This document shows, piece after piece, positions 1 to 64,000 of a DNA stretch of 64,000 nucleotides (the stretch's first letter is position 1; each line of letters starts with the position of its first letter). A program made the position numbers and the translations under genes. Source of the DNA: Streptomyces sp. WMMC500. Its GTDB lineage: Bacteria > Actinomycetota > Actinomycetes > Streptomycetales > Streptomycetaceae. The notes under the pieces were generated by a model. That model had not been told where the DNA came from. It saw only the letters and a program-made list of their open reading frames with translations, and did not search any database. The stretch covers positions 7,604,001-7,668,000 of the forward strand of contig NZ_CP114905.1 in the NCBI RefSeq assembly GCF_027497195.1, written 5' to 3'.

Positions 1-1
1 G

Positions 2-3000
2 GCGCTGCGGCGGGTGCGGCGGCGCCTGCGGGAGGACCTGGGGATCGAGCCGGGGCCGGAGCTGACGACTCTGGAGGACGCCATCCTGAACCGCCGCTGG
101 GACGCGTTGCGCGACCAGGCGCGCGGCGGCCTGCGGCCGGCTTCGGGGGTGGGGGGTTCGGCCCCGGGCGGTGGAGTGCCGCGGGTATCCGGGGCGAGCG
201 GGTCGGAGGCGGGCCGTGGTGGCTCGCGGGTTTCCGAAACGGCAGGGGCGGACCCGGTGTCGGCGTTCCCCGACGCGGACCCCGCCCCGGCGGTGCCGAC
301 TCCGGCCGGCCGGCCCGGGCGGGCCGCGCCCGGCGGCCCGGCCACTGCTCCCGAGCGCGGCGAGCTGCCGGGTTCCGCGCCCGCGCGGGGTGCGTCGCCG
401 CGCGGTGCGGCGTCCGCCGCGACGGAGCGGCCCACGCCGGTCCCGGCCGGGCCGGCCGGGACCGCCGGCCCTGACCCGACCGCCGACCCGGAGCCCTCCG
501 CGCCGCCGGGCGCCGGGCCCGCGGAGTCGGCCGACGCCGCGGTCGCCGGACCGGCGGGTTCGGTAGCGGCCCCCGTGCCGGCCGGCGACAGGGCGTCTCC
601 CGGGCCCGTACTGTCCGTACGGACCGGTCCCGGGGCACTCGGTCCGTACCGCGCCGCCGTGTCGCCTCCGGTCGGCCCGTTCACCCCCGGTGGCGTCCCG
701 GCGACGAGCGGCGGGCGCAATCCCTTCGACCCCGCCGCTCACACCCCCGTCCGTCCCTCCTCCGCACCCTCCTCGTCCCGCGGAGACCTCGCACCCGCCG
801 CCGCGCACCCCGCCGGCCCGCCGCCCGAGGCGCCCGAGGCGCCCGTGCCGCACCCCGCCGGCCCGCCGCCCGAGGCGTCCGCCCCCTTCGTGGGCCGCGC
901 GGCCGAGGTGGCGGCGCTCGACGCGGCGGCCGCGGAGGCGGTCGCGGGAGCGGTGCGGTTCGCGCTGGTGGCGGGGGAGGCCGGGGCCGGGAAGTCGCGG
1001 CTGCTTGCGCACTGCGCGCGGCGCCTCGAAGGTGCGGGGTGGATCACCGCCGTCGGCCGGTGCCCCGAGGCCGAGGGCGCGCCGCCGGCCTGGGCCTGGG
1101 AGGAGATCGCCGGCGAACTCGCCCGGCACGCGCCGCCCGACCCCCGGCTCGCCGACGACCTCGCCCCGCTGCTCGACCCCGGTCCGCGGGCGGCGGCGGG
1201 CCGGGCCAGCGACCGGTTCCGGCTGCACCGCGCCTGCCGCACCTGGTTCGCCGCCGCCACCCGCGCGCGGCCCGTCGCCCTCTTCCTCGACGACCTGCAC
1301 CGCGCCGACCGCGAGACCCTCGCGCTGCTCGCCGGGCTCGCCGACGACCCGCCCGCCGGCCGGCTCCTGATCGTCGCCGCCCACCGCCCGGACGAGGGCG
1401 ATCTCGCCGCCGCGCAGGCCGTCCTCGCCCGCCGCGCCCCGGTGCGGCTGCCCCTCGGCGGGCTCGCGCCGCCCGACGCCGTACGGCTCGTACGCGCGCT
1501 GGCCCCCGTCGACGCCGCGACCGCCGCCGCCCTCGCCGAACGCACCGGCGGCAACCCGTTCTTCCTGCTGGAAACCGCCCGCATGCTCACCGGGGGCACC
1601 GTCACCGCCGACGCGCTGCGCGCCGTCCCCGACGGCGTACGCGACGTGCTGCGGCGCCGCTTCGACCGGCTTCCGCCCGCCGCGCTGTCCGTGCTGCGCC
1701 TCGCCGCCGCGGCGGGCCGCGAGGCGGACGTCGAGGTGCTGGTCCGGGCCGCCGGCACCGGGGTCTCAGGCGCCGTCGAGGCCCCCACCGGATCCGACGC
1801 CGCCGCGCACCGGGCCGCGGATCCGGCCGCAGTTCCGGCCGCAGTTCCGGTCGCGGATCAGGAGCCGGCCCCCGCTCCCGACCCGTCCGCCGACCAGCGC
1901 GCCGCCGCCGAAGACGCCGTCCTCGACGGCCTCGACGCCGGCGTCGCCGCCGGGCTGCTCACCGAGCCGGGCCCCGGCCGCATCCGCTTCGCCCACGCCC
2001 TCGTCCGCGACACCCTCTACGCCGACACCAGCGGCCTGCGCCGCGCCCGGCTGCACGCCGCCCTCGGCCGGGCGCTGCGCGAACTGCGCCCCGACGACGT
2101 CTCCGCCATCGCCCACCACCACCTCCGGGCCCCCGCCACCGCGACCGCCCGCACCGCCGTCGACTACGCCGTGCGCGCCGCCGGTCTGGCCGGCCGCCGC
2201 TACGCCCACGACACCGCCGCCGACCTGCTGGCCCAGGCCGTCGCCTGCGTCGAGCGCCACCCGGCGGCGTTCGCCGCCGAGGACGCCCCCGCCCGCGTCG
2301 TCGCCCTGCTCGGGCTGCAGTTGCAGGCCCGGGCCCGCGGCGGCGCCGTCGTCGAGGCGCAGGGCATCCGCGCCCGCGCCATGGACGTGGCCGAGCGGCA
2401 CGGCCGCGACGACCTGCTCGTGGAGGCGCTGACCGCCTGGACCGAGCCCAGCGCCTGGGAGCGCAGGACGTACGCGCACGAGGACACCCGCGCCGCCGCC
2501 GCGCTGCGCCGGCTGCTCGCGGACGGCACGCTCGACGACGCCACCCGCTGCCGGCTGCTGGAGGCCCTCGCCTCCGCCGTCGACAGCGCCGCAGGACCGA
2601 CGCACGCGGCGCGCGCGGCGTCGGCCGAGGCCGTCGAGCTGGCCCGCGGCCTCGACGCGCCCGAGCTGCTCGCCCAGGTGCTCGCCACCCGGAGCAAGGT
2701 CATGGACTGGGAGTTCGACCCCGCGCCGCGCGAGCAGCTCGCCGCCGAGCTGGCGCGGCTCGCGGCCGGCCACGACCTGCCCGTCTACGCGTGGCACGCC
2801 GAGTACCTGGCCGCCGGGAACGCTGCCGTGCGCGGCGACGTCGCGGCGCTGCGCCGGCACGTCGACCGCGGGCTGGAGATCGCCGAGACCCACCGGCTCA
2901 GCGACCCCGCCGCCGTCGGGCGCGTCCAGTCGGCCGCGCTGCACATGGCCGCGGGCCGGGTGGCTGAGGCCGAGCGCGGCTACGCGGAGGCCGTCGACCG

Positions 3001-3562
3001 GCTGCGCGCCAACGGCTCCCCGCACGCGGGGGCCCTGTGGACGCTGGCGCGGTTCGCGCTGTGCTGGGTGAAGGGCCGGCCCGCAGAGGCGCTGCCGGAG
3101 ATCGAGGCGGCGGTGCCCGTCTACGGGGCGGTCGCCGGCGACGCACTCGCGCTGGCCCTGGTCGACGCCGGCCGCCCGGACGAGGCCCGTGCCGTACGCG
3201 CCGAACGGCCGCCCATCAGGCAGGACTTCTTCTACTCGCTCTTCATGACCGCCCGCGCCCTGGCCGTGGTCGCGCTGGAGGAGCGGGACGAGGCCCCGGG
3301 CCTGCTGGCGGCGATGCTGCCGCTGCGCGACGTGGTCGCGGGCGCGGCGAGCGTCTGCCTGGCCATGCGGCCCGTCGCGCAGACGCTCGGCGACCTCGCC
3401 CTGCTGCTGGACCGTACGGACGAGGCCGCGGACCACTACGCGCACGCCGCCGTCGTCGCGCGCCGCTGGCAGGCGCCGCACTGGCGCGCGGACGCCGAGC
3501 GCGCCCTGGCCGCGCTGCCCGGCCGCACCGCGCCGGCGCCCGCCCCCGCTGAGCCCCGCTGA
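2..3562 (+). CDS. AfsR/BTAD-family ATPase transcriptional regulator, 5' end outside window
   Basis: The reading frame is open from the first bases, and the first codons read as the end of a bacterial transcriptional activation (BTAD) domain (RRRLREDLGIEPGPEL), so the DNA-binding N-terminus lies upstream. A Pro/Ala/Gly-rich linker of about 250 residues follows. An AAA/STAND-type ATPase module then begins near residue 290 (FVGRAAEV), with Walker A GEAGAGKS and a Walker B-like FLDDLHRAD. The last roughly 500 residues are Ala/Leu-rich helical repeats of TPR type. Relatives act as cytoplasmic activators of secondary metabolism or export genes. Three 11-bp direct repeats lie directly downstream in front of the MMPL gene, the kind of site BTAD regulators bind, so that exporter is the likely target (inference). 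Confidence 0.85.
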   Translation, partial: ALRRVRRRLREDLGIEPGPELTTLEDAILNRRWDALRDQARGGLRPASGVGGSAPGGGVPRVSGASGSEAGRGGSRVSETAGADPVSAFPDADPAPAVPTPAGRPGRAAPGGPATAPERGELPGSAPARGASPRGAASAATERPTPVPAGPAGTAGPDPTADPEPSAPPGAGPAESADAAVAGPAGSVAAPVPAGDRASPGPVLSVRTGPGALGPYRAAVSPPVGPFTPGGVPATSGGRNPFDPAAHTPVRPSSAPSSSRGDLAPAAAHPAGPPPEAPEAPVPHPAGPPPEASAPFVGRAAEVAALDAAAAEAVAGAVRFALVAGEAGAGKSRLLAHCARRLEGAGWITAVGRCPEAEGAPPAWAWEEIAGELARHAPPDPRLADDLAPLLDPGPRAAAGRASDRFRLHRACRTWFAAATRARPVALFLDDLHRADRETLALLAGLADDPPAGRLLIVAAHRPDEGDLAAAQAVLARRAPVRLPLGGLAPPDAVRLVRALAPVDAATAAALAERTGGNPFFLLETARMLTGGTVTADALRAVPDGVRDVLRRRFDRLPPAALSVLRLAAAAGREADVEVLVRAAGTGVSGAVEAPTGSDAAAHRAADPAAVPAAVPVADQEPAPAPDPSADQRAAAEDAVLDGLDAGVAAGLLTEPGPGRIRFAHALVRDTLYADTSGLRRARLHAALGRALRELRPDDVSAIAHHHLRAPATATARTAVDYAVRAAGLAGRRYAHDTAADLLAQAVACVERHPAAFAAEDAPARVVALLGLQLQARARGGAVVEAQGIRARAMDVAERHGRDDLLVEALTAWTEPSAWERRTYAHEDTRAAAALRRLLADGTLDDATRCRLLEALASAVDSAAGPTHAARAASAEAVELARGLDAPELLAQVLATRSKVMDWEFDPAPREQLAAELARLAAGHDLPVYAWHAEYLAAGNAAVRGDVAALRRHVDRGLEIAETHRLSDPAAVGRVQSAALHMAAGRVAEAERGYAEAVDRLRANGSPHAGALWTLARFALCWVKGRPAEALPEIEAAVPVYGAVAGDALALALVDAGRPDEARAVRAERPPIRQDFFYSLFMTARALAVVALEERDEAPGLLAAMLPLRDVVAGAASVCLAMRPVAQTLGDLALLLDRTDEAADHYAHAAVVARRWQAPHWRADAERALAALPGRTAPAPAPAEPR

Positions 3563-3590
3563 GCTGCGCCGGAACCCCTCCGCCCCGTTC

Positions 3591-3623
3591 CAAGAAGCCT
3601 CCAAGTCGCCTGCAAGAAGCCTC
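3591..3623 (+). promoter_or_regulatory. Three 11-bp direct repeats, candidate BTAD/SARP binding site
   Basis: Three head-to-tail 11-mers run without gaps: CAAGAAGCCTC, CAAGTCGCCTG, CAAGAAGCCTC. The first and third are identical. An 11-bp period puts repeats on one DNA face and is the hallmark of SARP/OmpR-type sites. The site lies between the regulator stop and the MMPL start, 46 bases before the ATG. Confidence 0.55.
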
Positions 3624-3669
3624 CGGCAGCGTGTGACCGGAATCGAACGGATCTGCCCAAGGAACGGTC

Positions 3670-5904
3670 ATGACGCGACTGCTCGGCCGCCTCGGCGGCG
3701 CCTGCGCGGCGCACCCCTGGCGGACGATCTCCGCCTGGCTCGCCGCCATCGCCGCACTCGTCGCCCTCGCCGGGGCGTTCGGCGGCACCCTGCACGACGA
3801 CTACCGCGCGGACGGCACCGCCGCCCAGGCGGGCACCGACTTCCTCGCCGACGCCTTCCCCGAGATGTCCGGCACCAGCGCCCGCGTCGTCGTCCACGGC
3901 GACTCCGGCGACACCCTGCCGGCCGACGTCCTCGCCGAGGTGCGCGAGCGGCTCGCGCGCGTGGAGGGCGCGTCCGTGGTGGACGAGCCGGTGCTCTCCC
4001 GCGACGGCGACACCGCGCTGTTCACCGTCGCGTACCGCATCGAGATCACCGACATCAAGGGCTCGGAGGGCACCGACGCGCTGCGCGAGGCCGCCGCGCC
4101 CGCCGAGGACGCGGGCCTGGACGTCGAACTGGGCGGCCAGGTGCCGGAGAACGTCACCAAGCCCGCCGTCACCGCCGAGATGATCGGCGTCGGCGCCGCC
4201 CTGATCATCCTGCTGTTCGCGCTGCGCTCGTTCACCGCCGCCGGGCTGCCCCTGGTCGTCGCCATCGGCGGCCTCGGCGCCGGCTTCGCGGGCATCACGC
4301 TGCTCTCCGCCGCCACCGACATCGGCAACATCGCGCCCACCGTCGCCTCCATGGTCGCCCTCGGCGTCGGCATCGACTACGCGCTGCTGCTCGTCGGCCG
4401 GCAGGCGGAGGGGCTGCGCGCCGGCCTCGCGCCGCGCGCCGCGGCGGCGGAGGCGACGGCCACCGCCGGCGTCTCGGTGGTCATCGCGGGCGCCACCGTC
4501 CTGCTGTCCCTCTTCGGGCTCCGGCTCAGCACGATCGGGGTGTTCGCGTCCTTCGGGTACGCGACCTTCTGCACCGTCATCGCCGTGATGGCCGCCGCGC
4601 TGACGCTGGTGCCGGCGCTGTGCGGGCTGGCGGGACGGCGCGTGCTGCCGCGGGCCGAACGCCTCGGCCTCGTACGCCCCGAGCAGACCGCGGAAGCGGC
4701 CCGGTCTACGGGTCCCGAGACGCCCCGCGCCACCCTCACCGAGCGCTGGGCCCGCGCCGTCACCAAGCGGCCCGTGGTCTCCGGCCTCGGCGCCCTCGTC
4801 GTGCTCCTCGCCCTCGCGGCACCCATCCTCGGCATGCGCACCTGGCCGCAGGACGCCGGCAGCCAGCCGGAGTCCAACACCACGCGGCGCGCGTACGACC
4901 TGGTGGCAGCCGAGTACGGCGAGGGCGCCAACGGCCCGCTGCAGATCGCCGTGGACCTCACCGAGGTGCCCGCGGACTCCCTGCCCGCGCTCCGCGACGA
5001 CCTGGCCGCCACCGACGGCGTGGCCGCCGTGGCGCCGCCCCGCCTCAACGAGGCCGGCGACGCCGCCGTCGTCGCCGTCACCCCGGTCACCGGACCGCAG
5101 GACGAGCGCACGCACGACCTGCTGGACCGGCTGCGCGCCGACGTGCTGCCCGAGGGGGCCGAGGCCACCGGGGTCGTCGCCGTCTTCGCGGACATCTCCG
5201 ACCGGCTCGCCACCCGGCTGTGGGTGGTCGTCCCGTTCGTCGTCGGACTGTCGCTGGTGCTGCTCACCGTGATCTTCCGGGCCCCGGTGGTGGCGCTGAA
5301 GGCGGCGGTGATGAACCTGCTGTCGGTCGGCGCGGCGTACGGCGTGATGACCGTGGCGTTCCAGACCGACGCGGGCGCGCGCCTGCTGGGTCTGCCGCAC
5401 GGCGTACCGGTGTCGAGTTGGGTGCCGATCCTGATGTTCACCATCCTGTTCGGCCTGTCCATGGACTACGAGGTCTTCCTGCTCTCCCGCATCCGGGAGG
5501 ACTGGCTGGCCACCGGAGACCCGCACGGCAGCGTCGTACGCGGCCTCGCGGCGACCGGGCGCGTCATCACCAGCGCGGCGGCCATCATGATCGCGGTGTT
5601 CACCGGCTTCGCGATCGACCCCGACGTGACGGTGAAGATGGTCGGCGTCGGCATGGCGGTGGCGGTGCTGGCGGACGCGACGATCGTCCGCATGGTGCTG
5701 GTGCCGGCCACCATGACGCTCCTCGGGCGGGCCAACTGGTGGCTGCCCCGCTGGGCCGACCGGCTGCTGCCGGAGCTGCATCTCGAACCGCCCGCCGCCG
5801 CGCGGCCGAAGGCGCCGGACGACCCGGCGGCGGCGCCCGGCGACCCGGCTGTCACCGCGGAGAACGGCGGCCAGGCGCGGGTGCCCGTCGGCGGCGGGGG
5901 GTAG
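3670..5904 (+). CDS. MMPL/RND-family transporter
   Basis: This 744-residue inner-membrane exporter has the two-fold RND layout. There is one N-terminal membrane segment, a periplasmic-side domain, a bundle of hydrophobic segments with GVGIDYALLL (about residues 233-242), a second extracellular domain, and a second bundle with GLSMDYEVFLL (about 596-606). The paired GxxxDY motifs carry the proton-relay Asp of the family. A Pro/Ala-rich tail of about 45 residues ends the protein. The start is ATG with AAGGAA upstream. Actinobacterial MMPL proteins export lipids or drugs. The substrate cannot be told here; the adjacent BTAD regulator and repeat box suggest inducible efflux. Confidence 0.9.
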   Translation: MTRLLGRLGGACAAHPWRTISAWLAAIAALVALAGAFGGTLHDDYRADGTAAQAGTDFLADAFPEMSGTSARVVVHGDSGDTLPADVLAEVRERLARVEGASVVDEPVLSRDGDTALFTVAYRIEITDIKGSEGTDALREAAAPAEDAGLDVELGGQVPENVTKPAVTAEMIGVGAALIILLFALRSFTAAGLPLVVAIGGLGAGFAGITLLSAATDIGNIAPTVASMVALGVGIDYALLLVGRQAEGLRAGLAPRAAAAEATATAGVSVVIAGATVLLSLFGLRLSTIGVFASFGYATFCTVIAVMAAALTLVPALCGLAGRRVLPRAERLGLVRPEQTAEAARSTGPETPRATLTERWARAVTKRPVVSGLGALVVLLALAAPILGMRTWPQDAGSQPESNTTRRAYDLVAAEYGEGANGPLQIAVDLTEVPADSLPALRDDLAATDGVAAVAPPRLNEAGDAAVVAVTPVTGPQDERTHDLLDRLRADVLPEGAEATGVVAVFADISDRLATRLWVVVPFVVGLSLVLLTVIFRAPVVALKAAVMNLLSVGAAYGVMTVAFQTDAGARLLGLPHGVPVSSWVPILMFTILFGLSMDYEVFLLSRIREDWLATGDPHGSVVRGLAATGRVITSAAAIMIAVFTGFAIDPDVTVKMVGVGMAVAVLADATIVRMVLVPATMTLLGRANWWLPRWADRLLPELHLEPPAAARPKAPDDPAAAPGDPAVTAENGGQARVPVGGGG

Positions 5905-5921
5905 AGCGGCGGGGAGGGGTC

Positions 5922-5963
5922 GGAGGGGCGGGCGCCCCCGGTGCCGGGGGTCCGCGCCCCTCC
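5922..5963. terminator. Bidirectional hairpin terminator
   Basis: Arms GGAGGGGCG and CGCCCCTCC enclose a GC-rich interior that can itself fold. It sits between the convergent MMPL and DapA-like genes, so it probably ends both transcripts. Confidence 0.6.
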
Positions 5964-5989
5964 CGCCGCCGTACTGCGCGGAAGTTCCG

Positions 5990-6919
5990 TCAGCGCAGCC
6001 CCGCCGCGGCGAGGTGCTTCTCCACCCGCTGCACCTCCTCGGCGTCCAGCGGGATCTGCGGCAGCATCGTCGCCGGGCAGTCGATGACCCCGCGCAGATG
6101 CAGGGCGGCCTTGAACGCGCCGAGGGCCGAGGAACTCATGCCCATCCGCGCCGGGTCGCCGCTCCTGACCATCCCGAAGAGCGCAAGCAGCCGCTCCTGT
6201 TCGGTACGGGCCGTCTCCCAGTCGCCCTCCCGCGCGCTGCGGTACAGCCGCACGTAGCCGTGCGGGTCGACATTGCCGAGGCCGGGGACGACGCCGTGGG
6301 CGCCCATCGCCAGCGCGCTGTCGACCATCGTCTCGGACCCCGTCAGCGCGGAGAAGCCCGACACCTTCTCCCGTACGCCGACGATGACGCGGCGCAGGCC
6401 CGTCTCGTCGCCGCTGGAGTCCTTCAGCCCGGCCAGCACCCCGTCCGCGGCGAGTTGCAGCACCAGGTCGGAGCCGAGCTTGGTGTGCACCGACGTCGGC
6501 AGGTCGTAGGCGTAGACGGGCGCGCCGGTGCGGCCGGCGACCTCGCGGTAGTGCCGGTCGATCTCCGCCGGATGGGTGCGGGTGTAGAACGGCGCGGTGA
6601 CGACGAGCGCGTCCGCGCCGGCGTCGAGCGCGCCGCGGGCGTGGTCGAGCACGCGCGGCGTCGTCATGTCGATCGCGCCGGCGAGCACGGGCAGTTGGCC
6701 GCCGACGTGCCGTACCACCGTGTCCACCACGGCTCTGCGCTGCTCGTCCCTGAGGTAGGCCGCCTCCGACGACGAGCCGAGCACGAAGAGTGCGTCGACG
6801 CCTCCCGCGACGAGGAAGTCCACCAGCCTGATCAGCGAGGCGGTGTCCACCTCGGCGTCCGGCGTCAGGGGGGTGCAGACGGGCGGTACGACGCCGGTCA
6901 GGTGGGTGGGACGGGTCAT
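5990..6919 (-). CDS. Dihydrodipicolinate synthase/N-acetylneuraminate lyase-family aldolase
   Basis: A 309-residue class I aldolase-type TIM barrel. The Schiff-base lysine is seen in GLKDSSGD, the partner tyrosine in VYAYDLP, and the substrate carboxylate loop is GSSSEAA instead of the GTTGE of true DapA. It is the last gene of a five-gene ABC importer operon, and its ATG overlaps the stop of the ATPase gene (ATGA). The context argues for a catabolic aldolase or lyase acting on the imported solute rather than lysine biosynthesis (inference). Family assignment is secure; the substrate is unknown. Confidence 0.85.
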   Translation of the reverse strand: MTRPTHLTGVVPPVCTPLTPDAEVDTASLIRLVDFLVAGGVDALFVLGSSSEAAYLRDEQRRAVVDTVVRHVGGQLPVLAGAIDMTTPRVLDHARGALDAGADALVVTAPFYTRTHPAEIDRHYREVAGRTGAPVYAYDLPTSVHTKLGSDLVLQLAADGVLAGLKDSSGDETGLRRVIVGVREKVSGFSALTGSETMVDSALAMGAHGVVPGLGNVDPHGYVRLYRSAREGDWETARTEQERLLALFGMVRSGDPARMGMSSSALGAFKAALHLRGVIDCPATMLPQIPLDAEEVQRVEKHLAAAGLR

Positions 6920-8055
6920 GCGCTCTCCTTCGCTTGGATCACGAGATCACGGGTGCTCTCCGCAGCGGCCACCGGATGATGGCAGCGGAACCGGTGGGCC
7001 TGCGCCGCCTGCGTGACCTCCGGCATGGCCGCGGCGCACTCCTCCGTGGCCTTCCAGCACCGGGTACGGAACGGGCAGCCGCTCGGCGGCCGGGTCGCCG
7101 ACGGCACGGGACCGGCGAGCGGGATCGGGTCGATGGGGTCGAGGAGCCCCGGCGTCGCCGAGAACAGCGCCCGGGTGTACGGGTGCCGGGCGGTGTCCGT
7201 GCTGTGCTCCTCCGGGGCGTCGCTGCCCGAGCCCAGCGCCACCGCCGGCGCCTCCTCCACGATCCTGCCCAGGTACATGGTGATGACGCGGTCGCTCATC
7301 CGCCGCACCGTCTGGATGTCGTGCGAGACGAACACCAGCGCCAGGTTCAGCCGCTCCTTCAGATCCAGCAGCAGGTTGAGGATCTGGGCCCGTACGGAGA
7401 CGTCGAGCGCGGACGTCGGCTCGTCGGCCACGACCAGGTCCGGCTCCAGCGCCAGGGCACGGGCGATGGCCACCCGCTGCCGCTGCCCGCCGGACAACTG
7501 GCCCGGCAGCGCGTCGGCGAGCACCGGCGGCAGCCCGACGAGGGCCATCAGCTCCCGCACCCGCTCGGTGCGCTGCGCGGACGTGCCGCGGCGGTGCACG
7601 TCGAGCGGGTCGCGGAGGATCTGCCGGACCGGCAGCCGCCGGTTGAGCGCGGTCGACGGGTCCTGGAAGATCATGCCCGTGCCGGTGCCGATGGCCGTAC
7701 GCCGCTCGCTCCCGCCCATCTCCCAGATGTCGCGGCCCCGGAACTCCACCGTGCCGGCCGTCGGCGCCTGCACGCCGACCAGCACCTTCGCCAGCGTCGA
7801 CTTGCCACAGCCGGACTCGCCGACCACGCCGACCGTCTCGCCGGCCGCGATCGTCAGGTCCGCGCCGGTCAGCGCGTAGACGCGGTCGCGGGCGAACAGC
7901 CCGCCGGTGCGCGCCCGGTGCACCACGTGCGCGTCCCGCACGGTGATCAGGGGCGGCGCCACACCGCCGCCTTCGAGCAGTGCGTCGCCCTCGACCAGGG
8001 GCTCGCTGGCCAGGTCGCCGATCGGCCCGGGGCCGCCGCTGTCCTTCGCGCTCAT
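6916..8055 (-). CDS. Peptide/nickel-type ABC transporter ATP-binding protein (DppF-like)
   Basis: A 379-residue cytoplasmic ATPase with Walker A GESGCGKS, signature LSGGQRQRV, Walker B VVADEPT and switch VSHD. The C-terminus has the oligopeptide-transporter extension with Cys-rich CPFRTRCWKA. The frame is open further upstream, but the ATG at 8055 overlaps the stop of the preceding gene by ATGA, which fixes the start. The second ATPase of the importer is fused to a permease in the neighbouring gene, so the two should form the ATPase heterodimer. Confidence 0.88.
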   Translation of the reverse strand: MSAKDSGGPGPIGDLASEPLVEGDALLEGGGVAPPLITVRDAHVVHRARTGGLFARDRVYALTGADLTIAAGETVGVVGESGCGKSTLAKVLVGVQAPTAGTVEFRGRDIWEMGGSERRTAIGTGTGMIFQDPSTALNRRLPVRQILRDPLDVHRRGTSAQRTERVRELMALVGLPPVLADALPGQLSGGQRQRVAIARALALEPDLVVADEPTSALDVSVRAQILNLLLDLKERLNLALVFVSHDIQTVRRMSDRVITMYLGRIVEEAPAVALGSGSDAPEEHSTDTARHPYTRALFSATPGLLDPIDPIPLAGPVPSATRPPSGCPFRTRCWKATEECAAAMPEVTQAAQAHRFRCHHPVAAAESTRDLVIQAKESA

Positions 8056-10094
8056 CGCAGCGCCTCCTTCTCCGCCTCGCCCGCGGCGGTCGCCGCCGGC
8101 CTGGCCGCCGGCTCGGCTCCCGGCCCGGCCGCCGGGTGGTGGCACGCCACCTCGTGCTTGCGTTCCTCGCCGACCAGTTCGGGCGCGGTCTCCTGGCAGA
8201 CGTCGCTCGCCATCGGACAGCGGTCGGCGAACCGGCAGCCCGCCGGGAAGTCGGCGGGCGACGGCACCACGCCGCGGATCTGCGTCAGCCGCTCCTGAGC
8301 CGACTCCAGCGACAGCACCGAGCCCAGCAGGCCCCGGGTGTAGTGGTGGGTCGGCGCCTCGACCAGGTCGGCGGTGACGCCGGTCTCGACGATCTGCCCG
8401 CCGTACATGACGACCACCCGGTCGGTGACGTCGGAGATCAGCGCCAGGTCGTGGCTGACCAGGACGAGCGCGAAGCCCAGCTCCGCGCGCAGCCGCAGCA
8501 GCAGCTCGATGACCTGCGCCTGGACCGTCACGTCGAGCGCGGTGGTCGGCTCGTCGGCGACGATGAGCTTCGGGTTGCGCGAGAGCGCCATGGCGATGAG
8601 CACCCGCTGCCGCTGCCCGCCGGACAGCTCGTGCGGATAGCTGCGCAGCGTACGCTCCGGGTCCAGGCCCACCAGCTCCAGCAGCTCGGTCGCGGTGCGC
8701 GTGCCGCCGCGCCGGATCACCTGCTTGAGCTGGGCGCGGATCGTCATCGCCGGGTTCAGCGAGCTGAGCGCGTCCTGGTAGATCATCGCCATCTCGTGGC
8801 CGAGCAGCTTGCGGCGTACCCGCATCGGCGTGCCGATCAGCTCCCGGCCGTCGAAGACGACGCTGCCGCGGATCCGCGCGCCGGCCGGCTCCAGGCCCAT
8901 CACCGTCAGCGCCGTCAGCGACTTGCCGCAGCCCGACTCGCCGACGAGGCCGAGGACTTCACCGGGCCTGACGTCGAAGCTGATGCCGTCGACGATGTCC
9001 ACGCCCGAGTGCCGCTTGTCGAAGCCGATCGCCAGGTCCCGCACCGCCAGCACCGGCTCCCCGCCGGGCAGCGGCCGGGCCCGTTCGCGCAGCCGCCGGG
9101 CGGCCTCGGCGAGGCCGGGCAGCTCCACCACCTTGCCGGTGCCGGGCTTGGCGGCCTCGATCCGGTCCTCGGCCTCCGCTTCCTTGACCGGCACGCTCTC
9201 GGACCGCCGGGAGGCGGGCGCCGCCCAGGCGTCCGAGATGCCCTCGGAGAGGATGTTCAGCGCCAGCACGGTCAGCAGCATCAGCAGGCCCGGGAAGACC
9301 GTGGCCCACCAGCCGCCGAGCAGCACCATGTTCTTGCCGTCCGCGATGACGCTGCCCCAGGACGGGTCCGGCGGGCGGACGCCCGCGCCGATGAAGGACA
9401 GCGACGCCTCGAAGACGATCGCCTCGGCGACCTGCACGGTGCAGAACACCAGGATCGGCGCCGCGCAGTTGATGGCGACGTGCTTGACGATGATGTGCGG
9501 CGTACGGGCCCCGATGACCCGTTCCGCCGTCACGTAGTCCTCGCCGTACTGGTCGAGCACGTTGGCCCGTACCACCCGCGCGATCGGCGGCGTGTAGAGG
9601 AACGCGATGGCGCACACCAGCACCGGGATGCTGCCGCCGAACACGGCGACGAGCACCGCGGCCAGCGCGATCCCCGGGAACGCCATCACGACGTCCAGGC
9701 AGCGCATCACGAACTCGTCGACCGCCTTGCGGGAGGTGGCGGCGACGGCGCCCAGGACGGCCCCGGCGACCAGGCCGAGCAGGGTGGCGCCCAGCCCGAT
9801 GACCAGCGACCAGCGGGCCCCGTACATCAGCCGGCTGAGGATGTCGCGGCCGAGGCTGTCCTGCCCCATCCAGTGGTCGCCGGACGGATGTCCGGTGCCG
9901 TCGACCTGGGCCTGCTGGTCGAGCGGGTCGTGCGGGGCGAGCAGCGGCGCGAACACCGCCACGGCCACGACCACGGCGAGCAGCCCGAGCGAGATCCGGG
10001 ACATCCAGGGCAGCCGCTTCAGCCCGCGGAGCCGCAGGCCGGGCCGGGACAGCCGCTCCGCGAGCTTCTGGCGTCCCCCGAGGGTGGCGAGCAT
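8052..10094 (-). CDS. Fused ABC permease (DppC-like) and ATPase (DppD-like)
   Basis: 680 residues. Residues 1 to about 300 are a DppC-type permease with the N-terminal hydrophobic segment, the HWMGQDSLGRD motif common in this family, and the coupling-helix region around YVTAERVIGA. A charged linker follows, and from about residue 345 there is a full ATPase (GESGCGKS, LSGGQRQRV, LIVADEPT, VSHD) with a C-terminal Cys-containing oligopeptide domain. The ATG at 10094 shares one base with the previous stop (TGATG). Open frame upstream of that ATG lacks domain content and overlaps the other permease gene, so I excluded it. Such fusions are known in actinobacteria; the fused order is clear here. Confidence 0.88.
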   Translation of the reverse strand: MLATLGGRQKLAERLSRPGLRLRGLKRLPWMSRISLGLLAVVVAVAVFAPLLAPHDPLDQQAQVDGTGHPSGDHWMGQDSLGRDILSRLMYGARWSLVIGLGATLLGLVAGAVLGAVAATSRKAVDEFVMRCLDVVMAFPGIALAAVLVAVFGGSIPVLVCAIAFLYTPPIARVVRANVLDQYGEDYVTAERVIGARTPHIIVKHVAINCAAPILVFCTVQVAEAIVFEASLSFIGAGVRPPDPSWGSVIADGKNMVLLGGWWATVFPGLLMLLTVLALNILSEGISDAWAAPASRRSESVPVKEAEAEDRIEAAKPGTGKVVELPGLAEAARRLRERARPLPGGEPVLAVRDLAIGFDKRHSGVDIVDGISFDVRPGEVLGLVGESGCGKSLTALTVMGLEPAGARIRGSVVFDGRELIGTPMRVRRKLLGHEMAMIYQDALSSLNPAMTIRAQLKQVIRRGGTRTATELLELVGLDPERTLRSYPHELSGGQRQRVLIAMALSRNPKLIVADEPTTALDVTVQAQVIELLLRLRAELGFALVLVSHDLALISDVTDRVVVMYGGQIVETGVTADLVEAPTHHYTRGLLGSVLSLESAQERLTQIRGVVPSPADFPAGCRFADRCPMASDVCQETAPELVGEERKHEVACHHPAAGPGAEPAARPAATAAGEAEKEALR

Positions 10095-11053
10095 CAGGCG
10101 GCACTCCTCAGTCGGGGGTTGACCAGCAGGTACAGGATGTCGATGACGAGGTTGACGACGACGAACGCGACGGCCACGGTCAGCACCACGCCCTGCACGA
10201 CCGCGGGGTCGCCGTTCTTCACCGCGTTGATCATCAACGTGCCCATGCCGGGCAGCGAGAAGATCGTCTCGATCACGACGGCGCCGCCGAGCAGATAGCC
10301 CACCCGCAGTCCGAGCACGGTCAGCGGGTTGATCAGCGCGTTGCGCAGCACGTTGCGGCCGACCACGACGACCGGCGGCAGCCCGCTGCCGATCGCCGTG
10401 CGCACGTAGTCCTTGTCCAGCTCCTCCACGACCGCGGTGCGGACGATGCGGGTGAGCTGCGCGGCGACGTGCAGCGACAGCGCGATGGCCGGCAGCGTCA
10501 TCGTCTTGAGCCAGCCCGTGAAGGAGTCGCCCGGATTGACGTACCCCCCGGAGGGGAACCACCCCCAGTCCACCGCCAGGTACTGGATCAGCAGCAGCGC
10601 CACCCAGAAGGCGGGCGCGGCGACGCCGACCAGCGAGACGACGCGGATCACCTGGTCCGGGATCCGGTCGCGGTAGATCGCGGCCGAGACCCCGAAGAGC
10701 ACCGACAGCACTATCGCGAGGGCGAGCCCCATGAAGGTGAGCTGCATGGTCAGGGGCAGCGCGGTGGTCACCTGGTCGATGACCGGCCGGCCGTTGAGCA
10801 CGCTGAGACCCATGTCGCCCGTGATCAGCTCGCCGACGAACGCGGCGTAGCGGACGGGCAGGGGGTCGTTCAGCCCGTGTTCCTCGCGGTAGTCCTCGAG
10901 CTGCTGCTCGGTGGGGTTGGCACCCTGGAAGTGCGCCACCGCCGGGTCGATGTCCGAGAAGCGCATGACGAGGAAGACGAACAGCACGATGCCGAGCATC
11001 AGCGGGACGAGCAGGGCGATGCGGCGTAGCAGCATCCTGGCGATCTGGGCCAC
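10094..11053 (-). CDS. ABC transporter permease (DppB-like)
   Basis: A 319-residue integral membrane protein of the DppB/OppB class, with an N-terminal membrane anchor (IALLVPLMLGIVLFVFLV), an extracytoplasmic loop with GLNDPLPVRYAAF, and five further hydrophobic segments. The EELDKDYVRTA region is the usual coupling-helix sequence that contacts the ATPase. It pairs with the permease half of the downstream fusion. It is the second gene of the operon, 41 bases after the binding-protein gene. Confidence 0.88.
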   Translation of the reverse strand: MAQIARMLLRRIALLVPLMLGIVLFVFLVMRFSDIDPAVAHFQGANPTEQQLEDYREEHGLNDPLPVRYAAFVGELITGDMGLSVLNGRPVIDQVTTALPLTMQLTFMGLALAIVLSVLFGVSAAIYRDRIPDQVIRVVSLVGVAAPAFWVALLLIQYLAVDWGWFPSGGYVNPGDSFTGWLKTMTLPAIALSLHVAAQLTRIVRTAVVEELDKDYVRTAIGSGLPPVVVVGRNVLRNALINPLTVLGLRVGYLLGGAVVIETIFSLPGMGTLMINAVKNGDPAVVQGVVLTVAVAFVVVNLVIDILYLLVNPRLRSAA

Positions 11054-11094
11054 GTACGTGAGCTCCTAGCCTTGACAGACCGGGTCGGGCCGCC

Positions 11095-12726
11095 CTACGC
11101 GGGCTTGGCCTTGAGCAGGTTGATGCCGGGGTACGCCTGCGGCTGGATCCCGGTGATCGCGTCGGGGTCCCAGGCGGTGATCAGCTCGTTGTGGACCACG
11201 GGGTAGATGACCGCGTTCTCCGCGACGACGTCGAGGTACTCCTGCGTCATCAGCTTCTTCTTCTCCTGGTCGGGCTCGCGCGTGGCCGCGTCCATGAGCC
11301 GGAACAGCTCCTTGGCCTCCGGCGCCGCGGACCAGCGGGAGTACTGCATCCACACGTTGTCCGCCGTGTAGTTGTAACGGAGGATCAGGTCGGGGTCGAT
11401 GCCGAGCTGGTTGGGGTTCGACGCGGAGGCGGCGACCTGGTAGTCCGCCTTCTGGTCCAGCTTGGTGAAGAGCGCGGAGGTCTCCTGCGGTTCGAGGGTG
11501 GTCTCGACGCCGATGGCGTCCCACGACTCCTTTATCGTCGGGATGCAGTCCGCGATCCAGCTCACGGTCGACGCCATGAGCGTGACCTTCAGCCCGCTGA
11601 CCCCGGCGTCCTTCAGCAGCGCCTTGGCCTTGTCCGGGTCGTAGCCGTAGACGGTCTTGGCCTCGCGGTACGTGGGGTTGCCCTCGTCGAGGAAGGAGGT
11701 GGAGGCCTTGCCGTAACCCCTCAGGCCCGCCTCGATCATCTTGTCGGTGTCGATGGCGTAGTGCAGCGCCTGGCGCACGCGCACGTCGTCGAAGGGCGCC
11801 TTCTCGGTGTTGAAGAGCAGGAACATGTGGTTCATGCCGGCCCCGCCCTCGACGGTGAGGCCGTCCTGCTCCAACTGCTTGACGTTGGCGTACGGGATGT
11901 TGTCGGAGATCTGCGCGCCGGCGCTGCCTCCGGAGATCTTCGCGACCCGCGGGGCGGCGTCCACGATGGACAGCCAGTTCATCGACTTGAAGTTCGCCTT
12001 GCGGGGGCCGTTGTAGTCCGCGTACGCCTCGAAGGAGGTGTTCGACAGCGGCTGGTTGGCCGTCATCTTGTACGGGCCGGAGCCGACGACCACCTCGGGC
12101 ACGCCGGTGTCGAGGTCGCGCCAGGCGCCCGACTTGCTCAGGATGTGCTTGGGCAGGATCTTCGCCAGGGTGAGCCGGGACAGCCCGTCCGGGAACGGGA
12201 AGGCGAGCACCAGGTCGACGGAGTTCTCCCCGGTCTTCTTGACCTCCTTCAGCCAGGCGGCGAAGAAGCCCCGGGCCAGGGTCTGCGTCTCGGGGTCGAG
12301 TATCCGGTCGAACGTGAACACCACGTCGTCGGCGGTGACCGGCTTGCCGTCGTGCCACGTCGCCCCGTCGCGCAGGGTGAACGACCAGGTGGCGGCCCCG
12401 GGGTCGGCGGGCAGCTCGGTCGCCAGCGCCGGGTAGGGCTCGCGGGTGATCGGGTCGGTGTCGAGCAGCCCCTCGAAGATGTGGTGGTTGCTGGCCACGG
12501 AGAACGCGGACGCGGTCAGCGTGGGGTCCCAGCTCTGGTCGTTGCCGTACCCGATGACGGCGGTGACGGAGTCGGCACCGCCGCCCCCGCCGGTGTCGGA
12601 GGTCGAGTCCGGCCCTCCGGAGCAGGCGGCCAGCGCCGGCGCCATGACGCCGAAGGCGCCCAGCGCCCCGCCGTACTGCAGCACTCGCCGGCGCTCGACG
12701 CCCGGCTCTGGTGATACGTCGCTCAC
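11095..12726 (-). CDS. Tat-type lipoprotein, family 5 extracellular solute-binding protein
   Basis: A 543-residue substrate-binding protein of the DppA/OppA class, first gene of the importer operon. The N-terminus has a twin-arginine motif (ERRRVLQYGG) followed by a lipobox ending in LAAC, so it is probably exported folded and lipid-anchored. A Gly/Ser/Asp linker follows the Cys. Family segments include YPALATELP, WHDGKPVTADDVVFTFDR and VRQALHYAID. The start is GTG, with GGAGG four bases upstream. The ligand is not evident; the terminal aldolase gene suggests an acidic sugar- or keto-acid-like solute, or a peptide derivative (speculative). Confidence 0.88.
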   Translation of the reverse strand: MSDVSPEPGVERRRVLQYGGALGAFGVMAPALAACSGGPDSTSDTGGGGGADSVTAVIGYGNDQSWDPTLTASAFSVASNHHIFEGLLDTDPITREPYPALATELPADPGAATWSFTLRDGATWHDGKPVTADDVVFTFDRILDPETQTLARGFFAAWLKEVKKTGENSVDLVLAFPFPDGLSRLTLAKILPKHILSKSGAWRDLDTGVPEVVVGSGPYKMTANQPLSNTSFEAYADYNGPRKANFKSMNWLSIVDAAPRVAKISGGSAGAQISDNIPYANVKQLEQDGLTVEGGAGMNHMFLLFNTEKAPFDDVRVRQALHYAIDTDKMIEAGLRGYGKASTSFLDEGNPTYREAKTVYGYDPDKAKALLKDAGVSGLKVTLMASTVSWIADCIPTIKESWDAIGVETTLEPQETSALFTKLDQKADYQVAASASNPNQLGIDPDLILRYNYTADNVWMQYSRWSAAPEAKELFRLMDAATREPDQEKKKLMTQEYLDVVAENAVIYPVVHNELITAWDPDAITGIQPQAYPGINLLKAKPA

Positions 12727-12827
12727 GGTGCCTCCAGGAGGGAAATCAAGGGGATGGCGCCGCGCCCGTCCCTGTCCCGGGGATAGGCGGGGTCGTGGGA
12801 GGTCCTACGTTCTACCTCTTGGCGGTG

Positions 12828-12857
12828 AACATAGAAGTCAGCCCGGAGGCGGGTCAA
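12828..12857 (-). promoter_or_regulatory. Putative sigma-70-type promoter of the ABC importer operon
   Basis: Read on the minus strand there is TTGACC (-35), 18 bases, then TATGTT (-10), about 100 bases upstream of the binding-protein start. The match is from consensus only. Confidence 0.4.
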
Positions 12858-12884
12858 GAGGTCGGCGGCAAGCGTTATCCGGTG

Positions 12885-13411
12885 TCAACCCGGCCCGAGC
12901 CGGGCAGCCACGACGATCTCGCCCGGCTCCGCGCGCCCTTCGGGCGTATCCGGCGGCGAGGTGCGATCCTGCGCGTCGTCCGGTACGCCGTGGAGCGCCG
13001 TCACGTCCGTCTCCAGCCGCGCGGTGGCCGGCGCGCCGGCCACCGCGCCCAACAGCCCGTGCTCCGCAGCGGCGTTGGCGGCGACCAGGTCCCCGGGTAC
13101 GCCGGCGCCGGCACCGGCCCGGTCATCGCGGGCGGGTGCGCGACCACCTCCGCTGCGCGCATGAGGTGAATTCCGGTGAGGAGCACCCGAAAGGTGGAGA
13201 GCGGCGGCTTCGGCTCACCCGAGGAGCCGAAGAGCCGCCCCTCCCCACGCGCGAAGCCGCGGCAGTGGTGGGCGGGGGGCAGCGGCCCCTCCCGGTGCGC
13301 GGGCGGCTTCTCCAGCCGCCGGAACCACTCGGTCGGGGCGACGTCCCCGGCGCCGCCCGCCACCACCGCCAGGACGGTGTGCTCCTCGACCGGCAACCCG
13401 CCGCGCTCCAC
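12885..13411 (-). pseudogene. Decayed nucleotidyltransferase-domain protein (probable)
   Basis: Codon bias on the minus strand looks coding but the frame breaks. The first part contains EEHTVLAVV and EWFRRLEKPPAHREGPLP, like the N-terminal region of YcgL/DNA-polymerase-beta-type nucleotidyltransferases. Next comes VLLTGIHLMRAAEVVAHPP. After a frameshift near 13100 the other frame gives DLVAANAAAEHGLL, then LETDVTALHGVPDDA and a plausible C-terminus with stop at 12885. The catalytic GSxxxGL-xD-xD segment is missing. Recognition is from memory of family segments, so it is tentative. The nearest genes on each side are intact. Confidence 0.4.
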
Positions 13412-13481
13412 CGGGCCATCCTCGCCGGGCGCGAGCCCCGCCCGCCAGGGGTTTTACGGGCCGGCGCCGTCGGCCGAGGTG

Positions 13482-14405
13482 CTACGCCACCTGCCGCAGC
13501 ACCTCGGCCGCGATCAGCTCCAGGTGGTCCAGGTCCGACAGGTCGAGGATCTGGAGGTAGAAGCGCTGCGAGCCGGCCGCGCCGTAGCGGCCGATCTTCT
13601 CGACCACCTCCGCCGGCGTGCCGGCCAGGCCGTTCTCCCTCAGCTCCGGCACCTGCCGGCCGATGGCCGCCGCGCGGCGGGCGACCTCCGCGTCGTCCCG
13701 GCCGACGCAGGCGACGAGCGCGTTGGAGTACACCAGGTCGGACGGCGTGCGGCCCGCCGTCTCGGCCGCCTCACGGACCCGCGCGAACTGCCGCTCGGTG
13801 TCCTCCAGCGAGCTGAACGGCACGTTGAACTCCGCCGCGTAGCGGGCGGCCAGCGCCGGGGTGCGCTTCGCGCCCATCCCGCCGATCAGCACCGGCAGCG
13901 GCGACTGCACCGGCTTCGGCAGGGCGGGGGAGTCCCGCAGCTCGTAGTGCGTCCCGGAGTAGGAGAAGGTCTCGTCCCCCGGTGTGCGCCACAGCCCCGT
14001 CACGATCGCGAGCTGCTCCTCCAGCCGGGAGAACTTGTCCTTCGGGAACGGGATCCCGTACGCCGTGTGCTCGTCCTCGAACCACCCCGCGCCGATGCCC
14101 ATCTCGACCCGACCGGCCGACATCTGGTCCACCTGCGCCACCTGGATGGCCAGCGGCCCCGGCAGCCGGAACGTGGCGGCGCTCATCAGCGTGCCGAGCC
14201 GGATCCGGCTCGTCTCGCGGGCGAGACCCGCCAGCGTCACCCAGGCGTCGGTGGGTCCCGGCAGGCCGCTCACGTCGCCCATCTTCAGATAGTGGTCGGA
14301 GCGGAAGAAGGCGTCGAAGCCGAGGTCCTCGGTGGCGCGGGCCACCGCCAGGAGGGTGTCGTACGAGGCGCCCTGCTGGGGTTCTGTGAAGATGCGAAGA
14401 TCCAT
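13482..14405 (-). CDS. LLM-class F420-dependent oxidoreductase
   Basis: A 307-residue luciferase-like TIM-barrel flavin/F420 enzyme. The start ATG is chosen where MDLRIFTEPQQGASYD begins; upstream in-frame codons carry no family sequence. Typical segments are ATEDLGFDAFFRSDHY near the N-terminus, LGTLMSAATFRLPGPLA in the middle, and MGIGAGWFEDEH. The C-terminal part (GTPAEVVEKIGRYGAAG) closes the barrel. Members use reduced F420 or FMN to act on varied small molecules. The gene stands alone on the minus strand, so no substrate is suggested. Confidence 0.85.
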   Translation of the reverse strand: MDLRIFTEPQQGASYDTLLAVARATEDLGFDAFFRSDHYLKMGDVSGLPGPTDAWVTLAGLARETSRIRLGTLMSAATFRLPGPLAIQVAQVDQMSAGRVEMGIGAGWFEDEHTAYGIPFPKDKFSRLEEQLAIVTGLWRTPGDETFSYSGTHYELRDSPALPKPVQSPLPVLIGGMGAKRTPALAARYAAEFNVPFSSLEDTERQFARVREAAETAGRTPSDLVYSNALVACVGRDDAEVARRAAAIGRQVPELRENGLAGTPAEVVEKIGRYGAAGSQRFYLQILDLSDLDHLELIAAEVLRQVA

Positions 14406-14506
14406 GGGGCCATTGTGCTTCAGCCGTGCCGGCGGCTTCCCGGGGCACGGCGGCGGTGCATAGAGTGCTCTCACCGCACTGCCCGGCTTGCCGCTAGGGG
14501 GTCAGG

Positions 14507-14926
14507 ATGACGGTCGTCTACCGCGCGCCGGAGGGGGACGGCGGACTGGAGTTCACGGTCCGGCTGACTCCCGAGGAGACCGGGGCACTGACCCGGGAGG
14601 CCCGGCTGCTGGCGGAGATCGTCGACAGTTGCCTGTGGGCCCTCGGCATGCTCCGCACGGGCGTCAACTCCCGCGACGCCGGCGGCCCGCCGCCGATTCC
14701 CGGCGACTGGTACGCCGCCCTGCGCGACCTGGAGCGCATCGCGCCCCGGATCGAGGGCACGCGGGACGCCGTGATCCGCGCGCTCGCCGTGTCGGGGGAG
14801 GGCACCGACCGGCTGGCGCAGGCGATGCACACCGACGAGGAGGCGGCCGTACGGCGCCGCGCCGACGTGCTCGGCAACCCGCCGTCCGAGTGGGAGACCT
14901 GGGCGGCGAAGGGCGTGGGGGAGTAG
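14507..14926 (+). CDS. Conserved hypothetical protein
   Basis: A 139-residue acidic soluble protein that I do not recognise. It begins MTVVYRAPEGDGGLEFTVRL and is mostly helical, with no signal peptide or membrane segment. It starts at ATG after AGGGGGTCAGG, a good ribosome-binding site. It is monocistronic, divergent from the LLM oxidoreductase and convergent with the thiolase gene. Confidence 0.6.
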   Translation: MTVVYRAPEGDGGLEFTVRLTPEETGALTREARLLAEIVDSCLWALGMLRTGVNSRDAGGPPPIPGDWYAALRDLERIAPRIEGTRDAVIRALAVSGEGTDRLAQAMHTDEEAAVRRRADVLGNPPSEWETWAAKGVGE

Positions 14927-14951
14927 CGCTCCCGCGCGTCGCCCCGTTCCC

Positions 14952-16142
<1,191 letters not shown>

Positions 16143-16157
16143 GGCGGGCCTCCCCAT

Positions 16158-16180
16158 CGAAACTAGCGGCGCTAGTTTCG
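16158..16180. promoter_or_regulatory. 23-bp palindrome, likely TetR-type operator for the thiolase gene
   Basis: Perfect 10-base arms CGAAACTAGC and GCTAGTTTCG are separated by GGC. The site lies just upstream of the ribosome-binding site of the thiolase gene, in the divergent spacer shared with the pyruvate oxidase gene. The symmetry fits a TetR dimer site. The two in-window TetR genes have different palindromes at their own promoters. Confidence 0.6.
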
Positions 16181-16299
16181 GACTATAGCCCGCGCGCCGA
16201 GCCCGCGGCCAGCACGCACGATCCGCCCGCTCCGACAGTGATCGCTTACGATCGAACACGGCGTCCCGGACGTCCCGAAGCCGACGCGAGGAGAGCGCG

Positions 16300-18051
16300 A
16301 TGAGCAGTGCCAAGGTTGCCGACCAGCTCGTGGACGTCCTGCTCCAGTACGGGGTGAAGCGCATCTACGGCGTCGTCGGCGACAGCCTCAACCCGCTCGT
16401 CGACGCCATCCGCCGCAGCGACGGCGCCATCGAGTGGGTGCACGTGCAGAACGAGGAGGCCGGCGCCTTCGCCGCCGCCGCCGAGGCGCAGGTCACCGGG
16501 CAGCTCGCCGCCTGCGCCGGCTCCTGCGGGCCCGGCAACACCCACCTCGTCCAGGGCCTGTTCGACGCGCAGCGCAGCGGCGCCCCCGTCCTCGCCATCG
16601 CCTCGCACATCCCCGCCACCCAGATCGGCAGCGGCTTCTTCCAGGAGACCCACCCCGAGAAGCTCTTCGACCAGGCGTCCGGCTACTGCGCGATGATCTC
16701 CCAGCCCGAGCAGATGCCCCGCATCGCCCGGATCGCCGCGCAGCACGCCGTAGGCGCCGGCGAGGTCGCGGTGCTCGTCCTGCCCGGCGACATCGCCGAC
16801 AAGCAGGCCGCCAACCCCACCGGCCACACCGTCCCCTGCGTCCGCCCCGCGTCGATCGTCCCCGACGCGCAGACCGTGCGCGAGCTGGCCGACGCCGTCA
16901 ACGCCGCCGACCGCGTCGCGCTGTTCGCCGGCGCGGGCGTACGCCACGCGCACGCGCAGGTGATGCGGCTCGCCGAGACCGTCAAGGCGCCCGTCGGGCA
17001 CACGCTGCGCGGCAAGGAGTGGATCCAGTACGACAACCCCTACGACGTCGGCATGATCGGCCTCCTCGGCTACGGCGCCTGCTACGACGCGCTCCAGGAC
17101 GCCGACCTCGTCGTCATGCTCGGCACCGACTTCCCGTACGACGCCTTCCTGCCCCAGGCTGGATCTGTGGCGATTGTCCAGATCGACGTCGACGCCACCC
17201 GCCTCGGCCGCCGCACCCCGCTGGAGGTCGCCGTGCACGGCGACGTCGCCTCCACCCTGGACGCGCTCCAGCCGCTGCTGCGCGAGAAGAGCGAGCGCCG
17301 GTTCCTCGACGGCATGCTGCGCAAGCACGAGCGGGCGCTGACCAAGGTCGTCGAGGCGTACACCTCGAACGTCGAGAAGCACGTGCCGATCCACCCCGAG
17401 TACGCCGCCCGGGTGCTGGACCGACTCGCCGCGGACGACGCGGTGTTCACCGTGGACACCGGCATGAACAACGTCTGGGCCGCCCGCTACCTCACGCCCA
17501 ACGGCCGCCGCCGCGTCATCGGCTCGTTCACCCACGGCTCGATGGCCAACGCCCTGCCGCACGCGATCGGCGCCGCCTGCGCCGACCGCGACCGGCAGGT
17601 CATCTCGCTCTCCGGCGACGGCGGCCTCGGCATGCTGCTCGGCGAGCTGATCACCGTCAGGCAGCAGGACCTGCCGGTCAAGACCGTCGTGTTCAACAAC
17701 TCCTCGCTGGGGATGGTCAAGCTGGAGATGCTGGTCGACGGCCTGCCCGCGTACGGCACCGACCACAGCAAGGTCGACTTCTCCGCCATCGCCCGCGGCG
17801 TCGGCATTCCCGCCTGGCGGGTGGAGAAGCCCGGCGAGATCGAGGGCGCGCTGCGCGAGGCGCTGGCGGCGAAGGGCCCCGCGCTGGTCGAGCTGATCAC
17901 CGACTCCAACGCGCTGTCGATCCCGTCGCGGATCACGCTGGAGCAGGTGCGCGGCTTCGCGCTGGCCGCCGGGCGCACGGTGCTGGACGGCGGCGTCGGC
18001 ACGATGCTCGACCTCGCCCGCTCCAACCTCCGCAACATCCCCCGGCCCTGA
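16300..18051 (+). CDS. poxB: Thiamine-diphosphate-dependent pyruvate dehydrogenase/oxidase (PoxB-like)
   Basis: 583 residues with the three-domain ThDP fold. The N-terminal pyrimidine domain has the catalytic Glu in [14 protein letters not shown], the central domain (about 190-330) would bind FAD, and the C-terminal pyrophosphate domain has the GDG...NN motif ([12 protein letters not shown] ending in VFNNSSLG). PoxB converts pyruvate to acetate and CO2, passing electrons to membrane quinone. The C-terminal tail is long enough for membrane contact, but I cannot confirm lipid binding. The start is ATG after GAGGAGAG. It is divergent from the thiolase gene and both could respond to the operator between them. 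Confidence 0.85.
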
Positions 18052-18070
18052 CGCCCGCGCGGGCCTTCGT

Positions 18071-18115
18071 GCCGTACGGACCGGGCCGGCGCCGCGCCCG
18101 CCCGGTCCGTACGGC
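18071..18115. terminator. Bidirectional terminator hairpin
   Basis: Perfect 16-base arms (GCCGTACGGACCGGGC and its complement) with a 13-base loop lie between the convergent poxB-like and sulfatase genes. Confidence 0.75.
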
Positions 18116-18132
18116 GCCGGCCCGCGGGCCCC

Positions 18133-19920
18133 TCAGGTCACCCAGGGCAGGTCGCCGAAGTAGCCGCCCTCCGCCGGCGGCGTGAGTATCGCCAGGCGCG
18201 CACGGTACGTCAGCGGCCCGCCCTCGCACCGCGCGACGGCCCGCGCGCGCAGCTCCCAGCGGCCCGCGGGCGCGCCCTTCGGCGGCGTGACCCGCCAGCG
18301 GGTGACCACCTCCGTGCCGGGCGCCAGCCGGCCGCGCGGCCGGCGGGTCGCGGCGCGCACCTTCCAGCCCTGGGGGACCTGCAACTGCACCCGCGGCTCG
18401 GTCCACAGGCTGCCGGAGCCGTTGCGCAGGGTGGCGGTGACCGTCAGCACGCGGCCCGGCTCGGCGTAGGGCGGGGCGCCGATGCGTACGCCGAAGGGCT
18501 CGCGGTCGTACGAGTCGTGCCACTCCCGCCGCATGACGTGCACCAGCCGGGCGGCGATGTCCGGGCGGTCCGCGGCGCGGTCGACGGACTCGGCGGGATC
18601 GTCCGCCAGGTTGTACAGCTCCACCTGCCAGCGCTCGTCCGGCACCCTGCGGTCCTTGCCGGGCGCGAAGCGCACCGCCTTCCAGTCGCCGGCGCGCACC
18701 GCCTCCGAGATCCGGCCGATCCGGTCGTGGTCGGCGGCGCGGGCCAGCGGCGTCGACGCCCGCTCGTTGCGGTACCAGTACAGGAACTCGTGCCGGGGCG
18801 CCGGCCCGGTGCCGGTGAGCAGCGGCGCGAGCGACAGCCCGTCGACGTCCCGGGGCGCGGGGGCGCCGCCCAGCTCGGCGAGGGTGGGCAGCAGGTCTAT
18901 GTGGGGTGTCGGCCGGTCCACGACGCCCCGCCGGATGCGGTACGGGGACCAGGCGATGAGCGGCACCCGGATGCCGCCCTCGTACAGGTTCCGCTTGTAG
19001 CCGCGCAGCGGCCGGTCGCGCTGGAAGAGCGCCGGCGTCACGCCGCCCTCCTCGTGCCGGCCGTTGTCGCTGGTGACGATGACCACGGTGTCCTCGGCGA
19101 CGCGCTGCGCGTACAGCTCCTCGATCACCTGGCCGACCATCCGGTCGAAGTTCGCGACCTGCGCGGCGTGCCCCTTGTCCTCCGGCTTCCAGTCGGTGTC
19201 GCTGTACTCGCCGGTGTCCGGCACGGTGCTCGGGGCGTGCGGCACGTTGGGGGAGAGGTAGAGGAAGAAGGGCTCCTCGGCGTGGCTGCGGATGAAGTCC
19301 AGGGCGCGCGTGGAGAACTGCTCGGGCGCATACGTGCCGCGCCCGCCGTCCCCGTTGCCGGCGAGCGGCACGCGGCGGCCGTTGTGCCACAGGTACTGCG
19401 GGAAGTAGGAGTGGGCGTGCCGGTGGGTCAGGTACCCGTAGAACTCCTCGAACCCGCGGTAGTTGGGGTGGCTGTGCTGGTCCGGCTCCTCGGGGCCGAA
19501 GCCCCACTTGCCGATGCACGCCGTGCGGTAGCCGCGGGCCCGCAGCAGCTCGGCGACGGTGGTGTCGCCGTCGCCGATGGAGGGCTGGATGCCGCGCATC
19601 GGGTTCTCCCGGACCCGGGCCCGGCCGCTGTGCAGGCCCGTCAGCAGCGAGGCACGCGACGGCGCGCAGACCGGCGCGGAGGCGTACGCCGCGGTGAACC
19701 GCAGGCCGTCGGCGGCGAGGCGGTCCAGGTGGGGGGTGCGGATGAGCTGCTGGCCGTACGAGCCGAGTTCGCCGTAGCCGAGGTCGTCGGCGACGATCAG
19801 GACGATGTTGGGGCGGTCGCCGCGCGGGCTGCCCGGCGCGGCGGCGAGCGGGGCGGGGGTCAGCGCCGCGGCGCCGAGGCCGGCGGCCGAGGCCGCGAGG
19901 AACTGCCGTCGGGTCGTCAA
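18133..19920 (-). CDS. Tat-exported sulfatase
   Basis: A 595-residue type I sulfatase. The N-terminus MTTRRQFLAASAAGLG is a twin-arginine signal ending near LAAAPG. The metal site begins with NIVLIVADDLGYGE, and the formylglycine signature C-x-P-S-R is residues 85-89 (CAPSR), where Cys would be oxidised by a formylglycine-generating enzyme not found in this window. The second metal motif appears as VTSDNGRHEEGG. A C-terminal beta-sandwich domain of about 120 residues follows the catalytic core. It would hydrolyse sulfate esters outside the cell. No sulfate transport gene is adjacent. Confidence 0.87.
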   Translation of the reverse strand: MTTRRQFLAASAAGLGAAALTPAPLAAAPGSPRGDRPNIVLIVADDLGYGELGSYGQQLIRTPHLDRLAADGLRFTAAYASAPVCAPSRASLLTGLHSGRARVRENPMRGIQPSIGDGDTTVAELLRARGYRTACIGKWGFGPEEPDQHSHPNYRGFEEFYGYLTHRHAHSYFPQYLWHNGRRVPLAGNGDGGRGTYAPEQFSTRALDFIRSHAEEPFFLYLSPNVPHAPSTVPDTGEYSDTDWKPEDKGHAAQVANFDRMVGQVIEELYAQRVAEDTVVIVTSDNGRHEEGGVTPALFQRDRPLRGYKRNLYEGGIRVPLIAWSPYRIRRGVVDRPTPHIDLLPTLAELGGAPAPRDVDGLSLAPLLTGTGPAPRHEFLYWYRNERASTPLARAADHDRIGRISEAVRAGDWKAVRFAPGKDRRVPDERWQVELYNLADDPAESVDRAADRPDIAARLVHVMRREWHDSYDREPFGVRIGAPPYAEPGRVLTVTATLRNGSGSLWTEPRVQLQVPQGWKVRAATRRPRGRLAPGTEVVTRWRVTPPKGAPAGRWELRARAVARCEGGPLTYRARLAILTPPAEGGYFGDLPWVT

Positions 19921-20309
19921 CCGGCTCCCCCTCTCGGACGACTGGTGCCGATGAGCAGCGCCGTCCGGAGGCGGTGGCGGGCCGGTACGCAGTGTTCCGG
20001 GGCCGCGTCACCCGCCGGGGGTGAGCCGGTCCGGCAGCCGGATCCGCCGTGGCGGACTCCGGGCCGGAAGCGGTGCGACGGCGCCCGTACCCGGGTACGG
20101 GCCGGGCGCCCTCCTGGCGTGCCGTCTGGTCGGGACGGCGCGTTCGGCCGCGCAGGGGTGACCTACGGATCAGTTCCCCCCGGGACTGCGTCTACCCCGT
20201 GCGCTTGCGTACGGCTTGACGTTTCGAGGGGGACCCTACCACCAACGATCGACGCTCCCGCGCGCGTTGGGGCCCGGCGGAAGGCGCGACTCCGGTCGCC
20301 CCGTACCCG
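19921..20309. other. Non-coding spacer with palindromes
   Basis: I see no gene here. It holds a perfect 18-bp palindrome at 20084-20101 (CCCGTACCCGGGTACGGG), flanked by GGCGC and GGCGCC so that a longer hairpin is possible, and a short inverted repeat TCCGCC-GT-GGCGGA near 20043. It contains the upstream region of the sulfatase gene and the 3' side of the DUF1992 gene. Confidence 0.5.
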
Positions 20310-20717
20310 CTACTTGCGTCCCTCGCGCCCCTCACGCCACTCGCGTACCAGAGTGTCGGCGTCCAGCGGAGCCAGCTTCAGCGGCGGTCCGACGGCGGGC
20401 GCGCGGTGCGCCGCGAGGATCTTCTCGTTGACCTCCGCCACGATCTCGCGCACCTCCTTCTCGCTGCGCGCCCTGGTCACGGCGGCGAGCGCGGCCTCGG
20501 CCTCCCTGCGTACGGCGAGGGAGGGCGGCAGCGCGGACAACTGCTCGCGCGCCATCTTCGCCTTGACCCACCACAGCTCGTCGTACGGCCGGTCGAGGTC
20601 CGCGAGCGGCTTGCCCTTACCGGGGAGATCGTCGAACTCGCCGCGCTCCGCCGCCTCGCGGATCTGCCGGTCGATCCAGGACTCGAAGCTCACACCCGGC
20701 GGTTTGCGTTCGGTCAC
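20310..20717 (-). CDS. DUF1992 (DnaJ homologue subfamily C member 28-like) protein
   Basis: A 135-residue soluble protein. Family hallmarks are WIDRQIREAAERGEFDDLPGKGKPL near the N-terminus, where the FxxLPGxGKPL motif is diagnostic, followed by DELWWVKAKMAREQL and a helical tail. No J domain is present; bacterial members consist of this domain alone. The function is unknown. The start is GTG with GGAGGGAG eight bases upstream. It stands alone on the minus strand. Confidence 0.8.
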   Translation of the reverse strand: MTERKPPGVSFESWIDRQIREAAERGEFDDLPGKGKPLADLDRPYDELWWVKAKMAREQLSALPPSLAVRREAEAALAAVTRARSEKEVREIVAEVNEKILAAHRAPAVGPPLKLAPLDADTLVREWREGREGRK

Positions 20718-20908
20718 GTGCGCTGCTCCCTCCGCTCGCGGCGGTCGCCGATCGGCCGTTCGCCCACGTCAACGGTAACGCCGGCGGCGTGGGCCGCGGC
20801 GCGCGGGTGGTGTCACGCCGATGGCGGCTCTCAGCTTGCACACACCTTGGTAACAATTCAGACAATGGGCTCGGAAGGTGTCCATCCGGCCCCGATAGGG
20901 AGACCCTC

Positions 20909-22000
20909 GTGTCCCGTCTGCGTTCCGCGCGCCGTGCACCGCTGCCGCCGCGCCGTGTTCCGCGCGCCGTGCGCCCCGCGCCGCGGCTGCCGCGCTCCGC
21001 GCACCTCGCCGGCACCGCGGCCGTCGCCCTGGCCCTGTCCGTCGCCGCGGCGTCCTGCGCCGCACCGGGGCAGGGAAGCCGCGCGGCCGCCGCCGACCCG
21101 GCCGCGGAGCTGGTGCTGCAGCCCGTCGCCGACCGGGAGCACGACCCGTTCACCCCGAGCACCGCGACACCCGACGGCGCCGACCCGTCGCCCTCGCCCA
21201 CCGCCGCGCCGCCCGACAGCACCCCGCCGGCGGAGCCGGGCAGGCACCAGTCGGTGCCGGGCGGACAGGCCGGTCTCTACGGCGGCGTACGGAACGTCGC
21301 GAGCTGCGACGTCGACAAGCAGATCGCGTTCCTCGGCCGCGACGCCGACAAGCAGGCGGCGTTCGCGCGGACCCTGCGGGTCGACGAGGGTGACCTGCCG
21401 GGCTATCTGCGCGAGCTGACCTGCGTGCTGCTGCGCGCCGACACCCGCCTGACCGGCCACGGCTTCGCGGGCGGCGAGGCGAGCCCGTTCCAGGCGGTGC
21501 TGCAGGCCGGCACCGCGGTGCTGGTCGACGACACGGGCGTACCGCGGGTGCGGTGCGCGAGCGGCAGCCCGCTGACGGAGCCCGAGAAGCTGAGCGGCGA
21601 CGGCCGCTACGGCGGCACGGCCTGGCGCGGTTACCGGCCGTCGCGGACCGTCGTGGTCACGCCGGCGGACCGGGCGCTGTCGAAGCTCGTCATCGTGGAC
21701 ATCACCACGGACCTGTGGTTCGAGCGGCCGGTCGGCGCGCGACCCGGCGAGGACCGGAAGCTGCCCGAGGCGCCGCGGGACCACTTCGCACCGCCGGCGC
21801 CGGGCGGCGGGGCGTCGCCGAGCCCGACCACCGAGCCCACCGGCAGCCCCGGGCCGACCACCACGGGCCCGTCCGACGGACCCGGCACCGAGTCCGGGCA
21901 GCCGAGTACCGCCCCGCCGCTGCCGGGCGGCGCCGAGGACCCGGACCACGAGCGCGTCTCCGCGGGCGAGTCGGCGAGGAGCACCGCGTCAGCCCGGTGA
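20909..22000 (+). CDS. Secreted or lipoprotein-like DUF6777 protein
   Basis: 363 residues. An Arg-rich N-region precedes a hydrophobic segment (LAGTAAVALALSVAAA) and a Cys (ASCAAPGQ), a weak lipobox. A Pro/Ser/Thr linker follows, then the recognisable domain with GLYGGVRNVASCDVDKQIAFL, LTCVLLRADTRLTGHG, QAVLQAGTAVLVDD and PRVRCASGSPL. A second Pro/Thr/Gly-rich tail ends it. I chose GTG at 20909, preceded by AGGGAG; in-frame codons further upstream lack a signal. Function unknown. Its 3' end overlaps the convergent P450 gene by 12 bases. Confidence 0.75.
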   Translation: MSRLRSARRAPLPPRRVPRAVRPAPRLPRSAHLAGTAAVALALSVAAASCAAPGQGSRAAAADPAAELVLQPVADREHDPFTPSTATPDGADPSPSPTAAPPDSTPPAEPGRHQSVPGGQAGLYGGVRNVASCDVDKQIAFLGRDADKQAAFARTLRVDEGDLPGYLRELTCVLLRADTRLTGHGFAGGEASPFQAVLQAGTAVLVDDTGVPRVRCASGSPLTEPEKLSGDGRYGGTAWRGYRPSRTVVVTPADRALSKLVIVDITTDLWFERPVGARPGEDRKLPEAPRDHFAPPAPGGGASPSPTTEPTGSPGPTTTGPSDGPGTESGQPSTAPPLPGGAEDPDHERVSAGESARSTASAR

Positions 22001-23470
22001 ACCCGCCGCCTCCTCCGCCGCCGCAGGACCCGGGGCCGTGCCGGGCGCGGCGGGCCCGCGGCGCACCGGCGCCAGCGTGAACCCGCGCGGCATCAGCGTC
22101 AGCCGCTCGGCTATCTCCAGCCGGTAGCCGGGGTCGCCGCGCAGCTCGTACCGGCGCAGCAGCAGACCCAGCACGAGCGTCGCCTCGTGCAGCGCGAACT
22201 GCCGTCCGATGCACGCCCGCTCGCCGGTCCCGAAGGGCTTGAACACGTGCCCCGGCCGGGCCCGTACCCGCTCCGGCAGGAACCGGTCCGGATCGAAGCG
22301 GTCGGCGTCCGCGCCCCACACCGCCGGGTCCCGGTGCAGGGCGGGGATCAGCACCAGGGCCCACGCGCCCGCGCGCATCGGGTGGACGCCGCCCAGCACC
22401 GTGTCCGTGCGTGCGGCGCGGGTGAACGCGGGCGCCGTGGGCCACATCCGCAGCGACTCGTCCAGCACCCGGCGCACGTAGCGCAGCTTGCTCACCTGCC
22501 GGTACGACGGTTCCCCGGTCCCTCCCCACACCTCGTCCACCTCGGCGCGGGCGCGGGCCGTCACCTCGGGGTGGCGGGAGAGGTAGTACAGCGCGAAGGA
22601 CAGCGCGCCCGAGGTCGTCTCGTGCCCGGCGACCAGGAACGTGAGGATCTGGTGGCGGATGTTCTCCGGCGCCAGCCGCTCCCCGGTCCGCGGATGCCGG
22701 GTGTGGAGCATCAGCCCGAGCAGGTCCTGCGCACCCGGGTCCGGGCGCTCGGTGCGCTCCCGTACGACCTCGTCGACGACGGAGGCGAGATACGCGGCGT
22801 CGGCGGCGCCCCGGCGGCCGGGCCCGCGGTTCTTCATGGGGCTGAGCGGCCGGGGCACGGTGCCGCCCTGGGCGTGGCGCAGGGCGCGGACCATGGCGGC
22901 GACGAAGGGGTGCTGCTCGGTGCGCTCGAAGGAGCCGAAGTCGTAGCCGAAGCCGGTGTTCGCGATGGTCTCCAGGGTCAGCTTCGTCATGTCCGCGGAC
23001 ACGTCGGGCGCGGTGCCCGCGGCGGCGTGCGCGTCCCAGGCCGCCGTGAGCCGGCGGGCCATCGCGAGCATCACCGGGTGGTAGCGCTCCATCGCCTCGC
23101 GGGTGAAGCCGGGCGCGAGGATGTCGTGGCCGAGCTGCCAGTTGGGCTCGTGGCTGTGCGCCGTGAACAGGCCGTCGCCGGCGACGTCGCGCAGGTTGTG
23201 CACGGCGAGCACGACGCGCTTGGTGAAGCGCGACTCGTCCGCCAGCTCGGCGACCAGGTCGGCACCGGAGACCACCACGATCTCCAGACCGAAGATCTTG
23301 CGCCGGAAGATCGGCCCCAGCTCCCGGGCCATCCGCAGCGAGTCCTGTATGGGCGTGCCCGGGTCGAAGCCGAAGACGTCCCCCAGCACCGGCACCCGGT
23401 GGCGCGGGTGGGGGATGCGGGTCAGCTCCGGCCAGGAGCTGGGACGGGTGCGTAAGAACGGCTTCGCCAT
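21989..23470 (-). CDS. Cytochrome P450, BM3-like (CYP102-type) heme domain without reductase
   Basis: A 493-residue monooxygenase. It has the oxygen-binding helix AGHETTSGALSFAL, the ExxR pair in ESLRM, and the heme loop FKPFGTGERACIGRQFALHE with the proximal Cys. These segments closely resemble the heme half of the self-sufficient fatty-acid hydroxylase P450 BM3, but the protein stops about where the FMN/FAD reductase would begin. It must therefore use separate redox partners, none in this window. It is divergent from a TetR gene with operator copies in the 77-bp spacer, so it is probably repressed and induced by a lipophilic ligand. Confidence 0.88.
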   Translation of the reverse strand: MAKPFLRTRPSSWPELTRIPHPRHRVPVLGDVFGFDPGTPIQDSLRMARELGPIFRRKIFGLEIVVVSGADLVAELADESRFTKRVVLAVHNLRDVAGDGLFTAHSHEPNWQLGHDILAPGFTREAMERYHPVMLAMARRLTAAWDAHAAAGTAPDVSADMTKLTLETIANTGFGYDFGSFERTEQHPFVAAMVRALRHAQGGTVPRPLSPMKNRGPGRRGAADAAYLASVVDEVVRERTERPDPGAQDLLGLMLHTRHPRTGERLAPENIRHQILTFLVAGHETTSGALSFALYYLSRHPEVTARARAEVDEVWGGTGEPSYRQVSKLRYVRRVLDESLRMWPTAPAFTRAARTDTVLGGVHPMRAGAWALVLIPALHRDPAVWGADADRFDPDRFLPERVRARPGHVFKPFGTGERACIGRQFALHEATLVLGLLLRRYELRGDPGYRLEIAERLTLMPRGFTLAPVRRGPAAPGTAPGPAAAEEAAGSPG

Positions 23471-23486
23471 CGTGCGCCTCCCTTAT

Positions 23487-23534
23487 TGAACTCGGTTCAG
23501 TACGCAGCGTGCGGTAGCGCTGAACCGGTGTCAA
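23487..23534. promoter_or_regulatory. Two copies of a TetR operator between P450 and tetR genes
   Basis: Site 1 is TGAAC-TCG-GTTCA (23487-23499). Site 2 at 23520-23534 (CTGAACCGGTGTCAA) is a degenerate copy in the opposite orientation. They cover the spacer upstream of both divergent genes and fit autoregulation plus control of the P450. Confidence 0.6.
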
Positions 23535-23547
23535 GTAAGGTGGCGCG

Positions 23548-24186
23548 ATGGCTCGTTCCGGCGCTCGTGGTACGCGGTCGGGGCGCCCGCGCACCCGCAT
23601 GGGCACCGAGGAGCGGCGCCGGCAGTTGCTGCGGATAGGCGCCGAACTCTTCGCCGAGCGGCCCTTCGACGACGTGTGGATCGAGGAGGTCGCCGAGCGC
23701 GCCGGCGTCTCGCGCGGGCTGCTCTACCACTACTTCCCGACCAAGCGGCAGTTCTACGCGGCCGTCGTCCGGCACGAGGGCGAGCGCCTCCTGCACCTGA
23801 CCGAGCCGGATCCCGCCACGCCCGTCGACCGGCAGGTACAGCAGGGGCTGGAGGCGTACCTGCGGTACGCGGAGGAGCACGCGCGCGGCCTGCGCGCCTT
23901 CCACCGCGCCTCGGCCACCGGGGACCGGGAGATCCACGAGATCCACGAGCAGCTCCTCGCCGAGCAGGAGCGGAGGATCGTCGCGGCGCTCGACGCGCAG
24001 GCCGCCGCCGGGCTGCTCGACGGACCGTCGCCCGCCGCGCTGCGGCTCGCGGTGCACGGGTGGCTGGCGTTCGTCACGGCGGCGGTCCTGGACTGGCTGG
24101 AGCGCGGGGAGCCGTCGCGGGCGGAGGTACGGGAGGTGTGCACGCGGGCGCTGCTCGGCGCACTGGCGGGTGCGCGGGGAGACTGA
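23548..24186 (+). CDS. TetR/AcrR-family transcriptional regulator
   Basis: 212 residues. The N-terminal HTH is typical: RRRQLLRIGAELFAERPFDDV, then VAERAGVSRGLLYHYFPTKR with FYAAV. The rest is a helical ligand-binding and dimerisation domain with a Glu/His-rich middle (EIHEIHEQLLAEQER). It is divergent from the P450 gene and flanked by palindromic operator copies, so it most likely represses itself and the P450. Confidence 0.88.
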   Translation: MARSGARGTRSGRPRTRMGTEERRRQLLRIGAELFAERPFDDVWIEEVAERAGVSRGLLYHYFPTKRQFYAAVVRHEGERLLHLTEPDPATPVDRQVQQGLEAYLRYAEEHARGLRAFHRASATGDREIHEIHEQLLAEQERRIVAALDAQAAAGLLDGPSPAALRLAVHGWLAFVTAAVLDWLERGEPSRAEVREVCTRALLGALAGARGD

Positions 24187-24225
24187 GGCGCGGGGGACCC
24201 AGGCGCGGGGCCGGGCGCCCCCGCC

Positions 24226-24297
24226 GCGGGCCGTGCGCCTGTGGGCCGTGCGCCCGTGGGCCGTGCGGCGTGGACCGTGCGGCGTGGGTCGTGCACC
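24226..24297 (+). repeat. Five degenerate 14-15-bp tandem repeats
   Basis: Units of the form GTGGGCCGTGCGSCC run head to tail (15, 15, 14, 14, 14 bases) in the spacer before the nitroreductase gene. No coding role is evident. Confidence 0.55.
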
Positions 24298-24387
24298 GTG
24301 GGTGTCCGCCGGTCACCGCGCGGTCGCCGGGGGGGGCGGGCCGCTGTTCGATTCGTAGGGCGCGGGCGGCCGCCGTACGCTGGTGGT

Positions 24388-25410
24388 ATGGCCGCGCGAG
24401 CACTGGACGCCACCGGGGCCGCGGAACTCGTACACGCAGCAACCGCCGCGCCCTCCATGCACAACGCGCAGCCGTGGCACTTCCGCTGCCACCTCGGACA
24501 CCGGACCGTCGAGATCCGCGCCGACCCGGAGCGCGCCCTGCCGGCCTCCGACCCGGACCGGCGCGCCCTGCACCTCGGCTGCGGTGCCGCCACGTGCAAC
24601 CTGCGCGCCGCCGCGGCCGCCGCCGGCTGGCGCACCGGCACCGTGCTGCTCCCCGACCCGGACGACCCCCTGCTGCTCGCCGTCGTCCGGCTCACCGAGC
24701 CGACGCCCGACGCGGACCCCGACGCGGCACTCGCCGGCCTGGAGCCGCAGATCGCCCGCCGCCACTCCAGCCGCTGGCCCTTTACGGACGAGCCGGTCCC
24801 GTCCGAGGACCTGGCCGACCTCGTCGAGGCGGCGCGGGCCGAGGGGGCGGACCTGGTCTTCCCCGACGCCTGGCACGCGGCCTCCCTGCTGGAGCTGGTG
24901 CGGGACGCCGAGCTCCGCGACGCGGAGACCCCGGAACGGGCCGAGGAGCTGGCCCGCTGGACGCACCCGTGGCCGGACACCGCCGACGAGGGCGTGCCCG
25001 GCTACGCCTACGGCCCCCGGCGCCGCGACGGCGCCGCACCGGTGCGCGACTTCGCCGGCGGCGCCGGCCGCGCCGGGCATGCCGGCCCGCCGGGACGGAG
25101 CAGCGTGGCCTTCGAGGCCCGGCCGACCATCGCCCTGCTCGGCACCGCGCACGACCGGCCGGCCGACTGGCTGCGCGCCGGCCAGGCGCTGGAGCGCGTG
25201 CTGCTCGCGGCCACCCGCGCCGGTCTCGTGGCCTCCCTGACCAGCCAGGCGCTGGAGTGGTCCGACCTGCGCGCCCTCGTACGGGACCCGCTCACCGACG
25301 TCGGCCAGGTCCAGATGATGCTGCGCGTCGGCTACGGCCCGCGTGGCCCGACGACGCCGCGCCGACCGATGTCGGAGGTCCTGGAGATCGTGGGCAACCC
25401 GCTGCTGTAG
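24388..25410 (+). CDS. Acg-family FMN-binding nitroreductase-like protein
   Basis: 340 residues. It begins with the family's AATAAPSMHNAQPWHF segment, followed by RALHLGCGAATCNLR and IARRHSSRWPF. The C-terminal half has PTIALLGT and ALERVLLAATRAGL. Mycobacterial Acg and relatives bind FMN but close the active site with a lid and lack ordinary nitroreductase activity. They may store flavin and are linked to stress or hypoxia. I chose the ATG at 24388 because homology begins there. A strong terminator follows the stop. Confidence 0.8.
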   Translation: MAARALDATGAAELVHAATAAPSMHNAQPWHFRCHLGHRTVEIRADPERALPASDPDRRALHLGCGAATCNLRAAAAAAGWRTGTVLLPDPDDPLLLAVVRLTEPTPDADPDAALAGLEPQIARRHSSRWPFTDEPVPSEDLADLVEAARAEGADLVFPDAWHAASLLELVRDAELRDAETPERAEELARWTHPWPDTADEGVPGYAYGPRRRDGAAPVRDFAGGAGRAGHAGPPGRSSVAFEARPTIALLGTAHDRPADWLRAGQALERVLLAATRAGLVASLTSQALEWSDLRALVRDPLTDVGQVQMMLRVGYGPRGPTTPRRPMSEVLEIVGNPLL

Positions 25411-25429
25411 CGGGCCGGAAACGACGAAC

Positions 25430-25454
25430 GGCAAGGAGCCCTGCGCTCCTTGCC
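25430..25454 (+). terminator. Hairpin terminator after the nitroreductase gene
   Basis: Perfect arms GGCAAGGAGC and GCTCCTTGCC with loop CCTGC, 20 bases after the stop codon. Confidence 0.7.
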
Positions 25455-25469
25455 ACTCTCAACTTATAG

Positions 25470-27005
<1,536 letters not shown>

Positions 27006-27028
27006 ACCCCGGCCCGGACGCCCCGGGT

Positions 27029-27928
27029 TCAGTACTCGGCGAGCAACTGCTCCAGCATCTCCTGGCTCGACTCCTGCTTCTCCGCCGCCGCGCACAGGCC
27101 GTCCATGGTCAGGAGATAGCGCTCGACGTCGTTGCGCTTGTCCAGATAGAGGGCGCTGGTCAGTTGCTCGATGTACGCCACGTCCGGGAGGTCCGGCTCC
27201 GCGAAGCGCAGGATCGTCAGCGGGCTGACGACGGCGGCGAAGCGGCCGGTGGCCAGCCGGGCCACCTGGACCGTGATGTTCGACAACTCCAGGATCCCGA
27301 GGAGGTGCTTGATCTGCGTGCGCATCACCCGGCGCCCGCCGAGCGGGCGGCGCAGCGCCGCCTCGTCGATGACCACCCAGTAGCGCGCCGGCCGGTCGGC
27401 GTGGCCCAGGATCTGCTGCCGGCGCAGCCGCAGGTCGACGTGGCGCTCTATGGCCGCCTCGTCCGCGTTCGGGTAGGCGATCTGCGCGAACGCCCGGGCG
27501 TAGTCGGCAGTCTGCAGCAGCCCCGGGATGCGCTGGGCCTGGTAGGAGCGGATCAGCGAGGCGGCCTCTTCGAGGCCGAGGAAAGTCTCCATCCAGGCGG
27601 GCGTCACATCGCTGTACTGATGCCACCAGCCCGTGGTGTTGGCGCCGCGGGCCAGCGCGAGGTAGTGCTCGCGCTCGACGTCGTCCTCCACCCCGTACAG
27701 CGTCAGCAGGGCGGCGATGTCGTGCTCCTTGCAGCCGCCCCGGCCCAGCTCCAGACGGCTCAGCTTGGGCTGCGAGGCGCCGATGGTGCGCGCGGCGGCC
27801 TGGAACGTGATGCCGCGCTGCTCGCGCAGCCGCCGCAGTTGGTTGCCGAGGATGATGCGGCGCACGGTGGGGCCGCCTCGGGAAGGGGCAGGCAGAGAGT
27901 TCGTCTCCGACATGCTTGGCGCGTGCAT
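27029..27928 (-). CDS. XRE-family regulator with DUF5753 domain
   Basis: 299 residues. The N-terminal helix-turn-helix spans about 25-85 (LRRLREQRGITFQAAARTIG and QPKLSRLELGR). The DUF5753 domain has the usual GWWHQY, LIRSYQAQRIPGLLQTADYARA, WVVIDEAALRRPLGG and a C-terminal Asp/Glu-rich tail. Such proteins are abundant in Streptomyces and usually sit next to a small DUF397 protein. I find no DUF397 gene on either side here. The ATG at 27928 has GGGAG five bases upstream. Confidence 0.88.
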   Translation of the reverse strand: MHAPSMSETNSLPAPSRGGPTVRRIILGNQLRRLREQRGITFQAAARTIGASQPKLSRLELGRGGCKEHDIAALLTLYGVEDDVEREHYLALARGANTTGWWHQYSDVTPAWMETFLGLEEAASLIRSYQAQRIPGLLQTADYARAFAQIAYPNADEAAIERHVDLRLRRQQILGHADRPARYWVVIDEAALRRPLGGRRVMRTQIKHLLGILELSNITVQVARLATGRFAAVVSPLTILRFAEPDLPDVAYIEQLTSALYLDKRNDVERYLLTMDGLCAAAEKQESSQEMLEQLLAEY

Positions 27929-28062
27929 CGGGCTCCCAAGGATGATCAGGTCGCGCCCTTCAGTCTCGCATCCAACGCGTCGGCGTGTACAGGGGAAAGC
28001 GATTGTTCAAGCCGAATATGCCTCTGGTACGCGGCCGTTACGCGCGCCGTCCGCCCCGGACG

Positions 28063-28788
28063 TCAGGGCCGCCGCGCCAGCACGGCACGGGCGCGCGGAC
28101 TGCCGTCCGGCCGCCGCCCCAGCTCCTCCAGCGCGGCCGTCGCCACGGTGAACCCGGCGCGCTCCAGGTCCGCCCGCACGTCCGGCAGGCGGAACGTGCG
28201 GTAGTACATGACGAACCGCGGGCGCCACAGGGCGTTGCGCACCCGCATCACGGCGTCGAACCCCCACAGCGCCCAGTAGCCCCGGGATCCCACCGGCGGC
28301 GGCGCGGGGATGGGGAAGGCGAAGTACCCGCCGGGCCGCAGCGACCGGAAGACCTGCGCGAAGAGCGCGGGGCGCTCCGCGGGCAGGAAGTGGCCGAAGG
28401 CCCCGAAGCTCACCGCGAGGTCGAAGGCGGGCGCGAAGGGCAGGGCCAGGGTGTCCGCCCGAACCCAGCGGGTCGGGGGCGCGCCGGCGTCCGCGTACGC
28501 GGCACGCGCCTCGGCGAGCATCCCGGCGCTGAAGTCGACGCCGACGACCTCGCCCGCACCCAGCCGGCGCAAGACCCCGGCCCCCGCGCCCGTACCGGTG
28601 CAGACGTCGAGGCCGCGCACGAACGGCCCCAGTGGCTCGACGACGGCGGCGAACGCGTCCAGCACGCGGTCGGGGGTGCGGAACGGCGTGCGGTCGAACT
28701 TCGGCGCCAGCAGGTCGTAGCCGCGCTCCGTGGAGGACATCGCCTGCACGGTCAGCTCGAGAAGGGTCGGACCCTCGGGACTGAACAT
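28063..28788 (-). CDS. Class I SAM-dependent methyltransferase
   Basis: 241 residues. Motif I is LDVCTGTGAGAG, followed by the acidic end of strand 2 in VVGVDFSAGML, and motif II/III regions FDLAVSFGAFGHF and RPGGYFAFPIPAP. The substrate is unknown. The start could instead be the ATG at 28740 (MSSTERGYD), since neither has a clear ribosome-binding site. It lies downstream of the MFS gene on the same strand, 45 bases away, and may be co-transcribed with the ArsR-MFS pair. Confidence 0.82.
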   Translation of the reverse strand: MFSPEGPTLLELTVQAMSSTERGYDLLAPKFDRTPFRTPDRVLDAFAAVVEPLGPFVRGLDVCTGTGAGAGVLRRLGAGEVVGVDFSAGMLAEARAAYADAGAPPTRWVRADTLALPFAPAFDLAVSFGAFGHFLPAERPALFAQVFRSLRPGGYFAFPIPAPPPVGSRGYWALWGFDAVMRVRNALWRPRFVMYYRTFRLPDVRADLERAGFTVATAALEELGRRPDGSPRARAVLARRP

Positions 28789-28833
28789 CGCCGATCAGCG
28801 TAGCCGCCGGCGGCCGCACCGCCTGCCCGGGCG

Positions 28834-30126
28834 CTACGCCGCCCCCGACGGTTCGCCCGCCGCGGCCCGCCCGGCGGGCCCCGCGCCGGGCAGCCGCCGG
28901 ATGCGTGGCACCGGCGACGGCAGCAGCCACAGCACGGCCAGTGTCGCGCCGGCTGTCGCCACCCACAGCGTCGGCCGCAGCCCGAGCGCGCCGCCCAGCG
29001 CCCCACCCGCGAGCGCGCCGAGCGGGCGGACGCCGAAGTTGACGGTCTGCAGGGCCCCGAGGACGCGGGAGCGCAGCGCGTCGGGGATGGCCGCGGAGAA
29101 GTAGGAGTTGGCCGAGATGTCGAGGATCATCACGCCGAACGCCGAGGCGAACTCGGCGGCCAGCAGCATCCCGGCGACCAGCGGCGTCGGCCCGTCCGCC
29201 AGCGGGATCAGCGTGAGCGGCACGCTGAAGCCGGCGAACCCCGCGGTCATCGCGGGGCCCACTCCGAACCGGGCCACGACCCGGGCGGCGAGGACCGCGC
29301 CGGCCAGGCCGCCGATGCCGCCGGCTCCGAGCACGACGCCGAGGAGTCCGGGGCCGAGGCCCAGCTCCCGAGTCGCGTAGAGCACGAACAGCGCCTGGAA
29401 GATGAAGTTGAAGAAGTTGAGCGTTGCGACCGCGGCGACGCAGGCGCGCATCGCGGGCGTCCGCAGGACCCACCGGATGCCGGTCGTCGCCCGGCTCTTC
29501 ATTTGCACGGCGGGCGGCGGTTCCGCGGGGGAGATCCGGCCGAGGAAGAGCGCCGAGACGAGATAGCTGAGCGCGTCGAGCAGCAGCGCGAACGGCGCCG
29601 TGGCCATCTGCACGAGAGCGCCGCCGAGCCCCGGCCGGGCCGTGAACGCCAGCGCCCGGCTGCCGTTGAGCAGCGAGCTGCCCTGGACGTAACGCTCGAC
29701 GGGCAGCAGGGCGACGTACACGGTGCCGGCGCAGACGTTGAACAGCGCGCCGAGGGTGCCGACGGCGAAGGCCGCCGCGTACAGGTGCGTGAGCGTCAGC
29801 GCGTCGAGCGCGTACGCGACGGGGACGGAGGCGACGGCCGCCATCCGGCCGAGGTCGGCGGCGATCATCACCCGGCGGCGGCTGCGCCGGCGGTCGGCCC
29901 AGGCGCCGGCGGGGACGGAGAAGAGTAGCGCGGGCAGCAGCGCCGCGGCGGTGAGGAGGCCCAGGTCGGTGGCGCCGGCGCCGAGGAGGAGCACGGCGGC
30001 GAGGGGGAGGGCTATGCGGTGGACCTCGTCGCCGAGGAGGGAGACGCTCTGGGCAGTCCAGTAGCGGCGGAAGGGGCGGTCGCGCAGCAGTTCCGGAACC
30101 GCGGGCAGGCGGGCGTGGCGTGTCAC
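28834..30126 (-). CDS. MFS transporter
   Basis: 430 residues with 10-12 hydrophobic segments. It has the loop 2-3 motif AGAWADRRRSRRRVMIAADLGRM, and the EntS-like layout of the MFS_3 group (RRYWTAQSVSLLGDEVHRIALPL at the start). I set the start at GTG 30126, which overlaps the stop of the upstream ArsR gene as GTGA; open frame further upstream belongs to the regulator's region. The probable role is drug or metabolite export under control of that regulator. Confidence 0.83.
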   Translation of the reverse strand: MTRHARLPAVPELLRDRPFRRYWTAQSVSLLGDEVHRIALPLAAVLLLGAGATDLGLLTAAALLPALLFSVPAGAWADRRRSRRRVMIAADLGRMAAVASVPVAYALDALTLTHLYAAAFAVGTLGALFNVCAGTVYVALLPVERYVQGSSLLNGSRALAFTARPGLGGALVQMATAPFALLLDALSYLVSALFLGRISPAEPPPAVQMKSRATTGIRWVLRTPAMRACVAAVATLNFFNFIFQALFVLYATRELGLGPGLLGVVLGAGGIGGLAGAVLAARVVARFGVGPAMTAGFAGFSVPLTLIPLADGPTPLVAGMLLAAEFASAFGVMILDISANSYFSAAIPDALRSRVLGALQTVNFGVRPLGALAGGALGGALGLRPTLWVATAGATLAVLWLLPSPVPRIRRLPGAGPAGRAAAGEPSGAA

Positions 30127-30746
30127 GACGGGCGCTGCGGGGGCTCGGCGGCGGGGTCGCCTGCTTCTCCCGGGTCTGTCGGGTCTGTCGGGTCGACGAA
30201 GGCCAGGCGCAGGACGCTGACCAGCCGGGCGCCCTCCGGGCGGCGCGCCGGGTCCGCGAAGCGGTCGTCGTAGCGGGACAGCAGCCGGGCCGTGTCCTCC
30301 GTCAGCCTGGTCAGCTCCCCCGGCGTGAGGTACAGGCTCCAGTCCCCCGAGTGCTCCGCGGCCTGCCACGCGCGCGGCAGCCGGTGGCGGACGGCGATCG
30401 CGGCGCCCAGCTTCCGCACGTACGCCTCCACCTGCGCCATCGTCAGGTCCCCGACGGCCTCGGTCGCGGCGGGGTCGTCGTACGCGGCCTCCCAGTGCGT
30501 CGTCCGCGCCGTGGCCCGCCACGGCTTCTCCCGCCCCCGGCCGCCGCCGCTCTGCTCCACGAGCCCGTACTTGGCGAGCATCCGCAGGTGGTACGAGCAC
30601 CCGGCGACGGACTCCCCGGTCAGCTCCGCGGCCCGGGTGGCGGTGAGCGACCCGTGGCGGCGGAGCAGGCCGACCAGCTCCATCCGGGTGGGGTGGGCGT
30701 ACGCGCGCAGAGCGCGGGCATCGGTGAGGTCGATACGATCCGGCAT
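30123..30746 (-). CDS. ArsR-family (HTH) transcriptional regulator
   Basis: 207 residues. A winged helix covers about residues 10-75 (LRAYAHPTRMELVGLLRRHG, TATRAAELTGESVAGCSYHL). The C-terminal half is a longer helical domain typical of actinobacterial ArsR-like regulators of MFS pumps. No metal-binding CxC is visible. The promoter region is a perfect palindrome that ends four bases before the ATG, and no good ribosome-binding site is present, so the message may be leaderless. It is coupled to the MFS gene by a GTGA overlap. Confidence 0.8.
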   Translation of the reverse strand: MPDRIDLTDARALRAYAHPTRMELVGLLRRHGSLTATRAAELTGESVAGCSYHLRMLAKYGLVEQSGGGRGREKPWRATARTTHWEAAYDDPAATEAVGDLTMAQVEAYVRKLGAAIAVRHRLPRAWQAAEHSGDWSLYLTPGELTRLTEDTARLLSRYDDRFADPARRPEGARLVSVLRLAFVDPTDPTDPGEAGDPAAEPPQRPS

Positions 30747-30749
30747 GCA

Positions 30750-30781
30750 TCTAAAGGTACCTTTAGAAAGGTTTCTTTAGA
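30750..30781. promoter_or_regulatory. Palindromic ArsR operator with second degenerate copy
   Basis: TCTAAAGGTACCTTTAGA (30750-30767) is a perfect 18-bp palindrome. The following GAAAGGTTTCTTTAG repeats its half-site. It is AT-rich against the GC-rich surroundings and lies directly before the regulator's ATG, so binding would block its transcription. Confidence 0.65.
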
Positions 30782-30807
30782 AGCCGGGTGCGCCGACCGG
30801 GAGGAGA

Positions 30808-31683
30808 ATGGCGGGGATGGATCTGGAGAGCGTTGCGGACGAGCTGTACGCGCTGTCGCCGGGCGAGTTCGTCGCCGCCCGCGGGCGGCACGTCGCCGCG
30901 GCGCGTACGGCCGGGGAGCGGGCGCTCGCCAAGGAGATCGCCGCCCTGCGCAAACCGACGCTCGCCGCCTGGGCCGGCAACCTGCTGGTGCGCTCCGCGC
31001 CCGAGCAGGTCGACGCGCTGCGCCGGCTCGGGGAGGGCCTGCGCGAGGCGCAGGACCGGCTCGCGGGGGAGCAACTGCGCGAGCTGACCCGGCAGCGCAA
31101 CGCGCTGGTCGCCGAACTCGCCCGCGAGGCCCGCCGGCTCGCCGCCGAGGCCGGCCAGCCGGTCGGCGACGCCGTCCAGCACGAGGTCGAGACCACCCTC
31201 CACGCCGTCCTCGCCGACCCGGACGCGGCCCGCGAATGGGCCGCCGGCCACCTCGCCAAACCCCTCACCACCCGGCCCGGCTTCCCGGGCACCGCCACCA
31301 CCGCCCGTGCACCCGCGTCCCGCCCCGCCCGCAAGCGCCACCTCAGGGTCGTCGAGGACACCGACAGGGCCCGCCCGGCAGAGCTGGCCCGGGCCCGCGA
31401 GGAGTCCAGGGCCGCGGAGCGCCGGGCCCGGGACCAGGACAAGGCGCTGCGCCGCGACGAGTCCCAGCGGGACAAGGCGGAGACCCGACTCGAAGAGGCC
31501 ACCGCCCGGGTCGCCGAGCTGAGCGACCGGCTCCGGTCCGCCGAGAAGGCCGAAACGCAGGCCCGCGAAGCCCTCACGCAGGCCCGGCGCACGCTGACCG
31601 CCACCGCCCGCGCGACCCGCGAGTCCCGCAGGGCGGCGGACCGGGCGGCGGCGAAGCTCGAAGGTCTGGAAGAGGACACCTGA
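30808..31683 (+). CDS. Hypothetical coiled-coil protein
   Basis: 291 residues, rich in Ala, Arg, Glu and Leu. The N-terminal half has FVAARGRHVAAAR, LAKEIAALRKPTLAAWAGNLL and DRLAGEQLRELTRQRNALV, a pattern I know from uncharacterised actinobacterial proteins. The C-terminal third (from about 190) is a long heptad-like coiled coil of Arg/Glu/Ala. There is no signal or membrane segment. ATG at 30808 has GGGAGGAG close by; the ATG at 30817 is an alternative start. Function unknown. Confidence 0.65.
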   Translation: MAGMDLESVADELYALSPGEFVAARGRHVAAARTAGERALAKEIAALRKPTLAAWAGNLLVRSAPEQVDALRRLGEGLREAQDRLAGEQLRELTRQRNALVAELAREARRLAAEAGQPVGDAVQHEVETTLHAVLADPDAAREWAAGHLAKPLTTRPGFPGTATTARAPASRPARKRHLRVVEDTDRARPAELARAREESRAAERRARDQDKALRRDESQRDKAETRLEEATARVAELSDRLRSAEKAETQAREALTQARRTLTATARATRESRRAADRAAAKLEGLEEDT

Positions 31684-31787
31684 GGGCGTCCCGGCAGCGC
31701 ACTCCGGTGTCACGCCGGGTCCGCTGTCACGCCCGGTCCGCGGGCGGTGTCTGGATGGGGACCAGATCGTTTGACCGAGGAGAGATC

Positions 31788-32357
31788 ATGACGGTGCGTG
31801 TCCCGAAGGCGGAGCTTCCCGGCGAGGTGCAGGAGGCGATGGTGCGGCAGTTCGGCGAGGTGCCCGAGCCCGTGGAGGTGCTGTTCAACCATCCCGACCT
31901 GGCCGCCGCCAACCTGGAGTTCGCCGCGAAGGTGGCCTCGTGGAAGGCCGTCGACGCGAGTCTGAAGTCGTACGCCCACATGGCGGTCGCCGCGCTCGTC
32001 GGGTGCAGTTGGTGCCTCGACGTCGGCTACTTCCAGGCGCAGCACGAGGACCTGGACCTGGCCAAGGCCAGCCAGGTGCCGCGGTGGCGGGAGTCGGACG
32101 TGTTCTCGCCGCTGGAGCGGGAGGTGATGGCGTACGCGGAGGCGATGTCGGTCACGCCGACCACCGTCACCGACGAGCAGGCGGCGAGCCTGCTGCGGCA
32201 GCTCGGCACCGCCGGTGTCGTGGAGCTGACCGTGTTCGTCGCGTTCGTCAATCTGTCGACAAGGGCGAACACGGCGCACGGCGTCACCTCGCAGGGCTTC
32301 TCGGAGTCGTGCGAGATCCCGCTCGCCGGCCGCCCCGCGGCCGTCGGCCGGGCATGA
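31788..32357 (+). CDS. Carboxymuconolactone decarboxylase (AhpD-like) family protein
   Basis: 189 residues, all helical. The family's redox CxxC is CSWC in VGCSWCLDVGYF, with the conserved His and Glu nearby. Family proteins act as peroxidase-cycle partners or decarboxylases. The ATG has GAGGAGAG upstream. The stop overlaps the sigma factor start (ATGA), so the two are co-translated. This is the classic partner type of ECF41 sigma factors, whose neighbours are carboxymuconolactone decarboxylases, oxidoreductases or epimerases. Confidence 0.88.
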   Translation: MTVRVPKAELPGEVQEAMVRQFGEVPEPVEVLFNHPDLAAANLEFAAKVASWKAVDASLKSYAHMAVAALVGCSWCLDVGYFQAQHEDLDLAKASQVPRWRESDVFSPLEREVMAYAEAMSVTPTTVTDEQAASLLRQLGTAGVVELTVFVAFVNLSTRANTAHGVTSQGFSESCEIPLAGRPAAVGRA

Positions 32358-33223
32358 CCGCGACGCCCGACGACCCGTTCGTCACCCACCGCGGCCTGCT
32401 CTTCACCGTCGCCTACGAGATCCTCGGGTCGGCGGCGGACGCCGAGGACGTCGTGCAGGAGTCCTGGCTGCGGTGGGACGGCGCCGACCGGTCGCAGGTG
32501 CGGGACGCGCGGGCGTACCTCGTACGGACCGTCACCCGGCAGTCGCTCAACCGCCTGCGGACGCTGTCGCGCCGGCGCGAGGACTACGTCGGCGAGTGGC
32601 TGCCGGAGCCGTTGCTCACCACGCACGACGTCGCCGAGGACGTCGTGCTCGCGGAGAGCGTGTCGATGGCGATGCTCACCGTGCTGGAGACGCTCGGCCC
32701 CACCGAGCGTGCGGTGTTCGTGCTCCGCGAGGTCTTCGACCTGCCGTACGGCGAGATCGCCGGCGCCGTCGGCAAACCGGCGGCCACCGTGCGGCAGATC
32801 GCCCGGCGGGCCCGGCAGCACGTCGCTGCCCGCCGGCCGCGGGTGCGGGTCGGCCCGGCCGAGCAGCGGGCGGTGGTGGAACGGTTCCTCGCCGCGCTGC
32901 ACACCGGGGACCTGCGGGAACTCCTGGAGGTCATGGCGCCGGACGTGGTCCTGGTCGCCGACGGCGGCGGGATCGTGGCCGCTGTGCTCTCCCCGATCCA
33001 CGGGGCCCGCCCGGTGGCGGAGCTGCTGGCGACGGCGAACCGGGCGTCGCTGGAGACGGCCGCCGTCTGGCTGAACGGCGAACCCGCGGGCCGGCTCGAC
33101 CTCGACGGCGAGCCGGCGGCGGTGAGCCTGGAGCTGGCCGAGGGGCGGATCACCCGGATCTACCTCGTCCGCAACCCGCACAAGCTCACTCGCCTCGACC
33201 ACCCCGCCGATCTCACCAGATGA
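32354..33223 (+). CDS. ECF41-type RNA polymerase sigma factor with C-terminal SnoaL domain
   Basis: 289 residues. Sigma region 2 is near residues 10-75 (LLFTVAYEILGSAADAEDVVQESWLRW), region 4 near 110-165 (LGPTERAVFVLREVFDLPYGEIA). A fused NTF2/SnoaL-like domain follows (about 175-289). The DLPYGEIA motif and the C-terminal NPHKL (usually NPDKL) mark the ECF41 group, in which the extension replaces a separate anti-sigma factor and tunes activity. It is coupled by ATGA to the decarboxylase gene, its probable target. No anti-sigma gene is adjacent. Confidence 0.9.
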   Translation: MTATPDDPFVTHRGLLFTVAYEILGSAADAEDVVQESWLRWDGADRSQVRDARAYLVRTVTRQSLNRLRTLSRRREDYVGEWLPEPLLTTHDVAEDVVLAESVSMAMLTVLETLGPTERAVFVLREVFDLPYGEIAGAVGKPAATVRQIARRARQHVAARRPRVRVGPAEQRAVVERFLAALHTGDLRELLEVMAPDVVLVADGGGIVAAVLSPIHGARPVAELLATANRASLETAAVWLNGEPAGRLDLDGEPAAVSLELAEGRITRIYLVRNPHKLTRLDHPADLTR

Positions 33224-33448
33224 CACGCAGACGCCGCGGCCGTCCGCACCGGCGCCGGCCGCGGCGCCGGGTGCGGGCGGCTGTGGCGCCGGGTGCGGGC
33301 GCCCGCTGCGCCGCCGCCTCCCGCCGGAGTACTCCGCCACGGCCTCCTCCGGCTCGACCGCGCCTTACTTCTGCGGTAATCGACGCCCGCCCCGCCGCCC
33401 CGCATCGTGGACGCATCGATCCGCAGCACCCCTGAGGAGGCCACCCCC

Positions 33449-33811
33449 ATGCCGACGTACGAGACCGCCGTCGCCCGCTACTTCACCGCCTGGAACGCCC
33501 ACGACCCCGCAGAGCGCGAGCAGGCCGTCGCCGCCGCCTGGACCGAGGACGCCACGTACACCGACCCCCTCGCCGAGGTCAGCGGCCACCCCGGCCTGAC
33601 CGCCGCGATCGCCGGCGCCCAGGAGCAGTTCCCGGGCTTCGAGTTCCGCCTCCTCGGCCCGGTGGACGGCCACCACGACACGGCCCGCTTCTCCTGGGAG
33701 CTGATCGCCCCGGACGGCTCGGCGCCGGTGCAGGGCTTCGACGTCGTCACGCTGGCCGAAGACGGCCGTATCCGTTCCGTGTTCGGTTTTCTGGACCGAG
33801 TGCCGGACTGA
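33449..33811 (+). CDS. SnoaL-like (NTF2-fold) protein
   Basis: 120 residues in a single alpha+beta cone fold: YFTAWNAHDPAEREQAVAAAW, DATYTDPLAEVSG, and a C-terminal LAEDGRIRSVFGFLD. Members bind small hydrophobic ligands or are cyclase/hydrolase-like enzymes. The ATG at 33449 is chosen with GAGGAGG eight bases before. It lies 225 bases after the ECF41 gene, whose own tail has the same fold, but it has its own spacer and is probably transcribed separately. Confidence 0.8.
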   Translation: MPTYETAVARYFTAWNAHDPAEREQAVAAAWTEDATYTDPLAEVSGHPGLTAAIAGAQEQFPGFEFRLLGPVDGHHDTARFSWELIAPDGSAPVQGFDVVTLAEDGRIRSVFGFLDRVPD

Positions 33812-33877
33812 CGCGGGCCCCCACGGCAGACTGGTGCGGGTCGTGGCCCGAACCGATCCGCACCAGGAGCGCCGATC

Positions 33878-34693
33878 ATGGACGAGCAGCACTTACCCGA
33901 CGGAGCGAGGGAGCTGGACCAGCAGCGGCCCCACTCGGCGCGCGTCTGGGACTACTGGCTGGGGGGCAAGAGCAACTACGAGGTCGACCGCGCGGCCGGC
34001 GACCAGTTGCAGGAGGCCGTGCCCGACGTCGTGGAGGCCGCGCGGGCCGACCGCGGTTTCCTCACACGGTCGGTGCGCTGGCTGACCGCCGAGGCCGGGA
34101 TCCGCCAGTTCCTCGACCTCGGTGCCGGACTGCCCACCAACCAGAACACCCACGAGGTCGCGCAGGCGGCGGCGCCCGAGGCCCGCGTCGTCTACGTGGA
34201 CAACGACCCCCTTGTTCTGCGGTACGCCGAGGCGCTGCTGTCCAGCGGCCCGCAGGGCGCCTGCCGCTACCTCGACGCCGACGTACGCGACGTGGACGTG
34301 ATCCTGGAGCAGGCGGCGAAGACCCTGGACTTCACGCGGCCCGTCGCGGTCATGATGCTGGGGATCGTGCAGTTCATCATCGACGACGCGGCGGCACGCG
34401 AGGTCGTGGGACGGCTCGTCGAGGCCGTGCCCCCGGGCAGTTGCCTGGCGATCGCCCACCCCGTCAAGGGGGTCAGCAGCGACGTGGACCGGGTCCTGCA
34501 GATGTGGAACGACACGGGCGTGGACCCGCAGACGCTGCGTACCCCCGCCGACGTCGCCGGCTACTTCGAGGGCCTGGAGATCGTCGAACCCGGGGTCGTC
34601 CCCTGCGCCGAGTGGCGGCCCGAGATCGCGGACGTCGGCGACCAGCGCGCGGTGGCGCCCTGGCGGCTCTGCGCCGTGGGCCGCAAACCCTGA
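33878..34693 (+). CDS. SAM-dependent methyltransferase, DUF574 family
   Basis: 271 residues. Diagnostic segments are HSARVWDYWLGGKSNYEVDR at the N-terminus, FLTRSVRWLTAEAGIRQFLDLGAGLPT, then VVYVDNDPLVLRYAEALL. These enzymes are very numerous in Streptomyces, often near XRE-DUF5753/DUF397 genes. The substrate is unknown. It starts at ATG with CAGGAG upstream. Confidence 0.87.
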   Translation: MDEQHLPDGARELDQQRPHSARVWDYWLGGKSNYEVDRAAGDQLQEAVPDVVEAARADRGFLTRSVRWLTAEAGIRQFLDLGAGLPTNQNTHEVAQAAAPEARVVYVDNDPLVLRYAEALLSSGPQGACRYLDADVRDVDVILEQAAKTLDFTRPVAVMMLGIVQFIIDDAAAREVVGRLVEAVPPGSCLAIAHPVKGVSSDVDRVLQMWNDTGVDPQTLRTPADVAGYFEGLEIVEPGVVPCAEWRPEIADVGDQRAVAPWRLCAVGRKP

Positions 34694-34712
34694 CGCCGGC
34701 GGGGCCGCCCCG

Positions 34713-35636
34713 TCAGCGGTCCTCGGCGACCTGGATGATCGTCTTCCCGGGAGTGCGCCGGCCGGGGGCGAACGCGTCCGCCGCCTCCGCGAGCGGCCGT
34801 ACGCTCCCGACCAGCGGCTTGACCCGTCCGTCGCGCAACCGCCGCGCCAGCTCCACGAGGCGGGCCCGGTCGGCTTCGACGACGAAGAAGACCGCGCGTC
34901 CGTCGCGGGGCCGGACCGTGACCGGCTCGGCGATGGTCACCAGCGTGCCGCCGGGGCGGACCAGGGCGGCGGAGCGCTCAAGGATCTCGCCGCCGATGAC
35001 GTCGAAGACCACGTCGCACTCGCCGGCGTCCTCCAGACGCTCCGCGTCCAGGTCGAGGAACGTGTCCACACCCAGCTCCAGGGCGGTGGCCCGGGAGGCG
35101 GCACGGCCGGTGCCGATCACCCGGGCGCCCGCCTCGCGGGCCAACTGCACGGCGACGGACCCGACCCCGCCGGCCGCGCCGTGGATCAGCACGGTCTGCC
35201 CGGTGGTGAGCCGGCCGTGGTCGAACAGCGCCTGCCAGGCGGTGAGTCCGGAGATCGGCACCGCCGCCGCGGTGACGTGGTCGACGTCGGCGGGCAGCGG
35301 CGCGAGGTTGCGCGCCTCGACGGCGGTGTACTGCGCGAGCGAGCCGTTGCGGGTCCAGTCGGCGAGCCCGTAGACCCGCTGACCGACGGTCAGCCCGGTC
35401 GTGCCGTAGCCGAGTTCGGCGACCACGCCGGACAGCTCGTGCCCGGGCACGCTCGGCGTACGGTCCCGGCCGGCGCGGTCGGTCCACGTGCCCGGCCAGG
35501 TCAGCTCGCCGGGGGTGAACCCGGCCGCGTACACCTTCACGATGACGTCGTTCTCGGCGGCGTGCGGGTGGGGCAGGTCCGTCAGGGACATCCCTGCCGG
35601 GCCGGCGTCACGGTCGCGGACGGTGATGGCTTGCAC
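34713..35636 (-). CDS. NADP-dependent MDR oxidoreductase (quinone-reductase-like)
   Basis: 307 residues of the medium-chain dehydrogenase family without structural zinc. It has GHELSGVVAELGYG (GroES-like domain) and a Rossmann region with VLIHGAAGGVGSVAVQLARE and GTGRAASRA. The end (GRRTPGKTIIQV) is usual for the quinone-oxidoreductase group. The start is GTG. It is convergent with the DUF574 methyltransferase gene and lies 135 bases downstream of the TetR gene on the same strand, so it might be co-regulated with it. Confidence 0.85.
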   Translation of the reverse strand: MQAITVRDRDAGPAGMSLTDLPHPHAAENDVIVKVYAAGFTPGELTWPGTWTDRAGRDRTPSVPGHELSGVVAELGYGTTGLTVGQRVYGLADWTRNGSLAQYTAVEARNLAPLPADVDHVTAAAVPISGLTAWQALFDHGRLTTGQTVLIHGAAGGVGSVAVQLAREAGARVIGTGRAASRATALELGVDTFLDLDAERLEDAGECDVVFDVIGGEILERSAALVRPGGTLVTIAEPVTVRPRDGRAVFFVVEADRARLVELARRLRDGRVKPLVGSVRPLAEAADAFAPGRRTPGKTIIQVAEDR

Positions 35637-35771
35637 AGGATCCGGGCTCCTTACCAGGCGGTCGGGGGTGACTGCCCGCTCCGAACATAGCCGTGCCCCC
35701 GCCGGCGAGACGAGCCGACTCCCGCCCGCCGCCGCGATCGGCGCAGCCGAACGGGCCCCGGTGGGCCGACG

Positions 35772-36425
35772 TCATCGCCGGGCGCCTCGCTCGGCGGCGT
35801 CGAACGCGGGAGCGAGCGGCGCCAGCGCCGCGCGGAGCAGGTCGGGCAGGGAGCCCGAGGGCACGACCAGTCCGCCGGAACCGGAACTCCCGGCGGCTCC
35901 CGCGGTCCCGGCCGGCTGGAGCCAGCCTTCGCACGCGATGCGCACCGCCGCGGCTGCGCTCGCCGCGAGCACGCGAGCCGTGTGCGCTCCGGCGTCGCCC
36001 AGGCGTTCGGCGATCACCGCCGTGAGCGGGGCCTCGATGCCGGAGGTGGTGTCGAGGAACGCCTCGCGCAGTGCGGTCCGGCTGGTGATCAGCAGCAGCA
36101 CCTCGCGTTCGCGCTCCCCGGTGTGCGTGTACTGCTCGACCACAGCTTCGGTGACGGCGTCGGCCAGGCGCTCTCCCGCGGGCCGGGCCGCGACCGCCGC
36201 AGCGACGCGCGCCTCCCGGTCCGCGGTGACGGCGGAGACGATCGCCTGCTCGCGGCTGGCGAAGTAGTTGTTGTAGGTGCGCGGCGAGACGCCGGCCGCC
36301 TCGGCGATGTCCTCGACCCGCACCCGGTCCGGTCCGCGCTCCACGGCCAGGCGCAGGGCCGCCGCGCGCAGCGCCTCGCGCGTGGCCTGCTTCTTCCGTT
36401 CCCGCAGCCCCGGTGGTGTCGTCAC
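35772..36425 (-). CDS. TetR/AcrR-family transcriptional regulator
   Basis: 217 residues from GTG 36425. The HTH is RKKQATREALRAAALRLAVERG then VEDIAEAAGVSPRTYNNYFASREQA. The C-terminal domain is helical, ending in a Gly/Ser-rich segment before LPDLLRAALAPL. An in-frame ATG at 36473 would place the start inside the two palindromes at 36449-36476, which makes the downstream GTG more likely. Divergent from the TIM-barrel gene, which it probably controls together with itself. Confidence 0.85.
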   Translation of the reverse strand: MTTPPGLRERKKQATREALRAAALRLAVERGPDRVRVEDIAEAAGVSPRTYNNYFASREQAIVSAVTADREARVAAAVAARPAGERLADAVTEAVVEQYTHTGEREREVLLLITSRTALREAFLDTTSGIEAPLTAVIAERLGDAGAHTARVLAASAAAAVRIACEGWLQPAGTAGAAGSSGSGGLVVPSGSLPDLLRAALAPLAPAFDAAERGARR

Positions 36426-36448
36426 GTCGCCAGCGTTCCACAGAAGAC

Positions 36449-36476
36449 TGCGTGTACGCAAACTTGCGTGCACGCA
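36449..36476. promoter_or_regulatory. Tandem TetR operators between tetR and TIM-barrel genes
   Basis: TGCGTGTACGCA (36449-36460) and the perfect palindrome TGCGTGCACGCA (36465-36476) are 16 bp apart centre to centre. They lie in the divergent spacer, close to the TetR start. Confidence 0.65.
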
Positions 36477-36525
36477 CTTTTCCTGTCAGTCTCGGCCCGG
36501 CCCCGACCGACGGAGAGGACTCACC

Positions 36526-37578
36526 GTGCGAGCAAGAGGAATGACCTACGACACCGGACTCGTCGTGCACGGCCGGATATCCCGCGAGCAGTTCGATCCC
36601 GCGGTGGTCCGGCGCGAGCTCGCCGTCATCCGCGACGACCTGCACTGCAACGCGGTCCAGATCATCGGCGGCGACCCGGACCGCCTGGCGCAGGCCGCCG
36701 CCACCGCCGCCGAACTCGGCCTGGAGGTCTGGTTCTCGCCCTACCCGCTGGAACTGGATCCCGAGCAGATCCTCACGCTCTTCCGCGACTGCGCCGAGCG
36801 GGCGGAACGGCTCCGGCGGCGCGGGGCCACCGTCGTGTTCGTCGCGGGGGTCGAGCTGAGCGTGATGAACCACGGGTTCCTGCCCGGGGACAGCCCCGAG
36901 GAACGGGTCGAAGGACTGATGAGCCGACCAGAGCGGCGGGCCGAAAGTCTGCGCGAGCTCGGCGTACGCGTCAACGCGTTCCTCCGCGACGCCGCGGCCG
37001 CCGTCCGCGAGCGGTTCCGGGGCATGCTCACCTATGCGTCCATCCAGTTCGAGCAGGTCGACTGGACTCCCTTCGACATCGTGACGTTCGAGCTGATCCG
37101 CTCCGCCGAGGTCGCCGACCGGTTCCCCGACGCGGTGCAGGCCCTGGCCCGGGGCCCGAAGCCGCTCGCCGTCACCGGGTTCGGCACCGCGGCCTACCGC
37201 GGCGCGGGAGACCGCGGCGGGCGGGTGCTCGACGTGGTCGAGTACGACCCGGAGACCAGGGCCCCCGTGCGGCTGACCGGCGTGTACGAGCGTGACGAGG
37301 CCGGCCAGGCCGCCTATCTGAGCGAACTGCTCGACATCTTCGAGACCGCGGGCGTGGACAGCACGTTCGTGTTCCTGTTCGCCCTGCCCGGCTTCCCCCA
37401 CCGCCCCGGCGGCGACCCCAGGGACGACCTGGACCGGGCGGGACTGGGCATCGTCAAGCTCCTCGAAGGGGGCCGCGGGCAGACGTACCCCGACATGGAC
37501 TGGGAACCCAAGGCCGCCTTCACGGCAGTCGCGCAGCGGTACCTGCGCGGCATGCGAACGGCCCGGCCGCCGGCGTGA
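36526..37578 (+). CDS. Conserved TIM-barrel (glycoside-hydrolase-like) protein of unknown function
   Basis: 350 residues. It starts VRARGMTYDTG and has EQFDPAVVRRELAVIRDDLHCNAVQIIGG, GLEVWFSPYPLELD, ATVVFVAGVELSVMNHGFLPGD and later TVFVFLFALPGFPH. Alternating strands and helices with Glu/Asp at strand ends fit a TIM barrel of hydrolase type; similar proteins are sometimes labelled abortive-infection protein without proof. I chose GTG at 36526 because GGAGAGGA lies six bases before it, while the ATG at 36541 has no usable spacing. Expression is probably controlled by the divergent TetR. Confidence 0.7.
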   Translation: MRARGMTYDTGLVVHGRISREQFDPAVVRRELAVIRDDLHCNAVQIIGGDPDRLAQAAATAAELGLEVWFSPYPLELDPEQILTLFRDCAERAERLRRRGATVVFVAGVELSVMNHGFLPGDSPEERVEGLMSRPERRAESLRELGVRVNAFLRDAAAAVRERFRGMLTYASIQFEQVDWTPFDIVTFELIRSAEVADRFPDAVQALARGPKPLAVTGFGTAAYRGAGDRGGRVLDVVEYDPETRAPVRLTGVYERDEAGQAAYLSELLDIFETAGVDSTFVFLFALPGFPHRPGGDPRDDLDRAGLGIVKLLEGGRGQTYPDMDWEPKAAFTAVAQRYLRGMRTARPPA

Positions 37579-37692
37579 TATTCGTGGCCCGGAACGCACA
37601 GCTCACCGCAGATGCGGTCCCGGTAAGGGGCGCCGACCCGGAGGGGGTCGCATGACAGCGACCCGTGCTGTCGGATAGTGGAGGCGAAGCCC

Positions 37693-37713
37693 CCGGGAGA
37701 CGCGACCTCCCGG
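37693..37713 (+). promoter_or_regulatory. Hairpin in the gnd leader
   Basis: Arms CCGGGAG and CTCCCGG with a 7-base loop, 28 bases before the gnd ATG. It could be a leader structure or the 3' end of the upstream transcript. I cannot tell which. Confidence 0.35.
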
Positions 37714-37741
37714 CAGGGCCCACGAAGGAAGGACGGCAGTA

Positions 37742-39181
37742 ATGAGCGCTACCGCACAGATCGGTGTCACGGGGCTCGCGGTGATGGGCCGCAACCTGGC
37801 GCGCAACTTCGCCCGCAACGGCTACACCGTGGCGCTGCACAACCGCACCGCCTCGCGCACCCGTGACCTGGTGGCGGAGTTCGGCGGCGAGGGAGACTTC
37901 GTGCCCACCGAGAGCGCCGAGGACTTCGTGGCGGCGCTCGAACGCCCCCGGCGACTTGTGATCATGGTCAAGGCCGGCGAGCCGACGGACGCCGTGATCG
38001 AGGAGTTCGCGCCGCTGCTCGAACCCGGCGACATGATCATCGATGGCGGCAACGCGCACTTCGCCGACACCCGCCGGCGTGAGCAGGCCCTGCGCGAGCG
38101 GGACATCCACTTCGTCGGCACCGGCATCTCCGGAGGCGAGGAAGGCGCGCTGCACGGGCCGAGCATCATGCCCGGCGGCAGCGTCGCGTCGTACGCCTCG
38201 CTCGGCCCGATGCTGGAGAAGATCTCGGCGAAGGCGAAGGACGGCGCCCCGTGCGTGGCGCACGTCGGCCCGGACGGCGCCGGCCACTTCGTGAAGATGG
38301 TCCACAACGGCATCGAGTACTCCGACATGCAGTTGATCGGCGAGGCGTACCAACTGCTGCGGGACATCGGCGGGTACACCCCCGCCCAGATCGCCGAGAC
38401 CTTCCGCACCTGGAACACCGGCCGTCTCGACTCGTACCTGATCGAGATCACGGCGGAGGTCCTCGCCCACGTGGACGCGGACACCGGCAAGCCCTTCGTC
38501 GACGTCGTCGCCGACCAGGCCGAGCAGAAGGGCACCGGCCGCTGGACGGTGCAGACCGCCCTCGACCTGGGGGTGCCGGTCCCGGGCATCGCCGAGGCGG
38601 TCTTCGCCCGCTCCCTGTCCGGGCACACCGACCTGCGGGCTGCGTCCGCGCACTTGGCGGGCCCGAAGCCGCAGCCGCTGGCCGGGGGAGAGGCGGAGGC
38701 GTTCGCCGACCAGGTCGAGCAGGCGCTGTACGCCTCGAAGATCGTGTCGTACACGCAGGGCTTCCACGAGATCGCCGCGGGCAGCGCCGCGTACGACTGG
38801 AACATCGACCCGGGCGCGGTGGCCCGGCTCTGGCGCGGCGGCTGCATCATCCGCGCGGCGTTCCTCGACCGGATCAGCGCGGCGTACGGCGCCGAGCCGG
38901 CCCTGACCTCGCTCCTGGCGGACAAGGGCTTCGCCGACGAGATCGCCGCCGCGCAGCACGACTGGCGGGCCGTGCTGAACGCCGCGACCACGCAGGGCGT
39001 TCCGGCTCCGGGCTTCGCGGGGGCGCTGGCCTACTACGACGCGCTGCGTGCCGAGCGGCTGCCCGCGGCTCTCACCCAGGGCCAGCGCGACTACTTCGGC
39101 GCCCACACCTACCGGCGCGAGGACCGCGAAGGGACCTTCCACACCCTCTGGGGCGGCGACCGCGCCGAGGTGCCGGCCTAG
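37742..39181 (+). CDS. gnd: 6-phosphogluconate dehydrogenase, decarboxylating
   Basis: 479 residues, the full-length NADP-dependent form. The N-terminal Rossmann fold shows GLAVMGRNLARNFARNGY and the NADP-selecting HNRT. The substrate loop is VGTGISGGEEGALHGPSIMPGG, and the catalytic Lys-His region is HFVKMVHNGIEYSDMQLI. The C-terminal tail with LTQGQRDYFGAHTYRR closes the dimer partner's site. It converts 6-phosphogluconate to ribulose-5-phosphate in the pentose phosphate pathway, making NADPH. The ribosome-binding site AAGGAAGGA is eight bases before ATG. It stands alone, ended by a shared terminator. Confidence 0.95.
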   Translation: MSATAQIGVTGLAVMGRNLARNFARNGYTVALHNRTASRTRDLVAEFGGEGDFVPTESAEDFVAALERPRRLVIMVKAGEPTDAVIEEFAPLLEPGDMIIDGGNAHFADTRRREQALRERDIHFVGTGISGGEEGALHGPSIMPGGSVASYASLGPMLEKISAKAKDGAPCVAHVGPDGAGHFVKMVHNGIEYSDMQLIGEAYQLLRDIGGYTPAQIAETFRTWNTGRLDSYLIEITAEVLAHVDADTGKPFVDVVADQAEQKGTGRWTVQTALDLGVPVPGIAEAVFARSLSGHTDLRAASAHLAGPKPQPLAGGEAEAFADQVEQALYASKIVSYTQGFHEIAAGSAAYDWNIDPGAVARLWRGGCIIRAAFLDRISAAYGAEPALTSLLADKGFADEIAAAQHDWRAVLNAATTQGVPAPGFAGALAYYDALRAERLPAALTQGQRDYFGAHTYRREDREGTFHTLWGGDRAEVPA

Positions 39182-39190
39182 CAGTACGGA

Positions 39191-39224
39191 CGGTGAGCGG
39201 TGGGCGGCGGCGAGCCGCTCACCG
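39191..39224. terminator. Bidirectional terminator
   Basis: Perfect arms CGGTGAGCGG and CCGCTCACCG lie between convergent gnd and the DUF1257 gene. The right arm overlaps the DUF1257 stop codon. Confidence 0.6.
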
Positions 39225-39626
39225 CACCCGGCGCAGGACCATGCGTACGGTGCCGTCCCGTTCCGTGGTCTCCTCGGCGAGATGGAAGCCCTCTTCCGCC
39301 AGGCGGGCCGCGGTGACGTGGTAGGCGTGGCGTGCGGTGAGCCGGTCCAGCCAGGCCGCGTCGTGCCTGCGGCGGTCGTAGTCGCTGATCGCGGCGGTGA
39401 AGCGGCCGTCCTCCCCGTGGAGGAAGCCGATGTCGTTCGACAGCCGCCCGACGTGTCTGCGCCGCACGATCACGTGTGCCGTGTGCTCCCGCCGGTCACC
39501 GCGGTAGCCGTGCAGCGGCTGCGCGGTGTCGTGCACCTCGACCTCGCGGTACCCGACGTCCGCCAGGGCGGCGCACAGCGCGTCGGTGTCGGTCAACGCC
39601 GTGCTGAGCACGCTGAAATGGGACAT
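39219..39626 (-). CDS. DUF1257 (Ycf35-like) protein
   Basis: 135 residues, last gene of the chaperone/AAA cluster. It begins MSHFSVLSTALTDTDALCAAL, the typical start of DUF1257/Ycf35, followed by LHGYRGDRREHTAHVIVRR, a segment with DIGFL, and the C-terminal RLTARHAYHVTAARLAEEGF. Ycf35 is encoded in some plastid and in cyanobacterial genomes and has no firm function. It follows the Ycf46-like ATPase gene by 12 bases, so the two are very likely made together. Confidence 0.82.
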   Translation of the reverse strand: MSHFSVLSTALTDTDALCAALADVGYREVEVHDTAQPLHGYRGDRREHTAHVIVRRRHVGRLSNDIGFLHGEDGRFTAAISDYDRRRHDAAWLDRLTARHAYHVTAARLAEEGFHLAEETTERDGTVRMVLRRVR

Positions 39627-39638
39627 GCGACGACTCCG

Positions 39639-41189
39639 TCACGTCGGGAACTCATCGGGTTCGCGGGGCTCCAGCGGGTCGAGGGGCACGACGAACCGGC
39701 TCGCGGCCTCCCTCGTCTCGGCGAAGGACGCCGACTGCGCCCGGCCCTCCCGCAGCCAGGCGCGCAGCGCACCGATCGTCTCGCGCTGCGACACCGACAG
39801 CGGCACCTGCCGGGCGAGTGCGGTGAGAATGTCGTCGGTGGTGAACTCACGGCCCTCGTTGAACCCCACGTACATGGCGTCCACGACGGCCTGCTCGATC
39901 TCCGCGCCCACGTACCCCTCCGAGCTGCGGGCGAGCGCCGCGACGTCGAAGTCCGCCGGCAGCCTTCGGCGTTTACGCAGGTGCACCTCGGCGATTTCCG
40001 CACGTTCGTCGGCGATCGGCAGGTCGAGGAAGAAGATCTCGTCGAACCGGCCCTTCCGCAGGACTTCGGGCGGCAGGCTGGCCACGTCGTTGGCGGTGCC
40101 GACGACGAAGCACGGCGCCGTCTTCTCCTGCATCCAGGTCAGGATGGTGCCGAACACCCGCGTGCTGGTGCCGGAGTCGCCGCCGCCGTGCGCGAGCGCC
40201 TTCTCCATCTCGTCGATCCACACCACGCACGGCGCGACCGTCTCCGCGAGCCGCAACGCGCGGCGGGTGCGTTCCTCCGCCTCTCCGACCAGGGACCCGA
40301 AGAGCGCACCGACGTCCAGCCGCAGCAGCGGGAGCCGCCACAGCCCGCCGATCATCTTGGCGGTGAGGCTCTTCCCGGTCCCCGGAATCCCGATCAGCGC
40401 GATGCCCTTGGGCGCGGGCAGCCCGTAGTCGCGGGCCTCCTGGGTGAACGCCCGCTCCCGCAGCCGCAGCCACTTCTTGAGCACGTCGAGGCCGCCCACG
40501 TCGTCGGGGGTCTCGTGCACCGGATAGAACTCCAGCGCCTCGCTCTCCCTGATGACGTCCTTCTTCTCCTGCACCACCGCCTCGATGTGCCGGTCGTCGA
40601 GTGCGTTGTCCCGGACGATCGCCTTGGCGTAGGCGCGGCGTGCCTGCGCGGCGGTCATCCCGAGAGCCGCCTGCCCGAGCTTCTCCCGGCCGGCCGGGGT
40701 GAGGTCGACCTTCACGCCCGGTGTCGCCGTCAGCCCGCCCAGCACCTCGTCCAACTGCCCGCGATCCGGCAGCGGCAGTCCGATCACCACCGCCTCGTCC
40801 CGCAGTTCCTCGGGCACCGTGCGGTTCGGTGAGATGACGATGACCGACTTGCGGGTGAACTTCAGCCGCTGCACGGCGCTGCGCAGCTTGCGCTTCACCT
40901 GCGGGTTGCTCCAGCAGTCGTGGAAGTCCTTGAGGACGAAGACGGTGCCGTCCTCGGCCTTCTCCACCTGCTCGATCACCGAAACCGGGTCGCGCGCGGT
41001 GGGCAGCGCCCCGCCCTGGCCGTGCAGCGCCTCGAACCCGTCGGCGAGATCCCACGCGAGGCACCGGCGGCGTCCGCGCTCGCACACGGCGCGCACCGCC
41101 TCCAACGCCCGTTCCTCCTCCACCGTCACGGCCACGATCAGCGTGTACCGCGCGCGCAGGTAGAGGTCGAGATCGGTCCGAAATCCCAC
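39639..41189 (-). CDS. Ycf46-like AAA ATPase
   Basis: 516 residues. The N-terminal 190 residues form the Ycf46-specific domain (LIVAVTVEEERALEAVRAV, VFVLKDFHDCW, VIVISPNRTVPEEL). The AAA core follows, with Walker A GIPGTGKSLTAK near residue 278 and Walker B CVVWIDEMEK. The second region of homology has FVVGTANDVASLPPE, and the arginine fingers are probably in RKGRFDE. A helical lid region ends the protein. I chose GTG at 41189, with GGGGG six bases upstream. Ycf46 homologues are known from cyanobacteria and plastids; the client of the motor is unknown. It precedes DUF1257 in the operon. Confidence 0.87.
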   Translation of the reverse strand: MGFRTDLDLYLRARYTLIVAVTVEEERALEAVRAVCERGRRRCLAWDLADGFEALHGQGGALPTARDPVSVIEQVEKAEDGTVFVLKDFHDCWSNPQVKRKLRSAVQRLKFTRKSVIVISPNRTVPEELRDEAVVIGLPLPDRGQLDEVLGGLTATPGVKVDLTPAGREKLGQAALGMTAAQARRAYAKAIVRDNALDDRHIEAVVQEKKDVIRESEALEFYPVHETPDDVGGLDVLKKWLRLRERAFTQEARDYGLPAPKGIALIGIPGTGKSLTAKMIGGLWRLPLLRLDVGALFGSLVGEAEERTRRALRLAETVAPCVVWIDEMEKALAHGGGDSGTSTRVFGTILTWMQEKTAPCFVVGTANDVASLPPEVLRKGRFDEIFFLDLPIADERAEIAEVHLRKRRRLPADFDVAALARSSEGYVGAEIEQAVVDAMYVGFNEGREFTTDDILTALARQVPLSVSQRETIGALRAWLREGRAQSASFAETREAASRFVVPLDPLEPREPDEFPT

Positions 41190-41244
41190 CGGATACCCCC
41201 AGCCCCTTCGCTGACCAGCCTCACGACCGTAGCCGACCGGTCGG

Positions 41245-43176
41245 TCATCCGTCGCTCACCTCGATGTCGGCGGTGCCCGGAATCCGTCCGGGGCCGGCGA
41301 CTTCGATGTCATCGCGGTGGCCCCACCACGCCAAGGCGGAGATCGCGTCGGCCCACGCGCGGTGCGGCGTGCCCGGCGCCGCTTCCGGCAGGGCGTCGAG
41401 CCGCCCGGGATGCAACTCGTGGACCGGGAGCCGGCACAGCGCCGTCAGCTCCGGATCCCACAGGTGCCGCAGCCACAGGCCGCCGCGCCGGTCGCCGCTG
41501 ACCAGCGAACCGCCGTCCGGGGTGAACACCAACTCGGTGACGCGCCGGTCGTGTTCGGCGCGGACCCCGGCGGCCTCGCCGGAGGGCAGCCGCCACAGCC
41601 GCACCGTCCCGCCCGCGTCGCCGCTTGCCAGGACGTCCCCGTCCGCGGACACGGCCAGGGCCGTCACCCCCTTTGCGTGGCCGGTCAGCACCCCGGCGGG
41701 CTCGCCCGAGGGCATCCGCCACAGCCGGATCGTACGATCCGCTCCGGCGCTGGCGAGCAGGGTTCCGTCCGCCGTCACGGCCAGGTGCTGCACCCAGCCC
41801 GTGTGCCCGTTCAGCACGCCCGCGGCCCGCGGCGCCTCCGCCTGCCACAGCCGGATGTCACCGCTGTCCCCGCCGGTCGCGACCAGCGCGGTGCCCGGGA
41901 TCGCCACGACACGGTGCGGGGCGGTGCCGCTGCCGCTCATCGCCACCGTGTCGACGTCGGTGCCGGGCGGCAGGCGGGTGCGGCCTCCGACGAGGAAACG
42001 GCCGTCGGACGGGGACAGCATGGCGTGATAGACCGCCCTGTCGTCGGCCCTTTCGGTCTTCGGGCCCCAGGGGTCGCGCCACCGGGACGCGGTCCGGCCG
42101 TTGTCGATCAGCAGTTCCCCGTCCGGCGTCACCAGCAGCATGCCCGACCAGGATTCGTGCTGGGAGGTGCGTACGGTGCCGACCTGCTCGCCCGAGGGCA
42201 GCCGCCACAGCGCCGTCCTGCCGAGCTTGGCGGCGGCCAGCAGGTTCCCGTCCGGGAAGGCCGCCAGGTCGAACCAGCGCCCGTCGGCCAACTGGCGCAT
42301 CGGCTCGCCGGTGGGCAGGTGCCACAGGCGTACGCCGCCTCCGTTGCCCGCGGACGCGAGCACGGTGCCGTCCGGCGTGGTCACCAGGCGGTTGACCTTG
42401 CCGGTGTGGCCGGGCAGCGCCCGCGCGTCGTCGTCTCCCGCGGCGGGGTTTCCGGTGCACCGCCGCGCCAGCGCGGTCAGCTCGCGGTAGCGGGCCCGGT
42501 CGGGCCCGGCGTCCGGTCGCCAGTCGTATGCGTGCAGTTCGGACAGGATGCGTACGGACCAGAACGACGGGGCCCGCAGGGCGAGCTGCCAGAGCCGCGC
42601 CGGTCTGCCCGCCGCCAGGAGCATGCCGATAGCGGCGTCCCACTCCACCTCGGACAGCTTCGCGACCGCCTCGTCGCGGCCGGAGCCGACGGCCGCGCGG
42701 ACCCACTCGATACGTCCGGACTCGCGGGCCCGCTCGGCCAGCCGTGCGCGCAGGGGCTCGTCGGCGGCCGTACGTGCGGCGGCCAGGGCGCCGCCGTCGA
42801 AGTCCAGCGCGGCGTAGTCCTCGAACTGCCCGGTCAGGAACAGCAGCAGCGCCCGGCGGGCCGGATCGGAGTGCCGGTACCCGGCGGACGTGACCAGGTC
42901 GGCCAGCCGCGGGCTGTCGGTGCTGAACACCACCTCGCACAGCGCGTCGATCTCCGCCTGGCCGCCGAGCCGGGTCAGCCCGTCCTCGGCGATCGCCACG
43001 ACCGTACGGTCCGGGCTCCCGGCGTACGCGGCAGCCAGCGCCCGTACGGCGGCCGGCGTGCGCAGCGCCGCCAGCCGTTCCGCCGCGCGGCGCCGCCGCC
43101 GGCCGCCGAACAGCGGGCCGCGGCCGTCCACTTCGGCGGCCAGCCGGGCGGTCTCGTCGCCCTCGACGCCGCTCAC
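41245..43176 (-). CDS. WD40 repeat protein with helical N-terminal domain (paralogue 1)
   Basis: 643 residues. The first 260 or so are Ala/Arg/Leu-rich helices like HEAT repeats (AERLAALRTPAAVRALAAAY, YAALDFDGG, EVEWDAAIGMLLAAGRPARLWQLAL). From about 265 a beta-propeller of roughly seven blades follows, with units such as HTGKVNRLVTTPDGTVLASA and VRLWRLPSGEAAG. The C-terminal LWDPELTALCRLPVHEL is shared by other actinobacterial WD40 proteins. There is no signal peptide, so it is cytoplasmic. The start is GTG, 18 bases after the longer paralogue. It is probably a protein-interaction scaffold in the cluster. Confidence 0.82.
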   Translation of the reverse strand: MSGVEGDETARLAAEVDGRGPLFGGRRRRRAAERLAALRTPAAVRALAAAYAGSPDRTVVAIAEDGLTRLGGQAEIDALCEVVFSTDSPRLADLVTSAGYRHSDPARRALLLFLTGQFEDYAALDFDGGALAAARTAADEPLRARLAERARESGRIEWVRAAVGSGRDEAVAKLSEVEWDAAIGMLLAAGRPARLWQLALRAPSFWSVRILSELHAYDWRPDAGPDRARYRELTALARRCTGNPAAGDDDARALPGHTGKVNRLVTTPDGTVLASAGNGGGVRLWHLPTGEPMRQLADGRWFDLAAFPDGNLLAAAKLGRTALWRLPSGEQVGTVRTSQHESWSGMLLVTPDGELLIDNGRTASRWRDPWGPKTERADDRAVYHAMLSPSDGRFLVGGRTRLPPGTDVDTVAMSGSGTAPHRVVAIPGTALVATGGDSGDIRLWQAEAPRAAGVLNGHTGWVQHLAVTADGTLLASAGADRTIRLWRMPSGEPAGVLTGHAKGVTALAVSADGDVLASGDAGGTVRLWRLPSGEAAGVRAEHDRRVTELVFTPDGGSLVSGDRRGGLWLRHLWDPELTALCRLPVHELHPGRLDALPEAAPGTPHRAWADAISALAWWGHRDDIEVAGPGRIPGTADIEVSDG

Positions 43177-43194
43177 CGCCGCATCACTCCTGCC

Positions 43195-45384
43195 TCACTC
43201 CCGCAACTCGATGTCCGTCGCGGCGGCGGCCGAACCGTCGTCGATCTCCACGTCGTGCCGGTGCCGGCGCCAGGCCAGCCGTGCCAGGAGATCCACCCAG
43301 GGCTGCCCCGCGACGCCCGCGGACGCCCGTAGCCGCTCGACCTCGTCGGGGCGGAGCCGGCCCGCCGGGGCACGCGCCTGCGACAGGACCGCGGGCTGCC
43401 ACAGCCGGAGCGAACCCGCGCCGCTCGCGGCCACCGCGTATCCGCCGGGAGCCACCGCCAGCGCGGTGATCTCGGCCCCGAGTCCCTCCGGGGCGACGGC
43501 GGGTTCGCCCGAGGGCAGCCGCCATGTCCACAGCCGGCCGTTGCGGCTGCCGGCGACCAGGAAGCGGCTGTCCGCCGTGACCGTGAGGCGGCCCACCTCG
43601 TCCCTGTTCCCCAAGTCCCAGGAGACCGGGCGCTCGTGGACGGGGAGCACTCCCGCCGGCTCACCGGACGGCAACCGCCACAGGCGCACCGTCCCCTCGC
43701 GGCCCGCACTGGCCAGCAGGCTGCCGTCCGGGGTGATCGTCAGGTGCGTGACGTTGCCGGCATGTCCGGTCAGTGTGCCGGCGGACTCGCCGGAGGGCAG
43801 GCGCCACAGCGCGATGTCGCCGCGCTGCGCGGGGGGTGGTGGCTGCCGCCCCGGTGTGCCCGCCAGCAGGGCGCCGTCCGGTGCGAGCGCCAGCGGGCCG
43901 TTGCCGTTGATCCGCTCCAGCAGGAGGGCGGACGGCAGCTCCCACACCCTGATTCCCCATCGGTCCAGCCCGGCCGCGCGTTCCCGGCCCGGGGTGGCGA
44001 CGACGCCGGAGACGGAGCCGTAGAAGTCTTCGACGGTATGGACCGGGCGCAGCCCCGGCGACTCCCACACCTTCGGCTTGCCGTCGTAGCCCAGGGAGAA
44101 CAGCGTCCTGCCGTCCGGTGCCGGCAGGAGGTTCGCCCGCGATTCCCACGCCCGCGCCAGCTCCGCGCCGTCCCGTAGCCGCCAGGAGGTCATCACGGCC
44201 GAACCCGCCGCGACCAGTGTGCCGTCGTCGATGACGATCGAGGTGACGGTGCCGGGGCTCACTTCGATACGCCGGAGCCGTCGCACCCGGGGCAGCGTCC
44301 ACACCGTGATCACGCCGTTGTCGTCGCCGGCGGCGAGCGCCTCGCCGTCGGCGGAGACGGCGAGGGCGCGTATCGCGCGGGCTCCTTCGGGATCGAGCAG
44401 CAGCCGGTCCACCGGATGCAGCTCGCACCGGTCGGCGAGCCCGACGAGCGCCTCGTACTCGGCCCGCTCCACCGTCTGCCGCGGGCGCCAGCCGGATGCG
44501 CCGAGGTCACACAGGAGCCGTACCGCCCAGAACGGGGGAGCGGCCAGAGCCAGTTGCCACAGCTCCGCCCACCGCCGGGCGCGCCCGAGCATCGCGCGCG
44601 AGGTGTCCCACTCGTCGTCGGACAGCTCCGCGAGCCGCTCGTCGGAGCGGTCGAGCGTCACCGCGCGCACCCAGTGCAGCCGGCCGGTCCGCCGGGCCAT
44701 CGCGGCCAGCCGGGCGCGCAGGGCCGGCTCCGCCGCCTCGTGCGCGGCGCGCAGCAGGCGCCCGTCGAAGTCCAACCGCCGGTAGGCGTCTTGTTGTTCG
44801 GTGAGGAAGAGGAGCACGGCGCGGCGACCCGGATCCTTCGGTGCGAACCCGCCGGCGACCGCCGCCCTGAGCGCGGCCTCGCTTCCGCTGTCGATGGCAG
44901 CCGCACACACGTGCTCGCGGGCCTCCTGGGCGTCCAGCCCGGCGAGCGCCGTGGCGGCCCGGGCGCGTAGCTCCGGGTCGCGGTCGCCGTCGGCGATGCC
45001 GACCATCGACCGTACGGTCAGCTCGTCGCTGCCGAGAACGTCCGGGCGGCCGGCCCGCAGCGCGGTCCGCACCCGCACGTACGGAGGATGCGAGGCGATC
45101 CAGCCGTGCTGCCCGACCAGCCGGTCGAGTTCATCGCTGCGCCGATAGCTCCAGACATGGCACACCACGTCGATCGCGCGCTGGTCGTCCAGCCGCGCCA
45201 GCGCCCGCCTCGCGACCTCGTGCGCGCCGCGGTCGTGCCCCCTGGCCAGCTCCTCGGCCAGGGCGCGTACGGCGTCCGGCGTGCCCGCCCTGGCCAGTCG
45301 TCTCGCCGCCCGTTGCGGCGGGATCCACACCGACCCACCGGATTCGAGGAGGCGGGCGAGCCGGTCCACCTGCTCGTCGCGCAT
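43195..45384 (-). CDS. WD40 repeat protein with helical N-terminal domain (paralogue 2)
   Basis: 729 residues, same architecture as the next gene. A HEAT-like helical half covers about 1-325 (RRLARAGTPDAVRALAEELARGH, YRRLDFDGRLLRAAHEAAE, DDEWDTSRAMLGRARRWAELWQLAL) and a WD40 propeller about 335-700, with ALAVSADGEALAAGDDNGVI and VTHLTITPDGSLLASAGREG. Shared DFDG and W-x-L-W-Q-L-A-L segments show the two arose by duplication. Its ATG is six bases after the radical-SAM stop. No enzymatic motif is seen, so a scaffold role is inferred. Confidence 0.82.
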   Translation of the reverse strand: MRDEQVDRLARLLESGGSVWIPPQRAARRLARAGTPDAVRALAEELARGHDRGAHEVARRALARLDDQRAIDVVCHVWSYRRSDELDRLVGQHGWIASHPPYVRVRTALRAGRPDVLGSDELTVRSMVGIADGDRDPELRARAATALAGLDAQEAREHVCAAAIDSGSEAALRAAVAGGFAPKDPGRRAVLLFLTEQQDAYRRLDFDGRLLRAAHEAAEPALRARLAAMARRTGRLHWVRAVTLDRSDERLAELSDDEWDTSRAMLGRARRWAELWQLALAAPPFWAVRLLCDLGASGWRPRQTVERAEYEALVGLADRCELHPVDRLLLDPEGARAIRALAVSADGEALAAGDDNGVITVWTLPRVRRLRRIEVSPGTVTSIVIDDGTLVAAGSAVMTSWRLRDGAELARAWESRANLLPAPDGRTLFSLGYDGKPKVWESPGLRPVHTVEDFYGSVSGVVATPGRERAAGLDRWGIRVWELPSALLLERINGNGPLALAPDGALLAGTPGRQPPPPAQRGDIALWRLPSGESAGTLTGHAGNVTHLTITPDGSLLASAGREGTVRLWRLPSGEPAGVLPVHERPVSWDLGNRDEVGRLTVTADSRFLVAGSRNGRLWTWRLPSGEPAVAPEGLGAEITALAVAPGGYAVAASGAGSLRLWQPAVLSQARAPAGRLRPDEVERLRASAGVAGQPWVDLLARLAWRRHRHDVEIDDGSAAAATDIELRE

Positions 45385-45390
45385 CGTGGC

Positions 45391-45960
45391 TCACCACCCC
45401 GTGGGCGGGTCGATGCCGGTCAGGGTCACCCTGCCGTCGGGGTGCACGATGACCTCGGCTTCGGGCACGGCGTCGAGATCGGCGCGGGTGTAGCGGTCCG
45501 AGAAGAACCGGACAGTCTTGTCGGCCGATCCCCGCAGCCCGCGGGCGATCCGCAGGTCCTGCCGGTACCGGCCTGCCAGCAGCACGTCGACGCAGCGGCG
45601 CAGCTCGTCGAGCTCGCGCATCCGCAGCACCTCGGGCCAGTCGTAGCCGGTGAGCAGAATCGTCGACAGGCGCGTCCCGGCCCGTATCCGCCGCAGCAGT
45701 TCCAGCACGGCGCCGCGCTGCTGCAACGGCTCGCCGCCGGTGATCGTGACGCCCTCGATCCGGTCCGCGAGCGCGGCCACGCGGCGGTACAGCTCGGCCA
45801 CCTCGACCTCCTCGCCCGCCCGGGCATGTGTGCCGGGGTTGAAACACCCCGGGCAGCCGAGCGTGCAGCCCTGTACCCAGATGACGGCCCGGGTGCCCGG
45901 TCCGTTGGCGACGCTGAACGGTTCGAAGCCGTGCGTCCGCAGCCGCCCGGGCACGGTCAC
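45391..45960 (-). CDS. Radical-SAM 4Fe-4S activase-like protein (NrdG-type)
   Basis: 189 residues. The cluster motif is CTLGCPGC (C-x3-C-x2-C), with the SAM-binding GGEPLQQ and strand TILLTGYDWPEV. Length and layout match glycyl-radical activases of the NrdG type, but no anaerobic ribonucleotide reductase or other glycyl-radical enzyme is encoded in the window. Its GTG start overlaps the DUF2997 stop (GTGA), so it is co-translated with that small protein. The target is unknown; the context suggests a protein partner within this operon. Confidence 0.82.
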   Translation of the reverse strand: MTVPGRLRTHGFEPFSVANGPGTRAVIWVQGCTLGCPGCFNPGTHARAGEEVEVAELYRRVAALADRIEGVTITGGEPLQQRGAVLELLRRIRAGTRLSTILLTGYDWPEVLRMRELDELRRCVDVLLAGRYRQDLRIARGLRGSADKTVRFFSDRYTRADLDAVPEAEVIVHPDGRVTLTGIDPPTGW

Positions 45961-46169
45961 GCCTGCGGCCCGCGGCGGAGGTGGTCCGGCACCTGCTCGT
46001 CGACCACCGCGTAGGCGTCCGCCGTGAGTTCGCGGCTGACGACCTCGCCGCCGAGCGCCTTCTCCAGGGCGGCCGTCAGGTCGAGGCAGCCGCGGCCGGG
46101 GACGCCGTGCACCTCGATCCGGGTCGTGCCGTCCGGCGCGATCGTCACCTCGATCTCCTGGAACTCCAC
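45957..46169 (-). CDS. DUF2997 protein
   Basis: 70 residues, mostly beta-strand then helix. The sequence EVTIAPDGTTRIEVHGVPGRGCLDLTAALEKALGG fits DUF2997, which has a conserved Gly-x-x-C followed by a helix. In other bacteria this small family is found near DUF1257, as here. The single Cys could be a reactive or modified site, for example for the adjacent radical-SAM enzyme (speculation). GTG start with GAGGAGAG seven bases before; 22 bases after the Hsp70-like gene. Confidence 0.72.
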   Translation of the reverse strand: MEFQEIEVTIAPDGTTRIEVHGVPGRGCLDLTAALEKALGGEVVSRELTADAYAVVDEQVPDHLRRGPQA

Positions 46170-46191
46170 GGTGCTCTCCTCACCCCGCAGG

Positions 46192-47805
46192 TCAGGTCAG
46201 CTTCACCACCGGGAAGTCCCGGTGCGTCTGCCGCCCGCTGACCAGATCGTAAGCCGTCAGCAACAGCCGTTTGTTGCCGTCGATGCCGAACTCGACCCGG
46301 AACCGGGCCTGCCCCGCCGTCGCGGCGGGGTCGGCGCGCAGGAACGTCGGGCTGTGCTCGTTCAGCCAGAACCGGTGGCGCTCCTCCTCCGCCGGCACCG
46401 CGCGCACCCGCCACGCTCCGGACGGGTCGCACACCAGCTCGGTGTTCCCCTCGCCGGCGCGGTGCCGGCTCAGCTCGTAGATCGCGATGCCCAGCTCGGT
46501 CTGGCCGTCGTGGGTGGCGTTCACGGTCATGGTGTGCACCGGCTCGGTGCTCGGATAGGCGGTACCCGCGGTGACGCAGGTGCGGTACTCGTAGCGCCCG
46601 GCCCGCCGGTCGAACCAGCGCACCGCGTAGTCGTGCTGGACGTGGTCGTAGAAGTCGGTGCCGGCGGCGAACGCCGCCGCCCCGCGCGCGACCGCGTCCA
46701 GCGGGCGCTCGGAGAGCACCCGGTCACGCCCGAAGATCCGCTCCAGCGTGCGGCGGACCGAGGGGATCAGGCTGCTGCCCCCGACCATCAGCACGGCCGC
46801 CAGATCGTCCTCGTCGTAGCCCCGGGTCGACGCGTCCCGTACGGCCCGGCGGACCACGCGGTCGATCCGGGAGAACAGCTCCCGGCGGTCCAGCAGTTCC
46901 TCGAACGACACGAGCCGCCGATCGCCACGCGCGGCGCCCTCCCGGACCAGTTCGAGGCCGAGCACCGCGCCGGTGTCCGGGTCCAGCACGCTGATCTCGG
47001 CGTGCTCCCGCGCGGACAGCGCCTCCTTCGCGCGCTCGCACTCCACCAGCAGCGCGCGGCTGACGCGCCGTACCTCCTCGTCGCTGTCGTGGCGATCGTT
47101 GCGCGCCAGCAGCTCCTCGAAGATCCACTGATCGACGGTGGCGCCGCCCAGCTCGTCACCGGCCTTGCCGAGCACCCGGCAGGTACGCCCGGTCGCCGCG
47201 CGCTCCTCCTCGTCCTGCACGCGCACCACGGCGGCCTGCACGGTTCCGCCGCCGAAGTCGAACATCAGGTAGACGTGCCCCGGCCGGATGTGCGCGCCGT
47301 AGCCCAGTGCCGCCGCGGACGGCTCGTCGATCAGCCGGTACCGGCTCAGCCCCGCGGCCTCGGCGACCTCGCCGAGCCAGTTCTCGTAGTGCTCGAACGA
47401 CTCCACCGGCGCCGTCAGCGCGACCTCCTCGCCCTCGGCTCCCGCCTCGACGGCGGCGAACGCCAGAACAGCGGACAGGAAGTCGCGGCCGGCTTCGGAG
47501 GGGGAGACGCGCCGCCCGTTCGCCGCCATCGTCAGAGGACTCCGGTTGCCGACATAGCGCTTCATCCACCGGAAGGTGCCGGCGGCGTGGTAGAGGTTCC
47601 GGGCCAGCACCTGCTCGCCGAGGAGCCGGCGCCGGTCCCCGGTGTAGTGGATGAGGGAGGGCACCACGGGCACCCGGTCACCACCCTGTCCGAACGATCG
47701 CCCGTAGTCGGGCAATCGCAGGGCCGATCCCTCACCGGCCTCGTCGTCCCACAGGGCGACCACGGTGTTGCTGGTGCCGAAGTCGACACCCAGGCGACCC
47801 GCCAT
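46192..47805 (-). CDS. Hsp70 (DnaK-like) chaperone, divergent
   Basis: 537 residues, shorter than DnaK (about 620). The ATPase domain shows phosphate 1 GVDFGTSNTVVALW, connect 1 DEPSAAALGYG, phosphate 2 FDFGGGTVQAAVV and the adenosine motif LMVGGSSLIPSVRRTL. The substrate part (about 400-537) is a short beta domain with no long C-terminal helical lid and no EEVD-like tail. DnaK has a longer lid, so this is a specialised Hsp70. Its ATG overlaps the GrpE-like stop by one base. No J-protein gene is seen in the window. Confidence 0.88.
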   Translation of the reverse strand: MAGRLGVDFGTSNTVVALWDDEAGEGSALRLPDYGRSFGQGGDRVPVVPSLIHYTGDRRRLLGEQVLARNLYHAAGTFRWMKRYVGNRSPLTMAANGRRVSPSEAGRDFLSAVLAFAAVEAGAEGEEVALTAPVESFEHYENWLGEVAEAAGLSRYRLIDEPSAAALGYGAHIRPGHVYLMFDFGGGTVQAAVVRVQDEEERAATGRTCRVLGKAGDELGGATVDQWIFEELLARNDRHDSDEEVRRVSRALLVECERAKEALSAREHAEISVLDPDTGAVLGLELVREGAARGDRRLVSFEELLDRRELFSRIDRVVRRAVRDASTRGYDEDDLAAVLMVGGSSLIPSVRRTLERIFGRDRVLSERPLDAVARGAAAFAAGTDFYDHVQHDYAVRWFDRRAGRYEYRTCVTAGTAYPSTEPVHTMTVNATHDGQTELGIAIYELSRHRAGEGNTELVCDPSGAWRVRAVPAEEERHRFWLNEHSPTFLRADPAATAGQARFRVEFGIDGNKRLLLTAYDLVSGRQTHRDFPVVKLT

Positions 47806-48344
47806 CAGGACTCCGGGTCAGCGGCGACCGGTTCGACCCCGGCCCGGCGCAGCACACGGCCCCGGTAGCACAGGCCGACCACCCGGATCCGCACCCGCGT
47901 CCCCGCTTCCGGTGCGCTGCTCATGCTCAGGGGGTCGTGCCGATCCGGATCGAACGCGGCTTCCTCGCCGAGCGCGCCGAGGGTGTCCACACCGGCCGCG
48001 CCCAACGACCGCACCAACCGCGCACCGACGGCAATCACGTCGTCCGCCCGCACCTGCACGGTGCCGCCGTGGTGGAGCTGAGCCTGCGTCGCCAACTGCA
48101 CCAGCGAGGCACCCATGGACTCCACGAGCTGCTCGACCTGGGCCTGCCCCTGCCGCTCGGCCTCGTCCTCGGACGAGGTCCGGGCCCGTTCCAGGTCGGC
48201 GCGCAGTCGCCGCACCGAATCGTCGCGCTCCGTCAACGTCAGCCGGCACTCCTGGAGCTGCCGCTCCAACTCCAGCTCCCGCCCGGCCCCGCGCCCCCTG
48301 GCCCTCCACCGTCGGCGGAACTCTCCCCACATCCCACCGAACAT
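47805..48344 (-). CDS. GrpE-like nucleotide exchange factor
   Basis: 179 residues from ATG 48344. The N-terminal half is a charged coiled coil (ELERQLQECRLTLTERDDSV). The C-terminal head has GVDTLGALGEEAAFDPDRHDPL and RIRVVGLCYRGRVLRRAGVEPV, which match the head of GrpE (GE-x-FDPxxHE and GRVLRPAxV). It would exchange ADP on the Hsp70 encoded next, whose ATG shares one base with its stop (TGATG). The ATG at 48332 is an alternative start; neither has a strong ribosome-binding site. First gene of the cluster. Confidence 0.78.
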   Translation of the reverse strand: MFGGMWGEFRRRWRARGRGAGRELELERQLQECRLTLTERDDSVRRLRADLERARTSSEDEAERQGQAQVEQLVESMGASLVQLATQAQLHHGGTVQVRADDVIAVGARLVRSLGAAGVDTLGALGEEAAFDPDRHDPLSMSSAPEAGTRVRIRVVGLCYRGRVLRRAGVEPVAADPES

Positions 48345-48663
48345 ACAGAACGCGACGGGGCGGGAACCAGGGAACGGCGCCCGGCCGGCCCCGGGGCAGT
48401 CCACGGTCCCATGAGGAGGCCGGGACGGGGGGCGGATCCGCCGCCTCGGCGATCCGGGCCGCGGCGTGCGGGGTGATCGGGATACGCGGGCTCTTCTTGC
48501 CGGAGGTCTCGGCTGGGAGCCGACCGCACCCTCCGGCGAACCACCGCACGGGACAGGGCTTCCGGGGCGGACCCGGGCGGATCGCGGATCCGCCCGGGGT
48601 AGCCGAAGGCCCTGTCTTCTCTTGTTTCTGCGTCGCCTTGTGCTGTGCCGGGCGTGGGATGGG
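48345..48663. other. Spacer upstream of the chaperone cluster
   Basis: No convincing gene. It should contain the cluster promoter and it holds the terminator of the haloperoxidase gene at 48572-48598. A minus-strand open frame (48405-48549) gives no recognised domain. Confidence 0.4.
48572..48598 (-). terminator. Terminator of the haloperoxidase-like gene A
   Basis: Perfect 12-base arms CCCGGGCGGATC and GATCCGCCCGGG with loop GCG, about 65 bases past the stop. Confidence 0.7.
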
Positions 48664-50280
48664 TCAGTTCTTGATGTCGCCCTTGACGTGCTTGTCGACG
48701 AATTCGTGGGCCATGTCGCCGAACTGTTCGCCGAAGGTGATGGTGCGGTCGACGGTCTTCATGAAGTGGACGCCGCCCCAGACGCGGCTGGTGCCGCAGG
48801 CGCGGGTGAAGTCGGTCCAGGTGGGGAAGTGGAGCTGGAGGTCGGCGGCGGGGGTGATGCCGGGCTCGACCATGGTGGAGCCGGCTTTGTAGTCGATGGT
48901 CCAGTCGAGTTCGTCGGAGCCGAAGTAGCGGCGGGCGGCCTGGGAGGTGGCCGAGCACAGGCTGGTGGAGCCTGAGGGGTATTCGGGGTGGTCGCCGACG
49001 GGCAGGTAGCTGGACCACTCGGAGGCTCGGATGTCGTCGACGGTGCCCATGCCGATGCCGCCCCAGGCGGTGACCTTCTTCTTGCCGTAGACGTGCTGGA
49101 CGACGGTGACGGGGCGGGCGGCGTCGAACTTGGTCTTCTGGTGCCAGGCGGCGATCAGCGGCTCGAACGTGGCCAGGACGTGGGAGAGCATCCAGTGGAC
49201 CCAGCCGTGCATGCCCATCTCGTTGTTCTCATCGTGCTTCTTGGCGATGACGATCGATGAATGCCCGATGCCCCACAGCTTGTTCTCCATGATCTCGGTG
49301 ACGACCTTGCGTTCGTCGGTGAGAGCGGCCGAGGTCTCCAGGATTTCGTCCGCGGAGCGCCTGAAGGCGCGGCGGTCGGTGTGGTCGATGTGGTCGGGGC
49401 GGGGCAGGCGGAACTGGGCGGGGTCTTTGAAGATGTGCGGCTTGGTGCGGGCGGCCTGGGGGGTGACGAAGTGCTGGGTGACGTAGATGCCGAGGTCGCC
49501 GGGGCCGCCGCCGGCGCGGCGGCCGTTGTGGCGCTGGAGTTGGGGCTGCCAGCGTGAGGGGTTGTTGACGTCGAAGGCGGTGTTGACCGGCTGGTAGCCG
49601 GTGTAGTCGGCCCAGGGTGTGGGGTTGTAGGTGCGGCCGCCTTCGTAGCCCAGGACGTTCATGCCGTCGTTCTTCAGCGCGTTCCACGCGTTCTTCGCGG
49701 CGACGTTCCCGATGCCGATGGGGCTGGTGAGGTTCTCCGACTCGTCCATGGGGTCCAGCCCGAGGCCGGTCATGAGTTCGCGGAGGCGGCCGACCTGCTG
49801 GGGGAGGATCTGTGTCCAGACGCCGTGCTGGGCGTAGAGGGCGGCGATGTTCATGTTGCGGTTGGTGGCCGATTCGCCGGCGGGGCGGCGGGGGATGCGG
49901 GAGTACACGCCGACGGCGGTCTCGTGGTAGGGGGCCAGGGCGTCGAAGGCGGCGAACCAGACGACGCGGTTGATCCACAGGAAGACGGTGACGTCCATGG
50001 GGCCGAGGATGGCCAGGGTGGGGGACTGGCCGGCGTTCTCGTCGGTGGGCTGGGCCCACTTGATGTAGTTGTCCTTGTCCAGGTCGAACTCGATCTGCGC
50101 CGACTGGGCCGCCCCACCCGCCGAGGTGCCGGCGGACGGGCTGGCCGGCTTGGGGGTGGCGTTGGCGGTGCCGGTGAGGCCCTGCGTGGTCAGGACGGCG
50201 GCGCCGGTGACGCCGCCGAGGAGCAGGGACCTGCGCCGCGGGGAGGAACCTGTGTCAGAAGTGTGTCCGGACGTCGTCAT
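48664..50280 (-). CDS. Vanadium-dependent haloperoxidase-like protein A, Tat-exported
   Basis: 538 residues with a twin-arginine signal (PRRRSLLLGGVTG) and Thr/Ala/Pro linker. The vanadate/PAP2-type active site is seen as K-x-x-x-x-x-RP (KFDAARP), PSGSTSL and SRVWGGVHF near the C-terminus. The second motif is PSGS, where textbook vanadium haloperoxidases have PSGH with an acid-base His. Such enzymes oxidise halide with peroxide to halogenate organics; the His change makes activity uncertain. The ATG at 50280 has AAAGGA upstream. It is divergent from the flavin halogenase gene. Confidence 0.83.
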   Translation of the reverse strand: MTTSGHTSDTGSSPRRRSLLLGGVTGAAVLTTQGLTGTANATPKPASPSAGTSAGGAAQSAQIEFDLDKDNYIKWAQPTDENAGQSPTLAILGPMDVTVFLWINRVVWFAAFDALAPYHETAVGVYSRIPRRPAGESATNRNMNIAALYAQHGVWTQILPQQVGRLRELMTGLGLDPMDESENLTSPIGIGNVAAKNAWNALKNDGMNVLGYEGGRTYNPTPWADYTGYQPVNTAFDVNNPSRWQPQLQRHNGRRAGGGPGDLGIYVTQHFVTPQAARTKPHIFKDPAQFRLPRPDHIDHTDRRAFRRSADEILETSAALTDERKVVTEIMENKLWGIGHSSIVIAKKHDENNEMGMHGWVHWMLSHVLATFEPLIAAWHQKTKFDAARPVTVVQHVYGKKKVTAWGGIGMGTVDDIRASEWSSYLPVGDHPEYPSGSTSLCSATSQAARRYFGSDELDWTIDYKAGSTMVEPGITPAADLQLHFPTWTDFTRACGTSRVWGGVHFMKTVDRTITFGEQFGDMAHEFVDKHVKGDIKN

Positions 50281-50928
50281 GTGTTGTGTTCCTTTCCAAG
50301 AAGAGAGGGGGGCTCCACGGTCCACGGCGACGCCCTTAGGGGGCAGGTGCTGCCCCGGGGCTTGTCGCACACACCGACTGTTCCGGCGCTTTCATAAAAT
50401 GAAGAGGGGGCGGGTGCACCCGCTGTTCCTGTTCTTCTCGGGTATTTTCGGTAACGTCTTCAAATCCCTCGGACAGTATTTTCATTCCGCGCCGAAGGTC
50501 AGGAAATCATGCGCGGCACCCTGTGCGCTGCGGGGTACCTTACTGGGCTTTGCTAGAGGTCTGCTAGAGCGCAACTAAGAGTTGCGGCAACCAGCCCGAC
50601 ACGCCCGACACCCCCCACCGAAATTCATGACACGACGAGATATGTACGGAGTAGGCAAGGGACGGGGGGGTAAAGGCCATGCGCTCCCGGGCGCCGGCGG
50701 TGCGCGACTTCGGGGCGCCCGACGGGCGGTGCGATGCCCCCGCGGTGGCGAAGATCCCGTGTGGGTCGGTCCCGGTGGAGTCTGCACTGAGCAATCTGGG
50801 CGATGACAGGGTCTGTTGTGTGGGGTCAGTGTGGTGGTGAAGCGTGTTTTGGGTGCGTGGAGGGGGTCTTCACGCGAATCGCTGGTGCGGTCGTATCGGA
50901 ACTGGGCATCGGAACGGGAAGGTCCTCT
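50281..50928. other. Divergent regulatory spacer of the halogenation locus
   Basis: 648 bases without a convincing gene, with lower GC near 50390-50480 than surrounding coding DNA. It must hold the promoters of both the haloperoxidase A and halogenase genes. Open frames before the halogenase ATG have no domain and an SD-supported start at 50929 exists. Confidence 0.5.
50551..50586. promoter_or_regulatory. 11-bp direct repeat plus 17-bp inverted repeat
   Basis: TGCTAGAG occurs at 50551-50558 and 50562-50569, an 11-bp spacing. It is followed by CGCAACT-AAG-AGTTGCG (50570-50586), a perfect inverted repeat with 7-base arms. The cluster lies in the divergent promoter region and looks like a regulator site. 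Confidence 0.45.
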
Positions 50929-52206
50929 ATGTCGTCCACTGTTGTCGGGTTTTCTGGCGATTTCGACGTTATCGTCATCGGCGGCGGGCCCGCCGGTGCG
51001 ACCACATCCGCACTCCTGGCCAAGCGCGGACGCCGGGTCCTGGTCCTGGACCGCGAGCGGTTCCCCCGCTACCACGTCGGGGAATCCCTCATCCCCGGCG
51101 TGATGGTCCCCATGGAAGAACTCGGCCTCAAAGAACGCATGGAAGCCAAAGGCTTCGAGCGCAAGTACGGCGGCACCCTGGTCTGGGGCAACAACGAAGT
51201 CCCCTGGAACTTCTCCTTCACCACCGGCGGCCGCATCCCCTACGCCTTCCACACCCGCCGCGCCGACCTCGACGCGCTGCTGCTGGACCGGGCCCGGGAG
51301 CTGGGCGCCTTCGTCGTCGAAGACGCCACCGTCAAGGACACCCTCGAAGAAGACGGCCGCGTCGTCGGCGTCCGCTACGCCCTGCGCGGCCTGAGCGGCA
51401 CCCAGGAAGCCCGCGCCTCCCTGGTCATCGACGCCTCCGGCCAGGCCCGCGTCATCGGCCGCAAGTACACCGAGGTCAACTGGAACGAACAACTGCGCAA
51501 CGTCGCGGTATGGACCTACTTCGACAACTGCCACCGCCTGCCGGGCGACGAGTGGAGCAACATCCTCATCGAAGGCACCCGCGACGGCTGGTTCTGGGGC
51601 ATCCCCATCGACAAGGGCGTCTTCAGCGTCGGCTACGTCACCCGCTCCGCCCTGGCCAACGAGTCCGACAAGTCACTGGAAGACCTCTTCGAGTCCGAGA
51701 TCGCCAGCACCACCAAGCTGAAGGAACTCCTCAAGGACTCCACCCAGGCCGCCGGCTACCGCACCGCACGCGACTGGTCCTACACCAACGAACGCTTCCA
51801 CGGCCAGGGCTGGGCCCTGGTCGGGGACGCCGCCGCGTTCGTCGACCCGCTGTTCTCCACCGGCGTCGCGCTGGCCACCCTGGCCGGCAGCACCCTGTCC
51901 AAGGTCGTCGACCAGATCCTGGAACACCCCCACATCGAGGAGAAGGCCCTCGACCGCTACTCCACCGCCTACCAGGAGTTCTTCCACGACATCCGCAAGT
52001 TCGTCGAAGGCTTCTACGACCGCTCCAAGACCAAGGGCTTCTACTTCAACATGGCCCAGGAGATGGTCGACCCCGAACGCGAAAACGAAGCCGAAGTCGA
52101 CTTCGTCAAACTCATCTCCGGCCTCAGCGGCCGCCAAGGCGGCCTCTTCGAACTCAACGTCGACGACCTCATCGAAGACACCACCCCCACCCCCACCAGC
52201 ACCTGA
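50929..52206 (+). CDS. FADH2-dependent halogenase (phenolic/carrier-protein type)
   Basis: 425 residues. It has the FAD motif VIVIGGGPAGATTSALLAKRG, the RYHVGESLIPG segment and the halogenase-specific W-x-W-x-I-P motif (WFWGIP). The second flavin contact is WALVGDAAAFVDPLFSTGVALA. It resembles the CmlS/CndH/PltA group rather than tryptophan halogenases. It would chlorinate or brominate an electron-rich substrate using reduced FAD from a separate reductase, none here. The ATG at 50929 has GGGAAGG six bases before. A very strong terminator follows, so it is a single-gene transcript. Confidence 0.87.
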   Translation: MSSTVVGFSGDFDVIVIGGGPAGATTSALLAKRGRRVLVLDRERFPRYHVGESLIPGVMVPMEELGLKERMEAKGFERKYGGTLVWGNNEVPWNFSFTTGGRIPYAFHTRRADLDALLLDRARELGAFVVEDATVKDTLEEDGRVVGVRYALRGLSGTQEARASLVIDASGQARVIGRKYTEVNWNEQLRNVAVWTYFDNCHRLPGDEWSNILIEGTRDGWFWGIPIDKGVFSVGYVTRSALANESDKSLEDLFESEIASTTKLKELLKDSTQAAGYRTARDWSYTNERFHGQGWALVGDAAAFVDPLFSTGVALATLAGSTLSKVVDQILEHPHIEEKALDRYSTAYQEFFHDIRKFVEGFYDRSKTKGFYFNMAQEMVDPERENEAEVDFVKLISGLSGRQGGLFELNVDDLIEDTTPTPTST

Positions 52207-52221
52207 CACCACACCCCGCAC

Positions 52222-52272
52222 GAAGCTCCCGGCGGCGGAGGATCCAGTTGATCCTCCGCCGCCGGGAGCTTC
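52222..52272 (+). terminator. Strong terminator of the halogenase gene
   Basis: Perfect 23-base arms with loop CAGTT, starting 15 bases after the stop. The long GC stem should end transcription efficiently. Confidence 0.85.
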
Positions 52273-52500
52273 TGCCGTTCATGCCCTGCAGTGCGCCGGC
52301 GCGGGGGCGCCCGACCTACCACAAGTCACCGCAGGGCCCCTATTCCCGACGCCGTACCTGCCCTGACATTTGCTTGCCGGTTACGATGAGCGGAGTAGGC
52401 GGGTAAGGTCCCACTCTATTCATCGCCCCGTGAATTTTTCGGCGCCGCACGCCCGAAATGTCAAGAATCCCTTCCATAGTTTCTTTCGAGTGGCTCTTGA

Positions 52501-52755
52501 GTGGCGAGTGTTAGGGTCCGCTCCAGGATTTCGCAAAAACGTTCGGCGTCGAGTGCGGGGGAGTGTCCGGTGGCCGAAGGTGCGGGGGCGGAAGGGCTTT
52601 GCTCGCCTATCGGGAAATCTGCTCGACTGGTCGATGCGCCCTTCTCGCGTGACAAGGTCTGGTCGATCCTCTCCGCATTCGAGCGCGGATTCTCAGACGC
52701 CCGCGGCGTCATTTCCCTCAACGTGGTCATAGCGGAGGAAGGCGTAGCCTCGTGA
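52501..52755 (+). CDS. Small hypothetical ORF coupled to pseudogene B (uncertain)
   Basis: 84 residues from GTG, with no recognised family. The last third (FSRDKVWSILSAFERGFSDARG) looks protein-like. Its stop overlaps the GTG start of the broken haloperoxidase copy (GTGA), which suggests translational coupling. The 5' part is less convincing and the start may lie further downstream. The spacer before it (52273-52500) shows nothing else. Confidence 0.35.
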   Translation: MASVRVRSRISQKRSASSAGECPVAEGAGAEGLCSPIGKSARLVDAPFSRDKVWSILSAFERGFSDARGVISLNVVIAEEGVAS

Positions 52756-53799
52756 CGACGTCCGCCCGTGTCCAGCAGATTCCGTTCGATTTCGGCAAGG
52801 GTAACTTCATCCGGGATTTGATCACGACTCATGGTGGTGGGGGGTATCCGCCGGCGGATGCGATGGCCCCGGGGGATGTGGCCTCGTACACGTGGGTGAC
52901 GCATCTGCTGCAGACGTCATGGTTCGACGCGCTCGCCTCCTATCACCCCACCGCGGTGGGGGTGTGCCCCACCGCGGTGGGGGTGTGCTCCCGTATCCCG
53001 CGCCGTCCGGTGGGGGAGTCGGCGACCAACCGGAACAGGAACATCGCGGGCCTGTATGCGATGTTCCAGGTGGTCAAGGGGGTGTTCACGGAGCGGGAGC
53101 CGGTGTTGCGGCAGGCGTTCTCGGCACTGGGCCCGGATCCTGACGACGAGTCACGGGATGTGACGACCGCGGTGGGGATCGGCAACGTGGCCGGCACGTC
53201 GGTGGTCGCCACCCCCCAACTGGCCCTGGTCACCCCCCAGACCTACCACCACCCCGACCGCTTCACCCTCCCTGCACCGGGCCATCTCGACCACACGGAC
53301 AGGAAGGCCTACCGGCAGGCGGTCGACGAGGTCCTGGCCGCCTCGGCCGGGCTGGACGACGAGCGGAAGATGAAGGCGGAGTTCTTCGAGCACACGCCGC
53401 TGTCGGTGACGCTGTCACCGCGGGCCGCGGCCATGGCCCACGATCTGGACCTGGACGGCTGGGCGCAGTTGTTCCTGGTGTGCTCGACCGCCCGGTTCGA
53501 CAGCCTGATCGCCGCCTGGCACCACAAGCGCGCCTTCGACGCGGTGCGGCCCTTCGGCGCGGTGCGCCACTTTGCCGCCGGCTCCGGCCAGCGTGAACCC
53601 GGCACCGTCCCGGCCGCCGACCTCCAACTGACCTGGGCCACCTGGAGCGACTTCGAAACCGACTGCGCCGCCAGCCGCGTGTGGGCCGGCGCCCGCTTCA
53701 CCCAGACCAGCCAAGCCTCCCCAGGCCTTCGGCACCCGGTTCGGCGACCTCGCCCACACCTTCGTCCACCAACACACCACCGGCAACGTCGACAACTGA
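52752..53799 (+). pseudogene. Broken vanadium-haloperoxidase-like gene B
   Basis: The frame matches copies A and D in IPRRPVGESATNRNRNIAGLY, GHLDHTDRKAYRQAVDEVL and the KxxxxxRP region (KRAFDAVRP), and ends with SRVWAGARF. It lacks the Tat signal, about 60 residues in the middle (the NALKNDG to LGIYV region) and the whole PSGS segment. A 21-bp tandem duplication lies at 52947-52988. Near 53725 a +1 frameshift occurs; the true tail (TRFGDLAHTFVHQH) continues in the other frame to a stop at 53799. It cannot make an active enzyme. Sequencing error may explain the frameshift but not the deletions. Confidence 0.8.
52947..52988 (+). repeat. 21-bp tandem duplication
   Basis: Two perfect copies of a 21-bp unit encode PTAVGVC twice in pseudogene B; intact copies have this segment once (TAVGVYSRI in copy A). 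Confidence 0.9.
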
Positions 53800-53855
53800 C
53801 CCCTCCTCCCACAAGCCACGACTGCCTTCCACCTCTGGGGACAAGGAAGATCACC

Positions 53856-54509
53856 ATGACGACGTCCAGACGCACTCTCCTGCCCGGATCCCCCGGGGGC
53901 CGCAGATCCCTGCTGATCAGGGGTGCCTCGGCCTTAGTCGGCGAGAAGAAGGCCCGAGACCGACGCAGACATGTGGACGCACGACACCAACGCCTTGAAG
54001 AACGACGGATCGAACCTCCTGGGATACGAGAGCGGCCGCACACACAGCGCGCGACCCCGGGCGGATTACACCGGCTGGGCGCCGCTGAACTCGGCGTGCG
54101 AGGTGAACGCCCCCGCGGGCGCGCAGCCGCACCTCCAGGCCCCCGTCGACCGCCGCGCCTGCGGGGTCACGAAGTGCCGGGCACCTTCGCCGCCCGGCAC
54201 TTCGTGACCCCGCAGGCCGCCCGGACCAGGGCCCTCATCCTCAAGGACCCGTCCCGGTCCCGGGTCGCCCGACCTGACCACGTCGATCACACCGCACGAC
54301 CGGTGCGGTCAGGCACGTCCACGGCCGGCGTACCCGTCGGCCTCCACGAGCCTGTGCTCGGCCACCTCGCAGGCCGCCCGGAGCTCCAGCGGCTCCGACG
54401 ACCCGCACGCCACTTCAACAGGACCGTCGACCCATCGAGTTCGGTGAGCAGTCGGCGACCTGACCCACGAGCAGCGCAACGGCACGTCGAGGGCAGCGTC
54501 AAGGGCTGA
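53856..54509 (+). pseudogene. Heavily decayed haloperoxidase-like gene C
   Basis: It starts as ATGACGACGTCC with an AAGGAAG site and a Tat-like signal (GGRRSLLIRGASA), like copies A and D. The homology then moves between frames: NALKNDGSNLLGYESGRTH, then HFVTPQAARTRALILKDPSR and HVDHTAR, then a PSGS-like YPSASTSLCSATSQAAR, and finally a tail like HFNRTVD. Large blocks between these are missing. A 26-base perfect inverted repeat at 54157-54217 folds the HFVTPQA-coding sequence back on itself. Confidence 0.8.
54157..54217. repeat. 26-base-arm inverted repeat inside pseudogene C
   Basis: Arms 54157-54182 and 54192-54217 are exact reverse complements with a 9-base loop. The right arm is the conserved haloperoxidase segment coding HFVTPQA; the left arm is its inverted copy. 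It marks a rearrangement. Confidence 0.9.
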
Positions 54510-54614
54510 ATCGTTTGCCCATGCCGCAGCCATCGAGAATCCCCCTTCCCTTGAAGGGCCCTTGCCAGGTTCGCCTCGGGAGGCCCTTCCCCGTAGACAT
54601 CAAGGAAGACGATC

Positions 54615-56183
54615 ATGACGACGTCCGGTCACACTTCTCCCGCAGGCACCCCGTTAAGCCGCCGATCACTGGTGGTCGGCGGCGCCTCGGCCGTGGCACT
54701 CTCCCAGTTGGCCTTCGCCCGCACGGCCGGTGCCGCGAGCGAGGAGCCGCCCGAACTCCTCGACCTGGACAAGGACAACTACGTCAAGTGGGCCCAGCCC
54801 GGCGACGACCAGGCCGGCCAGGTGCCCAGCCTGCAGTTCATCGGCCCGATGGATGCGACGGTCTTCCTCTGGACGAACCGCGCGGCGATGCTGGCGGCGT
54901 TCGACGCGCTCGCGCCGTACCACGAGACCGCGCTCGGCATCCACTCCCGGATTCCGCGCCGCCCCTCCAGTGAGTCCACCACCAACCGGAACATGAACAT
55001 AGCCGTCATCTACGCCCAGCACGGCATCTGGAAACGTCTGCTGCCGGAGAACGTGGGTGCTCTGCAGCAGTTGATGACCGCGCTCGGCCTGGACCCCATG
55101 GACGAGTCGGAGAACCTGACCAGCCCGATCGGCATCGGCAACGTGGCCGCCGCATCGGTCTGGAAGTTCCTGGAGAGCGACGGCATGAACCTCCTCGGCG
55201 ACGAGGGGGGCCGCAAGTACAACCGCCAGCCGTGGAGTGACTACACCGGCTTCGAGCCGGTGAACACGCCCTACCGGGTGGTCAACCCCTCACGCTGGCA
55301 GCCGCTGCTCGGCCCCCACAACGGCCGTCGTCTCGGTGGCGGCCCGGGCGACCTGGGCATCTACGTCGGCCAGCACTTCGTGACCCCGCAGGCCGCCAGG
55401 ACCAAGCCGCACATCTTCGACGACCCCAGCCGGTTCCGGATCGACCCGCCCCGGCACAGCGACCACACCAACGCCCGCGCCTACAAGCGCTCCGTGGACG
55501 AGGTCCTGGAGGCGTCGGCCACGCTCACCGACGAGCGCAAGGTGCTCGCCGAGATCATGGACAACAAGCTCTGGGGCATCGGCCACTCGTCCATCGTCAT
55601 CGCCCGCAAGCGCGACGAGGACAACCACATGGGTGTGCACGGCTGGGCCCAGTGGGTCCTCCAGAGCATTCTGGCGACCTTCGACACACTGATCGCCGAC
55701 TGGTACCTCAAGGCCAAGTACAACGCCGTGCGGCCGATCACGGCGGTCCGGCACGTGTACGGCAAGAGCAAGATCACCGCCTGGGGTGGGCCGGGCATGG
55801 GCACGGTCGACGACATCCGCGCCGACGAGTGGACCAGCTACCTGCCGACGGGCGACCACCCGGAGTACCCGTCGGGTTCCACGACGCTCTGTGCCGCCGG
55901 GTCGCAGAACACGCGGCGCTTCTTCGGCGACGACGTGCTGGACTGGAAGTTCGTCTTCCCTGCCGGCACGTCGCTGGCGGAGCCCGGGGTCACCCCCGCC
56001 AGGGACATCGAGGTGCACTTTCCCACGTGGACGGACTTCGACAAGGCGTGTGCCCAGAGCCGGGTGGACGGCGGCGTCCACTTCAAGAAGACGGTCGAGC
56101 GGTCGATCAGGTTCGGTGAACAGTTCGGCGACCTGACCCACGAGTTCGTCCAGCGGCAGGTCAGGGGCGAGGTCAAGGACTGA
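54615..56183 (+). CDS. Vanadium-dependent haloperoxidase-like protein D, Tat-exported
   Basis: 522 residues. The Tat signal is LSRRSLVVGGASA. The body parallels copy A: LDLDKDNYVKWAQPGDD, MDATVFLW, SRIPRRPSSESTTNRNMNIA and the active-site motifs KYNAVRP, PSGSTTL and SRVDGGVHF. As in copy A the second motif is PSGS, not PSGH. Copies A and D are clearly paralogues, sharing long segments. The ATG has AAGGAAG upstream. The protein would act outside the membrane; substrate unknown. It lies downstream of two broken copies. Confidence 0.83.
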   Translation: MTTSGHTSPAGTPLSRRSLVVGGASAVALSQLAFARTAGAASEEPPELLDLDKDNYVKWAQPGDDQAGQVPSLQFIGPMDATVFLWTNRAAMLAAFDALAPYHETALGIHSRIPRRPSSESTTNRNMNIAVIYAQHGIWKRLLPENVGALQQLMTALGLDPMDESENLTSPIGIGNVAAASVWKFLESDGMNLLGDEGGRKYNRQPWSDYTGFEPVNTPYRVVNPSRWQPLLGPHNGRRLGGGPGDLGIYVGQHFVTPQAARTKPHIFDDPSRFRIDPPRHSDHTNARAYKRSVDEVLEASATLTDERKVLAEIMDNKLWGIGHSSIVIARKRDEDNHMGVHGWAQWVLQSILATFDTLIADWYLKAKYNAVRPITAVRHVYGKSKITAWGGPGMGTVDDIRADEWTSYLPTGDHPEYPSGSTTLCAAGSQNTRRFFGDDVLDWKFVFPAGTSLAEPGVTPARDIEVHFPTWTDFDKACAQSRVDGGVHFKKTVERSIRFGEQFGDLTHEFVQRQVRGEVKD

Positions 56184-56353
56184 CCGCCGGCCGTAGCGGA
56201 AGGAAGGGCCCCCGGCGCTCCTGCCCGAGTGCCGGGCGGCCCCTTGCGCACCCGCCACGCACCACCACCTGACGAGCCCGCACCCACCTCCCCCCTCGCC
56301 CGGCGGCCGGTCCTGCGCAGCGCAGACTCCGCATCCCTTGTCGGGAGGAATCC

Positions 56354-57766
56354 ATGGGTACGAACCCCGAACAGGCGGCACCCGCCGACGGGAGCGGCGG
56401 GGATGCGCTGGACGCGCGTCGGCGCGATCGGTGACCGTCTGGGCCGCAAGCCCACACTGCTCGCGGGGCTGGGCCTCTTCGGGGTGGCGAGCGTGGTGGC
56501 GGCGCTGGCGCCGAGCGCCGAGATCATGCTGGCCGCGCGGGTGGTCAGCGGCATCGGCGCGGCGACGATCATGCCCATCACGCTGGCCGTCATCACCTCC
56601 ACCTTCCCCGAGGAGCAGCGCGGAAAGGCGGGACCGGCGTCGCGGGCGGAGGCGGCATCCTCGGCATGTTCCTGTCCGCCTTTCTCGTCGACGTCGCCGA
56701 CTGGCGCTGGCTGTTCGCCCTGCCCGTGGCGCTGACCGTCGCGGCCCTGGCGATGACGCTGAAGACGGTGCCCAACTCCCACGAGCGCTCCGGTCACGCC
56801 CTCGACACCACCGGTGCGGTGGTCTCCGCCATCGCCGTGGTCGGCCTCATCTTCGCGCTGCAGGAGGGGCCGGAGCGCGGCTGGACCGAACCGGCCACCC
56901 TGATCAGCCTGGCCATCGGTCTCGTCGCCACGGCCGGGCTCGTGTTCTGGGAGCTGAGCCGCCGCGACGCCGCTTTGCTGGACGTGCGCCTGTTCCGCGA
57001 ACGGGGCCTGGCCGGCGGGTCGACCACGCTGGTCGCGATCTTCGCCGTCCAGGGCGCGATCTCCGTCGTACTCTTCCCGTTCCTCCAGGCCGTACTCGAC
57101 TGGTCCGCGCTGCTGTCCGCGGCGGCGCTGATGCCGCTGGCCGTCGCGATGATGATGACGTCGGGCCTGGCACCCAGGATGGCCGCGCAGGTGGGCCCCC
57201 GCCCGACCATGGCCACGGGGATCGCGCTCACCGGCGTCAGCCTGGCGCTCATGGCGGGGTTCGTCTCCGTCGACGACGGCTACCTGTCGATCCTTCCCGG
57301 CATCATCGTCATGGGTATCGGCCTGGGCCTGGCCATGGTGCCCTCCACCGAGGCCATCACCCGCTCGCTGCCGGAGGAGAAGCAGGGCGTCGCCTCCGCC
57401 CTGAACGACGTCACCCGTGAACTGGGCACCGCCCTGGGCATCGCGATGCTCGGGGCCATCCTGACGGCCGGCTACCGCAGCGCCATCGACGACGAACTGA
57501 CCGGCTTCCCGGAGAGGGCCGCGGAGAGTGCGCGGGAGGGCGTCGCCAACGCCATCGAGGCCTCGGGCAGCGCGGGCCCGCAGGCACCGGCCCTGATCGA
57601 CGCCGCACGGCAGTCCTACGTCGACGGATGGCAGCAGGCCATGTGGGTGGGCGTCGTCGTCATGGCCGTCCTGCTCGTCTACATCGTCTTCCGCGGCCCG
57701 GACAAGCCCGCCCCCAAGGCCGTTGCGGACAAGGCGGAGGGCGCCGAGGCCGTAGCGGCGGGGTGA
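56354..57766 (+). pseudogene. Broken DHA2-type (EmrB/QacA) MFS efflux gene
   Basis: An N-terminal stub (MGTNPEQAAPADGSGG) with GGAGG before it soon meets a stop. Homology then runs in a second frame (GDRLGRKPTLLAGLGLFG, AARVVSGIGAATIMPI) and after about 56630 returns to the original frame for the rest (ILGMFLSAFLVDVADWRW to the stop). The first two membrane helices (about 80 residues) are missing. The last 360 residues look intact, with GLAMVPSTEAITRSLP. Two indels that cancel in frame are visible. Probably once an exporter of the halogenated product or another drug. Confidence 0.75.
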
Positions 57767-57772
57767 CCGGCA

Positions 57773-57793
57773 CGGGCCGGAGGCACCGGCCCG
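57773..57793. terminator. Bidirectional hairpin
   Basis: Arms CGGGCCGG and CCGGCCCG with loop AGGCA lie between the convergent MFS remnant and the FAD oxidase gene. Confidence 0.55.
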
Positions 57794-57833
57794 GCGCTGC
57801 TCTCCGCCGGGCCGACGCCGTCCCGTTCGGGGC

Positions 57834-59348
57834 TCAGCTACCGATGCTCTGCGGGTGCCGGAAGAAGTTCGGCGCGTCGTACCGGCGCTTCACCGAAACC
57901 AGTCGGGAGTAGTTCTCGGCGTAGTACGACTCCCGCCAGTCCTCCAGGTCCGGGTTGGGGAAGCCGAGATAGGACTCTCCACTGGAGAGCGGGTCGATGA
58001 CGTCGAAGCCCCGGGTGGGCCACACCATGGCGGCCTCGGCCTCCTCCGCGGGCGGCTGCGGGTCGGGCAGCAGGGACGCGCAGGCCACGAAGAACTCCGC
58101 GCCGCGGTGCACGAAAGCGGTCTGGTCGCGGGGGACGTCCTTGCCGGCGCCACCGAGCGACGTGAAGTACAGGTACGTGGTGTGCCCCGGCCTGCGGTTG
58201 GCCTCGTAGGTGGCGAGCAGGTCGGCCACCCCGGAGCTGCCCGTGGGGCGGTCGAGCAGCCGGGTCCGCTCCCTGAGGAAGGGGGTGCGCTGGATTCTGG
58301 CATCCGGGTTCGAGCCGGCGCGGTGGCACTCGGCCAGCGTGAACTGCTCGCAGCCGTAGACCGCTTTCATCCCCTTGTCGTACGGAAGCTCGACCACATG
58401 GAGACTGGGCGTGGCGCCCGACGTGGCGGCCAGCTCGTTCAGGAGCCGCTCGCACTCCGACTTCGGCCCGTGGTAGGCGCCGTGGATCCTGATGATCGGC
58501 ACATTGCCCGGGGCGCCGTTGCTCAGCAGCACGGTCAGGGTCGAACCCAGGTCGCGCGGGCCGTGGTAGCACCACTCCTGCCAGGCCGTGATGATCTCCT
58601 GGGCCTTCTCCCACGGCCAGGTGGAGTCGAAGGACACCACGCTGGGGGCTGCCACCGGACGTACCTCGAAGTCGGTGACCACGCCGAAGTTGCCACCGCC
58701 GCCGCCGCGCAGGGCCCAGAAGAGGTCGGAGTGCTCCTCCTCGGAGGCGCGCACGACGCGGCCGTTGGAGAGGACCACCTGGGCCGAGACGAGGCGGTCG
58801 CTGCCGTAGCCGAACTTCCGTACCTGAAAGCCTATGCCCCCGCCCGATATGTAGCCGCCCATGCGTATGGTGGCGCAGGTGCCCGTGACCACCTGCCTGT
58901 CATAGGGCGCGAGCTCGGCCAGCACGTCGACGCTCTGTATCCCGGGCCCGAGCCGCACCGTGCGCCTGCCCGCCGCGACGTGGTCCAGCCGCGAGACGTC
59001 GAGGATCATGCCCTGGCCGGTGGACCAGCCGCTCAGACTGTGCCCGCCGCTGCGGGTGTGCACCGGTATGTCGTTGTCACCGGCGAACTTGACGGCCGTG
59101 CTCACGTCCCGGGCCGACTCGCAGTAGACGACCGCCCGGGGCGTCACGGTGTCGAACTCCACCAGAACGCCTTGCTTGGCATAGGCGTATTCCTGGTCTG
59201 AGGGCAGCACCACGTCGCCCTTCAGATGCTTGCGCAAACGCCCCCACTTGCCGTCATTTCCGTATACCGACCCCACTGATGCCCCGACTGCGGTGGCCGC
59301 GAGCGCTATGCCGCCTCCACCGCGAAGAAGGGATCGTCGACTCAGCAT
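57834..59348 (-). CDS. Berberine-bridge-type FAD oxidoreductase, Tat-exported
   Basis: 504 residues. The N-terminus LSRRSLLRGGGG is a twin-arginine signal. The FAD-binding domain has the His anchor in HTRSGGHSLSGWS and a Cys in GTCATIRMGGYISGGG, the pair used for bicovalent FAD attachment. The C-terminal BBE motif is YYAENYSRLVSVKRRYD then NFFRHPQSI. Such oxidases take electrons from alcohols, sugars or alkaloid-like substrates, giving H2O2. The ATG at 59348 has GGAGGA upstream; in-frame codons further upstream were dropped. H2O2 made here could feed the peroxide-using enzymes next door (inference). Confidence 0.88.
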   Translation of the reverse strand: MLSRRSLLRGGGGIALAATAVGASVGSVYGNDGKWGRLRKHLKGDVVLPSDQEYAYAKQGVLVEFDTVTPRAVVYCESARDVSTAVKFAGDNDIPVHTRSGGHSLSGWSTGQGMILDVSRLDHVAAGRRTVRLGPGIQSVDVLAELAPYDRQVVTGTCATIRMGGYISGGGIGFQVRKFGYGSDRLVSAQVVLSNGRVVRASEEEHSDLFWALRGGGGGNFGVVTDFEVRPVAAPSVVSFDSTWPWEKAQEIITAWQEWCYHGPRDLGSTLTVLLSNGAPGNVPIIRIHGAYHGPKSECERLLNELAATSGATPSLHVVELPYDKGMKAVYGCEQFTLAECHRAGSNPDARIQRTPFLRERTRLLDRPTGSSGVADLLATYEANRRPGHTTYLYFTSLGGAGKDVPRDQTAFVHRGAEFFVACASLLPDPQPPAEEAEAAMVWPTRGFDVIDPLSSGESYLGFPNPDLEDWRESYYAENYSRLVSVKRRYDAPNFFRHPQSIGS

Positions 59349-59677
59349 CGTTCCTCCTGTTACCAGCAGACAGAACGGACAGGTGGAGGGGGTCGACCGG
59401 GAGCCTTGAGGTCTCCTCATGCTTGGTCACGGGTCAGACGATGCTGCTGTGATCGGTGTGATCGGTGTGACCGCGCCCGTCGCGCCCGCCCCGAGCAAAT
59501 GTTCGCCGACCCGAACCCCCGCGCCCCGGAGGACGGGTCGAGCCCCACTGGAAGCAGAGTCGACGTCCCCGGCCGCCGCCGACGTGGTTGATCCGATCAA
59601 CTCCCTTGTCAACACAGGGTGGGCAGTCTCTCGCATGAATAGGATCGCGCGAGAGCGGACGCGAGGAGCAGGTGCCG
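59349..59677. other. Spacer with no gene seen
   Basis: 329 bases; no coding frame or recognised site stands out. It must contain the promoter of the FAD oxidase gene on the left. Confidence 0.4.
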
Positions 59678-60160
59678 ATGACAGATGCGCGTTTCCTTCT
59701 GGCATCGACTCGTCCGAGTTGATGCGTCCTCTTGCCCGGGACGGCGCTCACGGGCCGTGGGATGCTGCGGAGCCGTTCCATCCCCGGGTCAGACGACTGG
59801 ATCTCGGTACGCTCCTCGTGGCCGACGTCAACGGCGTTACCCTGCGCCCCGAGCAGCGTGGTCAGGAAGTCGGGGCCGTCACATTCGTCTTCGAGAAGTC
59901 GGCTCTCCAGCTACAGCTCTTTCATGCTGCCGAAGCGGGGGATGGGATGACGTGCGCGGCCGCTTGAGCTCTCAGGTGCTTGCGGCCGGGGGGCAGGTCG
60001 AGGAGAGGGCGGGCGCGCTGGGGGCGAGCTCGATTGCAGGCTTCCGGTGAGCGACGGATCGGGGCGGCTCGCCCGGGTGAGGTTCGTCGGCAGCCGTGGC
60101 CCCGGACGGCTACTGCGCGGAGTGCTACGGGGAGACGCCGCGGAGTCCGATGTCCACCAC
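59678..60160 (+). pseudogene. Remnant of a DUF3710 protein gene
   Basis: Three frames carry consecutive pieces of DUF3710: GPWDAAEPFHPRVRRLDLGTLL with GAVTFVFEKSALQLQLFHA (frame 1), then WDDVRGRLSSQVLAAGGQVEE (frame 2), then ARVRFVGSRGPGRLLRGVLRGDAA (frame 3). Order and spacing match the family, so at least two frameshifts split one gene. ATG at 59678 follows GAGGAG, but continues in another frame. The C-terminus is absent. Confidence 0.6.
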
Positions 60161-60194
60161 GCCTGTGAGTCGCCCGCCCGGAGCGGACTGCCGG

Positions 60195-60452
60195 TTACGA
60201 GCGGCTTACGCTCCTGGACTCCAGGAGGAATCTGGCCACAGCCGAGAGGATCCCCGGGACGGTGATGAACCAGAGATCGGCGTAGTCTCCCAGCCAGAGC
60301 AGGATCGCAGGGATCGCCGCGATCGAGATCACGAGATGCATCACCGCGACGGGGACCGCCGACTCCGGCCCGTCCGCGAACCAGGAGATCCAGGCCCGGG
60401 CGAGCATGGCCACCGGCACGCCGACGACGTACGCCAGTGTCAGCAGCAGCAA
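60195..60452 (-). CDS. Small membrane protein
   Basis: 85 residues with two or three hydrophobic segments (LLLTLAYVVGVPVAMLARA, AVMHLVISIAAIPAILLWLG and WFITVPGILSAVARFLL). It belongs to no family I know. I chose TTG at 60452 because AAAGGAG is six bases upstream; the ATG at 60456 is in another frame and is too close to that site. It is convergent with the DUF3710 remnant. Confidence 0.55.
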   Translation of the reverse strand: MLLLTLAYVVGVPVAMLARAWISWFADGPESAVPVAVMHLVISIAAIPAILLWLGDYADLWFITVPGILSAVARFLLESRSVSRS

Positions 60453-60973
60453 TCATGTCTCCTTTACTTGAAGCTGAACTGCGGGTCGGGCTTCCCACTC
60501 AGAAGTGTCCCGAACGGTTCGCTTCAGCGGAGTCCAGGGGATTGATTCCCCACGAATCGCCGCCTCGTGGATTCCCGGCGAGCTATGCGGTCGTGCTGGT
60601 GCGCCCGTGTTCCCGTCTCGCAGGAAGTCTCTCGTCATCTTCGGGTTCGCCGTACGGTGCGTACAGGTGGCTCCGGTCGTGAACCGGCACGTTCGCGAAC
60701 CGGGGAGGCTGCGCAGGGCGAGTGAAGAAGATGCTATGAGCGCCGCGCTAGCCCTCACCCGGGCCTCGACCGTCAAGGGCTTCGCGCAGACCCTGGCCGG
60801 GGGCAGGCTGCCCTCCGCCATCCGCGACCGCGGTAGCTCGGTGCGCAACGACTCCGGCCGCACCGCACGCGTCAGCCTCGCCCGCTTCGCAACAGCCCGC
60901 GACACAGGCCCGTTCGCGAGCGTTCAGCCGTTCGGCGGATTCAACGTGTTCGTATGGGTTTGAGAGGTGCAAT
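60453..60973. other. Spacer with no gene seen
   Basis: About 520 bases. Open frames on both strands show no domain and no consistent codon bias, so I call nothing. It should hold promoters for the small membrane protein and the CYTH-CHAD gene. Confidence 0.4.
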
Positions 60974-62530
60974 TTGGTCAACCTCGACACTATGGCCCAG
61001 GCGAAGCAGGAGACGGAGCGCAAGTACGCCGCGGCAGCGGCCGAGGGCATCCCCTGGCTGCCCGAGCTGACCGCCGTGCACCCGGTCGCCTCGCTGGCAG
61101 ACGCCGGGATGCAGGAGCTGGACGCCGTCCACTACGACACCGAGGATCTGCGGCTGACCCGCACGGGCGCGTCACTGCGCCGCAGAACCGGCGGCACCGA
61201 CGCCGGCTGGCACCTGAAGCTGCCCCTGGAGGGCGACAGCCGGGAGGAGATCCAGGCCCCGCCGTCGTCGCAGGACGTCCCCGCGGAGCTACGGGAACTC
61301 GTTCTGTCCCGCACCCGCGGCGCGCCGCTGCGGCCGGTGGTGCGGATCCGCTCCACCCGCTGCCTGCACCGCCTCCTCGACGCCGACGGCGACCTGCTGG
61401 CCGAGCTGAGCATGGACGCGGTGCACGCCGAATCGCTGCTGGAGTCCGGCGGGCACGCGGTGTGGACGGAGATGGAGGTCGAGCTCGCCGACGGCGGCGA
61501 CCCCGCGCTCCTGGACGACGTCGAGGAGGTGCTGCGCAGGAACGGCGTCGAACGCGCCGACAGCCCGGCCAAGGCGGTCCGCGCCCTGGCCGAGGCCGCG
61601 GGCCTGCCGCAGCGGACGCCGAAGAAGCGCCGCGTGCTCGCCGCGGGGTCGGCCGGCGACCACGTGCTCGCCTACCTGGACCGGATGGCCGCGAAGCTCA
61701 GGGACCTCGACCCGGCCGTCCGGCGCGACACGCCCGACGCGGTGCATCAGATGCGCACCACGGCCCGCCGCCTGCGCAACTGCCTGCGCTCCTACCGCTC
61801 CGTCCTCGATCGTGACGTCACCGATCCGATCCGCCGCGACCTGCGGTGGCTGGCCCGGGCGCTCGGTGCGGAGCGCGACCACGAAGTGCTCAACGAGCGG
61901 CTGGCCTCCGGTGTACGGGAGCTGCCCGGCGAGCTGGTACGCGGCCCGGTCGCCGCACGGCTGCAGGCCTGGGACGTGGCGCAGCGGGCCGAAGGCCGCC
62001 GGCGCACCCTCGACGCGCTCGCCTCGCCCCGCTACCTGGAGCTGCTGAACCGGCTGGCGGCGCTGACCGACGCTCCGCCGCTGCGCCCCAAGGCCGCCGG
62101 GAAGCCCAAGAAGGTACTGGTCAAGGCCCTCCTCAAGGAGTACGACCGGCTCGCCGAACGCATGGACCGCGCGCTGCAGATGCCCCCCGGGCCCGAACGC
62201 GACGCCGCGATCCACCACGCCCGCAAGACCGCCAAGCGACTCCGGTACGCCGCGGAGACCGCCGATCCGGCCCTGGGCAAGCCCGCGCAGCGGCTCCGCA
62301 AGCGCGCCAAGGCCGTCCAGCAGGTGAGCGGCGACCAGCACGACAGCGTCGTGGCCCGCGAAGCCCTGCTCCGCATGGCGGTCTCCGCGCACGCGGCGGG
62401 CGAGACCGCCTTCACCTGGGGGCTGCTGTACGGGGAGGAGCGGGCCACGGCCGGCGCACGGGAGAGGCAGCTCCCCGAGGCGTGGGCCCGGGTGCACCCG
62501 GCGGCTCGGCGCAAGGCCCTGCGCGGCTGA
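60974..62530 (+). CDS. CYTH and CHAD domain protein
   Basis: 518 residues. The CYTH domain (residues 1 to about 200) begins with the E-x-E-x-K motif at residues 13-17 (ETERK) and has paired Arg/Lys strands (LRLTRTGASLRRR, WHLKLP, VRIRSTRC), typical of triphosphate-tunnel enzymes. The CHAD domain follows (about 230-510), with HQMRTTARRLRNCLRSYR and HHARKTAKRLRYAAET. Such proteins bind polyphosphate or hydrolyse triphosphates, often near polyphosphate genes, none here. The start TTG at 60974 has GAGAGG seven bases before; the ATG at 60992 has no such site. Confidence 0.87.
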   Translation: MVNLDTMAQAKQETERKYAAAAAEGIPWLPELTAVHPVASLADAGMQELDAVHYDTEDLRLTRTGASLRRRTGGTDAGWHLKLPLEGDSREEIQAPPSSQDVPAELRELVLSRTRGAPLRPVVRIRSTRCLHRLLDADGDLLAELSMDAVHAESLLESGGHAVWTEMEVELADGGDPALLDDVEEVLRRNGVERADSPAKAVRALAEAAGLPQRTPKKRRVLAAGSAGDHVLAYLDRMAAKLRDLDPAVRRDTPDAVHQMRTTARRLRNCLRSYRSVLDRDVTDPIRRDLRWLARALGAERDHEVLNERLASGVRELPGELVRGPVAARLQAWDVAQRAEGRRRTLDALASPRYLELLNRLAALTDAPPLRPKAAGKPKKVLVKALLKEYDRLAERMDRALQMPPGPERDAAIHHARKTAKRLRYAAETADPALGKPAQRLRKRAKAVQQVSGDQHDSVVAREALLRMAVSAHAAGETAFTWGLLYGEERATAGARERQLPEAWARVHPAARRKALRG

Positions 62531-62557
62531 GCTTGTTCTTTAACCTTTGCCGCCTTT

Positions 62558-63040
62558 GTGTCGGTTGCGTTCGGGGTCCACAAAGCCCGAAATATCACGA
62601 ACGCCCTGCCGAAGTCCGCGCAGCCGGGCGCGACGAAGGCCGTGCAGGAGATCTACAACGCCGAGGACCGCACGCACGCCGAGAAGGCCATCGAGGCGTT
62701 CGCGAAAACCGACGGCACGAAGTGGCCCAAGGCTGCCGCGAAAATCACCGACGACCGGGACGAGCTGCTCGCGTTCTACGACTTCCCGGCCGAGCACTGG
62801 GTCCACTTGCGGACCACGAACCCCATCGAGTCCACATTCTCCACGGTCAAGCTGCGGACCAAGGTCACTCGCGGGGCCGGCAGCCCGGCCGCCGCCCTCG
62901 CCATGGCATTCAAGCTGGTCGAGTCCGCCCAGGAACGCTGGCGCGCGATCACCGGCGCCTCCCTCGTCGCCGTGGTCCGCTCCGGGGCCACGTTCGAGAA
63001 AGGCTTCCTGGTCGAGCGCGACGAGACCGTCGCAGCCTGA
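62558..63040 (+). pseudogene. IS256-family (Mutator-type) transposase, 3' fragment
   Basis: Homology begins near residue 8 (HKARNITNALPKSAQPG) and covers only the last third of a transposase of about 400 residues. It includes KAVQEIYNAEDRTHAEKAI, EHWVHLRTTNPIESTF with the family's final catalytic Glu (NPIES), and KLRTKVTRGAGS. The catalytic Asp residues upstream are lost. The 5' end is cut off just after the CYTH-CHAD stop. It is a dead remnant, consistent with other decay nearby. Confidence 0.85.
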
Positions 63041-63060
63041 TCACACGTCACCGAACCACA

Positions 63061-63075
63061 CCGATTGACAATCGG
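63061..63075. repeat. 15-bp palindrome after the transposase fragment
   Basis: CCGATTG-A-CAATCGG. It could be part of the right end of the IS or an operator. The matching left end is not found. Confidence 0.35.
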
Positions 63076-63275
63076 CTCTCGCCGCCAGCCTTCTTGACTC
63101 CCGGCTCCTCCAACGCGGGACATAATCGCCTATGTGGAATCGGCCACGCTCGCGTTCAGCGGCTTCACCAGATCCAGCGCCTGGCCGTCGCCGATCGCGG
63201 CCACCTGGTGAATACCTGCCCAATTAGCTAGGTTGCCCTCACCTCGTCCGTTTCTCACAGCCGGGAGTGGCAGCC

Positions 63276-64000
63276 GTGCGGCAACAGCACATGACCTTCC
63301 AGGCGATCGAGGTCGGCGACGGCGGCGACGGGCGGTGGGCCGCCTACGCCCGGGCCCTGTGGCAGGAGATGGAGGGCCTGCTGACCGAGGAGGGCCGGAC
63401 TTCCCAGGGCGCGGACCGTGTTCGGGCGCTGTTCCGTGCACACATGCCGGAACTGGTCCCGGTGCTGGACCGCCTGGCCGGCCAACTCGACCGGCCCGAG
63501 GCGGACGTCTTCCTCACCCACGCGGCACTGCGGCCGTTCTCCCCATCCTGCACCCAGATCGGCCAGAGCGGCACTCTGCTGCGCAACTATGACCTACGGC
63601 CCGATCAGTGCGAGGGCACCATCGTCTCCTCCTGCCTCCTGCGCCCCGTGATCGGGATGCAGGACATGCTGTGGGGCTTGCAGGACGGGATGAACGACGC
63701 CGGTCTCGCGGTCTCGCTCACCTGGGGCGGACGTTCCGTCTACGGACGCGGCTTCGCCATTCTCATCGTGGTGCGCTACCTGCTGGAGACGTGCGACACC
63801 GTCGATGAGGCGGTCGGCAGGCTGCGGTCCCTGCCGGTCGCCGTCCCACAGAACCTCACCCTTGTCGATCCCGCGAAGGCGGTGACGGTGTTCGTGGGGC
63901 CGGACATGTCGCCGACGATGGCGCCGGATGCCTGCGCCGCCAATCACCAGCACCTGCCGGTGACCGACGAGCAGGAGCGGGCCTTGCAGACGCAGGAGCG
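63276..64000 (+). CDS. C45-family acyltransferase/peptidase-like protein (AAT-like), 3' end outside window
   Basis: At least 241 residues, open to the window end. The nucleophilic Cys is residue 92 in PSCTQIGQSG, followed by LLRNYD, the pattern of isopenicillin-N acyltransferase-type Ntn hydrolases, and GLQDGMNDAGLAVSLTW farther on. These enzymes self-cleave before the Cys and transfer or hydrolyse acyl groups. I chose GTG at 63276 because GGGAG lies eight bases upstream; the ATG at 63291 has none. It may be unrelated to the halogenation genes. Confidence 0.75.
   Translation, partial: MRQQHMTFQAIEVGDGGDGRWAAYARALWQEMEGLLTEEGRTSQGADRVRALFRAHMPELVPVLDRLAGQLDRPEADVFLTHAALRPFSPSCTQIGQSGTLLRNYDLRPDQCEGTIVSSCLLRPVIGMQDMLWGLQDGMNDAGLAVSLTWGGRSVYGRGFAILIVVRYLLETCDTVDEAVGRLRSLPVAVPQNLTLVDPAKAVTVFVGPDMSPTMAPDACAANHQHLPVTDEQERALQTQE

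Follow-up and report, generated by a model that had tools for sequence, protein, structure and literature searches.

A recurrent AAA-Hsp70 operon with radical-SAM and HEAT-WD40 proteins in Streptomyces sp. WMMC500 and its possible role in stress-linked protein remodelling

ClpB, DnaK and GrpE form an AAA-Hsp70 bi-chaperone, and the IetA/IteA ATPase has a protease partner. In cyanobacteria and plastids, DUF1257 (Ycf35), DUF2997 and the Ycf46-type AAA ATPases have long been proteins of unknown function. In the available text of PMC4284462, the cyanobacterial ycf35, DUF2997 and fed7 genes are described as a cluster. A fed7 null mutant is reported there to be sensitive to oxidative and metal stress, to salt and to iron limitation, and Fed7, which is encoded beside Ycf35 and DUF2997, to bind a DnaJ-like protein when tested by two-hybrid. 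Additionally, the available portions of two further papers report the ycf46 operon to be stress-responsive in Synechocystis (PMC7496141) and ycf35, ssl1263 and fed7 to depend on SigD (PMC8875361). Hsp70 with GrpE is found in some GAP1-N2 GTPase loci and a radical-SAM protein in some, according to the available part of PMC7159879, whose main text makes no mention of Ycf46. The locus described here is an eight-gene operon within a window of 64,000 nucleotides (the whole stretch of DNA that was analysed). No account of it was found in the open-licence PMC literature, which agrees with the original prediction of an undescribed system.

Gene set and recurrence of the operon

The operon, its genes and their features are listed below by position in the window.

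39219-48344, minus strand, eight-gene operon, Streptomyces sp. WMMC500 chromosome, NZ_CP114905.1
48345..48608, minus strand, upstream region, presumed promoter, between the GrpE gene and a halogenation segment
47805..48344, minus strand, GrpE-like nucleotide exchange factor, 179 aa (PF01025 29.3 bits, cut-off 25.8)
46192..47805, minus strand, private Hsp70, 537 aa (PF00012 113.4 bits, cut-off 20.6, residues 6-380)
45957..46169, minus strand, DUF2997, 70 aa, GxxGxxC and a variable hydrophilic tail (PF11211 67.2 bits, cut-off 24.1)
46086..46088, minus strand, conserved Cys28 codon of DUF2997 (alignment)
45391..45960, minus strand, radical-SAM protein of NrdG/Fer4_12 type, 189 aa (Pfam)
45844..45867, minus strand, CxxxCxxC cluster motif (C32, C36, C39) of the radical-SAM protein (sequence)
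43195..45384, minus strand, HEAT-WD40 protein 1, 729 aa, proposed client receptor (WD40 Pfam 75.7 bits)
44440..45300, minus strand, HEAT-like N-terminal domain of protein 1 (profile match, ORF residues 31-317)
43396..44379, minus strand, WD40 propeller region of protein 1 (5 repeats by profile)
41245..43176, minus strand, HEAT-WD40 protein 2, 643 aa, proposed client receptor (WD40 Pfam 110 bits)
42469..43077, minus strand, best-scoring part of the HEAT-like N-terminal domain of protein 2 (profile match, same HEAT-type family)
41473..42411, minus strand, WD40 propeller region of protein 2 (6 repeats by profile)
39639..41189, minus strand, AAA ATPase, 516 aa, Ycf46-like superfamily, own clade (Pfam and tree)
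39219..39626, minus strand, DUF1257 (Ycf35 family), 135 aa (PF06868 55.2 bits, cut-off 22.2)

All eight ORFs were present in the predicted order according to the ORF list and Pfam, and the junction gaps, read from the GrpE end, matched those predicted (-1, 22, -4, 6, 18, 55 and 12 bases). A codon-statistics gene caller picked the same eight ORFs; since its training set consisted of seven of them and two neighbours, this agreement is no independent test. No sigma-70-like site was found in the upstream region. A repeated halogenation segment containing two halogenation genes starts at 48609, next to that region.

Using family profiles iterated from the window proteins, the best 80 of 312 genome loci were taken as an AAA-anchored sample, within which 323 of 324 non-AAA core matches lay on the strand of the AAA. 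A lack of co-occurrence elsewhere had been named beforehand as an outcome that would refute the prediction, but the set recurred in these 80 loci; because of this recurrence and the shared strand, the eight genes are regarded as a recurrent set and not a chance row. The recurrence likewise supports the proposed operon-level combination of a Ycf46-like AAA, DUF1257, DUF2997, Hsp70, radical-SAM and WD40 proteins. Among the 37 loci with full flanks, 25 contain five or more of the seven families, five contain just one or two (AAA alone or AAA with HEAT-WD40), and much the same gene set was seen in distant bacteria and an archaeon. A DUF1257-anchored sample, which overlaps the AAA-anchored one (at least four carriers apparently common to both), gave ten carriers in 392 genus genomes, window included. 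Hsp70 lay within the same gene row in eight of these, directly before DUF1257 in six; of the remaining two carriers, one held only an AAA remnant and the other nothing.

The reading tentatively preferred here, at a little short of an even chance, is that the operon encodes an AAA-Hsp70 machine for protein remodelling, linked to stress or redox state, whose client receptors are exchangeable HEAT-propeller proteins. The whole operon would then specify one ATP-driven protein-remodelling machine, in which the HEAT-WD40 proteins would hold client proteins as exchangeable receptors, DUF1257 would connect receptor to AAA motor, Hsp70/GrpE would deliver or refold clients, and the radical-SAM protein and the DUF2997 cysteine would supply a redox or radical step switching or marking the machine under stress. 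Its likeliest job would be to repair, release or clear particular clients when cells face oxidative stress, metals or comparable conditions. It is plausible that the AAA motor works on clients which the propellers hold, and a stress role is favoured by the published data on cyanobacterial relatives of the parts, as far as the available text of those sources goes. Against a stress machine stand the lack of HAIR or CIRCE heat-shock sites anywhere in the window (upstream region 48345..48608 included), the 61 of 80 loci (many of them truncated) in which GrpE was not found, the five full-flank loci reduced to the AAA with or without HEAT-WD40, and the absence of DUF1257 from 3 of 12 genomes searched whole.

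Motor, propeller proteins and a possible conflict role

Judged by its Pfam matches (PF00004 93.8 bits; PF17862, AAA_lid_3, 30.7 bits; AAA, AAA_lid_3 and AAA_22 being the full list), the AAA is CDC48-like with intact nucleotide motifs: Walker A, Walker B, GRF and a pore-loop-like motif occur in 80, 79, 81 and at least 75 of 81 ORFs, respectively. In a quick, midpoint-rooted tree with 16 cyanobacterial comparison copies, the window AAA fell inside an 86-row system clade (SH-aLRT 100), and all 16 ordinary cyanobacterial Ycf46-type copies fell outside. Just 4 of the 98 cyanobacterial genomes contained AAAs 64-71% identical to that of the window, and one of those 4 was the genome used as the centre; most other cyanobacterial AAA matches were about 45% identical. 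These figures do not support equating the AAA plainly with cyanobacterial Ycf46, and since it groups apart from the sampled copies, the cyanobacterial stress data transfer weakly. DUF1257 was lacking within about 1.5 kb of 15 of the 16 ordinary copies; it adjoins some ordinary cyanobacterial Ycf46 copies (L126, L130, L131, L163).

The two proteins first described as WD40 paralogues do exceed the Pfam cut-off for WD40, although their N-terminal HEAT domain had been missed; PF13646 (HEAT_2) is above cut-off in the homologue L048. Up to five HEAT-WD40 copies occur per locus, and these propeller proteins change far faster than the motor (33-48% versus 83-85% identity). In seven Streptomyces of a second type, the AAA is 92-99% identical and the three to five HEAT-WD40 copies 24-90%.

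A conserved motor beside fast-changing paralogous propellers would also suit a conflict or phage-defence system in the style of Kaur et al. 2020, with the HEAT-WD40 proteins sensing invaders and the AAA/Hsp70 core thresholding or executing a response; receptor diversification is likewise compatible with such a role. The distribution fits as well, being patchy (the 10 of 392 genus genomes) and apparently mobile: a copy of the set lies on a plasmid in Pseudanabaena among RelE, MazF and HsdR genes, a reduced set lies near RloB, zeta toxin and DndB on a Geminocystis plasmid, and in 8 of 11 viral-contig loci a related AAA shares its stretch with DUF1257 or DUF2997. The gene set seems to be transferred between genomes as a whole. 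Additionally, the AAA matches the PADLOC IetA model (69 bits). Nevertheless, the eight proteins do not make up a named system in any PADLOC model; the further matches are a HEAT/ARM model at 33 and 40 bits in the WD40 portions and two of less than 18 bits, and neither nuclease, TIR nor pore domain is among the Pfam matches listed (the best 25 for each WD40 protein). The AAA identity to the window across the 80 loci (58-77% outside two actinobacterial types) was judged high for a conflict component. Moreover, the flanking proteins called at 28 loci (87 of 180) indicated ordinary metabolism with scattered kinase- and helicase-type PADLOC matches and no clear defence setting, in a count made without a control set and with 25 of 127 PADLOC and 25 of 133 Pfam families listed. 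A conflict role is considered rather unlikely. Similarly doubtful is a mobile, modular surveillance machine of a new class, in which HEAT-propeller receptors would recognise damaged or foreign proteins, clients would pass via DUF1257 to the AAA-Hsp70 engine, and a radical- or Fe-S-dependent change at the DUF2997 cysteine would be the switch; the cyanobacterial/plastid ycf46/ycf35 and the viral-contig and plasmid sets would be among its stripped-down relatives.

The radical-SAM module and the chaperones

Judging from gene order, DUF1257, DUF2997 and the radical-SAM protein are a small module that mostly stays together. Where an AAA locus lacks DUF1257, 7 of 10 such genomes carry it elsewhere, beside DUF2997 and the radical-SAM gene; some of these splits may be assembly breaks, as four of these AAA loci stop at a contig end. 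The DUF1257 structure model is confident (pLDDT 92.8), and in one Chloroheliaceae MAG protein (L072, 927 aa) DUF1257 is fused to HEAT-WD40. The radical-SAM protein matches PF13353 (Fer4_12, 98.6 bits) and PF04055 (41.3 bits, cut-off 29.5). It had been called an Fe-S activase, which in the NrdG sense could not be upheld: it is no normal NrdG, because it scores below the cut-off of TIGR02491 (98.5 versus 126.1 bits), NrdD (PF13597) has no match in its own genome (completeness 99.97%), and the one PFL found there is flanked by a separate activase of its own (TIGR02493, 295.5 bits, cut-off 231.75). On that PFL-activase model the operon protein scores 60.5 bits, below the same cut-off.

With no evident glycyl-radical partner, the radical-SAM protein might instead modify DUF2997 at or near its conserved cysteine, the chaperones and AAA serving to mature, present or recycle DUF2997. 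The two genes overlap by 4 bases here, and DUF2997 directly precedes the radical-SAM gene in 41 of the 43 loci holding both. Across the 80 loci and the window, GxxGxxC is found in 48 of 48 DUF2997 copies, and CxxxCxxC and GGEP in 45 and 46 of 46 radical-SAM ORFs; C28 is at least 90% conserved (47-row alignment A3, viral copies included). However, neither SPASM, peptidase nor transporter is among the Pfam matches listed for the eight proteins, the conserved part of DUF2997 resembles a small folded domain (a beta-beta-alpha model of low confidence, pLDDT 67), and in the available description of the published cyanobacterial cluster the partner of DUF2997 and Ycf35 is a ferredoxin instead of a radical-SAM protein (PMC4284462). 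This modification is considered improbable as the main function. By analogy with that description, we infer that the radical-SAM protein may be the equivalent of Fed7.

The Hsp70 consists of a nucleotide-binding domain and a C-terminal stretch read as SBD-beta (the second piece of its alignment to DnaK 2v7y is not significant); this stretch seems too short for a lid, so the protein is probably lidless. It is not the housekeeping DnaK (100 bits on TIGR02350, cut-off 822.6), and another Hsp70 at 4.26 Mb in the genome scores 734 bits to PF00012. HscA was also rejected (109 bits on TIGR01991, cut-off 708.6). Of the private Hsp70-GrpE pair proposed earlier, the Hsp70 stands, with matches in 44 of 80 loci by a profile that may also catch ordinary DnaK, whereas GrpE is only sometimes its partner (19 of 80 loci, many of which end short). 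The set is very unlikely to be a dedicated factory that assembles a single protein complex or Fe-S enzyme and in whose product the HEAT-WD40 proteins would be structural components. In favour of this reading, HscA-type models are the best NCBIfam matches of the Hsp70 (far below cut-off), the operon has an Fe-S gene and the HEAT-WD40 proteins are its largest products. Against it, the HEAT-WD40 proteins are highly variable in copy number and sequence for components of a fixed structure, and same-strand neighbour clustering found no constant client enzyme near the set; the families that it did find were lineage-specific, including a DnaJ-type ORF in four Flexilinea-type loci.

Significance and comparison with known systems

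For the tentatively preferred stress- or redox-linked remodelling machine, the contrast between a well-kept motor and fast-changing propellers suggests a programmable principle of client recognition. With relatives of all three cyanobacterial and plastid families in one operon, a common biochemical frame that can be tested becomes available for them beyond photosynthesis, in the genetically tractable Streptomyces. Most parts belong to named families, but the defining set is absent from every named system tested.

Among these systems, the anti-phage IetA/IteA ATPase belongs to the same AAA superfamily (69 bits by PADLOC, 64.5 bits by NCBIfam); the operon AAA falls far below the cut-off of NF042959 (510), and no peptidase is among the operon Pfam matches listed. 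The ClpB-DnaK-GrpE system is alike in that an AAA motor is encoded with Hsp70 and GrpE, but the operon AAA is CDC48-like (PF00004, AAA_lid_3) and the operon adds DUF1257, DUF2997, radical-SAM and HEAT-WD40 proteins. The MoxR-vWA ternary and GAP1-N2 GTPase systems of Kaur et al. 2020 likewise have, in the available part of the paper, a chaperone-like NTPase core with variable repeat or propeller parts (PMC7159879). The operon has no MoxR-type ATPase in the Pfam list of its AAA, and among the Pfam matches listed there is neither a vWA domain (the best 25 of 31 and 25 of 38 for the two WD40 proteins) nor, for the eight proteins, a GTPase domain. In the Synechocystis systems, as far as the available text of the sources describes them, a ferredoxin replaces the radical-SAM protein, the genes lie at separate loci, and the published cluster is without a private Hsp70/GrpE or HEAT-WD40. 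Nonetheless, the ycf35-DUF2997-fed7 cluster and the ycf46 operon share with the Streptomyces operon the adjoining DUF1257 and DUF2997 with an Fe-S protein and a related AAA (PMC4284462, PMC7496141), and the two-hybrid binding of Fed7 to DnaJ provides a chaperone link that may be likened to the chaperone of the operon (PMC4284462).

Operon structure and recurrence

The window covers 7.604-7.668 Mb on a chromosome of 8.61 Mb (completeness 99.97%). All eight genes of the minus-strand row claimed in the original prediction were present in the sequence, in the order given:

48344 down to 39219, minus strand: GrpE, Hsp70, DUF2997, radical-SAM, WD40, WD40, AAA, DUF1257 (gene order; sequence and Pfam)

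The predicted junction lengths were matched exactly, with -1, 22, -4, 6, 18, 55 and 12 bases between successive genes, and the same eight genes were chosen by a purpose-written codon-usage gene caller, whose training set included seven of them. Across 39000-48700, no promoter-like site turned up.

A search with DUF1257 found carriers in 10 of 392 genus genomes, the window included. Hsp70 lies within the same gene row in eight of these carriers, immediately before DUF1257 in six; of the other two, one retains an AAA remnant alone and the last has no other system gene on its 13.9-kb contig. DUF2997 was detected in 2 of 149 phylum genomes, one being the window's own. A GTDB scan with the AAA protein confirmed 312 relatives, and the 80 best were taken as loci; the two surveys are not independent, because at least four of the ten genus carriers apparently recur among the 80. 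Within this sample, picked by AAA similarity and with many loci cut by contig ends, family profiles matched AAA in 80, HEAT-WD40 in 67, DUF1257 in 49, DUF2997 in 47, radical-SAM in 45, Hsp70 in 44 and GrpE in 19 loci, and 323 of 324 non-AAA matches shared the AAA strand. At least five of the seven families were found in 42 of the 80 loci and in 25 of the 37 loci of at least 21 kb, seven of which held all seven; one or two families only were found in five of the 37 (L042, L053, L054, L079, L081). Loci that reach five families or more represent Actinomycetota, Chloroflexota, Cyanobacteriota, Verrucomicrobiota and Planctomycetota, together with the archaeon Methanoregula and a MAG labelled Thermaerobacter; the non-actinobacterial records are mostly MAGs.

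DUF1257 was present in 9 of 12 genomes searched whole (absent with L062, L081 and L097). In two of the nine (L046, L063) it already lies inside the AAA locus; in the other seven the AAA locus lacks it, and at least one copy elsewhere stands beside DUF2997 and radical-SAM, sometimes with Hsp70, GrpE or HEAT-WD40 added. L042, L053 and L079 show the split most clearly, since on one or both sides the AAA loci L044, L051, L065 and L077 run into the end of a contig. DUF2997 immediately precedes radical-SAM in 41 of the 43 loci holding both. Therefore, DUF1257, DUF2997 and radical-SAM tend to stay together, and the AAA gene can stand apart.

The AAA, radical-SAM and HEAT-WD40 proteins

The nearest named relatives of the window AAA are from Streptomyces. 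Of 98 cyanobacterial genomes, 63 gave an AAA match with an E value of 1e-40 or lower, with 64-71% identity in only four (G537, on which the search was centred, G618, G624 and G564); among the matches listed, the remainder were 33-51% identical, mostly near 45%, with the exception of one 136-residue piece at 57%. A quickly built tree of 117 rows placed the system AAAs in one group of 86 (SH-aLRT 100); outside it fell every viral or phage row, each of the 16 ordinary cyanobacterial copies and two of the four plasmid rows. These identities and this grouping set the window AAA apart from the ordinary cyanobacterial Ycf46 copies sampled. Actinomycetota AAAs occupy two places in the tree, one holding the window type and the other a second type (60-64% identity), both types being found in Actinomadura chibensis (L114, L110); this would be compatible with separate acquisitions, short of proof of transfer. 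The arginine-finger region is kept in all 81 AAA ORFs, Walker A in 80 and Walker B in 79, and at least 75 carry a pore-loop-like motif.

The radical-SAM protein retains its cluster motif in 45 of 46 system copies and scores below the cut-offs for both NrdG (98.5 vs 126.1 bits) and PFL activase (60.5 vs 231.75 bits). A genome search found no NrdD in its own genome, and the single PFL-like enzyme there is adjoined by a true PFL activase (TIGR02493, 295.5 bits). For these reasons, neither of the two glycyl-radical families searched accounts for the radical-SAM protein.

The N-terminal 290 residues of both WD40 proteins form one family, in which one homologue matched HEAT_2 (PF13646; 29.2 bits vs a cut-off of 27.7) and a second matched it weakly; of eight homologues run against Pfam, that of L099 had no match whatsoever. 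Most members end in a WD40 or degenerate propeller, and in one Chloroheliaceae MAG protein HEAT-WD40 is fused to DUF1257. In the closest operons (L037-L040, L114), identity to the window is 83-85% for AAA, 72-78% for Hsp70, 65-72% for radical-SAM, 67-72% for DUF2997, 64-70% for DUF1257, 48-53% for GrpE and only 33-48% for HEAT-WD40. Seven second-type Streptomyces, with 3 to 5 HEAT-WD40 copies, have AAA pairs 92-99% identical and best HEAT-WD40 matches of 24-90%, as best matches of stop-to-stop ORFs, some of which are truncated at the end of a locus. Judged by these alignments, the pattern is one of rapid change and turnover, not absence, because orthologues of HEAT-WD40 protein 1 are recognisable in two nearer relatives, S. 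synnematoformans (N-domain 78%, AAA 95%) and MAR4 CNX-425 (N-domain 74%).

Mobile relatives and genomic setting

The main rival reading, a conflict system, appears rather unlikely, and the surroundings of the gene set bear on it in both directions. Among the matches listed, 87 flanking proteins from 28 loci look ordinary, uncontrolled evidence that speaks against routine residence in defence islands, whereas two plasmids point the opposite way, toward defence surroundings. On a Pseudanabaena galeata plasmid, GrpE, Hsp70, DUF1257, DUF2997, AAA and WD40 proteins occur together with a two-gene insert, whose first gene encodes an AbiEii-type ATPase domain, and genes for RelE, PIN, MazF and HsdR lie close by; on a Geminocystis plasmid, DUF1257, DUF2997 and AAA stand alongside RloB, zeta toxin and DndB.

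On these two cyanobacterial plasmids, gene pairs led by an AbiEii-type ATPase lie immediately beside DUF1257 or DUF2997 (L166:10149-11719, L167:6168-8095), one pair including RloB. A conjugative Rhodococcus plasmid carries a minimal set (L170:4252-7989) in the order AAA, hypothetical, DUF2997, helix-hairpin-helix, 4Fe-4S/radical-SAM. Of 11 viral-contig loci retrieved with AAA, eight hold DUF1257 or DUF2997, two, near-identical, hold radical-SAM and none holds Hsp70; in L027 and L028 two DUF2997 genes flank AAA, the second copy without the conserved cysteine. Related AAAs occur in 54 phage records, every one below 60% identity. A Treponema succinifaciens plasmid row (L169:5333-9557) holds a 4Fe-4S protein, a related AAA (42%) and an annotated phage baseplate assembly protein V, which may place this AAA family in a contractile-injection context. 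The Flexilinea-type loci L085, L087, L088 and L089 have near AAA a DnaJ-domain ORF (PF00226, 77.6 bits in L085; assigned by clustering in the others) and a divergent Hsp70 23-24% identical to that of the window, with no match to GrpE.

Next to the nearest Gnd relative, each of the six relatives with complete flanks carries other genes, with the system absent, and none of the six is among the DUF1257 carriers. Just upstream of the operon, segments 48609-50645 (vanadium-chloroperoxidase-type) and 50769-52301 (tryptophan-halogenase-type genes) are 97-99% identical to copies on the same chromosome, near 59-64 kb (L204), with the edge of the repeat some 260 bases away from where the operon starts. 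Apart from the 100% copy, the chloroperoxidase gene (48664-50280) has six more, diverged and near full-length (71-78%), in the genome, one of them at 54.5-56.2 kb of the window and another at 53.8-55.2 kb of the chromosome.

Interpretation and known systems

In the best reading, which has somewhat under an even chance, the operon would encode an AAA-Hsp70 remodelling machine that is tied to stress or redox and whose HEAT-propeller receptors can be exchanged. Its components, motifs, co-inheritance and receptor turnover are read from sequence; beyond these, the receptors would bind clients, DUF1257 may play a linking role, a redox or radical switch would be involved and stress would be the trigger. 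The overall interpretation originally proposed is partly right: the genes recur together as one set, and an NrdG-type activase and identity of the AAA with the ordinary cyanobacterial Ycf46 are not supported.

No description of this gene set was found among the open-licence PMC papers searched. The papers cited here describe a DUF2997-ycf35-fed7 cluster, how a fed7 null behaves under stress and iron limitation, and binding of a DnaJ-like protein by Fed7 in a two-hybrid test (PMC4284462); a slr0374 (Ycf46) operon termed stress-responsive, with Jiang et al. 2015 cited for a role in carbon fixation (PMC7496141); and SigD control of ycf35, ssl1263 and fed7 (PMC8875361). Additionally, they report that two freshwater red algal plastids lack ycf35 and ycf46, which correlate with habitat across 127 plastids (PMC5940233), and name the domains in work on light ecotype and on soil expression (PMC13131479, PMC12016546). 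The conflict systems of PMC7159879 follow a logic similar to that of the operon but are built from different components.
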